Assembly (NCBI GenBank): GCA_944385365.1
Contig: CALWWW010000023.1
Location: 1-37,005, forward strand
Source: an uncultured Oscillospiraceae bacterium
GTDB taxonomy: Bacteria; Bacillota; Clostridia; Oscillospirales; Oscillospiraceae
DNA: 37,005 nucleotides
Direction of reading: 5' to 3'
Shown in pieces: positions 1-37,005 of this stretch (positions are counted from its first letter, which is position 1; every line of letters starts with the position of its first letter). The notes beneath the pieces were generated by a model that was not told where the DNA came from, ran no database searches, and saw only the letters and a program-made list of their open reading frames with translations. A program made the translations under genes and the position numbers.

Positions 1-291
1 CCCTGTAGGGGCCGATGCCCACAGAAGGTGAATTGGCCCAACGGGCCAAGAGAGACCGCCCTGGGGCGTCGGCCCGCCGGTACGCACTGAAAACCACATG
101 ACCGGTTAGTTCGTTCCGACCGCGTAGGGCGGGGGCTTGCCCCCGCCGCCGGTACGCATTCGCCGCAATGCGGTGGGGACCTATCCCGCATTCTGCACGG
201 CGGCACACGCAGGTGCCGCCCTACAAACACCAACGGACTGCCTATGTGGTTCGTAGGGCGGGACCTATGTGTCCCGCCGCCGGTACGCACC
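1..291. repeat. Intergenic repeat block, left copy of a 285-bp identical duplication
   Basis: Positions 1-285 match 4405-4689 base for base by eye. The first difference is at 286 (c here, t in the other copy), and the match resumes to about 291. The block holds a GTAGGGGCCGATGCCCAC-type element, a gcgggggc-tt-gcccccgc hairpin, an inverted ggcggcac-type hairpin and a ggcgggac-ctatgt-gtcccgcc hairpin. It may continue left of the window. No gene is supported here; the open frames are translated repeats. Confidence 0.9.
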
Positions 292-545
292 AAAACCATT
301 GAATTAGCCGAAATGTTCCGACCGTGTAGGGCGGGGGCTTGCCCCCGCCGCCGGTACGGATTCGCCGCTATGCGGTGGGGAACCATCCCGCATTCTGCAC
401 GGCGGCACACGCAGGTGCCGCTCTACAAACACCAACGGACTGCCCATGAGGTTCGTAGGGCGGGACCTATGTGTCCCGCCGCCGGTATGCACCAAAAACC
501 ACCGAATGGGCCGCAATGTTCCGACCGCGTAGGGCGGGGGCTTGT
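113..545. repeat. Tandem array of about 203-bp units
   Basis: The string gttccgaccg followed by the gcgggggcttgcccccgc hairpin recurs at 113, 315 and 518, a period of 202-203 bp. There are two full units and part of a third. Each full unit carries a G-rich hairpin, an inverted ggcggcac-type hairpin and a ggcgggac-type hairpin. Units differ by scattered substitutions, so they are not identical copies. Confidence 0.8.
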
Positions 546-602
546 CCCCGCCGTTTGCACGCATTTGCCCCGTACATCACACCATCGAACAGGAGAACAA
601 CC

Positions 603-1058
603 ATGATTACCTTTCGGGAAATTGACAAAAGCAACTATATGGACTGCATCTGTCTCCAGGTAGCAGACGAGCAGAAAGGCTTTGTGGCCGACAACGCCCG
701 GTCTCTGGTGGAGGCCCAATTTGAGGAGGGACTGTACACCCGCGCCATCTATGCCGATGACGAGATGGTGGGATTTCTCCTGTTCGACTATGACCCGGAG
801 ATTCCCGGCTGGTCCCTGAGCCGCATGATGATCGGGGCCCAGTACCAGGGCCGGGGCTATGGCACAGCGGCGGTCAAAGCCTTTTTGCAGTATATCCGGG
901 ACACCATGGCCATCCGGGAACTATACCTCTGTGTGGAACTGGGAAACACCGTGGCCGCCGCCCTGTATCACAAGTTGGGGTTCCGTGATGTGGGAACGGT
1001 GGAATACGACTTTGACGGCGTCCATTACGTAGAAACCCAAATGAAAATCGAATTATAA
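603..1058 (+). CDS. GNAT-family N-acetyltransferase (diamine/polyamine acetyltransferase-like)
   Basis: This 151-residue protein looks like a single-domain acetyl-CoA-dependent N-acetyltransferase. The acetyl-CoA pyrophosphate-binding motif is QGRGYGTAAV near residues 80-89. It is followed by the family pattern ELGNTVAAALYHKLGF, where the NxxAxxLYxKLGF element closes the fold. Length and pattern resemble the BltD/PaiA-type diamine acetyltransferases of Firmicutes, but the substrate cannot be read from sequence. The frame is open upstream to 471, but that part is translated repeat. The ATG at 603 is preferred because AGGAG lies 7 nt upstream and the protein then begins at the GNAT beta-1 strand (MITFREI). 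It converges on the dCMP deaminase gene with a shared hairpin between them. Confidence 0.85.
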   Translation: MITFREIDKSNYMDCICLQVADEQKGFVADNARSLVEAQFEEGLYTRAIYADDEMVGFLLFDYDPEIPGWSLSRMMIGAQYQGRGYGTAAVKAFLQYIRDTMAIRELYLCVELGNTVAAALYHKLGFRDVGTVEYDFDGVHYVETQMKIEL

Positions 1059-1062
1059 AACA

Positions 1063-1099
1063 AATTGGCCCTGGATTCCGTGGGAATCCAGGGCCAATT
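1063..1099. terminator. Perfect 17-bp hairpin between convergent genes
   Basis: Left arm 1063-1079 and right arm 1083-1099 are fully complementary, with a gtg loop. It lies 4 bp after the GNAT stop and serves the convergent gene pair. The T-run is weak (aattaaagtttt). The core ggattcc-nnn-ggaatcc recurs at 4793-4823 and 19405-19436. Confidence 0.75.
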
Positions 1100-1109
1100 A
1101 AAGTTTTGA

Positions 1110-1185
1110 CCGATTTTTTCAAAAAATCGCAGGGGTCCAGGGGGCAGCGCCCCCGTTCGCCCGCCGCAGCGGGTGAACCTCCCTC
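1110..1185 (-). repeat. 3'-end composite repeat, minus orientation, one TGCG hairpin module
   Basis: Read on the minus strand from the deaminase stop, the order is: a hairpin with TGCG loop (1158-1175, one mismatch in seven pairs), a gggggcgctgccccc hairpin, then gcgattttttgaaaaaatcg (1110-1128). The same order recurs after GH25, cdsA and polC, and in shorter form after glnS. It probably acts as a terminator for the capA-deaminase operon. Confidence 0.7.
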
Positions 1186-1186
1186 C

Positions 1187-1672
1187 TTACGCTTCCACCC
1201 GGAAATCCAGGGTGATGCTGTCGATGGAGGGAACCAGCTGGCGGTAGGTGACGCCGGCGGCGTCCATCATCCGCTTGGAAGCCAGGGTAGCGGCCGTCGA
1301 AGCGTACTTGTCTGACAGGTACACCACCTCCCGGATACCCGATTGGATAATGGCCTTGGCGCACTCATTGCAGGGGAACAGGGCCACATAAATGGAGGCG
1401 TCCTTGAGACTTTTACCGTTGCAGTTGAGAATGGCGTTCAGCTCCGCGTGGACCACAAAGGGGTACTTGGTGTCGTCGCCGTCCCGTTCCCAGGGAAATT
1501 CGTCGTCGCTGCACCCTTTGGGGAACCCGTTGTAGCCGGTGGAAAGGATGATATTGTCGGGGCTGACAATGCAGGCGCCCACCTGGGTGTTGGGGTCCTT
1601 GGACCGCTTGGCGGCCAGCATGGCCACACCCATAAAGTATTCATCCCAGTTGATATACCCTTGACGTTTCAT
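1187..1672 (-). CDS. dCMP/deoxycytidylate deaminase family protein (ComEB-like)
   Basis: A 161-residue zinc-dependent cytidine/dCMP deaminase. Visible zinc and catalytic elements are HAELNAI (His75, Glu77) and PCNECAK (Cys101, Cys104), in the order and spacing of the dCMP deaminase family. The N-terminal SKDPNTQVGACIV and TGYNGFPKG segments are also typical. The expected reaction is dCMP to dUMP, feeding dTMP synthesis in the cytoplasm. The ATG overlaps the stop of the upstream capA-like gene by 4 bp (ATGA), so the two are probably translationally coupled. In B. subtilis the homologue ComEB sits with competence genes; no such genes are nearby here. The product call is secure. Confidence 0.93.
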   Translation of the reverse strand: MKRQGYINWDEYFMGVAMLAAKRSKDPNTQVGACIVSPDNIILSTGYNGFPKGCSDDEFPWERDGDDTKYPFVVHAELNAILNCNGKSLKDASIYVALFPCNECAKAIIQSGIREVVYLSDKYASTAATLASKRMMDAAGVTYRQLVPSIDSITLDFRVEA

Positions 1673-3066
1673 TCTGTCGGTACCTCGCTGCCGGTTTCGC
1701 CGCCGGTGTTGGTGTCTTCACTGGTGGCGGGGGTGGCTGCCGTGTTGGCGGCGGCATACGTGGATTCGGTGTTGGTGGCCAGATGCTCCAGCGCGGCTTC
1801 CATGGCCGTCTTGACTTCCTCCGTGGGGTTGCCGTTCAGAACGTCATAGATGCCCCGGATTTCATAGCGATTGATGGCCGATTCTCCGTTGTCAAAGAAG
1901 TAAATGGGCACATATTCCGTCTTGGAAATGGTGGTGCCGTCGTTGGTCTTGGTGAATTCCAGATTGAGAACCACGCTTTCGTTGACATCGGTACTGTCAC
2001 GGTTCATGGCGCCCATGAAATTGCCCAGGGAATAGGCCACAAAGACCTGCTTCTCCTTGCCGTCTACGGTGACGGTCTGCATTTCCATCTTGCCCACGAT
2101 GTGGGGATGGCTGCCGATGATCACGTCCACGCCGTTCTGGGCCAGGGTGTTGGTGATCTGCTTCTGTGTGGCGCTGATCTCCGTCTCGTATTCGCTGCCC
2201 CAATGGACCATGGCCACAATCACGTCGGGATTCTTGGCCTTGGCGGCCTCCACAGCGGCGGTGATGCCTTCGGTGTTGACGGTGTTATAGGTGGTGGCAT
2301 AATCGGTGTACAGCAGATCCACGCTGTATTCCGAACCCTCGGGGACCGTCAGGTTGTTGACGCCCTTGGTGAAGCCGATAAAGGCCATCCGAATGCCGTT
2401 GACCTCTTTGACCACCACTTGGTTCTCCGTCTTGTCCTCGGCGGACAGATAAGTGCCCAGGGAGGACATGCCGTTTTCCCGGATGACCTCGATGGTGCTC
2501 TGCAATCCCGCCATACCGTTCTGGATGGAATAGGTGTTGGCCGTTTGCAGGATATCCACGCCGAGACCGGCCAATGTAGTGGCCAGGGATTCCGGGGCCC
2601 GGAAATAGGGATACCCGGTGGGGTCACCGGTGAAGTTGGCCTCGAAGTTGGCCACGGTCACGTCGGCGGCGGTCAGCATGGAGCTGACGGGGGCCAGAGA
2701 CGGCAGGAAGTTGTAGGTGCCGTCGGCTTCCTTGGCGTCGGCCAGCTGGGAGTCGTAGACCATGATATCGCCCACGGCGGTCAAAGTGGCCGTGGAAGAT
2801 GTGGGCAGGGCCGGGGTATCGCCGGAATTTTGCTGCTCCTGCTGCTGCTGCTGCTGGGTATCGCTGTCGGCGGGAGGCGTTTTGTCGCCGCCGCAGCCGC
2901 GGGCAATGAGAACAATGATGAGAAGAATCACCACAGCGGCCAGACCCAGAATAATGCGTTGGCGGATAATGCGCCGCCGCTTGGCCTCAATGCGTTTGAG
3001 GCGGCGGGCCTCCAGGCGCTGTTCATTGCGCTCGTAGTCCGAGGGGTTGTAATCAAAATCAGCCAT
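1669..3066 (-). CDS. Membrane-anchored CapA-family (PGA_cap) protein
   Basis: A 465-residue protein. Residues 1-37 are basic and cytoplasmic, one membrane helix spans about 38-55, a Gln-rich linker follows (61-79), and the extracellular CapA/metallophosphatase-fold domain runs from about 95 to 390. Family motifs in order are TAVGDIM, an ANFE variant of the usual NLE, MVHWGSEY, IIGSHPHIVG and AYSLGNFMG. CapA proteins are linked to poly-gamma-glutamate export, but many lone homologues have no such role and no capB/capC/capE genes are visible here. The frame is open upstream to 3438, but the ATG at 3066 has AAGGAGGT 8-9 nt before it and matches the promoter position. The C-terminal 60 residues are low-complexity Thr/Ala/Glu. 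It is the first gene of an operon with the dCMP deaminase. Confidence 0.87.
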   Translation of the reverse strand: MADFDYNPSDYERNEQRLEARRLKRIEAKRRRIIRQRIILGLAAVVILLIIVLIARGCGGDKTPPADSDTQQQQQQEQQNSGDTPALPTSSTATLTAVGDIMVYDSQLADAKEADGTYNFLPSLAPVSSMLTAADVTVANFEANFTGDPTGYPYFRAPESLATTLAGLGVDILQTANTYSIQNGMAGLQSTIEVIRENGMSSLGTYLSAEDKTENQVVVKEVNGIRMAFIGFTKGVNNLTVPEGSEYSVDLLYTDYATTYNTVNTEGITAAVEAAKAKNPDVIVAMVHWGSEYETEISATQKQITNTLAQNGVDVIIGSHPHIVGKMEMQTVTVDGKEKQVFVAYSLGNFMGAMNRDSTDVNESVVLNLEFTKTNDGTTISKTEYVPIYFFDNGESAINRYEIRGIYDVLNGNPTEEVKTAMEAALEHLATNTESTYAAANTAATPATSEDTNTGGETGSEVPTE

Positions 3067-3099
3067 AGGAGTACCTCCTTCTTGCTTTGCTTTGATACT

Positions 3100-3128
3100 A
3101 TTGTACAATAAATGACGGAAATACACAA
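3100..3128 (-). promoter_or_regulatory. Sigma-A-type promoter for the capA-deaminase operon
   Basis: On the minus strand TTGTGT (3123-3128) and TACAAT (3100-3105) are separated by 17 bp. This lies about 35 bp upstream of the capA-like start and divergent from the GH25 promoter. Confidence 0.65.
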
Positions 3129-3153
3129 TGGATTTTTGAAAATTGCAAAAAAC

Positions 3154-3182
3154 TTGGCGAATGGGCTCGTTTGTGGTATACT
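3154..3182 (+). promoter_or_regulatory. Sigma-A-type promoter for the GH25 gene
   Basis: TTGGCG (3154-3159) and TATACT (3177-3182) are 17 bp apart, ending 23 bp before the chosen ATG at 3206. The AAGGTGG ribosome binding site follows directly. Confidence 0.65.
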
Positions 3183-3205
3183 GTCGGGGAAAGGTGGTCG
3201 AGAAC

Positions 3206-4075
3206 ATGCGAAAAAAACGGCGTGGCACACCGCCCGCCACGATTCTGCTGATCGTAATAGTGGTAGCCGTGGTCTTCGGCGTCCTCTTTGGAGCCTTTGA
3301 ACTGGTGGGCCGGTATCTGGAGGAACGGGAACCGGAGCCGGAAGTGGTGGAGACCGACGAACCCTGGCATCCCACGGAACTGATTCCCGGCTTGCCGGTC
3401 AACGAGTATGACGCCGACGCGTTCCGTTGGGACGGCAATTACCTGGTATACGACGGTCCGGAGACGGCCCACCGTGGCATTGACGTGTCGGACCATCAGG
3501 GGAATATTGACTGGGCCGCCGTGGCCTCCGACGGTGTGGAGTACGCCATGCTGCGGGTGGGCTACCGGGGCTACACCGAGGGCACCACGTCCCTGGATGA
3601 GAAATTTTATGACAACGTGGCCGGGGCCAGAGACAACGGCATTGCGATTGGTGTGTATTTCTTCTCCCAGGCCATCAACGAGGAGGAAGCCAGGGAGGAA
3701 GCCGATATTGTCCTGCGGGCCATTGAGGGCCTGGACATTACCTATCCCATTGTGTTTGACTGGGAGGATGTGGGCCAGCCCCACGCCCGCACCGCCAACA
3801 TGACCCAGCAGCAGCTCACCGACTGCGCCAAGGCGTTCTGTGAGGAAATCGAAGCCGCCGGATACACTGCCGGTATCTATTTTAATCAGATTTTCGGATA
3901 CCAGTGGTTTATGCTGCCGGAACTGACCGACTACGTCTTCTGGCTGGCCGAATACGGCACCACTCCCGATTTTGTCTACGACTTCCAGATGTGGCAGTAC
4001 ACCAACGAGGGCACCGTCTCCGGCATCGAGGGCGGCGTGGACCTGAACCTCAGCTTCTGGGAGCCGGAGCAATAG
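3206..4075 (+). CDS. Membrane-anchored GH25 family lysozyme
   Basis: A 289-residue protein with one N-terminal membrane helix (about 12-34), an acidic linker and a glycoside hydrolase 25 domain from about residue 88 to the end. The fold signature RGIDVSDHQG supplies Asp93 and VFDWEDVG supplies Asp185 and Glu187, matching the DxE catalytic pair of N-acetylmuramidases. The C-terminal DFQMWQYTNEG and GGVDLNLSF segments are also characteristic. It should cleave the beta-1,4 bond between MurNAc and GlcNAc in peptidoglycan while tethered to the outer membrane face. The ATG at 3206 is chosen over in-frame codons at 3143 because the promoter -10 box lies between them and an AAGGTGG site precedes it. 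It is divergent from the capA-like gene. Confidence 0.9.
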   Translation: MRKKRRGTPPATILLIVIVVAVVFGVLFGAFELVGRYLEEREPEPEVVETDEPWHPTELIPGLPVNEYDADAFRWDGNYLVYDGPETAHRGIDVSDHQGNIDWAAVASDGVEYAMLRVGYRGYTEGTTSLDEKFYDNVAGARDNGIAIGVYFFSQAINEEEAREEADIVLRAIEGLDITYPIVFDWEDVGQPHARTANMTQQQLTDCAKAFCEEIEAAGYTAGIYFNQIFGYQWFMLPELTDYVFWLAEYGTTPDFVYDFQMWQYTNEGTVSGIEGGVDLNLSFWEPEQ

Positions 4076-4092
4076 GGAAGCCCGCCGCCGGG

Positions 4093-4350
4093 GGGATTTC
4101 GCTGGCTGCGGCCAGCGGGAGTTTCGCGCCGTGCGCGGCGCGGGGATTTCGCCCGTTGCGACGGGCGACCAGGGGCGCTGCCCCCTGGACCCCTGCGATT
4201 TTTTGAAAAAAATCGAGTAAAACTTTTCAATTTGGGGATTTTGAGATTTTTTAGTGATTTGGTGCGGTGACTCTGAATGAGTGCGGTAACGCACTCAATC
4301 CATGCTTCGCATTGTTGCGGTGAGAGGGCCAAAGGCCCCTCAGCCCCGCC
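4093..4350 (+). repeat. 3'-end composite repeat with three TGCG-loop hairpin modules
   Basis: Directly after the GH25 stop come three mini-hairpins, each with a perfect 7-bp stem and a TGCG loop: 4100-4117, 4125-4142 and 4150-4167. Their stems differ in sequence. A GC-rich hairpin (about 4169-4189), the palindromic gcgattttttgaaaaaaatcg and a conserved tail of about 140 bp follow, ending in tgagagggccaaaggcccctca. Copies with two modules (10136) and one (18374) follow cdsA and polC. The element probably acts as a terminator or 3' stabiliser for the upstream gene. Confidence 0.75.
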
Positions 4351-4404
4351 AGAACCAGGTTCCGTATGCCCACTACAATGGATTGGCTCGTAATACCGTA
4401 TGCA

Positions 4405-4695
4405 CCCTGTAGGGGCCGATGCCCACAGAAGGTGAATTGGCCCAACGGGCCAAGAGAGACCGCCCTGGGGCGTCGGCCCGCCGGTACGCACTGAAAACCA
4501 CATGACCGGTTAGTTCGTTCCGACCGCGTAGGGCGGGGGCTTGCCCCCGCCGCCGGTACGCATTCGCCGCAATGCGGTGGGGACCTATCCCGCATTCTGC
4601 ACGGCGGCACACGCAGGTGCCGCCCTACAAACACCAACGGACTGCCTATGTGGTTCGTAGGGCGGGACCTATGTGTCCCGCCGCCGGTATGCACC
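4405..4695. repeat. Right copy of the 285-bp identical duplication
   Basis: Identical to window positions 1-285 over 4405-4689, offset 4404. A 54-bp element (gatggacgtaggg, ccggcatccttgacggcccc) follows at 4702-4755 and recurs at 10426-10477. No coding potential is supported in 4076-4897. Confidence 0.9.
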
Positions 4696-4792
4696 ATCGG
4701 TCATGATGGACGTAGGGACCGGCATCCTTGACGGCCCCGGACGGGGTGCGGTATGGCCTATTGAACCGTATGCACTCCCCATATAACAATTC

Positions 4793-4823
4793 TGGCCCCG
4801 GATTCCATGGGAATCCGGGGCCA
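4793..4823. terminator. Perfect 14-bp hairpin, second copy of the convergent-end hairpin
   Basis: Arms 4793-4806 and 4810-4823 around an atg loop share the ggattcc-nnn-ggaatcc core with 1063-1099 and 19405-19436. It lies downstream of glnS on the minus strand and opposite the GH25 repeat tail. AT-rich sequence follows on both sides. Confidence 0.7.
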
Positions 4824-4835
4824 ATTTTAAATTTT

Positions 4836-4886
4836 ACTCGATTTTTTTTAAAAAATCGCGGGGGTCCGGGGGCAGCGCCCCCGAAA
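4836..4886 (-). repeat. Short 3'-end composite repeat downstream of glnS
   Basis: On the minus strand, right after the glnS stop, come a gggggcgctgccccc hairpin and then gcgattttttaaaaaaaatcg. This copy has no TGCG-loop module. It is the likely terminator of glnS. Confidence 0.65.
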
Positions 4887-4897
4887 AAACCGTCCCC

Positions 4898-6586
4898 TTA
4901 TTTGCCGGGCTTAAAGCTGTCCTTCAGGCTGACGGCGCGGTTGAACACCAGATGGTCCGGGGTGGAATCCTTGCTGTCGGCGCAGAAGTAGCCCAGACGC
5001 ATGAACTGGAACCGGTCGGAGGGCTGGGTGTCGGCCAGGGCGGCTTCCACCTTGCAGTCCGTCAGAACCTCCAGGGAATGGGGGTTCAGGCACTCCAGAA
5101 AATCCTTATCGCCCGCGTCGGGTTCGGCGTCGGCGAACAGGTTTTCATACAGACGCACCTCGGCGGTGCGGCAGGTGGCGGCGTCCACCCAGTGGATGGT
5201 GGCGCCCTTGACCTTGCGGCCGTCGGCCGGGTCGCCGCCGCGGCTGTCGGGGTCATAGACGGCCTCGATCTCCGTGACATTGCCTGCCTCGTCGGTCTTG
5301 TAGCCGGTGCAGCGGATGAGATACGCGCCCTTCAGGCGGCACTCGGGGCCGTCGGGATAGAGACGCTTGAACTTGGGCACAGGCTCGGTCAGGAAGTCGT
5401 CGGCCTCCACATACAGCTCCCGGGAGAAGGACACTTCACGGCTGCCGGCGGCGGGGTTGTTGGGATGGTTCTCCACGGTGAAGGTCTCGGTCTGGCCCTC
5501 GGGATAGTTGGTGATGACCAGCTTGATGGGCCGCAGCACCGCCATGACGCGGCGGGCCGTCTCGTTGAGGTCCTCCCGGAGACAGTGCTCCAGGAACGCA
5601 TATTCCACGGTGGAAGCGGACTTGGCCACGCCGATGCGCTCGCAGAAATTGCGGATGGAAGCGGGGGTGTAGCCGCGGCGGCGCAGGCCGCAGAGGGTGG
5701 GCATCCGGGGATCGTCCCAACCGGCCACCTTGCCGTCTTCCACCAGGGCGCGGAGCTTGCGCTTGGACATGACCGTGTGGTCGATGCCCAGACGGGCAAA
5801 TTCGATCTGCCGGGGCTTGGCGGGCAGGTCGCAGTTGTCGACAACCCAGTTGTACAGGGGCCGATGGGCCTCAAACTCCAGAGAACACAGGGAGTGGGTG
5901 ATACCCTCCAGGGCGTCCTCGATGGGGTGGGCGAAATCGTACATGGGGTAGATGCACCACTTGTCGCCCTGACGGTGGTGATGCTTGTGGTTGATGCGGT
6001 AGATGACCGGGTCGCGCATGTTGAAGTTGCCGGAAGCCAGATCGATCTTGGCCCGCAGCGTCATGGCGCCGTCGGGGAACTCACCGGCCCGCATCCGCTG
6101 GAACAGGTCCAGACTCTCCTCGATGGGCCGGTCCCGATAGGGGCTCTGGGCGGGGGTGCCCACATCGCCGCGCATGTCCCGCATCTGCTCGGGGGTCAGC
6201 TGGCAGACGTAGGCCAGACCCTTTTTGATGAGGTCCACGGCGCACTCGTACATCTTCTCAAAGTAATCCGAAGCGTAGAAGAACCGGTCGCCCCAGTCGA
6301 AGCCCAGCCACCGGATATCCTCCTGGATGGCCTCGACGTATTCCACATCCTCCTTGGTGGGGTTGGTGTCGTCCATGCGGAGGTTGCACAGGCCGTTGTA
6401 CTTCTCAGCGGTGCCGAAGTCGATGACCAGGGCCTTGCAGTGGCCGATGTGCAGGTAGCCGTTGGGCTCCGGCGGGAACCGGGTGTGTACGGTCATACCC
6501 TCGTATTGACCGCCGGCGGCAATGTCCTCGTCGATAAAGGCGTGGATAAAATTGCGGTATTCCGGGGTCTTGATTTCTTCTGCCAT
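4898..6586 (-). CDS. glnS: Glutaminyl-tRNA synthetase
   Basis: A 562-residue class I aminoacyl-tRNA synthetase that charges tRNA-Gln with glutamine directly. The catalytic HIGH motif is seen in PPEPNGYLHIGHCKA (residues 46-49) and the KMSKS equivalent as VMSKRKL near 272-278, the form found in bacterial GlnRS rather than GluRS. TPAQSPYRDRPIEESL and RPIKLVITNYPEG are also GlnRS-like, and the C-terminal half is the two-barrel anticodon-binding region. Length matches E. coli GlnRS (554). The start is supported by GAGGA 8-9 nt upstream. Many Firmicutes lack GlnRS and use GatCAB transamidation, so its presence is a lineage marker. It is monocistronic, with its own promoter and a 3' repeat terminator. 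Confidence 0.96.
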   Translation of the reverse strand: MAEEIKTPEYRNFIHAFIDEDIAAGGQYEGMTVHTRFPPEPNGYLHIGHCKALVIDFGTAEKYNGLCNLRMDDTNPTKEDVEYVEAIQEDIRWLGFDWGDRFFYASDYFEKMYECAVDLIKKGLAYVCQLTPEQMRDMRGDVGTPAQSPYRDRPIEESLDLFQRMRAGEFPDGAMTLRAKIDLASGNFNMRDPVIYRINHKHHHRQGDKWCIYPMYDFAHPIEDALEGITHSLCSLEFEAHRPLYNWVVDNCDLPAKPRQIEFARLGIDHTVMSKRKLRALVEDGKVAGWDDPRMPTLCGLRRRGYTPASIRNFCERIGVAKSASTVEYAFLEHCLREDLNETARRVMAVLRPIKLVITNYPEGQTETFTVENHPNNPAAGSREVSFSRELYVEADDFLTEPVPKFKRLYPDGPECRLKGAYLIRCTGYKTDEAGNVTEIEAVYDPDSRGGDPADGRKVKGATIHWVDAATCRTAEVRLYENLFADAEPDAGDKDFLECLNPHSLEVLTDCKVEAALADTQPSDRFQFMRLGYFCADSKDSTPDHLVFNRAVSLKDSFKPGK

Positions 6587-6639
6587 AGTTTCCGTCCTCT
6601 CCGCCGCCGCAGCGGCGCAATAATCGTCAGTATTGGAAT

Positions 6640-6668
6640 ATTATACCCGAAAGACCGCGGCGGTGCAA
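6640..6668 (-). promoter_or_regulatory. Promoter of glnS
   Basis: On the minus strand TTGCAC (6663-6668) and a consensus TATAAT (6640-6645) are separated by 17 bp. The -10 box ends 54 bp before the glnS ATG. No T-box leader (long leader, AGGGTGGNACCGCG) is visible. Confidence 0.7.
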
Positions 6669-6721
6669 TCCTGAATTGCATTTTTTACGGCGTGAAATCA
6701 CAGCATACCGCTGCCGTATCT

Positions 6722-6896
6722 CTCGTAGGGCGGGACCTGCGTGTCCCGCCGCCGGTACGCATTCGCCCCATGCACCGGTCATCGACATCCCCCACCGCGC
6801 GGCGGCACACATAGGTGCCGCCCTACATTCCCGGACGGACTGCCGACGTTAGACGTTATTTGTAGGGCGGGGGCTTGCCCCCGCCGCCGGTACGGA
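6722..6896. repeat. Hairpin repeat cluster between glnS and pyrH
   Basis: Three elements lie in the divergent glnS-pyrH gap. One is a ggcgggac-ctgcgt-gtcccgcc hairpin near 6724. One is an inverted ggcggcac-type hairpin near 6803. One is the gcgggggcttgcccccgc hairpin near 6864. No gene is seen in 6587-7033 apart from these and the two promoters. Confidence 0.75.
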
Positions 6897-6972
6897 TTCG
6901 TCCCGGCATCGTTTACAGACCGCCGAAAAAGTAAATAATCTATAAACTCCGGCGGGAAATGAAAATTTCCTC

Positions 6973-7001
6973 TTTTCAATCGGCCCCGGATATTATAGAA
7001 T
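6973..7001 (+). promoter_or_regulatory. Probable promoter of the pyrH cluster
   Basis: TTTTCA (6973-6978) and TAGAAT (6996-7001) are 17 bp apart, 33 bp before the pyrH ATG. An overlapping TATTAT at 6991 offers a second -10 reading. Confidence 0.5.
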
Positions 7002-7033
7002 AGGGTAAGAAACTGAAAACAGGAGAGGCTGTT

Positions 7034-7756
7034 ATGAGTGAGATCAAATATAAACGCGTTCTTTTGAAGATCAGCGGCGAGGCCCTGGCCGGTGACAAAC
7101 ACCGCGGCCTGGACTTCAATGTCATCGGCGGCGTCTGCGACGTCATCAAGAAGTGTGTGGAAGCCGGCGTCCAGGTGGGCGTCGTCGTGGGCGGCGGCAA
7201 CTTCTGGCGCGGCCTCAAGGACGGCGGCGACCGGATGGAGCGGGTCCGCGCCGACCAGATGGGTATGCTGGCCACCGTCATCAACTGTCTGGCCGTGGCC
7301 GACTGCCTGGAGCAGCGGGACGTACCCGTCCGGGTCCAGACGGCTGTGGAGATGAACAAGATTGCTGAGCCCTATATCCGCGGCAAGGCATTGCGCCACC
7401 TGGAGAAGGGCCGCGTGGTCATTTTTGGCTGCGGCACCGGCAACCCCTATTTCTCCACCGATACCGGCGCCGTGCTCCGCGCCGCTGAAATCGACGCCGA
7501 CGTGATTCTGCTGGCCAAGAACATCGACGGTGTCTACAGCGCCGATCCCCTCAAGGACCCCACCGCCGTCAAGTACGACGAAATCACCTATGATGAGGTT
7601 CTGGCCAAGCATCTCATGGTCATGGACACCACGGCCACGTCCCTGTCCATGGACAATCATATTCCCATTGTGCTCTTCGCCCTCAAGGACCCGGAGAACA
7701 TCTACCGCGTCATCATGGGCGAGAAGATCGGTACCATTGTGAAGGAGGAATTATAA
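7034..7756 (+). CDS. pyrH: Uridylate kinase (UMP kinase)
   Basis: A 240-residue cytoplasmic UMP kinase of the amino acid kinase fold, phosphorylating UMP to UDP for RNA, DNA and UDP-sugar synthesis. Diagnostic elements are [13 protein letters not shown] at the N-terminus (phosphate-binding Lys and Gly), [31 protein letters not shown] (substrate and phosphate loop) and [14 protein letters not shown]. Length is typical of the bacterial enzyme. The start has AGGAGAGG 9 nt upstream. The frr ATG follows after 1 nt, as in B. subtilis and most bacteria; rpsB and tsf, usually upstream, are not in the window. The bacterial family is hexameric, and this copy keeps the standard pattern. Confidence 0.97.
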
Positions 7757-7757
7757 G

Positions 7758-8309
7758 ATGGCAGATTATACGGCATACAGCCATAAGATGGATAAGACCC
7801 TGGAGGTCCTGGCCGCCGATTTCGGCGCCGTTCGCGCCGGCCGCGCCAACGCCCAGGTTCTGGACCGCATCAGCGTGGAATACTACGGTGTGGATACCCC
7901 CATCGGTCAGGTGGCTTCCATTTCGTCCCCCGACGCCCGGACCCTGGTCATTCAGCCCTGGGACGGCACCCTGCTCAAGCCCATTGAAAAGGCCATTCTC
8001 ACCTCCGATCTGGGCATCAACCCCCAGAATGACGGCCGTGTGATTCGTCTGGTGTTCCCCCAGCTCAATGAGGACCGCCGTAAGGAGCTGACCAAGCAGG
8101 TCAAGAAGTACGGTGAGGATGCCAAGGTTGCCATCCGCAACGTCCGCCGCGACGCCATGGACGCCTTCAAGAAGCAGCAGAAGAAGGGCGAGATCACCGA
8201 GGACGACCAGAAGAAGTGCGAGAAGGACCTGCAGGACATGACCGACAAGTATATCAAGAAGATTGACGATATGTGCGCGGTCAAAGAGAAAGAACTCATG
8301 GAGCTTTAA
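7758..8309 (+). CDS. frr: Ribosome recycling factor
   Basis: A 183-residue RRF, which with EF-G splits the 70S ribosome after termination. The conserved region VRAGRANAQVLDRISVEYYG, then QVASISSPDARTLVIQPWD, lies in the first third. NPQNDGRVIRLVFPQLNEDRRKEL and the lysine/glutamate-rich long helix (NVRRDAMDAFKKQQKKGEITED) follow, all in the expected order. Length equals the usual 185 or so. Its ATG lies 1 nt after the pyrH stop, and GGAGGAATTATAAG gives a good ribosome binding site within the pyrH end, so the pair is co-translated. After frr there is an unusual 237-bp gap before uppS that holds a candidate structured RNA. Confidence 0.97.
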   Translation: MADYTAYSHKMDKTLEVLAADFGAVRAGRANAQVLDRISVEYYGVDTPIGQVASISSPDARTLVIQPWDGTLLKPIEKAILTSDLGINPQNDGRVIRLVFPQLNEDRRKELTKQVKKYGEDAKVAIRNVRRDAMDAFKKQQKKGEITEDDQKKCEKDLQDMTDKYIKKIDDMCAVKEKELMEL

Positions 8310-8323
8310 AATATAAGCTCTTA

Positions 8324-8486
8324 GGGCAGCAACGCATCATTTGGCAAGAGCACTGGCTGAGCCATTTTGGCTCGAATGAAAGTTTGGAAATTGCCGGAAT
8401 ACTGGATGTATTTCAAAATTTTCAAACTGCACAGTCGGGGCAAAAGGGCCAGCCAGGGCCGAAGACACAATGATGCGGTGCTGCCC
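8324..8486 (+). ncRNA. Candidate structured RNA or MITE-like element upstream of uppS
   Basis: Nested pairings can be drawn over 163 nt. P1 pairs 8324-8341 with 8469-8486 (18 positions, one A-G mismatch). A 3-bp helix pairs 8343-8345 with 8458-8460. P2 pairs 8353-8358 with 8451-8456. A hairpin at 8359-8373 abuts P2 (6 bp, ttt loop). P4 pairs 8381-8392 with 8417-8428 (12 pairs including one G-U) and can carry a small inner hairpin at 8394-8405. No long open frame is plausible. I do not recognise an Rfam family. The strand is inferred from the operon and the G-U pair. A non-autonomous transposon with 18-bp terminal inverted repeats is the main alternative. Confidence 0.45.
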
Positions 8487-8505
8487 CAAAATGAAAATAC
8501 CGGAG

Positions 8506-8527
8506 GGGCCGCCATTAGGCGGCCTTT
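8506..8527 (+). terminator. Terminator-like hairpin (possible attenuator) before uppS
   Basis: A perfect 7-bp GC stem, ggccgcc (8507-8513) with ggcggcc (8518-8524), has an atta loop and TTT after it. It lies 19 nt before the uppS ATG and inside the presumed operon. It could attenuate, or block read-through from frr. The T-run is short. Confidence 0.5.
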
Positions 8528-8546
8528 CCGTTCCAAGGGAGAAGCC

Positions 8547-9290
8547 ATGGGAATTTTTACGAAAAAAACCATCGAAGCGCCCGTCGTGGTGCCGCGCCAT
8601 GTGGCCATCGTCCTCGACGGCAATGGCCGCTGGGCCCAGAAGCGGGGATTGCCGCGGACGGCGGGCCATGCCGCCGGCAGCGAGAATTTCCGACGCATTG
8701 CCACCTATTGCCGGGACATCGGCATGGAGCATCTGACGGTCTACGCCTTTTCCACCGAGAACTGGAAGCGGTCTGAGGAAGAGGTTTCGGCCATCATGGG
8801 CCTGCTGAAAAAGTACCTGCTGGAAGCATTGGAGAAGATGGAAAAGGACCGCATCCGTCTGAACTTTTTCGGTGATCTCAGCCGCATTCCGGAGGAATTG
8901 CAGGAGCTGGCCAAGCGGACCCTGGAGACATCCACCCATTACCAGGGCTTCCAGGCCAACGTCTGTCTGAACTACGGCGGCCGGGATGAAATTCTGCGGG
9001 CGGCGAGAAAGTTTGCCGCCGACTGCGCAGCAGGGAAGTGCAGCCCCGACGATTTGAACGAGGCCATGTTCTCCGGGCTGCTGGATTCTGCGGGCATTCC
9101 CGACCCGGACTTGGTCATCCGTCCCAGCGGCGAGCTGCGCCTGTCCAATTTCCTCCTGTGGCAATCGGCCTACAGCGAGTTTTATTTTACCGACGTGCTG
9201 TGGCCCGACTTCGACGAAAAGGAACTCAACAAGGCCCTGGCGGCCTATGCCCAGCGGGACCGCCGGTTCGGCGGCGTCAAAAAGAAGTAG
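8547..9290 (+). CDS. uppS: Undecaprenyl diphosphate synthase (cis-prenyltransferase)
   Basis: A 247-residue cis-prenyltransferase that extends farnesyl diphosphate with isopentenyl units to the C55 carrier lipid for cell wall synthesis. HVAIVLDGNGRWAQKRG carries the catalytic Asp24. GHAAGSENF, VYAFSTENWKR and the C-terminal RPSGELRLSNFLLWQSAYSE with DVLWPDF complete the family signature in order. The frame is open upstream to 8367, but the ATG at 8547 has AGGGAGAA in position, and the family begins a few residues before the catalytic loop. It is followed after 14 nt by cdsA, the standard order. Expression may depend on the structured element and hairpin just upstream. Confidence 0.96.
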   Translation: MGIFTKKTIEAPVVVPRHVAIVLDGNGRWAQKRGLPRTAGHAAGSENFRRIATYCRDIGMEHLTVYAFSTENWKRSEEEVSAIMGLLKKYLLEALEKMEKDRIRLNFFGDLSRIPEELQELAKRTLETSTHYQGFQANVCLNYGGRDEILRAARKFAADCAAGKCSPDDLNEAMFSGLLDSAGIPDPDLVIRPSGELRLSNFLLWQSAYSEFYFTDVLWPDFDEKELNKALAAYAQRDRRFGGVKKK

Positions 9291-9304
9291 GGGAGGAAAA
9301 GCAA

Positions 9305-10132
9305 GTGTTTCAACGTGTGATGGTGGCCGTTGTCGGCATTCCCTTTTTGCTGGTGGTGCTGTTGCTGCTGCCTGAATGGGCCCCGGCCATTCTGGTTACG
9401 GCCATGTGCGCCATGGGCGCCCACGAACTGCTCCACGCCGTCGGCGTGAAAAACAAGGCCCTCCGCTGGGCCGGTGTTCTGGCGGCGGCGCTGGTGCCCG
9501 TGGAAATTTATGTAACAGCCTGGACGGAACGCACATTCCTGCCCCTGCTGGCTCTGGTGTTTGTCTTTGTCCTGTTCGCCCTGGCCATCGGCAATTATGG
9601 AAAACCCACCGCCATTCCGTTCGGCCATCTGACCATGACCCTCTTTGCCGGTCTGGTGTTTCCCAGTATGCTGGGCTGCCTGCTGCGGCTGCGTCTGGTC
9701 TATGAGCTGGGTCCGGCCCTGGTCTTTGTGCCTCTGTGCATTTCCTTCGGCAGTGATACCTTTGCCCTGTTTGCCGGTATGCTCTTCGGCAAACACAAGC
9801 TGGCCCCCCACGTCAGCCCCAAAAAGACCGTGGAGGGCGGCATCGGCGGTATCGTCGGCGGCGTCTTCGGCATGGCACTTATGTGGGCCATCATCCACTG
9901 GACCATCGGCTATGATCTGTGCACCTGGTGGGAAGCCGTCATCCTGGGCGTCGTGGGCAGCGTCATCAGCCAGATGGGCGACCTGAGCTTCTCCGTCATC
10001 AAGCGGGAATTCGGCGTCAAGGACTACGGCAAACTGCTCCCCGGCCACGGCGGCATCCTGGACCGCTTCGACAGCGTCACCTTTGTGTCTCCCTGCGTCT
10101 GGCTGCTGCTGACCATGTGGATTCTGCGGTAA
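9305..10132 (+). CDS. cdsA: Phosphatidate cytidylyltransferase (CDP-diglyceride synthase)
   Basis: A 275-residue polytopic membrane enzyme that makes CDP-diacylglycerol from phosphatidate and CTP, the branch point to phosphatidylglycerol and cardiolipin. The CdsA signature is near the C-terminus: SVIKREFGVKDYGKLLPGHG then GILDRFDS. Further features are SDTFALFAGMLFGKHKLAP and the PKKTVEGGIGG loop. Many hydrophobic segments are visible. The start is taken as GTG at 9305: GGGGAGG lies 8 nt upstream, the protein then begins just before the first helix, and the longer frame from 9038 overlaps uppS heavily. The stop is followed at once by a two-module hairpin repeat, and 642 bp separate it from dxr. 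Confidence 0.94.
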   Translation: MFQRVMVAVVGIPFLLVVLLLLPEWAPAILVTAMCAMGAHELLHAVGVKNKALRWAGVLAAALVPVEIYVTAWTERTFLPLLALVFVFVLFALAIGNYGKPTAIPFGHLTMTLFAGLVFPSMLGCLLRLRLVYELGPALVFVPLCISFGSDTFALFAGMLFGKHKLAPHVSPKKTVEGGIGGIVGGVFGMALMWAIIHWTIGYDLCTWWEAVILGVVGSVISQMGDLSFSVIKREFGVKDYGKLLPGHGGILDRFDSVTFVSPCVWLLLTMWILR

Positions 10133-10135
10133 AGG

Positions 10136-10370
10136 GAGTTTCGCCCGTTGCGACGGGCGGGTGTTTCGCGCCTTGCGAGGCGCGACCAGAGGCCCTGCCT
10201 CTGGACTCCGCGATTTTTTGAAAAAAATCGAGTAAAACTTTTAATGTTGGGATTTTTTATTGGATTTGGTGCAGTGCGTTGGAAGAAGTGCGGTAACGCG
10301 CTCAATCCATGCTTCGCATTGTTGCGGTGAGAGGGCCAAAGGCCCCTCAGCCCCGCCGGAACCGGGTTCC
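10136..10370 (+). repeat. 3'-end composite repeat with two TGCG-loop hairpin modules
   Basis: Two perfect 7-bp stems with TGCG loops lie at 10142-10159 and 10167-10184. A GC-rich stretch, gcgattttttgaaaaaaatcg and the conserved tail ending in tgagagggccaaaggcccctca follow. This is the same order as at 4093 and 18374. It sits inside the cdsA-dxr interval of an otherwise tight operon. Confidence 0.75.
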
Positions 10371-10379
10371 GTATAATCT

Positions 10380-10756
10380 CGTAGGGCGGGACCTGCGTGT
10401 CCCGCCGCCGGTATGGGCTATCGATTATGATGGACGTAGGGGCCGGCATCCTTGACGGCCCCGAACGGGGTGCGGTACTCGGCCCCGCCGGAACCGGGTT
10501 CCGTATGATCTCGTAGGGCGGGACCTGCGTGTCCCGCCGCCGGTATGGTTGGTATACTGTATGCACCCTGTAGGGGCCGATGCCCACAGAAGGTGAATTG
10601 GCCCAACGGGCCAAGAGAGACCGCCCTGGGGCGTCGGCCCGTACGCCGCACCATCGAACCCTGTATTACCGGTATGTACCGAACCCCACGCAACAGGCTG
10701 GTTGATACCGACCGCGTAGGGCGGGGGCTTGCCCCCGCCGCATATGCAGTTCCTCC
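10380..10756. repeat. Dispersed hairpin repeats between cdsA and dxr
   Basis: A stretch of about 66 bp, ccccgccggaaccgggttcc followed by the ggcgggac-ctgcgt-gtcccgcc hairpin, occurs twice 132 bp apart (from 10351 and 10483). The 4702-type element is at 10426-10477. The GTAGGGGCCGATGCCCAC-type element starts near 10566 and a gcgggggcttgcccccgc hairpin near 10720. No gene is supported here. Confidence 0.75.
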
Positions 10757-10774
10757 CGTGAAAGGAGTTCTCAA

Positions 10775-11920
10775 ATGACCAAAACCATTTCCATTCTCGG
10801 TTCCACCGGCTCCATTGGCCGCCAGACCCTGGACGTGATTCCCCAACTGGGCGTCACCGTGGCGGCCCTGACCGCCGGTACCAATGTGGAACGCATGGAA
10901 GCCCAGTGCCGTCAATTCCGGCCCAAACTGGCCGTTATGGCCACCGAGGAAGCGGCCGGGGACCTGCGAACCCGTCTTTCGGACCTGGATATTGAAATCC
11001 AATCCGGCATGGACGGCCTGATTGCCGCCGCCACCCACCCGGAAGCCGACACGGTGGTGACCGCGGTGGTGGGCATGGTGGGCTTGCGGCCCACGCTGGC
11101 CGCCATTGCGGCCAAAAAGCGCATTGCCCTGGCCAACAAGGAGACGCTGGTCTGTGCCGGTGAACTGGTCATGGCCGCGGCAAAGGAAAACGGCGTGGAC
11201 ATTTTGCCGGTGGATTCTGAGCATTCGGCCATTTTCCAGTGCTTGATGGGCTGCCACGACAAGAGCGAGGTCCGGCGGCTGATTTTGACGGCGTCCGGCG
11301 GCCCGTTTTTTGGTATGAATCGGGACCAGCTGCGTACAGTAAAGAAGGGCGACGCCCTCAAGCACCCCAACTGGAAGATGGGCGAAAAAATCACCATCGA
11401 CTGCTCCACCATGATGAACAAGGGTTTGGAGGTCATCGAAGCCATGCGGCTCTATGATCTGCCCCTGCATCAGGTGGATGTGGTCATCCACCGCCAGAGC
11501 ATTGTCCATTCCCTGGTGGAGTACCGGGACGGGGCGGTCATGGCCCAGTTGGGTACGCCGGATATGCGGATTCCCATTCAGCTGGCCCTGACGTATCCCC
11601 GGCGGCTGGACAATCCGGCTCCGGCCCTGGATTTGCTCACCTGCGGCCCCCTGACGTTCCACGCGCCGGACCTGGAAGCTTTCCCGTGTCTGGCATTGGC
11701 CCGGCAGGCGGCGGAACGGGGCGGCACGGCCTGTGCCGTTCTCAACGGCGCCAATGAAGCGGCGGTGGCCCTGTATCTCCGGGATGAGATCGGCTTCTAT
11801 GACATTTCCGACGCCGTGGCCCGCGCCATGGACACGGTGCCCTTTGTGGCCGCGCCCACCCTGGAACAGGTGCTGGAAGCCGACCGGGCTGCACGGGACA
11901 GCGTATATTCCAACGTGTGA
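10775..11920 (+). CDS. dxr: 1-deoxy-D-xylulose 5-phosphate reductoisomerase
   Basis: A 381-residue enzyme of the MEP isoprenoid pathway, converting DXP to 2-C-methyl-D-erythritol 4-phosphate with NADPH. The dinucleotide-binding motif ILGSTGSIGRQTLDVI is at the N-terminus. ALANKETLVCAGE and LPVDSEHSAIFQ follow, the latter with metal-binding Asp and Glu, and then TASGGPFF, HPNWKMGEKITIDCSTMMNK and NGANEAAV. Length matches the family (about 380-400). AAAGGAG precedes the ATG by 8 nt. The next gene starts 12 nt after the stop. No promoter was recognised in the repeat-filled gap upstream, so it may rely on read-through from cdsA or on a promoter hidden in the repeats. Confidence 0.97.
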   Translation: MTKTISILGSTGSIGRQTLDVIPQLGVTVAALTAGTNVERMEAQCRQFRPKLAVMATEEAAGDLRTRLSDLDIEIQSGMDGLIAAATHPEADTVVTAVVGMVGLRPTLAAIAAKKRIALANKETLVCAGELVMAAAKENGVDILPVDSEHSAIFQCLMGCHDKSEVRRLILTASGGPFFGMNRDQLRTVKKGDALKHPNWKMGEKITIDCSTMMNKGLEVIEAMRLYDLPLHQVDVVIHRQSIVHSLVEYRDGAVMAQLGTPDMRIPIQLALTYPRRLDNPAPALDLLTCGPLTFHAPDLEAFPCLALARQAAERGGTACAVLNGANEAAVALYLRDEIGFYDISDAVARAMDTVPFVAAPTLEQVLEADRAARDSVYSNV

Positions 11921-11932
11921 GGTTATTTTCCT

Positions 11933-13000
11933 ATGACGACAATCCTCTATATCCTGCTGGCAATCCTGATGTTCGGCGTGTTGATTCTGGTCCACGAGTG
12001 GGGCCACTTCATCACGGCGAAAAAGCTGGGCGTCCAGGTCAATGAATTTGCCATCGGCATGGGCCCCGTCCTCTGGAAGCGGCAGCGGGGGGAAACCCAA
12101 TACTCCATCCGGGCCTTTCCCGTGGGCGGCTTCTGCGCCATGGAGGGCGAGGATGAGGACAACGACAATCCCAGGGGCTTCCACAGCGTTTCCTGGTGGC
12201 GGCGGGTCATCATTCTGGTGGCCGGTTCCTTTATGAACTTCGTGGCGGGCTTTCTGATGGTGGCGGCCCTGCTGTGTACTTACAGCGGCTTTACCACCCT
12301 GGAGCTGACGGGCTTTTATGATAACGGCGGCTTGCAGGAGCAGGGCTTGCAGGTGGGTGACACCCTGTACGCCCTGGACGGCCACCGGCTGTACCTGACC
12401 AACGACCTGTCCCTGCTGACGGCCCGCACCGGCGACGGCTACTATGATCTGACCATTGTGCGCGACGGCGAAAAGATGGTCCTGAAGGACTTCCATCTCT
12501 TCCAGGATACCTACGAATACGAGGGCCAGGAGACCTACGGTTACGGCATTCTCCTGGGTTATGAGGGCAAGAACGTGGGCAGCGTCCTGAAAAATGCCTG
12601 GTATAACTGTCTCGATTTTGTCCGGATGGTCCGCATGGGCCTGGAGGATTTGATCACCGGCGCCGTGGGCATCAAGGACATGTCCGGCCCCGTGGGCATT
12701 GTGGATGTTATCGCGGACACGGGCAACGCGTCGCCCACGGTGACCATCGGCCTGCTCAATATCCTTTATCTGGCGGCCTTTATCGCCGTCAACCTGGCGG
12801 TCATGAACCTGCTGCCCCTGCCAGCCCTGGACGGCGGCCGCGTGGTCTGCCTGCTGCTGACCACGGTGGTGGAAAAGGTCACCCGCCGCCACATCAACCC
12901 CAAGTACGAGGGCTATCTCCACGGCGTCGGCATGGTGCTGCTGCTGGTTTTGATGGTCTATGTGTCCTTCCAGGACGTATTCCGCATCATTGGAGGGTGA
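11933..13000 (+). CDS. rseP: RseP/RasP-type site-2 intramembrane zinc metalloprotease
   Basis: A 355-residue M50 protease. The zinc motif HEWGH (His21, Glu22, His25) lies in the first membrane segment. PVGGFCAMEGEDED and FMNFVAGFLM follow, then a PDZ-like stretch around residues 120-200. The third conserved motif NLLPLPALDGGRVV is in a late membrane segment and supplies the metal-binding Asp. In B. subtilis the homologue RasP cleaves anti-sigma factors and signal-peptide remnants within the membrane. The position between dxr and ispG is conserved in Firmicutes. The ribosome binding site is modest (GTGAGGT). The ispG ATG follows after 4 nt. Confidence 0.94.
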   Translation: MTTILYILLAILMFGVLILVHEWGHFITAKKLGVQVNEFAIGMGPVLWKRQRGETQYSIRAFPVGGFCAMEGEDEDNDNPRGFHSVSWWRRVIILVAGSFMNFVAGFLMVAALLCTYSGFTTLELTGFYDNGGLQEQGLQVGDTLYALDGHRLYLTNDLSLLTARTGDGYYDLTIVRDGEKMVLKDFHLFQDTYEYEGQETYGYGILLGYEGKNVGSVLKNAWYNCLDFVRMVRMGLEDLITGAVGIKDMSGPVGIVDVIADTGNASPTVTIGLLNILYLAAFIAVNLAVMNLLPLPALDGGRVVCLLLTTVVEKVTRRHINPKYEGYLHGVGMVLLLVLMVYVSFQDVFRIIGG

Positions 13001-13004
13001 GATA

Positions 13005-14042
13005 ATGACAAGACAGATTTTAGTGGGCGGCGTCCCCATCGGCGGCGGCGCGCCCGTTTCCATCCAGTCCATGCTCAATACCCGCACCACCGACGTGGAG
13101 GGGTCTCTGCATCAGATTCAAACGCTGGCCGACGCCGGGTGTCAGATCGTCCGGCTGGCCGTGCCCAATCAGGAGGCCGTGGAGGGATTCCGACAGATTG
13201 CCGCCCGGTCGCCCCTGCCACTGGTGGCGGATATCCACTTTGATTACCGGCTGGCCATCGGCGCGGCGGAGGCGGGCGCGGCAAAAATCCGCATCAACCC
13301 CGGCAACATCGGCGGCCCCGACCGGGTCCGGGCCGTGGTGGATGTTTGCAAAGCCCGGAATATCCCCATCCGCATCGGCGTCAACGGCGGCAGTCTCGAT
13401 AAGGAGCTGCTTGCCAAGTACGGCCACCCCACGGCGGAAGCGTTGGTGGAAAGCGCCTTTTCCCATATCAAATTGTTGGAGGACTGCGACTTTTACGATA
13501 TCTGTGTGTCCATGAAGTCCTCCGACGTGCCCACCATGATGGCGGCATACCGGCTGTTCCGGGAACAGTCCGACTATCCCGTGCACCTGGGCGTCACCGA
13601 AACCGGCACCGCCTATATGGGTACCATCAAATCGGCCATGGGCATCGGCGGTCTCCTGTGCATGGGCATCGGCGATACCATCCGCGTGTCCCTGACCGAT
13701 GACCCTGCCGAGGAAATCCGCGCCGCCAAGGCCATTCTGAAAGCGGCGGGATTGCGGAAAGACGGCGTCAATATCGTGGCCTGTCCCACCTGTGGCCGTA
13801 CCCGGATTGATTTGATCGGACTGGCCAAACAGGTGGAAGACGCATTGCAGGATTGTAAAAAACCCATCACCGTGGCCGTCATGGGCTGTGTGGTCAACGG
13901 CCCCGGCGAAGCGAGAGAGGCCGACGTGGGCATTGCCGGCGGCGAGGACTGCGGCATTCTGTTCGTCAAGGGCGAACAGAAACAAAAGCTGCCCTATGAC
14001 CAGCTGCTGCCCGCTCTGCTTTCTTACATCGAACAACTGTAA
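13005..14042 (+). CDS. ispG: 4-hydroxy-3-methylbut-2-en-1-yl diphosphate synthase (flavodoxin-type)
   Basis: A 345-residue iron-sulfur enzyme converting methylerythritol cyclodiphosphate to HMBPP, the penultimate MEP step. The N-terminal TIM-barrel pattern is visible (GGGAPVSIQSMLNT, VPNQEAVEGF, DIHFDYRLA, RINPGNIG). The [4Fe-4S] cysteines are in CPTCGRTRIDL and in AVMGCVVNGPGEAREADVG near residue 295. This is the short bacterial form. The frame is open to 12960, but the ATG at 13005 has GGAGGGTGA upstream and matches the family start. It sits with dxr and uppS, giving three isoprenoid genes in one cluster. The polC ATG begins 2 nt after its stop. Confidence 0.97.
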   Translation: MTRQILVGGVPIGGGAPVSIQSMLNTRTTDVEGSLHQIQTLADAGCQIVRLAVPNQEAVEGFRQIAARSPLPLVADIHFDYRLAIGAAEAGAAKIRINPGNIGGPDRVRAVVDVCKARNIPIRIGVNGGSLDKELLAKYGHPTAEALVESAFSHIKLLEDCDFYDICVSMKSSDVPTMMAAYRLFREQSDYPVHLGVTETGTAYMGTIKSAMGIGGLLCMGIGDTIRVSLTDDPAEEIRAAKAILKAAGLRKDGVNIVACPTCGRTRIDLIGLAKQVEDALQDCKKPITVAVMGCVVNGPGEAREADVGIAGGEDCGILFVKGEQKQKLPYDQLLPALLSYIEQL

Positions 14043-14044
14043 CC

Positions 14045-17000
14045 ATGGAAAAAACCGTTTATTTTCTCGATATGTTCCGGGGCTACGCGCCGCCGGAGGA
14101 ACAGCAGCCTGCTTTTCAGCAGGCTGCCGTTTGCCATGCGGAGATCGATATGGAGCGCCGTACCGTGGCCGTCTATCTGGCCATGCCCCAGTATGTTCCG
14201 GCCAAATGTCTGGGGGAGACGGAGCGGGCGCTGGAAAAACAGTTTGCCATCCGGCGGGTGAAGCTGCACCCCCGGTTTCCCGGCGAGTGTCTTTCCCAGA
14301 TGGACTTTACGGAATTGACCTGGGTGTTAAACCGGGTCTATCCCATGGCGTCCTCCACCCTGGCCGGGGCCACCTGGACGCTGGAGGGGGACAAGCTGAC
14401 GGTCCATCTGCGGGCCAACGGCAAAAACGACCTCTTGCCCCATCTGCCCGCCGCCGTCCGCTATCTCCAGGACCGGTTCGGCCGGGACATAGCGATTGAT
14501 GTGGAGCGGGGCAGTCTGGCAGATGACGCGGACCTCTTCGCCGAAACGGCCCGTCTCCGGGCGGAGACCGTGGCCAAACTGGAATTGGCCCCGCCGCCGG
14601 ACAAGGACAAGGGCGAGAAGAAGCACCGCAGCGCCCCGACCCTGGACGTGTCCGCCGACGTGATCTACGGCAAGCCGTTCCGGGGCGAGGTGACGGCCAT
14701 GAAGGATTTGACCCTCGACATGTTCCGCATCATCGTGGAGGGACAGGTTTTTGCCGTCAACCACAAGGAGCTGAAAAAGCGTAACGCCTGGGTGGTCAGC
14801 TTCGATGTCACCGATAACACCAGTTCCGTCCGGGTCCACCAGTTCATGGAGAACGCCAAGGCCCAGCCCATCATTGAAAAGGTCCAGGTGGGCATGGCCG
14901 TGAAAATCCAGGGCAAAATGACCTTTGACCGGTACGACAATGAAATGGTGTTGCAGCCCCAGGGCATCATGGTGGGCGCCATGCCCCAGCGAAAGGACAC
15001 GGCCCCCGGTGAAAAGCGGGTGGAGCTCCATTTACATACATCCATGTCCTCCATGGACGGCCTGACCTCCACCACCGCCGCCGTCAAACAGGCGGCCAAG
15101 TGGGGCCATAAAGCCATTGCAATTACGGACCACGGCTGTCTCCAGTCGTTCCCCGAAGCCATGAAAGCGGCGGGCAAAGCCAAGGTGGCCGGTACCGACG
15201 AGAACATTAAAATCCTCTACGGTGTGGAGGGCTACTATGTCAACGACGTGGACGACCGGGTGGTGGTCCACGGCACCGGCGACGCGGGACTGGACGGGGA
15301 GTTTGTGGCCTTCGATTTGGAGACCACGGGCCTGTCCAACAAAACGGAAGTCATCACGGAAATCGGCGCGGCCATCTATAAAAACGGCGAGATCATCGAC
15401 CAGTTCCAAACCTTTGTCAATCCGGGCCGCAAGCTGAGCCAGCAGATCATCGATTTGACGGGCATCACCGACGATATGTTAAAGGATGCCCCGCCCATCG
15501 AGGAAGTGCTGCCGAAATTCCTGGCGTTCTGCGGCGACCGGGTCCTGGCGGCCCATAACGCCGACTTTGACGTGGGCTTTATCCAGGCCGCCTGCCAGCG
15601 GTTGGGGATAGAGTATCACCCCACCTACATCGACACCCTGATTATGGCCCAGAACCTGCTGCCGGATTTGAACAAGCACAAGCTGAACATTGTGGCCGAG
15701 GCATTGGAACTGCCGGAGTTCAACCACCACCGGGCCGTGGACGACGCCATGACCGTGGCCCATATGCTGCGGAAATTCTTCGCTATGGTGGAGGAGCGGG
15801 GCGTATCCCAGGTCCAGCAGCTGAACCCCCTGATGGCGACGCTGCGCAGCGGTTCCCGCATCGATGGCCGCAACACCCGCCATATCATCCTCTTCGCCAA
15901 AAACCAGACCGGTTTGCGGAACCTCTACCGGCTGGTGTCCTATTCCAATCTGAAATACTTTAAACGCCGCCCCCGGATGCCCAAGTCGGAGCTGCTGCGG
16001 TGGCGGGAGGGTCTCATCATCGGTTCCGCCTGTGAAGCGGGCGAGCTGTTCCAGGCCGTTATCGAGGGCAAAAGCCGGGAGGAATTGCTGCGTCTGGCGT
16101 CCTTCTATGACTTTTTGGAAATTCAGCCCCTGTGCAATAACCGGTTTATGCTGGACAAGGGTCTGGCCGAGAACGAGGAACAGCTGCGGGACTTCAACCG
16201 CACCATTGTCAGCCTGGGCAAGGAGCTGGGGAAACCCGTCGTTGCCACCGGCGACGTCCACTTCCTCAACCCCGAGGATGAAATCTACCGCCGGATGCTC
16301 CTGGCGTCCAAGGGCTTCGAGGACTGTGACCGGGAGCTGCCCCTGTACTTCCGTACCACCGACGAAATGCTCCAGGAGTTTTCCTATCTGGGGGAGGACG
16401 TGGCAAGGGAAATCGTCGTGGAAAATCCCAACCGCATCGCCGATATGTGCGAACTGCTGCGGCCCGTTCCCCATAATCTATTCGCCCCCTCCATCGAAAA
16501 TTCCGTGGAGGATTTGAAATCCCTGGTTTACGGCAAAATGCACCGGCTCTACGGTGAGAATCCGCCCAAACTGGTCACGGACCGCGTGGAGACGGAGCTC
16601 CACGACATTATCTCCTGTCACTACGACGTGATTTATATGTCGGCCCAGAAACTGGTCCAGAACTCTCTGGAGCACGGCTATCTGGTCGGCTCCCGTGGTT
16701 CCGTCGGCTCGTCCATCGTGGCGTACATGTCGGGCATCACGGAGGTTAACAGTTTCCCGCCCCATTACCGGTGTCCCAACTGCAAATACTGCACCTTCGA
16801 CGTGCCCAAAACCGCCGCCTGCGGCGCGGATTTGCCCGACGCTACCTGTCCCGAGTGCGGGACCAAGCTGGACAAGGACGGGTTTAATATTCCGTTCGAG
16901 ACATTCCTGGGCTTCGGCGGCGACAAGGTCCCCGATATCGACCTGAACTTCTCCGGTGAATATCAGGCACGGGCCCACGCCTACTGTGTGGAGATGTTCG

Positions 17001-18358
17001 GCGCCAGCCACGTGTTCCGCGCCGGTACCATCGGTACCGTTGCCGAGAAAACCGCCTACGGCTACGCCAAAAAGTACCTGGACGAGCGCCATCGCACGGT
17101 TCCCAAGGCCGAGGAAAACCGTCTGGCCGCCGGCTGCGTCGGCGTCAAGCGCACCACGGGCCAGCACCCCGGCGGTCTGGTGGTCATTCCCCAGGAAAAT
17201 GAGATTTGGGACTTCTGTCCGGTGCAGCACCCGGCCGACGACCCCAAATCCGATATCATCACCACCCATTTTGAATACCATTCCATGGAGGAAAACCTCC
17301 TGAAACTGGACATGCTGGGCCACGATGACCCCACCATGATCCGCATGATGGAGGATTTGACCGGCGTCAACGCCCAGGAAATCCCCCTGGATGACAAGGA
17401 TACCATGTCCATTTTCACGTCCAGTAAGATTCTGGGCTTTGAGGACGACCCGCTGTTGGGTCCCGTCGGCACCTGTGCCATTCCCGAGTTCGGCACCAGC
17501 TTTACCCGCGGCATGCTGGTGGACACTCAGCCCCATGAATTTGACGTTCTCATTCGCCTGTCCGGTTTCTCCCACGGTACCGACGTGTGGTTGGGCAATG
17601 CCCGGGACCTGATCGTGTCCGGTACGGCGTCGGTTAAGGACGCCATCGGCTGCCGCGACGATATCATGAACTATCTGATTGCCAACGGTATGCCGGAAAA
17701 GCGGTCCTTTAAGATCATGGAGTCGGTCCGTAAGGGCAGGGGACTGCCAGAGGGCGCGGAACAGGAGATGATCGACGCCGGTGTGCCTACATGGTACATT
17801 GAATCCTGCAAGAAGATCAAATACCTGTTCCCCAAGGCCCACGCCGTGGCCTATGTCATGATGGCGTTCCGGATTGCCTGGTTCAAAGTCCATGAGCCTT
17901 TGGCGTTCTACGCGGCCTATTTCTACCGCCGCAGCCAGAAGGGCGGCTTTGATGCCGCCATGATGTGTCATGGCATTGACCTGGTCAAGGAGAAAATCCA
18001 GGAGATCAACCACAACCCCGACGCCACCGACAAGGACGACGATTTGAAAACCACGCTGGAGGTATGCTATGAATTCTACCTCCGGGGCTTCGACTTCCTG
18101 CCCATGGACTTGTACGAGTCCGAAGCGTTGAAGTTCAAGATTCAGGACGGCAAACTGCTGCCGCCCTTCGTATCCGTGTCCGGTCTGGGCGAAACCGCCG
18201 CCTGGGACATCGTCGAGGGCCGCAAGGGCAAACGCTTTATCTCCATCGAGGAATTCTCCGCCGCCTGCCCCAAGGTCTCCAAAACCCACATTGAAAACCT
18301 CCGCGCCGCCGGTGCTTTCGGTGACATGCCCGACACCAGCCAGGTTTCGTTGTTCTGA
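14045..18358 (+). CDS. polC: DNA polymerase III alpha subunit, Gram-positive PolC type
   Basis: A 1,437-residue replicative polymerase with built-in proofreading. From the N-terminus come a variable domain, an OB-fold (about 220-310), a PHP domain opening with VELHLHTSMSSMDGLTS (about 325 on), and an inserted DEDDh 3'-5' exonuclease. The exonuclease has FVAFDLETTGL near 419 and the HHRAVDDA motif near 565. The PHP remainder and a four-cysteine zinc site follow (CPNCKYC and CPECG, about 908-940). Then comes the polymerase core, with PDIDLNFSGEYQ near 963 and FRAGTIGTVAEKTAYGYAKKY. Length equals that of B. subtilis PolC. No Shine-Dalgarno is evident, and a 2-nt gap to ispG suggests translational coupling. 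A one-module hairpin repeat follows the stop. Confidence 0.97.
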   Translation: MEKTVYFLDMFRGYAPPEEQQPAFQQAAVCHAEIDMERRTVAVYLAMPQYVPAKCLGETERALEKQFAIRRVKLHPRFPGECLSQMDFTELTWVLNRVYPMASSTLAGATWTLEGDKLTVHLRANGKNDLLPHLPAAVRYLQDRFGRDIAIDVERGSLADDADLFAETARLRAETVAKLELAPPPDKDKGEKKHRSAPTLDVSADVIYGKPFRGEVTAMKDLTLDMFRIIVEGQVFAVNHKELKKRNAWVVSFDVTDNTSSVRVHQFMENAKAQPIIEKVQVGMAVKIQGKMTFDRYDNEMVLQPQGIMVGAMPQRKDTAPGEKRVELHLHTSMSSMDGLTSTTAAVKQAAKWGHKAIAITDHGCLQSFPEAMKAAGKAKVAGTDENIKILYGVEGYYVNDVDDRVVVHGTGDAGLDGEFVAFDLETTGLSNKTEVITEIGAAIYKNGEIIDQFQTFVNPGRKLSQQIIDLTGITDDMLKDAPPIEEVLPKFLAFCGDRVLAAHNADFDVGFIQAACQRLGIEYHPTYIDTLIMAQNLLPDLNKHKLNIVAEALELPEFNHHRAVDDAMTVAHMLRKFFAMVEERGVSQVQQLNPLMATLRSGSRIDGRNTRHIILFAKNQTGLRNLYRLVSYSNLKYFKRRPRMPKSELLRWREGLIIGSACEAGELFQAVIEGKSREELLRLASFYDFLEIQPLCNNRFMLDKGLAENEEQLRDFNRTIVSLGKELGKPVVATGDVHFLNPEDEIYRRMLLASKGFEDCDRELPLYFRTTDEMLQEFSYLGEDVAREIVVENPNRIADMCELLRPVPHNLFAPSIENSVEDLKSLVYGKMHRLYGENPPKLVTDRVETELHDIISCHYDVIYMSAQKLVQNSLEHGYLVGSRGSVGSSIVAYMSGITEVNSFPPHYRCPNCKYCTFDVPKTAACGADLPDATCPECGTKLDKDGFNIPFETFLGFGGDKVPDIDLNFSGEYQARAHAYCVEMFGASHVFRAGTIGTVAEKTAYGYAKKYLDERHRTVPKAEENRLAAGCVGVKRTTGQHPGGLVVIPQENEIWDFCPVQHPADDPKSDIITTHFEYHSMEENLLKLDMLGHDDPTMIRMMEDLTGVNAQEIPLDDKDTMSIFTSSKILGFEDDPLLGPVGTCAIPEFGTSFTRGMLVDTQPHEFDVLIRLSGFSHGTDVWLGNARDLIVSGTASVKDAIGCRDDIMNYLIANGMPEKRSFKIMESVRKGRGLPEGAEQEMIDAGVPTWYIESCKKIKYLFPKAHAVAYVMMAFRIAWFKVHEPLAFYAAYFYRRSQKGGFDAAMMCHGIDLVKEKIQEINHNPDATDKDDDLKTTLEVCYEFYLRGFDFLPMDLYESEALKFKIQDGKLLPPFVSVSGLGETAAWDIVEGRKGKRFISIEEFSAACPKVSKTHIENLRAAGAFGDMPDTSQVSLF

Positions 18359-18373
18359 GTTTGGACAGGGGGA

Positions 18374-18580
18374 GTTTCGCGCCTTGCGAGGCGCGACCGG
18401 GGGCGCCGCCCCCTGGACCCCTGCGATTTTTTGAAAAAAATCGAGTAAAACTTTTAATATTGGGATTTTGAGTTGTTTTAGTGATTTGGTGCGGTGGTTC
18501 TCAAGAAGTGCGGTAAGGCTCTCAATCCATGCTTCGCATTGTTGCGGTGAGAGGGCCAAAGGCCCCTCAGCCCCGCTGGG
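18374..18580 (+). repeat. 3'-end composite repeat with one TGCG-loop hairpin module
   Basis: A perfect 7-bp stem with TGCG loop lies at 18379-18396. A GC-rich hairpin, gcgattttttgaaaaaaatcg (from about 18423) and the conserved tail ending in tgagagggccaaaggcccctca follow. This is the third long copy of the element after 4093 and 10136, again directly behind a gene and in its orientation. It is the likely polC terminator region. Confidence 0.75.
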
Positions 18581-18616
18581 AGTGCATTCATTGGGCTGGT
18601 TTATTGATACGGATGC

Positions 18617-18761
18617 ACCCTGTAGGGGCCGATGCCCACATCGGCCCGCACACCGCACCACCGTACACCGCGCCCTGGGGCGTCGGCCCGCACACCGCAC
18701 CACCGTACACCGCGCCCTGGGGCGTCGGCCCGCACGCCGCACTACCGTACACCGCACCATA
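18617..18761. repeat. 42-bp tandem repeat within a dispersed element
   Basis: A truncated GTAGGGGCCGATGCCCAC-type element (about 18617-18641) runs into 42-bp units that start at 18642, 18684 and 18726, about 2.8 copies. Units 1 and 2 are identical by eye; unit 3 has a few changes. Each holds the segments cggcccgcac, accaccgtacaccgc and gccctggggcgt. There are no spacers, so this is not a CRISPR. Confidence 0.8.
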
Positions 18762-18814
18762 AAACCCTGCATCACCGGTACGCACCGAAAATCATCGGAC
18801 GGACTGCCCGGATG

Positions 18815-18922
18815 ATTCGTAGGGCGGGACCTATGTGTCCCGCCGCTGGTATGCACCACCCCATATGGATAAAACCGATTGGTTCCACCCCGTAGGGCGG
18901 GGGCTTGCCCCCGCCGCGCTTG
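18815..18922. repeat. Hairpin repeats upstream of the 18964 gene
   Basis: A ggcgggac-ctatgt-gtcccgcc hairpin starts near 18821 and a gcgggggcttgcccccgc hairpin near 18896, in the same + orientation as all other copies in the window. No gene is supported in 18359-18963. Confidence 0.75.
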
Positions 18923-18963
18923 CCCTCAATGATACATCCCATCTTCCCATGGAGGAACTTTAT

Positions 18964-19398
18964 ATGAACCGTTATGTCCGCATCATAACCGTGATTCTGG
19001 TGGTCCTGGTAGGCGGCTTTTTTGTCTACCGTTCCACCAGCAACAAAATTGAACAGCTGCGGGGCAGCCAGGACAGTCTCAGTCTGGAGCTGGCCGACCG
19101 CTGGGGAGCGGGTCTCCCCGACGGCTACACCAAGGAGGTGGACGACCGTCTGGAAACCGACGGCATCCTGTACGCCCGGCTGACCTACAGCAAATCCATT
19201 GCCGACCTGCTGACCAAATGGGAACCGGTGGGCGAGATGTTGGCCGCGGACTTTACGGCCATTGCCCCCGCCGACGCCCCCACGCCGCCGGTGGGGGATT
19301 GGCTGGGCTACAAGATGACCGACGGCGACGCCCAACTGGTTCTGCTTTATGATCCCGCCGATTACATTCTGTATGTGGCGGAATCACAGCCCAAATAA
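18964..19398 (+). CDS. Hypothetical membrane-anchored protein
   Basis: A 144-residue protein that I do not recognise. It has one N-terminal membrane helix (about residues 7-22, IITVILVVLVGGFFVY) after a short basic start, so it is probably anchored with the rest outside. The body contains a predicted helix rich in Gln/Ser/Leu (EQLRGSQDSLSLELADRWG), then a compact alpha/beta-looking region ending in LVLLYDPADYILYVAESQPK. The frame is open upstream to 18835, but that part is translated repeat. The ATG at 18964 is preferred because GGAGGAA lies 7 nt upstream. It converges on the phosphodiester glycosidase-type gene with a shared perfect hairpin between. The codon pattern looks genuine, but no function is suggested. 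Confidence 0.7.
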   Translation: MNRYVRIITVILVVLVGGFFVYRSTSNKIEQLRGSQDSLSLELADRWGAGLPDGYTKEVDDRLETDGILYARLTYSKSIADLLTKWEPVGEMLAADFTAIAPADAPTPPVGDWLGYKMTDGDAQLVLLYDPADYILYVAESQPK

Positions 19399-19404
19399 AA
19401 ACCA

Positions 19405-19436
19405 TTGCCCCGGATTCCCAAGGGAATCCGGGGCAA
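19405..19436. terminator. Perfect 15-bp hairpin, third copy of the convergent-end hairpin
   Basis: Arms ttgccccggattccc (19405-19419) and 19422-19436 are fully complementary with a 2-nt centre. It lies 6 bp after the hypothetical gene and 11 bp from the end of the convergent gene, so it can act in both directions. The core ggattcc/ggaatcc is shared with 1063-1099 and 4793-4823. Confidence 0.8.
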
Positions 19437-19446
19437 ATTTCATCGG

Positions 19447-20727
19447 TTATTGCGCTTTGTAAACGAACGCGTTGGGCAGCAGCCGTCCCTCGGGGAGGGC
19501 GGTGTTGGAACACTGGGTCACATATTCGCCGTCATACCAGAGGATGGAGCTGGTGCCGCCGTCCAGGTTCAAAGCCTGCATACAGCCATGGTCCAGCAGG
19601 ATGGGGGCGCAGTCGTCCACGGTGATGCCCACGGACTGGACCAGACGGCCCTCAACGACCATCATCAGGATTTCGCCCTTGTCGGACTGACCGATGAGGG
19701 TCCGGGGATTCAAGGCGTTGTAGCCGCTGGTAGCCAGCACTTTGCCGTCTACAATCAGGGCCGGGGTAAACTCCACGGCGTCGGTGGTGTCCTCATGGAC
19801 CGGCGCCGACGCGTCTACGATATAGAGGTAGTTGTCCTCCCGCAGCTCCACCCGCTTGTAGCTCCAGCCGTAATGAGACCCCATACCCTCACCGTTGGAC
19901 ATGCAGTAACCGGCCAACAGGCCGCCGTTGCCCACGCCGTCCGGATCGATAAAGCCGCTGCCGGTCATGGCCAGAACGCCGTTGTTGTTCTGGGCAATGG
20001 TACCGGCGTATTGGCCATAGGAGCCGATGCCCTTGGAATTTTCCACAGACAGGCGGCTGGGGGCCTTGGCCACAGCCAGAACGCCCCGGTAACCGCTGCC
20101 CTTGATCCGGACCAAAAGAACCTGATTGGGTACGTCAATGGCCAGCACCTGTTCGCCCATGGTGGTTTGGATGGAGGTGCCTTCGTCATCCAGACCGGCT
20201 TCATTGATGTAAATTTCGTCCCAGCCATTGTCCAGCGTTTCGGGATGCTGCTTTAAGTAGGCGTCCATGGAGTTGGGGTCAATCTCCCAGAACAGCTCAT
20301 AGAAGGCGGCTTTTTCCGGGTCCTCCGTCTCGGTCTGGTCGGGGGTGGTGGGTTTGGGCTCGTTGTCCGTGGACGGTTGTTTGTCGGCCCAGTTGTCTGA
20401 CGAGCTGTGCTCCGTCTGCTCCTGCATGGCGGCGGCACGGCTGGCCATGGCCTCCTCAATGACGCCCTGGGGAATAAACGCTTTGGCCAACCACTGGTGG
20501 CTCATGGTGTCCATGGCTGTTTGAATGTAAATTTCCCGCCATTTGGCGATAAAGGGAATGTCGGAATAGACGCAGACAAAATAGCCGCACTCCAGCACGG
20601 CCAGAATGGTGAGGATTACCGTAATGAGTTTCAGCGGCGAGCGCTGCTTCTTTTTCCGCTCTTTGGAGGCGGAGGACTGAGGGGCGGCCCGTCTGCTTTT
20701 GCCGCCGAATAGCTTCACCTGACTCAA
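19447..20727 (-). CDS. Membrane-anchored phosphodiester glycosidase (NAGPA-like) family protein
   Basis: A 426-residue protein. It has a basic cytoplasmic tail, one membrane helix (about 33-53), a Ser/Thr/Glu/Pro-rich stretch (about 105-140) and a C-terminal NAGPA/DUF2233-type domain from about 195. Domain hallmarks are the NPRTLIGQSDKGEILMMVVEG segment near 350 and ALNLDGGTSSILWYDGE near 395. Related domains remove GlcNAc from phosphodiester links, and bacterial members are often proposed to act on wall polymers; the substrate here is unknown. The start is read as TTG at 20727 (TTG AGT CAG GTG): GGAG lies 7 nt upstream and a promoter sits in place. The next plausible start would remove conserved upstream residues. 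It is divergent from the PfkB-family gene. Confidence 0.82.
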   Translation of the reverse strand: MSQVKLFGGKSRRAAPQSSASKERKKKQRSPLKLITVILTILAVLECGYFVCVYSDIPFIAKWREIYIQTAMDTMSHQWLAKAFIPQGVIEEAMASRAAAMQEQTEHSSSDNWADKQPSTDNEPKPTTPDQTETEDPEKAAFYELFWEIDPNSMDAYLKQHPETLDNGWDEIYINEAGLDDEGTSIQTTMGEQVLAIDVPNQVLLVRIKGSGYRGVLAVAKAPSRLSVENSKGIGSYGQYAGTIAQNNNGVLAMTGSGFIDPDGVGNGGLLAGYCMSNGEGMGSHYGWSYKRVELREDNYLYIVDASAPVHEDTTDAVEFTPALIVDGKVLATSGYNALNPRTLIGQSDKGEILMMVVEGRLVQSVGITVDDCAPILLDHGCMQALNLDGGTSSILWYDGEYVTQCSNTALPEGRLLPNAFVYKAQ

Positions 20728-20781
20728 GATGTCACTCCAATCAAATGTTGTCGGTTCCGGTCGAAAAAACCGTCACGCACT

Positions 20782-20810
20782 ATGATACCACGATTGCCGG
20801 GTGGTGTAAA
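20782..20810 (-). promoter_or_regulatory. Promoter of the NAGPA-like gene
   Basis: On the minus strand TTTACA (20805-20810) and TATCAT (20782-20787) are 17 bp apart, 54 bp upstream of the TTG start. It is divergent from the promoter at 20893-20921. Confidence 0.65.
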
Positions 20811-20892
20811 TACGGTTTTGCCGGGGAAATGTTAAGAATGTGGAAACAATGCAGCCAGTTTCTGGGGATGACGCCGAAGGATGGGATTTTCA

Positions 20893-20921
20893 TTTACATT
20901 TTGGGGAAAAGCGATTATAAT
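20893..20921 (+). promoter_or_regulatory. Promoter of the PfkB-family gene
   Basis: TTTACA (20893-20898) and a consensus TATAAT (20916-20921) are 17 bp apart, 36 bp before the ATG at 20958. No FruR-like operator was recognised. Confidence 0.7.
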
Positions 20922-20957
20922 GGTAGGCAGTAAATGAAAGAAACAGGAGAAGTCAGT

Positions 20958-21890
20958 ATGATTTTTACGGTAACGTTGTATCCGGCCCTGGATAAAGTCT
21001 CGGTGGTGCGGGACTTTGAGGTGGACGGTGTGAGCATGACGGAGCGTTCCCGGCAGTCGCCGGGGGGGCAGGGCATCCAGATATCCAGCGTGCTCCAGGG
21101 CCTGGGGGCCCGTACCGTGGCCATGGGCCTGATTGGCGGCGCCGCGGGGGACTGGATACGGGACCAGCTGGATTTGATGGGCGTCCCCAATGACTTCACC
21201 TTTACCGCCCATGAAACCCGAACCAATCTGACCATTCTGGACCCGGACAACGACACCTGCACCCGGATTCTGGAGCCGGGCCAGCCGGTGACGGCGGAGA
21301 ACCTCCAGGAGCTGTGGGAAAAGCTGGAGGAACAGGTCCGGCCCGGGGATACGGTGGTCTTTGCCGGAAAGAATCCCGCCGGCGTCACGGACCATCAGCT
21401 GGCCGACTGGATTACGGTCCTCCGGGACCGGGGCATCCGGACGGCTCTGGATACGGCGGGCATGGCCATGAAAATCGGCGTGGCTGCCGGTCCCACGGTT
21501 ATCCGGCCCGACCGGGCCCAGCTGGAGGCGCTGTGCGAGAAGGAGCTGCCGGACCGGGAAGCTCTGGCGGCGGCGGCCCATACCGTGGCGGCCAACGGCG
21601 TGGAACGGGTGGTGGTGACACTGAGCCACCGGGAGGCACTGTTTGTCACGGCAGGGGAGAGCTATCATGTCTGCGGCCCCATCCTGGAGACAGCGGCGGC
21701 CCGCGGCGCGGCCGACGCACTGCTGGCCAGCGTCCTGTGGGATACGGAGCAGGGGACAGCGTGGCAGGAGACGGCCCGGCGGGCCGTGGCCGTCAGCATG
21801 GCCCATGCGGCCTGTACCGGCGGCGCACCGGTGACGTTGGACGACGTGGAAGACCTGTATACCCAGATGGTTGTGGAGCCGCTTTCCTAA
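20958..21890 (+). CDS. Divergent PfkB-family sugar kinase (1-phosphofructokinase-like)
   Basis: A 310-residue ribokinase-fold protein closest in layout to FruK/LacC. The N-terminal TVTLYPALDKV replaces the usual NPALD, and SPGGQGIQISSVLQGLGA replaces GGKGxNVxxxLxxLG. DTAGMAM and RPDRAQLEAL stand where DTSGxxL and PNxxEL occur. The C-terminal anion-hole and catalytic motif GAGD reads RGAADALLASVLW, keeping the Asp but losing a Gly. It has the right length and appears intact, but so many signature positions differ that 1-phosphofructokinase activity is uncertain; another substrate is possible. The ATG at 20958 follows AGGAGA by 7 nt. No PTS fructose genes lie beside it, unlike typical fruK. It has its own promoter and terminator. 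Confidence 0.8.
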   Translation: MIFTVTLYPALDKVSVVRDFEVDGVSMTERSRQSPGGQGIQISSVLQGLGARTVAMGLIGGAAGDWIRDQLDLMGVPNDFTFTAHETRTNLTILDPDNDTCTRILEPGQPVTAENLQELWEKLEEQVRPGDTVVFAGKNPAGVTDHQLADWITVLRDRGIRTALDTAGMAMKIGVAAGPTVIRPDRAQLEALCEKELPDREALAAAAHTVAANGVERVVVTLSHREALFVTAGESYHVCGPILETAAARGAADALLASVLWDTEQGTAWQETARRAVAVSMAHAACTGGAPVTLDDVEDLYTQMVVEPLS

Positions 21891-21930
21891 CCATAGACGG
21901 TTTTTGACAGAAAAAGTTCCAGAAGAACGC

Positions 21931-21970
21931 CCGCGAGCGTACCGATGATTCGGCACGCCCGCGGGCGTCA
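21931..21970. terminator. Bidirectional terminator between pfkB-like and arsR-like genes
   Basis: The outer arms acgcccgcg and cgcgggcgt are perfectly complementary, with a further inner pairing around an accgatgattcgg loop. catttgtt follows. It lies between the convergent genes ending at 21890 and 21975. Confidence 0.7.
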
Positions 21971-21974
21971 TTTG

Positions 21975-22265
21975 TTATGCACAGTATAGGGCTTTCAGCC
22001 GTTCCATCAGGCCGTATAACCGCTGGTCGGCAATCTGATACTCCACAAATTGGCCGTGCTTGGTGCTGTCCACCAGACCAGCAGCCCGGAGCTTTTGCAG
22101 GTGTTGGGACAGTGCCGGACCGGTGATGTGGGGGACGGCCTCGCCCAGCTGGCCCACGGTTTTGGGCCCTTCCAGCAGGGCGCAGAGAATCAGCAGCCGG
22201 TTTTCATTGGCCAGCTGCCCCAGGAGGGCCGCCACGGCCTTGGCCTGTTCCCGCAGCTCAGCCAT
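21975..22265 (-). CDS. ArsR/SmtB-family winged-helix repressor
   Basis: A 96-residue ArsR-family regulator. LGQLANENRLLILCALLEGP, then TVGQLGEAVPHITGPALSQHLQKL, then RAAGLVDSTKHGQFVEYQI, form the usual helix-turn-helix and beta-wing. The metal-binding ELCVCDL motif of classical ArsR is absent and only two cysteines are present, so it may sense redox state or a thiol, or bind a ligand by other residues. It is the last gene of a three-gene operon and overlaps the membrane Fe-S protein gene by 8 bp, with AAGGAGGG 8 nt before its ATG. It probably autoregulates the operon through the AT-rich repeats at 23120-23135; this is inference. Confidence 0.88.
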   Translation of the reverse strand: MAELREQAKAVAALLGQLANENRLLILCALLEGPKTVGQLGEAVPHITGPALSQHLQKLRAAGLVDSTKHGQFVEYQIADQRLYGLMERLKALYCA

Positions 22266-22899
22266 GGCCGCAGCCCTCCTTGGAACAGGACGCGCAGCTG
22301 CCGGAGCAGGCGGGGGGCGGCGTTTTACCGGCCCGCAGCTTGCAAATCCATTGGGTCATGGTGCCCATGGGGCAGAAGACGCACCAGGAGCGGGGCTGGA
22401 ACAGGACCATGACAATGAGACCGATGAGGGTGGAGGTCAGCATCATACCGTAGAAGCCGAAGGCGAACTGGGCCACCCAGGGGGCGAAGACGGTGCCGTG
22501 ATAGGCCCAGTCCCAGGGGACCCGGAAGGTCCAGAACAGCTTGACGGCGGCGCTGACGGAGTTGGCGCCGGAGCCCACCAGATACGTCACCCAAAGCATC
22601 TGAAAGAACATGGCGAAGAAGAAAATCAGGAACCCGTACCGGAACCACTTGGAGCCAATCCAGCGGGGGGTGGGGTGGTTGCGGGACAGTTTCAGTTTTT
22701 TGCCCAGGAGGGTGAAGAATTGGCCCCGGTCACAGTAGCGGTTGCAGTAGAGCTTGCTGCCGCCGAAAATGGCAATGAGCAGGGGAAGACAGAAGAAAAT
22801 CATACCAATCCAGGCAAAGAGGATGTTGAAGAAGCCCAGGGCGAAATAGATGGGCGTCACAATCCAAAGATAGTCGTACCAGTGTTTTGTCTTGTTCAT
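22258..22899 (-). CDS. Polytopic membrane 4Fe-4S protein (NapH/CcoG-type Fer4_5)
   Basis: A 213-residue membrane protein with four or five hydrophobic segments. Two CxxxC pairs resemble the Fer4_5 domain of NapH, NosR and CcoG: YCNRYCDRGQFF near residue 50 and WCVFCPMGTMTQWIC near 180. A cysteine-rich tail CSGSCASCSKEGCGHG could bind another metal centre. It is probably an electron-transfer subunit passing electrons across or along the membrane to or from the upstream ferredoxin; the partner is unknown. The ATG at 22899 is chosen over upstream codons because GGGAGG lies 7 nt before it and it overlaps the ferredoxin stop by 4 bp (ATGA). No catalytic subunit is encoded in the operon. Confidence 0.8.
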   Translation of the reverse strand: MNKTKHWYDYLWIVTPIYFALGFFNILFAWIGMIFFCLPLLIAIFGGSKLYCNRYCDRGQFFTLLGKKLKLSRNHPTPRWIGSKWFRYGFLIFFFAMFFQMLWVTYLVGSGANSVSAAVKLFWTFRVPWDWAYHGTVFAPWVAQFAFGFYGMMLTSTLIGLIVMVLFQPRSWCVFCPMGTMTQWICKLRAGKTPPPACSGSCASCSKEGCGHG

Positions 22900-23102
22900 A
22901 CGGCGGCCTCCCGGTTGTTGAGGACAATGGCCCCGGCGGGGCATTCTTTCTGACACTTGCCGCAGCCGATGCACAGCGCACCGTCCACCACGGCGGTGAC
23001 GCCGCGCCAGACGGAGACGGCTCCCTTGGGACAGACCTTGCAGCAGCTGCCGCAGGCCACACAGCGGCCGCTGTCGACGGCGGCCAGTCGTTTCGATGGC
23101 AT
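22896..23102 (-). CDS. 2[4Fe-4S] ferredoxin
   Basis: A 68-residue small ferredoxin with two typical cluster motifs, CVACGSCCKVCPKG and CIGCGKCQKECPAG, in the CxxCxxCxxxCP arrangement. It should carry electrons at low potential. GGAGGAA precedes the ATG by 6-7 nt and a near-consensus promoter lies upstream. It is the first gene of an operon with the membrane Fe-S protein and the ArsR-type regulator, which suggests a regulated electron-transfer module. Confidence 0.92.
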   Translation of the reverse strand: MPSKRLAAVDSGRCVACGSCCKVCPKGAVSVWRGVTAVVDGALCIGCGKCQKECPAGAIVLNNREAAV

Positions 23103-23119
23103 GATGGTTCCTCCATAAT

Positions 23120-23171
23120 AATTAAGTAATTAAGCAACTACTAATATAATAGAACCAGAGCAATTTGTCAA
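23120..23171 (-). promoter_or_regulatory. Ferredoxin operon promoter with AT-rich direct repeats
   Basis: On the minus strand TTGACA (23166-23171) and TATATT (23143-23148) are 17 bp apart. Downstream of the -10 box, aattaagt/aattaagc form two direct 8-bp repeats (23120-23127 and 23128-23135, + strand). These are candidate operator sites for the ArsR-type protein encoded by the same operon. Confidence 0.65.
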
Positions 23172-23202
23172 CCCGGATTGGATAGGGGAGGGGACAAAGC
23201 GG

Positions 23203-23230
23203 TATGGGAGGGCTGGAGGGCCCTCCCATA
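23203..23230 (-). terminator. Hairpin downstream of the sigK 3' part
   Basis: tatgggaggg (23203-23212) pairs perfectly with ccctcccata (23221-23230), starting 3 bp after the sigma-K stop. The T-run on the minus strand is weak, so termination efficiency is uncertain. Confidence 0.5.
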
Positions 23231-23233
23231 TGT

Positions 23234-23593
23234 TCAGGAATCCCGGAACGCTGCTTCCAGCTTTTGCAGAGCCTTTTTCTCAATGCGGGAGATATAGGAC
23301 CGGGAGATGCCGCACTGCTGCGCCACCTCCCGCTGGGTCAGAGGCTTGCGGCCGCCCAGTCCATAGCGCAGCTGGACCACCAGCAATTCCCGGTCCGTCA
23401 GGACCTCTTTCATGGCCTTGTGGAGCCGCGCCGCATTTTCCCGGGCGCTGAGGTCCTCAAACAAATCGTCATCGGTGCAGATGACGTCCATCAGAGACAG
23501 GGCGTTGCCGTCCTTGCCGGTTTCTATGTAATCGGACAGAGAAACGTCGCTGCTGGACTTTTTCTGACTGCGAAAGTGCATCAGGATTTCATT
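23234..23593 (-). CDS. sigK: Sporulation sigma-K, C-terminal half (split gene, spoIIIC-like)
   Basis: This 119-codon segment encodes the back half of the late mother-cell sigma factor. It starts at NEILMHFRSQKK, passes through VSLSDYIETGKDGNALSLMD (region 3) and ends in region 4 with the LTQREVAQQCGISRSYISRI helix-turn-helix. The wording is sigma-K rather than sigma-E. The first conserved codons, AAT GAA, contain the sequence AATGA, the crossover core known for B. subtilis sigK. Upstream of it, in this frame, sequence homology stops and the recombinase gene occupies another frame. No N-terminal half (regions 1-2) was found on either strand of the window. It is therefore either one half of a gene split by a skin-like element or a decayed remnant. 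Confidence 0.88.
   Translation of the reverse strand, partial: NEILMHFRSQKKSSSDVSLSDYIETGKDGNALSLMDVICTDDDLFEDLSARENAARLHKAMKEVLTDRELLVVQLRYGLGGRKPLTQREVAQQCGISRSYISRIEKKALQKLEAAFRDS
23589..23593 (-). other. Candidate sigK recombination core (att site)
   Basis: AATGA on the minus strand, within gcaAATGAaatcctgatg. It is at once the Asn-Glu codons of sigma-K and the last bases of the recombinase gene, whose TGA stop is 23589-23591. Position and sequence match the skin crossover in B. subtilis as I know it. The partner site is not in the window. Confidence 0.6.
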
Positions 23594-25403
23594 TGCTACC
23601 CTCGCCCCAATGGGTTTTTGCACCGTCGGTGGTTTCTGCAACGTTCGGCAAGTCCTCCTCGTAATCGACGTCGGAATAGGGGAGAAGCTCCTCGGTCTCG
23701 TCCTCCGCATCCTCCTGGACAGAACTGCCGGACGAAAGCAGCGGGTACTCAATCTCTTCGTCCTGCACACCGAACAGCACCACATGGGCGTGGACGCCGT
23801 CCCAGATGACTTTCCGGACCACGGTCCGAATGGCGGCCCGTTTCTGTTCCAGGGACATCTCTGGAACGCCCTCCCGGAAGACAGCCAAAAGCTGCCGCAG
23901 CAGGTCAAACTCCAGATCACTGAGGGTGTGCTGGGCGGTCAACCCCTCCAGCTCCTGTATCTGTTTGGTCAGGTCGTCACATTGGCTGCTGAGGACTTCA
24001 ATGCGCCGGGACACCTGGGAGCGGGCGGCGGGCTCCGGGATATCGGCCAGGGAATCCACCAGAGCGTCCAGTTTCTTCTCCAACTCCCGCTTTTCAGTCC
24101 GCAGACCGTCCAACCGCTGTTCGTAGTCCATGCGATTGCCCGTATAGAATTTGCGGCTCTGCTCCAACTGGCGGAGAAACGTGTCCTGATCCTCCGGCAG
24201 CTGTTTGAGCTGTTCGAGGATGGCCAGATCCAATCGATTGCCGTTGGCATTTTTACTGTTGCAGAGGGAACGCTGACTGCGTTCTTTCAGCTTGCACACA
24301 TAGGTATAGACGGGGCTGCCGTCGGCGGTTTTCCGCTTGGAAACCTTGGGGTACATCCGTTCTCCGCAGCGGCAATAGAGCAGACCCGTCAGCAGCGCTT
24401 CGTTGCTGCGGGGCTTGCGGAAGGCTTTCGATTTGTTCCGCTCCAGAGATTCCTGAATGGTGACCCAGACTTTGCCGGGAATCAGTCCTGGATGCTTGCC
24501 CACGGACACAATCCAATCCCTGGGGGGCAGATAGACCGTGGCCCGGCCCTTTTCCTGGTCCGTGCGGTTATAGGCCATCATGCCGTGGACGCCGTCGAAC
24601 TCGCTTCGCTCGGAAAACAGGTCCGTCTCATGCTGCTGGAAGTAGTCATAGGCTTCCTGGTCGGCAATCAGATAGACAGGGTTCTGCAAAATGGACTTGA
24701 TGGAAAATCGCGTGAAGTGGTTTCCGTTCTTCGTCTGAATCCCGCGCTGCATTAGCCGGGCTTCGGTGAGGGTTAGAGAATCCGTTTCCAGATACAATGC
24801 AAAAATGGTTTTGACGATCTCCGCTTCCTCGGGAATCAGCTTCAATTTGCAGGCTTTTTTCGTTTTGCCGTCCATCGTTACGCTTTTGACGGCTTCGGAC
24901 CCATAACCGGTGGGGGTGTTGCCGCCCAGCCACCGGCCAGTTTTGGCCAGCTCCTGCATGTTGTCCCGAATGCGTTCGGCAATGGTTTCCCGTTCCAGCT
25001 GGGAAAAGACGGAGGCAATGTACATCATGGCCCGGCCCATGGGGGTGCTGGTGTCGAATTGCTCCTTGATGGAGATAAAGGCGATGTTTAACCGGGACAA
25101 TTCTTCGATCAGGCCGGAAAAGTCGCTGACATTGCGGCTGATCCGGTCCAGCCGATAGACGATAATGGCTTGAAACTGCCGCTGCCGGGCGGCGTCCATC
25201 ATGCGCTGAAAGGCCGGACGGTTGAGATTGCCGCCGGAAAACCCCTCGTCCTCATAGATGACCAGCTGTTCCGCGGCCTGCTCGCCAAAGTGCAGCCGCA
25301 CGTATTCTTTGCAAAGCTCCACCTGATTGCCAATGCTCTCGCCCTTGCCGGTAAACCGGGACTTGCGGGAGTAGAGGGCGATGGTTTGGGCCGGAATTGC
25401 CAT
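23589..25403 (-). CDS. Large serine recombinase (SpoIVCA-like sigK element excisionase)
   Basis: A 604-residue large serine recombinase. The resolvase catalytic domain (about 8-155) opens with ALYSRKS (nucleophile Ser12). It contains IVYRLDRISRNVSDF and QLERETIAERIRDNM. A recombinase DNA-binding domain (about 165-290) follows, then a zinc-ribbon region with CRCGERMYPK and a YTYVCKLKERSQRSLC segment, a long coiled coil (about 385-460) and an acidic tail. AGGAGGA precedes the ATG. The family includes SpoIVCA, which excises the skin element from sigK in the mother cell. Here the gene abuts the sigK 3' half and its stop codon lies inside the presumed crossover core. No frameshift or loss of catalytic residues was seen, so it may be active. 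A TATAAT lies upstream, but no clear -35 box. Confidence 0.93.
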   Translation of the reverse strand: MAIPAQTIALYSRKSRFTGKGESIGNQVELCKEYVRLHFGEQAAEQLVIYEDEGFSGGNLNRPAFQRMMDAARQRQFQAIIVYRLDRISRNVSDFSGLIEELSRLNIAFISIKEQFDTSTPMGRAMMYIASVFSQLERETIAERIRDNMQELAKTGRWLGGNTPTGYGSEAVKSVTMDGKTKKACKLKLIPEEAEIVKTIFALYLETDSLTLTEARLMQRGIQTKNGNHFTRFSIKSILQNPVYLIADQEAYDYFQQHETDLFSERSEFDGVHGMMAYNRTDQEKGRATVYLPPRDWIVSVGKHPGLIPGKVWVTIQESLERNKSKAFRKPRSNEALLTGLLYCRCGERMYPKVSKRKTADGSPVYTYVCKLKERSQRSLCNSKNANGNRLDLAILEQLKQLPEDQDTFLRQLEQSRKFYTGNRMDYEQRLDGLRTEKRELEKKLDALVDSLADIPEPAARSQVSRRIEVLSSQCDDLTKQIQELEGLTAQHTLSDLEFDLLRQLLAVFREGVPEMSLEQKRAAIRTVVRKVIWDGVHAHVVLFGVQDEEIEYPLLSSGSSVQEDAEDETEELLPYSDVDYEEDLPNVAETTDGAKTHWGEGSK

Positions 25404-25544
25404 GGATTGTCCTCCTTGCTCCTGTGTGGTATAGTTGGCGTGATTATACCATAACGTAACAAACTTATAAGCAGAAGCGTGGCGCTTGGCCGTGCCCGCG
25501 CCCCTGTATGGCGCAGATACCAGAGAGGATTGTTTCTCATAGGC

Positions 25545-25573
25545 TTGTCATATGAATTTGAACATGATAAAAT
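25545..25573 (+). promoter_or_regulatory. Promoter of the hemerythrin-CheX gene
   Basis: TTGTCA (25545-25550) and TAAAAT (25568-25573) are 17 bp apart, 43 bp before the ATG at 25617. The rest of 25404-25616 holds only the recombinase upstream region. Confidence 0.65.
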
Positions 25574-25616
25574 AAATCAAAAACTGAGTTTTTTGTAAAA
25601 GAGGTATCAACAACGC

Positions 25617-26459
25617 ATGATGTGGAAAGACACCTACCGAATCGGGGTAGATCGGATTGACCAGCAGCATATGGAGCTGTTCCGGATAACGGAGGAACTG
25701 GTAAACGCAGTCAAAGAAGGCGCGGCAGTAGAAGTCTACCAGAGAATTCTGGGATTTTTGAAGGACTATGTGATTTATCACTTCCGGGATGAGGAAGCGT
25801 ATCAGGAATCCATCCATTACAGCGGCATCGAAGCCCATAAGGAGGAGCACCGGCAGTTTACGGAGACGGTGCTCCACTACGAAGAACGGCTGACGGCCAA
25901 CGGATTCAACGAGAAAACCATGAAAGATCTGGCCGGTACGGTGACGGCCTGGCTGATTTATCACGTGGTGGATACCGATCAAAAGATCGTATCCGGCGAA
26001 GCGCCCGCCGGTGAGGAGAAACAGTTTGATCAGTTTGTGGATTTGTTCGCCCACAGCGCCTTGGATATGATGGAAACCATGGCGGGCCTGGACCAGAGCA
26101 GTGCGCAGCTGCAAACGGTCGGTTCCGATCAGCCCCAGGGGGATGTGTTTGTCACCATCCAACTGGTGGACGATTTGAACGGAAAGGCGGTTTTTGGTTT
26201 TTCCAAGGAGCTGGCGCTCCATCTGCTGGAGAGCATGACCGGCATGGAACTGACCGAGGTGGACGAGCTGGTGCAGTCTGCCCTTTGTGAGCTGACGAAC
26301 ATTTCCTGCGGAAATGCCGCGACGGCCTTGACCAAGCGCGGCCTGCAATGTGATATTAAACCGCCGGTGCTCTCCAACGAGTTCCCCGGCGAGAACACGG
26401 GCAGCGGCATCCGGATTGATACCGCCTTCGGGCCCATGGAAGTCGGCGTACTGCTGTAA
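25617..26459 (+). CDS. Hemerythrin-CheX fusion protein
   Basis: A 280-residue two-domain protein. Residues 1-125 form a bacteriohemerythrin with all seven di-iron ligands recognisable: His18, His55, Glu59, His74, His78, His116 and Asp121. Such domains bind oxygen reversibly. Residues about 135-280 resemble CheX, a CheY-P phosphatase: ALCELTNISCGNAATAL holds the ExxN catalytic pair and the following GN. Together they suggest oxygen-dependent control of a phosphorylated response regulator, though no che genes are in view and the target is unknown. The start has AAGAGGT upstream; ATG at 25620 is an alternative. The HTH-kinase pair follows after 81 bp and may be co-transcribed. Confidence 0.83.
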   Translation: MMWKDTYRIGVDRIDQQHMELFRITEELVNAVKEGAAVEVYQRILGFLKDYVIYHFRDEEAYQESIHYSGIEAHKEEHRQFTETVLHYEERLTANGFNEKTMKDLAGTVTAWLIYHVVDTDQKIVSGEAPAGEEKQFDQFVDLFAHSALDMMETMAGLDQSSAQLQTVGSDQPQGDVFVTIQLVDDLNGKAVFGFSKELALHLLESMTGMELTEVDELVQSALCELTNISCGNAATALTKRGLQCDIKPPVLSNEFPGENTGSGIRIDTAFGPMEVGVLL

Positions 26460-26540
26460 AACGGCTCCCATCCGGTCCGTGTCCGGCGCTTCCGGGGAGT
26501 GCGGAGCGTTCGCCATGGAGCAGATAAGGAGGGGAGTACC

Positions 26541-26951
26541 ATGCAATCAACGCAGGAACTGGAACATACCATCCGGGAGAGCAAGGAACCGTCGATCCTG
26601 AAAGAGGACGTCTTTTCTATGCCCGATCTGACAGCCTATCTCAACGGTCTGCTGCAGGAACACCATCTGACGGTGCAGGATATCGTGGTGCGCTGTAATC
26701 TGGACCGCAGCTATGGATATCAGCTGTTCAACGGAACCCGGAACCCCACCCGTAACTTCCTGTTGCGTCTGGCGCTGCTGCTGAACCTGGAGGAGGCCGT
26801 GGCCCAGCGGCTGCTGAATCTGGCGGGCCGGCAGCCCCTGTATGCCCGGAACCGCCGGGATGCCGCCGTTTTATACAGTCTTTCCCATGGTCTGACGCTG
26901 GAGGAAGCGGAAGCGCTTTTGGCCGATCTCGGAGAGGAGGGACTGGCATGA
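26541..26951 (+). CDS. Small helix-turn-helix protein coupled to the kinase
   Basis: A 136-residue protein with an XRE/Cro-like helix-turn-helix at about 35-85: NGLLQEHHLTVQDIVVRCNL, then YGYQLFNGTRNPTRNFLLRL. The C-terminal third is helical (DAAVLYSLSHGLTLEEAEALL). I do not recognise a specific family. The frame is open to 26499, but the ATG at 26541 has AGGAGGGGAG in position. Its stop overlaps the kinase ATG by 4 bp (ATGA), so the two proteins are made together. It may be the kinase substrate or a DNA-binding output of the sensor; this is inference from context only. Confidence 0.8.
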   Translation: MQSTQELEHTIRESKEPSILKEDVFSMPDLTAYLNGLLQEHHLTVQDIVVRCNLDRSYGYQLFNGTRNPTRNFLLRLALLLNLEEAVAQRLLNLAGRQPLYARNRRDAAVLYSLSHGLTLEEAEALLADLGEEGLA

Positions 26952-28936
26952 AGCATATGGAACAGTTTTTGTCGGAATTTTCGCCGCTGCCGTTTACCCT
27001 GCCGGAGCGGGTCCGGACATCGTATACGGTGGAGTCTTGCCTGGCGGCCAGAGAGGACGGCGCTTCGGTCTGGCGCCTGCGGCGGCAGGAGGACCAAGCG
27101 TTGTTTGTACTGAAACTGACCGCGTCGGACGGGGAAGACCTGGAGGAGGAGGCCCGGATTCTGGCGCGGGTGTCGCCCTGCTTGCCGGGAGCGGTGCCGG
27201 AGCCGGTGGACTGCTTCCGGGAGGACGGAATCACCTACTTTCTGCGCACCTATTTGCCGGGAGAAACCCTGGTTCAGTGGCGGGAGCGGGAGGACGGCTG
27301 TACCGAGGAACAATGTATTGCCCTGGGGCGGCAGCTTTGCGCCCTGCTGGACGTGCTGCACCGCCAAGAACCGCCGGTGATTCACCGGGATATCAAGCCG
27401 GAAAATATTGTGCAGCTGCCCGACGGCAGGCCGGGGCTGCCGGATTTCGGCATTGCCCGGCAGTTCAAGGACGGCCAGGACACGGACACCAAACGGATGG
27501 GTACCCGTGCCACCGCCGCGCCGGAGCAGTACGGCTATGCCCAGACGGACCAGCGGACCGATCTCTATGCCCTGGGCATGACGCTGATCTGGCTGCTGAC
27601 AGGCCGGTATGACCGGGACGGACTGGCCCAGGTCCAGAACTGTTCCGCCTATTTGCGCAAAGTCCTGGAAAAAGCGGTGGCTTTCGCGCCGGAGGACCGC
27701 TATCAGAGTGCAAAAGCCTTTGCCGCTGCCCTGGGCGGCCGGTCTGCCGGGACGGCGAAGCGGCAGATTCTGGCGGCCGCGGCGGCAGCGTTGGTGCTGG
27801 CAGCGGGGGCCTGGACCCTGTGGCCCAGGGAAACCATGGCAGAACTGCCGCCGGAAACCATGAAAGCCGTGGAAGACGCAGAAAATGTAGAAACGATGGA
27901 AACCGTCCAGCCCAATCCTGAGACGGTGGAATTTACGTCCGCGGCCATGGAAGCCGCCGTACGGCAGGCGCTGTCGCAGCCGGAGGGACCGGTCACCTAT
28001 GACCAGCTGGAACAAATCCGGCGTCTGGCCGCCGTGGGGATGCTGACCTTTGGCGAGGAGCAGGCGTTTGATTACCGGGTCAGCTGCTTTGTGGATAACC
28101 AGTTTCAGGGCGATCAGCCCATGGGCGATATCACCGACGTGGATATGGCGTTGCTGGCCCATATGCCCAATCTGGAAACGCTGTATCTGTGCCGCCAGCC
28201 GGTGGAAGATATTTCGGTGCTGTCGGACTTGCCCTTAACCACCTTGGCCCTGTGTGAAAACGAAATTCAGGACGTTTCGCCCTTGGGCAATCTCCAGGGG
28301 TTAAAAACGCTGTACCTGGGCGGCAATCCCGCCACCGATTACAGCGTCCTGTCCAACCTGACAAAGCTGGAGGACCTGAGAGTGGAGGGCAGCGGCAGCG
28401 TCGGGATCTGCGTTGTGGACAGTCTGGACTTTCTGGACAGTTTGACATTGCGGAAGTTGGGCCTTGGGCTGACCGTACCCCAAGACGGCAGCTGGGAGCC
28501 CCTGACCCGGCAGATTGCCTTGGAGGAATTGCAGCTGTGGGACCCCAATGCCGACGCCGTGGCGGCGGCCAATACCCTGGTCGATCTGAAAACCTTCGGC
28601 ATCGGGGACTATTACGCCGCCGATTTGACAGCCCTGACCGGTATGGTCGGATTGGAAGTGCTGGGAATCCACAAGGGAAGCCTGGAAAGTCTGAAGGGGG
28701 TGGAATCCCTCACCCGGCTGTATACCCTGTCCATCGGGTTCAATAGGGTTTCCGATCTGTCCCCGTTGGAGGGCTTGCCCCAGCTGAATTATGTGCAGCT
28801 GGAAGACCTGGCAGTTACCGACTTTTCCCCCCTGAACCGGCTGCCTGCCCTGGGGGTCGTGGTGGTGCCCCAGGCCCAGGGGGCAGAGGTGGAGGCAGAC
28901 TGCCCCGGCCATACCTTTGAACTGCGAACCTATTAA
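26948..28936 (+). CDS. Transmembrane Ser/Thr protein kinase with leucine-rich-repeat sensor domain
   Basis: A 662-residue Hanks-type kinase. The cytoplasmic catalytic domain spans about 25-262, with a VAIK-type Lys56 (FVLKL), catalytic loop HRDIKPEN (146-153), DFG (166-168), activation segment GTRATAAPEQYG and TDLYALGMTL. The glycine-rich loop is degenerate. One membrane helix lies at about 273-292. After a linker, the extracellular part (about 400-650) carries leucine-rich repeats of the LxxLxxLxLxxNxIxDVSPL type. This differs from the PASTA sensors of PrkC. The usual activation-loop and metal-binding residues are present, so it is probably active. It is translationally coupled to the upstream HTH protein. 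A strong hairpin terminator follows the stop. Confidence 0.88.
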   Translation: MKHMEQFLSEFSPLPFTLPERVRTSYTVESCLAAREDGASVWRLRRQEDQALFVLKLTASDGEDLEEEARILARVSPCLPGAVPEPVDCFREDGITYFLRTYLPGETLVQWREREDGCTEEQCIALGRQLCALLDVLHRQEPPVIHRDIKPENIVQLPDGRPGLPDFGIARQFKDGQDTDTKRMGTRATAAPEQYGYAQTDQRTDLYALGMTLIWLLTGRYDRDGLAQVQNCSAYLRKVLEKAVAFAPEDRYQSAKAFAAALGGRSAGTAKRQILAAAAAALVLAAGAWTLWPRETMAELPPETMKAVEDAENVETMETVQPNPETVEFTSAAMEAAVRQALSQPEGPVTYDQLEQIRRLAAVGMLTFGEEQAFDYRVSCFVDNQFQGDQPMGDITDVDMALLAHMPNLETLYLCRQPVEDISVLSDLPLTTLALCENEIQDVSPLGNLQGLKTLYLGGNPATDYSVLSNLTKLEDLRVEGSGSVGICVVDSLDFLDSLTLRKLGLGLTVPQDGSWEPLTRQIALEELQLWDPNADAVAAANTLVDLKTFGIGDYYAADLTALTGMVGLEVLGIHKGSLESLKGVESLTRLYTLSIGFNRVSDLSPLEGLPQLNYVQLEDLAVTDFSPLNRLPALGVVVVPQAQGAEVEADCPGHTFELRTY

Positions 28937-28965
28937 AATCGGAAAAATGTGCAGCCCTGCACACC

Positions 28966-29013
28966 AAAACAAACCGGAATCGTGATATGATGATCACGAT
29001 TCCGGTTTGTTTT
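28966..29013. terminator. 20-bp bidirectional hairpin shared by kinase and XRE genes
   Basis: Arms 28966-28985 and 28994-29013 are perfectly complementary with an 8-nt loop. They are flanked by A-rich and T-rich ends, so it works in both directions. The right arm coincides with the last codons and stop (28994-28996) of the convergent XRE gene. Confidence 0.85.
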
Positions 29014-29353
29014 CGTCATGGGACAGGGCCGTCAGCTCCAGCAGGCTGTTGATGACTTCCTGAACGACCCGGAATTGCTCCGGGGGAAGCCGCCGCAGGC
29101 GCTGGGCGATGGCGTCGGCATCGTTGTCTGTGCTGGTACCGATCAGCAGAAAGTCGCTGGAAACCTGGAGGATCTCGCACATCCTCCGCAGTACAGCCAT
29201 GGAGACACCGGCCAGACCGCGCTCCACACAGGAGACGTTCTGAGGGGAAATGCCCACCAGTTCCGCAAATCGCTCCTGGGTCAGCCCTGCGGCCTCCCGG
29301 GCTTGCCGGATTCTGCGTCCCATGTCAATATTGAGTTGCTTTTTTTCACGCAT
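28994..29353 (-). CDS. XRE-family transcriptional regulator
   Basis: A 119-residue regulator with a canonical XRE helix-turn-helix at about 10-65 (GRRIRQAREAAGLTQERFAE, then LVGISPQNVSCVERG), followed by a helical C-terminal half (PPEQFRVVQEVINSLLELTA). The start is uncertain: the frame opens with GTG at 29368 and ATG at 29365, but AGGAGGTGAT overlaps those codons, so the ATG at 29353 is preferred. The gene is divergent from the SLH surface-protein gene and their promoter regions overlap, which makes that gene its most likely target. Its 3' end is built into the terminator hairpin shared with the kinase gene. Confidence 0.87.
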   Translation of the reverse strand: MREKKQLNIDMGRRIRQAREAAGLTQERFAELVGISPQNVSCVERGLAGVSMAVLRRMCEILQVSSDFLLIGTSTDNDADAIAQRLRRLPPEQFRVVQEVINSLLELTALSHDENKPES

Positions 29354-29398
29354 GGGGCAGACCATCACCTCCTACCCATAGTTTAGCCAATGCGCCAC

Positions 29399-29427
29399 TT
29401 GACGAAAACAATGTGGTACTTTATAAT
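29399..29427 (+). promoter_or_regulatory. Promoter of the SLH protein gene
   Basis: TTGACG (29399-29404) and TATAAT (29422-29427) are 17 bp apart, a near-consensus promoter 57 bp upstream of the ATG. A minus-strand TTTTCG/TAAACT pair with 17-bp spacing for the XRE gene overlaps the -35 region. Confidence 0.7.
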
Positions 29428-29484
29428 AATTTAATACAATACATGAGAAATAAGAAAAGAGCATGAACACAGGAGGAGTGACCT

Positions 29485-32400
29485 ATGAGAAAACTGAAAC
29501 GATGGACGGCGGCGCTGCTGTGTGCGGTGCTGCTGCTGGGCCTGCTGCCCACCGCAGCCCTGGCGGCAGACGGCGGCTGGGCCCAAAGCGCGGTGGATAC
29601 CCTCAACGGGATTTACCAGACGTCGGTATTTTCCACTGACGATACCGCACCCATGACCGTGGGCGACGCCCGAATGGTTTTGACCGCCATGGGCAGTTCC
29701 GACGATGCTCTGACCGGCGGGGAGGGGGACCGGCTGACCCGCGCCATGGCCTGTGAAGTTCTGGCCGACGCCTTTTCCCTGTCCATCCCGGCGGGCCGGA
29801 GCGCCATTGCATATCTGTATGAAAACAACATCATCAACGGCGTGGGAGACGGTAATCTGAATGAGACCGGTTCTGTCACCTTGGCCCAGTTCGCCGTGCT
29901 GGCCTACCGGATTCTGAACCACACCGGCGGCGGCATGGGGTCATCCATTGACGGACTGAAACCGGGTACCGACGAATTTTACGCCTGGTTGTACCTGGCG
30001 GTGCGTAAGTGCGTCCCGTTTTCCGTGGTGAATACGCCCATCGGTACGGCAACCATCGAAACGTATACTGGCTCGTCCTTAAAGCCCAACCAACCGGCGG
30101 ACCGGGTGGTTTATGAGGTCAGCACCCAGTCCAAAACCGGTGAAGCCATCTGGGATGCCTGGGAGGCTGCACTGAGCGACCCGAACATCGGCGGTCGGAC
30201 CGACTTTATCGCCCCCGATTATGATGCACGGGATACGGTGTTGGAAGCGGCCACCAAGATGGTTCAACAGTTTGCGGCAGCGAATTACCAGGGGAATATT
30301 GAAGTGTTCCACGATGTGACGCCGGATAACTGGTACTATGACGGCATCCTCTATCTGACGGACCGGCAGTATATCATCGGCTATGGCGACGGCCAGTTCG
30401 GTGCTGATGACCGCGCGCCGCGGTATGAATTTGCCGTGCTGCTGTCCACCGTAGACGAGACCGTGCCCGCAACGGTGCAGGGACCGGACCGCATTCTGCG
30501 TTCCATTGAAAACGTATTGCAAAAAGGCTATATGACCGGTTCCGGCCAGGAGGAAACCGAAAATTGGGACCCATTTGCAGACGATTACTGGACCACAACC
30601 GTCACCCGGGAGGAAGCCACGGTGGGCATCCTCAAGATGCTGGAAGCCACAGAGGGCATCGATACCACCAGTGACAATCTGGCCATTCTGGACCGCTTTA
30701 CCGATCAGGGACAGATTGCGTTGGAAGCGTCCAAACCCTATCTGGCCTACGCTGTCAGCATGGGACTGCTGAACGGTACCAGCTCCACGACATTGTCCCC
30801 CAATGGGGAGACAACCCGCGCACAAATCGGCGTCCTCCTGTACCGCACGCTGATCGGTGTGGATGCCAGCAAAATGAAAGATTACGCCGACAATACGGCC
30901 TATGCCATACGGCCGGATACTACCCTGGTCTACGCTGTACAGCCGGATACCACCTTGGTTCGGACGTACATTGCCCCGCTGGCAGATACCGCAAACACCC
31001 TGACCTTGCGGGAGGACTGGCGGCTGACATCCGATCTGGACTTGCAGGTTCCGGCAGGTACGACGCTGACCATCGACGGCAACGGCCACTATATTTATGA
31101 AATGGGCGGTATGCTGCAAAACAGCGGTTTGGGCCAGGTGGTCTTTACAGCGGGAACGATTCTCTATCCCGCCGGGGAAAGCGGTCCCTGTACAACGGAG
31201 ACCTCCAACCAACTGATGGCAGCCCGGCAGCCCCACACGGTGACGGTTCTCCCGTCCAATAACGGTTCTATCACAGCCAGTGCGGCCACGGCCCAAATGG
31301 GCCAGACCGTGACCCTGACCGTGACACCGGCCAGCGGCTACCGCCTGGAAACCTTGACCGTCACCGACGGAGCGGGACAGGCTGTGACGCTCAACGGTGA
31401 TACATTTGTCATGCCTGCCAGTGATGTGACCATTACAGCCACCTTTGGCGTCCAGTCCGGCGGCGGCTCCACCGGCGGAGGTTCCACCGGCGGCAGTCCG
31501 TCCTCGGGTGGTACGGCTTCCGGCAATCAGACGGAAACCACCACCAACCCGGACGGTTCCACCACTACAACCGTGACCAATCCGGATGGTACCGTCACGG
31601 AGACCACCCAGTTCACCGACGGCTCCAAGGAAGTCGTGGAGACCAAGAAGGACGGCACGGTAACCACCACAACCACCGACCGCACCGGAAACAAGACCCA
31701 GGTTGTAGAGAACCCCGACGGCTCCAGCCGGACCACCGTGAAGAACGTGGACGGTTCCGGCTCCGTCACGGAGGTGACTGCCAGCGGCAGCGTGGCTGCA
31801 CACGTTACGCTGTCCGAAACTGCCGCAGCGGCAGGCGGGACGGTGACCCTGCCCATGCCGGATGTCCCGGTGACCACCCGCTGGGAGAGCGCCCCCACGA
31901 TTACCGTGGACCTGCCCGGACGCCATACGGTAGCAATTCCCGTTGAGAATCCCACCTCCGGCACCGTGGCCGTTCTGGTGGGGGAGGATGGCACGGAAAC
32001 CGTACTCCAGACCAGTATTCCCACAGAGAATGGCGTCGTTGTGACACTTTCTGACGGCGATACGGTGAAAATCGTGGACAACAGCAAGCGCTTTACAGAC
32101 GTTCCCGCTGGCTACTGGGGTGCGGACGCTGTGAACTTTGCCGCCAGCCGGGAGCTGTTCGGCGGTACCAGCGCCACGACGTTCTCCACGGATGCAGCCA
32201 TGACCCGCGCCATGTTCGTAACGGTCCTGGCCCGGTTGGAGGGTGTGGATACCGATACGGGCAGCACCTGGTATGAGGCCGGGCAGCAGTGGGCGATGGC
32301 CCATGGTATTTCCGATGGCTCCAACCTGGACCAGGCTTTGACCCGGGAGCAGCTGGCAACCATGCTTTATCGCTATGCGGGCAGCCCCGCCGTCAGCGGC

Positions 32401-32577
32401 AGTCTGAGTAGCAATGCCGATGGTGCCGCCGTCAGCGACTGGGCGAAAACCGCTATGATTTGGGCCGTGGAGGGCGGTTTGATTACAGGAACCGGCAGCG
32501 GCTTGCAGCCCCAGGGAACGGCTACCAGAGCGCAGGTGGCGACTATTTTGATGCGGTTCCTGGAAACACACCCCTAA
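29485..32577 (+). CDS. Secreted S-layer-homology (SLH) surface protein
   Basis: A 1,030-residue exported protein with a signal peptide (AALLCAVLLLGLLPTAALAA; cleavage about residue 28). SLH-type repeats appear in the first half, for example FHDVTPDNWYYDGILYLTDR near 274 and a YLAYAVSMGLLNGTSS unit near 415-460. A 10-residue tandem repeat (YAIRPDTTLV/YAVQPDTTLV) is at 473-492. A bacterial Ig-like repeat domain (HTVTVLPSNNGSITASA) starts near 583, followed by a GGGSTGG linker near 659. A Thr-rich stretch of NPDGS/TDGS units covers about 680-760. Three SLH repeats fill 869-1030 (RFTDVPAGYWGADAVNFAAS), which should bind the pyruvylated wall polymer. AGGAGG lies 8 nt before the ATG. No enzyme domain was recognised; adhesion or wall structure is likely. 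Confidence 0.88.
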   Translation: MRKLKRWTAALLCAVLLLGLLPTAALAADGGWAQSAVDTLNGIYQTSVFSTDDTAPMTVGDARMVLTAMGSSDDALTGGEGDRLTRAMACEVLADAFSLSIPAGRSAIAYLYENNIINGVGDGNLNETGSVTLAQFAVLAYRILNHTGGGMGSSIDGLKPGTDEFYAWLYLAVRKCVPFSVVNTPIGTATIETYTGSSLKPNQPADRVVYEVSTQSKTGEAIWDAWEAALSDPNIGGRTDFIAPDYDARDTVLEAATKMVQQFAAANYQGNIEVFHDVTPDNWYYDGILYLTDRQYIIGYGDGQFGADDRAPRYEFAVLLSTVDETVPATVQGPDRILRSIENVLQKGYMTGSGQEETENWDPFADDYWTTTVTREEATVGILKMLEATEGIDTTSDNLAILDRFTDQGQIALEASKPYLAYAVSMGLLNGTSSTTLSPNGETTRAQIGVLLYRTLIGVDASKMKDYADNTAYAIRPDTTLVYAVQPDTTLVRTYIAPLADTANTLTLREDWRLTSDLDLQVPAGTTLTIDGNGHYIYEMGGMLQNSGLGQVVFTAGTILYPAGESGPCTTETSNQLMAARQPHTVTVLPSNNGSITASAATAQMGQTVTLTVTPASGYRLETLTVTDGAGQAVTLNGDTFVMPASDVTITATFGVQSGGGSTGGGSTGGSPSSGGTASGNQTETTTNPDGSTTTTVTNPDGTVTETTQFTDGSKEVVETKKDGTVTTTTTDRTGNKTQVVENPDGSSRTTVKNVDGSGSVTEVTASGSVAAHVTLSETAAAAGGTVTLPMPDVPVTTRWESAPTITVDLPGRHTVAIPVENPTSGTVAVLVGEDGTETVLQTSIPTENGVVVTLSDGDTVKIVDNSKRFTDVPAGYWGADAVNFAASRELFGGTSATTFSTDAAMTRAMFVTVLARLEGVDTDTGSTWYEAGQQWAMAHGISDGSNLDQALTREQLATMLYRYAGSPAVSGSLSSNADGAAVSDWAKTAMIWAVEGGLITGTGSGLQPQGTATRAQVATILMRFLETHP
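30901..30960 (+). repeat. 30-bp in-frame tandem duplication in the SLH gene
   Basis: Two adjacent 30-bp units encode YAIRPDTTLV and YAVQPDTTLV. Most differences are in third positions, so the duplication is not very recent. Confidence 0.85.
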
Positions 32578-32616
32578 GTAATATGTTCTAAAAGAAAAAT
32601 TGCAGGTAAATTTTAA

Positions 32617-32666
32617 AGGCGCAGGGGATCGAACCTTGACGGGTTCAATCCCCTGCGCCTGTTTTT
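32617..32666 (+). terminator. Terminator of the SLH gene
   Basis: aggcgcaggggatcgaacc (32617-32635) pairs with gggttcaatcccctgcgcct (32641-32660) with one C-A mismatch, followed by gttttt. It resembles a tRNA T-arm plus acceptor end on both strands, but no tRNA body is present. Confidence 0.85.
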
Positions 32667-32857
32667 GCGGCTGCAATGACGGCATCCAATAACGCTGCTT
32701 TTTCCGCTGAGGGGCAGCGCAGCGTTTGTATGTAGCGATGGACCAGATCGGCATGGACACCGGCAACGCGTTTCGCCAGTTCCTGCCGTCCGGCTTCTGT
32801 TTTTGGGGCATGGACAATCACATGGATTGGAGCGCTTTTTCTGCTGATACCACCCAC
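32645..32857 (-). pseudogene. Small conserved-type hypothetical protein, start codon unclear
   Basis: Up to 70 codons are open. The peptide SAPIHVIVHAPKTEAGRQEL, then AKRVAGVHADLVHRYIQTLR with CPSAEKAALLDAVIAAAK, looks like a real protein. I recall similar IHVxVHxPxTxEGRxELAxR peptides near mobile elements, with low confidence. The best ribosome binding site, GGGAGG, lies 8 nt before an ATC codon (32848) where ATG would be expected. The only upstream in-frame start, GTG at 32857, directly abuts that site. Either the start has been lost, making this a pseudogene, or a non-standard start is used. The 3' end lies inside the SLH terminator hairpin. Confidence 0.45.
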
Positions 32858-32986
32858 CTCCCGACAGTGCAATCTATGCGGGAGAGACGGTCCGCTAGAC
32901 CCAATGTTTTGCAGGAGCGGGTGGGGACCTTGGCTGTGGGTTCCATTTATCAAGAACAGGACTGCTTTTTGCGTTAAAATGCTTAA

Positions 32987-33236
32987 TTTTTAATGAAATG
33001 CTGCCGAAATAAAATAGAGTATATGGATACTGGGACTGGACCGAATTGTTTTGGATTCTGTGGGAGAATCGCGGTCAGGCAGTCGGCCAACTGACATTTG
33101 GTGGCTCCGTTACGTTGTCAGATTGGCAGCGCAATCATTTCTTCCGATTGCAGGTGCATACCATGAGACTGTCCCGATGACCGGGAAGCACGAGGTCCTG
33201 TAACATATCTATCATTTGTTGAGAAGAAGGGTTTTT
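32987..33236 (+). promoter_or_regulatory. Possible promoter and long leader of the EAL gene
   Basis: TTTTTA (32987-32992) and TAAAAT (33010-33015) are 17 bp apart. If used, the mRNA would have a leader of about 215 nt. It holds several short stems, among them ctgaca...tgtcag, gcaatc...gattgc and tcccg...cggga. It does not match the c-di-GMP-I or c-di-GMP-II riboswitch cores as I know them. Confidence 0.35.
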
Positions 33237-35516
33237 ATGAATGCGCAGCGAATTCGGGCGAGCTTAAAAAAGCTGCTGGCAATCTTTATTGTCATTTGCC
33301 TATTGCTGGGAGGGGTTGCCCAATATCTGTTCCGCTCTGTTTCAGACCTCTATCTGGTGTCTGTGCAGGGACGGCTGGAAGAACGGGCGTTGCAATATAA
33401 AAAATCATTCCTGTTCAAAATGAATTCGGATTTGCAGATGCTGCGTGCAATGGCCTGCATGTTGGAAGATGCGGAACAAAACGCCACCCTGGACGATACC
33501 GGAAGATTGATGTCCAATCTGTGGGACGCCAGTATCACGGCGGGATTTGGCTGTCTGCGGTACTTTGATGTTCAGGGAGCGGGAAAACAGCTGCGTTCCG
33601 GCGAAGCGGTTACCACCATTCAGCTGGACCAACAGGTGGTGGAACTCCAGACGGTTGTGCAGCAGGCGCTGCAAGGGGAGCCGGCGTCCTCCAGTGCGTT
33701 CTATGACGCGTATTTGGGCTACAATGTTGTGGGGTACGCCGCGCCGGTGTACTCCAACGGCCAGATCAGCGGTGTATTGGCCTGCTCAGTCAGTACGGAA
33801 ACCTATGCGGAAATTCTGACCTGTGTCAGTTCCATCAGCGACATCGGAGCCGTCGCAGTGCTGAGCGCCGATGGGGAAGTGTTTGCTTCCACACGGACCC
33901 ACCAGTCTCAGGGGTTCTATGATCTGAATGGTTCCGACTATCTGAATGAAGAACTGTGCGGCAGGTTTATGCAGGCCTTGGCTGCGGAGGAACCCCAGTT
34001 TTTTGAGTTTACGCGCAATCATGTATCCCTGTATGCCTGTGTGATGCCGATGGGGATCAATACAGACAAAATTATCATCGTGGATACGGACAAAGGCGTC
34101 AGCGACGCCGTTTCGGATGTGGTGCGCTATGCGCATCTGATTGCGATTCTCTTTGCCGGAACGTCGATTCTGTTTGCTCTGGCCGTGCTGTGGCTGAACC
34201 GGCGGTACAGTATGCAGCTGCTCCAGGTGGCGTATCATGACCGGTTGACCGGGGCCTATAATCGTTATAAATTCTTCCAGCTCCTGGACCAGCGCCGCAA
34301 GAAGAATACGGCGTATACCGTCGCTGCCATCAATATCCGAAAGTTCAAATATATCAATGAATTGTTCAGCTCGGACCGTTCGGACCAGCTGCTCAAGGAT
34401 ATCTGCGCTGCGTTGCAGCGCTGTATGGAGCCGGGAGAGTTTTTTTGCCGGGATACGGCGGATACGTTTGCCATTTGTCTGAATACCGCGGACAGAGAAC
34501 GGGCCAAGGAGCGGCTGAACGCCATATTGGAACAATTAAAAGACAGCGGCCAGAACATGCACCCCACCTATCCGGTCACCTTCTATGGAGGATGCGCCAC
34601 GCCGGATGACTGTGTGGATAAAAACAGCAATGAGGAACTGATGAGCCATGTGATGCTGGCCCTGAGCTATGCCAAGCAATCGCAGCAAGCCACAGTTACC
34701 TTCTATGATTCCAAAGCCCATGACCGGGAAACGCTGAATAATTACATTGAGAATCGTATGGAATGGGCGCTGGAACACGGAGAATTCCAAATGTATTTTC
34801 AGCCCAAAATGGATTTGCAGAACCATACGATCAGCGGTGCGGAAGCGCTGGTGCGCTGGATTGTGGACGGCAAACAGACCATCTTCCCGGACCAGTTTAT
34901 CCCTCTGTTTGAACGGAATGGGTTCTGTATCAAGCTGGATTTCTACATGGTAGAAGAAGCCTGCAAGCAGATTCGGGCCTGGATGGACGACGGACGGTCT
35001 CCGATTCCCATTTCGGTCAATCAGACCAAGCTGCTGCTCTATGAAGATGACTATGTAGAGCGTCTGTGCGCCATCACCCGAAAGTATGACGTTCCCAACC
35101 GATACATTACGCTGGAGATTTTGGAAGGACTGGCGCTGGAAAATCCGGAAAAGGTTGCTGTTTGCATCGATCAGCTCCATAGCCATGGGTTCTCCATCTC
35201 CATGGACGATTTCGGCAACGGCTATGCGTCTCTGACGACATTGAGCCAGCTCCAGATCGATGAGCTGAAACTGGACCGTTCGTTTTTGCTGCAGGCCGAT
35301 CAGAACACAGAGCACAACCGCCGCAAGATTCTGGAAGTCGTCATCGAGGTGGCAAAACGACTGCATATTTCCATCGTGGCGGAGGGAATTGAGACGGAAG
35401 CCCATGAACAGCTGATGCGGGAGATGCACTGTAATTACGGTCAGGGCTACTTCTATAGCCGGCCCATTCTGGCCGATGAATTTACCGCGAAATTTCTGCA
35501 AAACGACGCCCAGTGA
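33237..35516 (+). CDS. Membrane c-di-GMP phosphodiesterase-like protein (Cache-degenerate GGDEF-EAL)
   Basis: A 759-residue protein with a membrane helix at about 13-35, an extracellular Cache-like sensor region to about 297, a second helix (about 299-322), a GGDEF-type domain (about 340-490) and an EAL domain (about 505-755). The GGDEF site reads RDTADTF, so cyclase activity is not expected. The EAL domain keeps the catalytic set: GAEALVRW, PISVNQTK, LEILEG, SMDDFGNGYAS, LKLDRSF and VAEGIET. It should hydrolyse c-di-GMP in response to an outside signal. The ATG at 33237 is preferred over an upstream TTG at 33216 because AGAAGAAGGG lies in position. A diguanylate cyclase gene follows 74 bp later, giving an opposing pair. 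Confidence 0.88.
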   Translation: MNAQRIRASLKKLLAIFIVICLLLGGVAQYLFRSVSDLYLVSVQGRLEERALQYKKSFLFKMNSDLQMLRAMACMLEDAEQNATLDDTGRLMSNLWDASITAGFGCLRYFDVQGAGKQLRSGEAVTTIQLDQQVVELQTVVQQALQGEPASSSAFYDAYLGYNVVGYAAPVYSNGQISGVLACSVSTETYAEILTCVSSISDIGAVAVLSADGEVFASTRTHQSQGFYDLNGSDYLNEELCGRFMQALAAEEPQFFEFTRNHVSLYACVMPMGINTDKIIIVDTDKGVSDAVSDVVRYAHLIAILFAGTSILFALAVLWLNRRYSMQLLQVAYHDRLTGAYNRYKFFQLLDQRRKKNTAYTVAAINIRKFKYINELFSSDRSDQLLKDICAALQRCMEPGEFFCRDTADTFAICLNTADRERAKERLNAILEQLKDSGQNMHPTYPVTFYGGCATPDDCVDKNSNEELMSHVMLALSYAKQSQQATVTFYDSKAHDRETLNNYIENRMEWALEHGEFQMYFQPKMDLQNHTISGAEALVRWIVDGKQTIFPDQFIPLFERNGFCIKLDFYMVEEACKQIRAWMDDGRSPIPISVNQTKLLLYEDDYVERLCAITRKYDVPNRYITLEILEGLALENPEKVAVCIDQLHSHGFSISMDDFGNGYASLTTLSQLQIDELKLDRSFLLQADQNTEHNRRKILEVVIEVAKRLHISIVAEGIETEAHEQLMREMHCNYGQGYFYSRPILADEFTAKFLQNDAQ

Positions 35517-35549
35517 TGGCGGCTGGAAACATCATTAGAAATCAGAAGA

Positions 35550-35575
35550 AACGCCAAACGAAGCAGTTTGGCGTT
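35550..35575 (+). other. Hairpin between the EAL and GGDEF genes
   Basis: aacgccaaac (35550-35559) pairs with gtttggcgtt (35566-35575) around a 6-nt loop, directly before the GGAGGAG ribosome binding site of the next gene. There is no long T-run. It could be a weak terminator or a processing or stability element that sets the ratio of the two proteins. Confidence 0.55.
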
Positions 35576-35590
35576 TGAGGAGGAGTATCT

Positions 35591-36934
35591 ATGCCTTCCG
35601 ACGCAAATTTGCAATTAGCCCAGCAGGAGTATGATGGGGAATATTGGAAGCAAACCGATAAAGATATTATCAGCGGCCATTGGATCATTGAAATCGAGGA
35701 GAACCAGGAGGCGCGGTTTTACTGCGATAAGGTTGCGCTGACAGCCTTGGAGCTTCCCACCATGGTTTCCCCGGAAGACTACTATAAAATCTGGCAGGAA
35801 AATATCTTTTCATCCCATATCGCAGAAATGCAGCGTCATGTAAACGCCATCGTTCAGGGCGAACAAGGAGATATTACTTACCCATGGAAAAGCCCGTCGG
35901 GAAATACGCTGTATATCCGCAGCATCGGTATGCGGGATATGCGGTACCAAAAGGGCATCCGCCTGGTGGGCACCTTTCAGGAAGTGACCAGCATTATTTT
36001 CAGCGAGCATATCAGCAGACGGACCTACTTGAAATCGGATTATCTGCTGCAAATCCTGGCAGATACCTTTGAAACAGTCCACGTCATCCAGTTCAACAAA
36101 GGGACGATTATGCCGGTCCGTGCCATTATGCCGCTGTTTTGGAATGAGCATACGCTGGACATTCCGCGCTATCTGGAACTGATGGAGAAATTTTTACCGC
36201 CAAAAGACTGTGAACATATCCAAAAGTGCATTGTGGAACAAATGGTATTTGACCATGCAGGCAATCGCGTAACCAAATATTCCTGGGATTTCAAAAGCGA
36301 CGCGCTGAAAAAGGACGGCTGGTATAATATTTTGCTCAGCCTGGACCCCAATGTCAGCAAAGAGGACATGATTGTGGCAGTACGGGATATTTCTGAGCTG
36401 GAAAACAATAAAAATACCATCAACACCCTGAAGCACATATCCGAGATGGACGGTCTGACCCACATCTTTAACCGGGCAGCCATTGAAGCAAAAATCGAGC
36501 AGCACATTCTGGAAAATCCCCAGGAAGCAGGGCTGGTCATGCTGCTGGATATGGATAATTTCAAGCAGGTCAATGATGTATTCGGCCATATGGAAGGGGA
36601 CCAATTCCTCATTGCATTGGCTGAAAAGCTGCAAAGCTATTGCCGCAGCACCGATACGGTCAGCAGGCTGGGCGGCGATGAATTTATGATTTTCATGCGC
36701 AGCGTAAAAAATGAGGATGTGGACCCGCTGGTGCGCCGGATTATCAGAGACATCCGAAAGGAATATTGCCGGGAGGACCTGCACTTTGCGGTAACCGCTT
36801 CGGTGGGCGTTGCGCATTATCCGGAAGATGGGTCGTCGTTCGCGGAATTGTATCACTGTGCGGACCTTGCGCTGTATGAAGCAAAGCACAGGGGAAAAAA
36901 CTGCTACGAACAATACCGGGACATTGCAAAGTAA
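35591..36934 (+). CDS. Diguanylate cyclase with N-terminal PAS-like regions
   Basis: A 447-residue protein without an evident membrane helix. Residues 1-280 look like sensory PAS-type modules: a GxxLYIRSIGMRD-type strand near 110 and IVAVRDISELENNKNTI just before the cyclase, typical of a PAS-to-GGDEF linker. The GGDEF domain (about 285-445) has DGLTHIFNR, DMDNFKQVNDVFGHMEGD, the intact RLGGDEF (361-365) and ASVGVAHYP. An RSTD inhibitory (I-) site lies five residues before GGDEF, so product inhibition by c-di-GMP is expected. GGAGGAG precedes the ATG. It is paired with the upstream EAL protein and followed by a strong terminator. Confidence 0.9.
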   Translation: MPSDANLQLAQQEYDGEYWKQTDKDIISGHWIIEIEENQEARFYCDKVALTALELPTMVSPEDYYKIWQENIFSSHIAEMQRHVNAIVQGEQGDITYPWKSPSGNTLYIRSIGMRDMRYQKGIRLVGTFQEVTSIIFSEHISRRTYLKSDYLLQILADTFETVHVIQFNKGTIMPVRAIMPLFWNEHTLDIPRYLELMEKFLPPKDCEHIQKCIVEQMVFDHAGNRVTKYSWDFKSDALKKDGWYNILLSLDPNVSKEDMIVAVRDISELENNKNTINTLKHISEMDGLTHIFNRAAIEAKIEQHILENPQEAGLVMLLDMDNFKQVNDVFGHMEGDQFLIALAEKLQSYCRSTDTVSRLGGDEFMIFMRSVKNEDVDPLVRRIIRDIRKEYCREDLHFAVTASVGVAHYPEDGSSFAELYHCADLALYEAKHRGKNCYEQYRDIAK

Positions 36935-36955
36935 GCGTCAAACGTAACGGCGCAT

Positions 36956-36999
36956 AGACAATCCCAGCTCCGAAATGATTCTCAGAGCTGGGATTGTCT
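36956..36999. terminator. Terminator downstream of the diguanylate cyclase gene
   Basis: Arms 36956-36970 and 36985-36999 are perfectly complementary over 15 bp with a 14-nt loop, at the right edge of the window. ctcatcat follows. Confidence 0.75.
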
Positions 37000-37005
37000 C
37001 ATCAT

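Follow-up and report, generated by a model that had tools for sequence, protein, structure and literature searches.

The sporulation gene sigK of an uncultured Oscillospiraceae bacterium appears to be split at two sites, A (codon 72) and B (codon ~116), by two unrelated elements that each carry a large serine recombinase (LSR), and both excisions would be needed to restore it. We put the probability of this reading at roughly 0.7. The window, that is, the whole stretch of DNA analysed (37,005 nucleotides), is the entire contig C23 of an assembly of 64 contigs with 91% completeness and 1.08% contamination. Judged from its sequence, it contains one end, attR, of a skin-type element that interrupts sigK at an AATGA site, and what seems new is that this end forms part of a multiply split sigK, in contrast to the single interruption of the textbook. 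Skin-type elements are a classic bacterial programmed DNA rearrangement, and their persistence is debated, the element being viewed as a timing device, a selfish passenger, or both. A sigK of gut bacteria that unrelated recombinases break at two or three fixed sites makes this persistence testable in terms of the order of excision, the need for each excision, and a possible stabilising effect of one element on another. No doubly interrupted sigK, conjugative element in sigK, or interrupted spoIVA was found in the literature searched, a weak negative given the few subscription papers that this literature covered. The features of the window are as follows.

20888..23233: host flank 3' of sigK, with ferredoxin-type, NosR/4Fe-4S-type, ArsR-type, and fructokinase-like genes (named by eye from the open reading frames)
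23234..23593, minus strand: sigK 3' piece, residues ~116-234 plus stop (NCBIfam SigK models, alignment to the L051 gene)
23589..23603, minus strand: attR of element B, comprising the AATGA core at 23589-23593 and the element arm GAGGGTAGC at 23595-23603 (junction comparison)
23592..25403, minus strand: site-B LSR, 604 aa (PF00239/PF07508/PF13408, PHROG 95 integrase, homologues beside split sigK)
25404..37005: block right of the LSR, with genes for a hemerythrin-CheX protein, an HTH protein, a kinase-LRR protein, an XRE-type protein, an S-layer-domain protein, a GGDEF-EAL protein, and a GGDEF protein

The earlier note, made from the window alone, had described a truncated sigma-K, and the model searches bear this out. 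The SigK models cover window positions 23237-23599 on the minus strand only from model position 109 (TIGR02846, 109-226, E 2.5e-35) or 112 (PRK05803, 112-229, E 1.9e-37) onward, and the N-terminal half is absent from the window by tblastn. From 23599 to 23237 the minus strand reads VANEILMHFRSQKK...AFRDS in the SigK frame, and the 3' piece itself begins at the AATGA core. It shares 97% identity with residues 113-234 encoded by the unbroken sigK (234 codons) of Candidatus Avoscillospira avistercoris (L051). The SpoIVCA-type LSR that the note had seen abutting on the same strand is likewise there, with its Resolvase, Recombinase, and Zn-ribbon domains all present and with a TGA stop (23589-23591) that falls within the AATGA core.

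Among 80 relatives of the 3' piece, 37 were counted as split at the codon of the window, and in 30 of these a protein homologous to the window LSR is encoded upstream on that strand, at most 161 bp away as measured between alignment ends. Owing to this recurrence, the position of the LSR beside a sigK split at this codon is not considered a matter of chance. In the seven split relatives lacking the LSR, the contig extends just 105-911 bases upstream; one further locus, L119, also carries the LSR and was omitted by the identity cut. Matching N-terminal parts are present in relatives, and in L126 both sigK halves lie 2.8 kb apart. The suggestion that the window holds one end of a skin-type element is thereby upheld, and the N-terminal half that might have been missing everywhere is found in relatives.

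At the level of the family, the site-B LSR occurs in 29 of 300 genomes (E <= 1e-100), 24 of which have it next to a site-B piece of sigK. Its usual position is upstream of the 3' piece; in G030, G085, and G289 it converges on the upstream piece. The LSR is not beside sigK in G029, G038, G092, G192, and G209, of which G092 is without a site-B break and G209 has an unbroken sigK. The junction in the window reads GAGGGTAGC-AAATGAAATCC, and its arm GAGGGTAGC is the counterpart of the CTATCCTCAC-type arms found at attL in relatives. Junctions in G096 and L126 have AAATG and CTATCCTCAC / GTGAGGATAG-type arms, and variants occur in G154, G072, G252, G158, and G289. AAATG is common to both element ends in G096 and G154, ATCCTCA is common and next to the core in L126, and the junction of G117 is without AATGA and differs from those of the other relatives. 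Taken together, site B is best regarded as a family-wide skin site. The attL of element B was found neither in the window nor elsewhere in its own assembly.

The partner piece differs from what had been predicted, namely an N-terminal half beyond position 37005 with the AATGA core at its end. A search of the own assembly with the SigK model gave a sole near-full-length match, C40:13196-13819, which scores better as SigE; the other matches are the 3' piece in the window, a fragment at C40:2994-3185 (model positions 4-67), and weaker matches to other sigma factors. Hence no intact sigK, which the earlier note had named as the result that would speak against it, was found by this search. The fragment on contig C40 is the start of sigK, running from M to ...LIERNLRLVTHIMKK before the frame departs from sigK. 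This N piece ends at codon 72 (HIMKK/YYT), 43 codons before the site-B break. A second LSR (L024:1370-3001, plus strand), which has Resolvase, Recombinase, and Zn-ribbon domains and is ~24% identical to the window LSR, converges on the N piece and ends at the junction. Removal of the element in the window could not by itself rebuild sigK here.

The two contigs fit the intact gene of L051 like parts of a single locus. Along its 5134 bp, L051 aligns at 92.7-93.0% to C40 (1-955 and 994-2304) and to the window (2427-5134), the last alignment covering window positions 23594-20888 at 92.7% and breaking at 23594. Between its two L051 alignments, C40 has ~0.8 kb that L051 lacks. The 122 bp of L051:2305-2426, which reach from codon 72 to the AATGA core at codon 116, are in neither contig; they correspond to the middle piece of the gene and are the only part of the L051 sigK missing from both. 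The C40 and window pieces are accordingly best read as derivatives of one ancestral sigK. A 52-aa query for the middle piece found only other sigma factors in the own assembly, the best being a 57% match to SigE. Relative to L051, the N piece has 6 synonymous and 0 nonsynonymous differences and the C piece has 24 synonymous and 2 nonsynonymous differences. Such purifying selection is consistent with function, and part of the signal may predate the insertions. Moreover, the genome encodes SigE and SigG above the curated cut-offs, a SpoIIGA match below the cut-off, and a spoIVA ATPase-domain match within a 496-aa open frame, in keeping with the proposed sporulating lineage or relic of one. In the congener G006 (95% complete), no SigK-model match was better than 2.7e-21 and neither SigK nor SigE was found; the two genes lie 10 kb apart on C40, and one missing region could explain both absences.

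Site A is also a recurrent site. The LSR of the C40 type matches 69 of 300 family genomes (E <= 1e-80), and among the 29 best other loci (L139-L167) it abuts sigK codon 70-72 in 25, the remaining loci, L145, L164, L166, and L167, having no sigK beside the LSR. It either converges on the N piece or lies upstream of the next piece. AARAA is common to most site-A junctions, with arms like GCAAAGG / CCTTTTGC, and the N piece breaks at the C40 codon in 18 other genomes too. In G149, which belongs to another genus, the 45-nt element arm of C40 recurs identically, and identity to the end of the site-A element reaches 97.0% over C40:14-3039, although the N piece of G149 shares just 52% identity with the L051 SigK. 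The G149 element spans ~54.8 kb within sigK (81740-136502) and encodes a Relaxase, a T4SS-DNA_transf coupling protein, a TraG P-loop protein, PrgI, RepA_N, and a ParA-type protein; by this gene content it is taken to be a conjugative element integrated in sigK. A conjugative element homing to sigK would mean that control of sporulation can be acquired by conjugation. From the own genome just the 3-kb recombinase end of the site-A element was recovered, and when 13 kb from near the far end of that element in G149 were searched against the own assembly, no match exceeded 74 bp. The G149 element additionally holds an Aminoglyc_resit Pfam gene beside an IS1595-type transposase (L253, G149:C102, record 96182-97743), a gene which we take to be like the lincosamide resistance lnu genes. 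In G262, a site-A-type LSR (C38:7-2188, 73% identity, cut by the contig start) stands just upstream of an apparently intact sigK.

Genomes in which both sites are occupied were sought by searching the intact SigK protein against 65 genomes, namely 45 with site-A-type LSR matches and the 20 remaining site-B-LSR genomes. These take in 29 of the 29 site-B-LSR genomes and 49 of the 69 site-A-LSR genomes and were picked for carrying LSRs, and the counts are therefore not a family frequency. Breaks at both A and B could be read from the listed matches in at least eight genomes: G000 (the own genome), G072, G096, G117, G158, G174, G252, and G289. In six of them (G072, G096, G117, G158, G252, and G289) a middle piece runs into element sequence at site B, and the N, middle, and C pieces are all listed for G096, G117, G158, and G289. 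Among the same listed matches, G000 and G174 show no middle piece, and G072 and G252 show no C piece.

The three pieces of G096, and likewise those of G117, follow in order on one strand of a single contig. The elements measure ~8415 and 7740 bp in G117 and ~11217 and 6910 bp in G096. When both are deleted in silico, an in-frame SigK results, complete in G117 and reaching residue 218 in G096. A script supplied the G096 cores, AAGAA at site A and AAATG among four candidates at site B. For G117 the script gave no sensible core and overlaps of 2-3 bases were picked by hand, the frame at site B being kept only with the hand-chosen 3-base overlap.

The proposed arrangement in the own genome would thus consist of residues 1-72, a 43-codon middle piece, and residues 116-234, with a site-A element at the motif HIxKK/YYT that has its own, different LSR. 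Each LSR would act on the arms and core that belong to it and so excise its own element. On the model of B. subtilis and C. difficile (PMC5025042 and PMC6957869), this would probably take place in the mother cell, with the help of a directionality factor that the element itself encodes. Only both excisions together would yield an intact in-frame sigK. Both junctions in the own genome, the collinearity with an intact relative, and the three-piece genes of relatives can be read directly in the assemblies. For the own genome we infer the double split, since the middle piece and the far site-A end were not found in its assembly; the survival of the middle piece there, the presence of both elements in the same cells, and a sporulation-specific excision are parts of the same inference.

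The main rival to the double split is a mixture of strains binned together, one split at A only and another at B only, of which the assembly kept one end each. An assembly in 64 contigs at 91% completeness, in which sigK lies on two contigs that never meet, leaves room for such a mixture, and single-site splits outnumber double ones among the tabulated genomes. However, each sigK end turned up in a single version, contamination is 1.08%, C40 and the window stand at the same 93% distance from L051, and double splits do exist in relatives, which makes a mixture unlikely. The failure to find the middle piece in the own assembly could also mean that this piece is deleted or that sigK is dead, in which case late spores would not be formed and the elements would be debris. 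Such a relic is rated as quite improbable, as both recombinases are full-length open frames, the two sigK pieces show hardly any amino-acid change relative to L051, and SigE, SigG, and a spoIVA frame are present.

It might further be supposed that only the element in the window is real, an ordinary single skin element, and that the join on C40 is a misassembly. A plain N/C split is indeed what most of the 20 site-B genomes tabulated separately show, but 18 other genomes in which the N piece has this same break, one of them (G149) with the identical 45-nt arm, and the collinear host flank that C40 carries too render this explanation highly implausible. The double split is the preferred reading.

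A third break, site C, is found at codon 218. At several loci, SigK diverges after ISRSYVSR into a similar arm; loci with this break are L028, L029, L077, L112, L278, G083, and G285. The missing tail (VSRIEKKAL...) was located downstream in L077, L112, G240, G083, and G285, and between the SigK body and the tail lies a third LSR clade, with 64-83% identity among the four compared and ~23% identity to the site-A and site-B types. The window LSR, the C40 LSR, and the site-C LSR of G240 all match the PHROG 95 integrase. G186 showed no tail within 60 kb, and in G096 none appeared before the contig ended. In G083, a single-contig genome, the N piece, middle part, and tail follow in order and form a three-piece gene broken at B and C, a split that contig breaks do not explain since there is one contig. 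G240 combines A and C, and G096 appears to combine A, B, and C. In the congeners G002 and G003 the break is at site C, close to contig ends; the loci L028 and L029, from congeners and likewise with contig ends nearby, yielded no tail or third LSR. In the congeners G001, G004, and G005 SigK is unbroken to residue 231 or beyond. In L281 (G147:C47), SigK leaves the frame after ISRSY and gives way to a different sequence, and an LSR 33% identical to a site-C LSR is situated ~10 kb away on the contig; this is possibly a further insertion site.

A broader reading, to which we give even odds, is that sigK of the Oscillospiraceae is a multi-lock gene. Three LSR clades at ~23% identity would each have an attB site of their own within the 700-bp gene, at codons 72, ~116, and 218, where elements would accumulate, one of them conjugative and moved between genera. 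The gene would come in three or four pieces, and the two or three independent programmed excisions per mother cell would work as a coincidence gate. Furthermore, the findings suggest that predictors of sporulation applied to gut MAGs may miss sigK, its pieces being short and scattered over contigs.

Compared with known systems, the element in the window resembles the B. subtilis skin (SpoIVCA) in its gene, AATGA junction, LSR, and short inverted arms. It differs in that the LSR adjoins the 3' piece of sigK and shares its strand, in that no phage domain was detected in the 7 ORFs scanned right of the LSR (within 25.4-37 kb, the membership of these ORFs in the element being uncertain), and in that the gene is also interrupted, at another position, by a second element unrelated to the first. 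AATGA marks the sigK junction of B. subtilis according to the accessible text of PMC10745906. The earlier note had assumed the same junction in B. subtilis and C. difficile; this does not agree with the available portions of PMC5025042 and PMC6957869, in which skinCd occupies a sigK site different from that of B. subtilis. The window combines a junction at the B. subtilis-type AATGA site with the recombinase-beside-3'-piece layout of C. difficile (CD1231). The C. difficile skinCd, with CD1231 and the directionality factor CD1234, is one element only, unlike the double split here.

In the B. cereus group, as far as the accessible text of PMC10745906 extends, sigK insertions are found at nt 195 (island IV) and at nt 423 with AATGA (AH820, J7/J62), and excision has been shown for island IV and AH820. 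The group resembles the present case in having two alternative sigK sites in one species group, but has one insertion per gene. Its sites are 228 nt apart, as against ~132 nt between A and B in L051 coordinates, and the island IV site is therefore probably not site A. Mobile elements inside sporulation genes are also represented by gin (gerE), SPbeta (spsM), and yin (yabG), which unlike the present elements affect other genes with one element per gene. The first two rejoin the host gene in sporulation via an LSR (partial texts of PMC5595907, PMC4191935, and PMC10747680). The gin element carries three LSR genes, but within one element, and according to PMC5595907 it has no phage genes; by this analogy, absence of phage genes would not exclude membership in the skin type.

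LSRs related to the site-A type were also found outside the family, in 11 genomes among 391 searched, all 11 from other families (42-47% identity, E <= 1e-130), with no sigK within their ~1.5 kb flanks. Nine of the 11 (L263-L267 and L269-L272; L295 and L296 are G435 and G500 on this list) adjoin the C-terminal part of spoIVA, and in G435 and G500 the SpoIVA N-part, the LSR, and the C-part follow in order on one strand of one contig each. It looks as if spoIVA were a further interrupted sporulation gene. Within the family, 11 fetched LSRs at 40-42% identity (L284-L294) are near neither the sigK nor the SpoIVA query. On viral contigs, 6, 42, and 5 loci were found, of which 6/6, 8/42, and 2/5 were compared; LSR and sigK occur together at site B in four of these (L174-L177) and at site A in one (L216), and none of the compared cases was traced to the species of the window.

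The block right of the LSR (25404..37005) may be the rest or cargo of element B, or host DNA joined by rearrangement or misassembly. The 25.4-37 kb block is inserted relative to L051, and as a whole (25.45-37 kb) it is in none of six congeners, which gave only partial matches at 65-74% once short matches and repeats were set aside. Single genes of the block have congener relatives at the protein level, namely the S-layer type, the XRE type (72%), and the hemerythrin-CheX type (58%). In G004, the XRE and S-layer-type genes are adjacent on a 5.7-kb contig, as in the window, and sigK is unbroken; the assignment of 25.45-37 kb as firm element cargo was dropped on this account. With two of its genes neighbours in G004, part of the block may be host DNA, which would mean that the extent of the element, or the assembly, is not understood.

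Several minor features of the window are also recorded. The gene at 25617-26459 joins a hemerythrin domain to a CheX-like phosphatase domain, and its 58% relative is in G005. The ~76-bp sequence at the contig end (36930-37005) is a dispersed repeat that matches itself in reverse, with copies of up to 100% identity on the own contigs C5 and C21, once in G001, and 13 times in the congener G006, several times at contig ends. Between two genes, positions 18588-18860 hold short tandem repeats with RTPHHRTPRPGA-type units, visible in overlapping frames.
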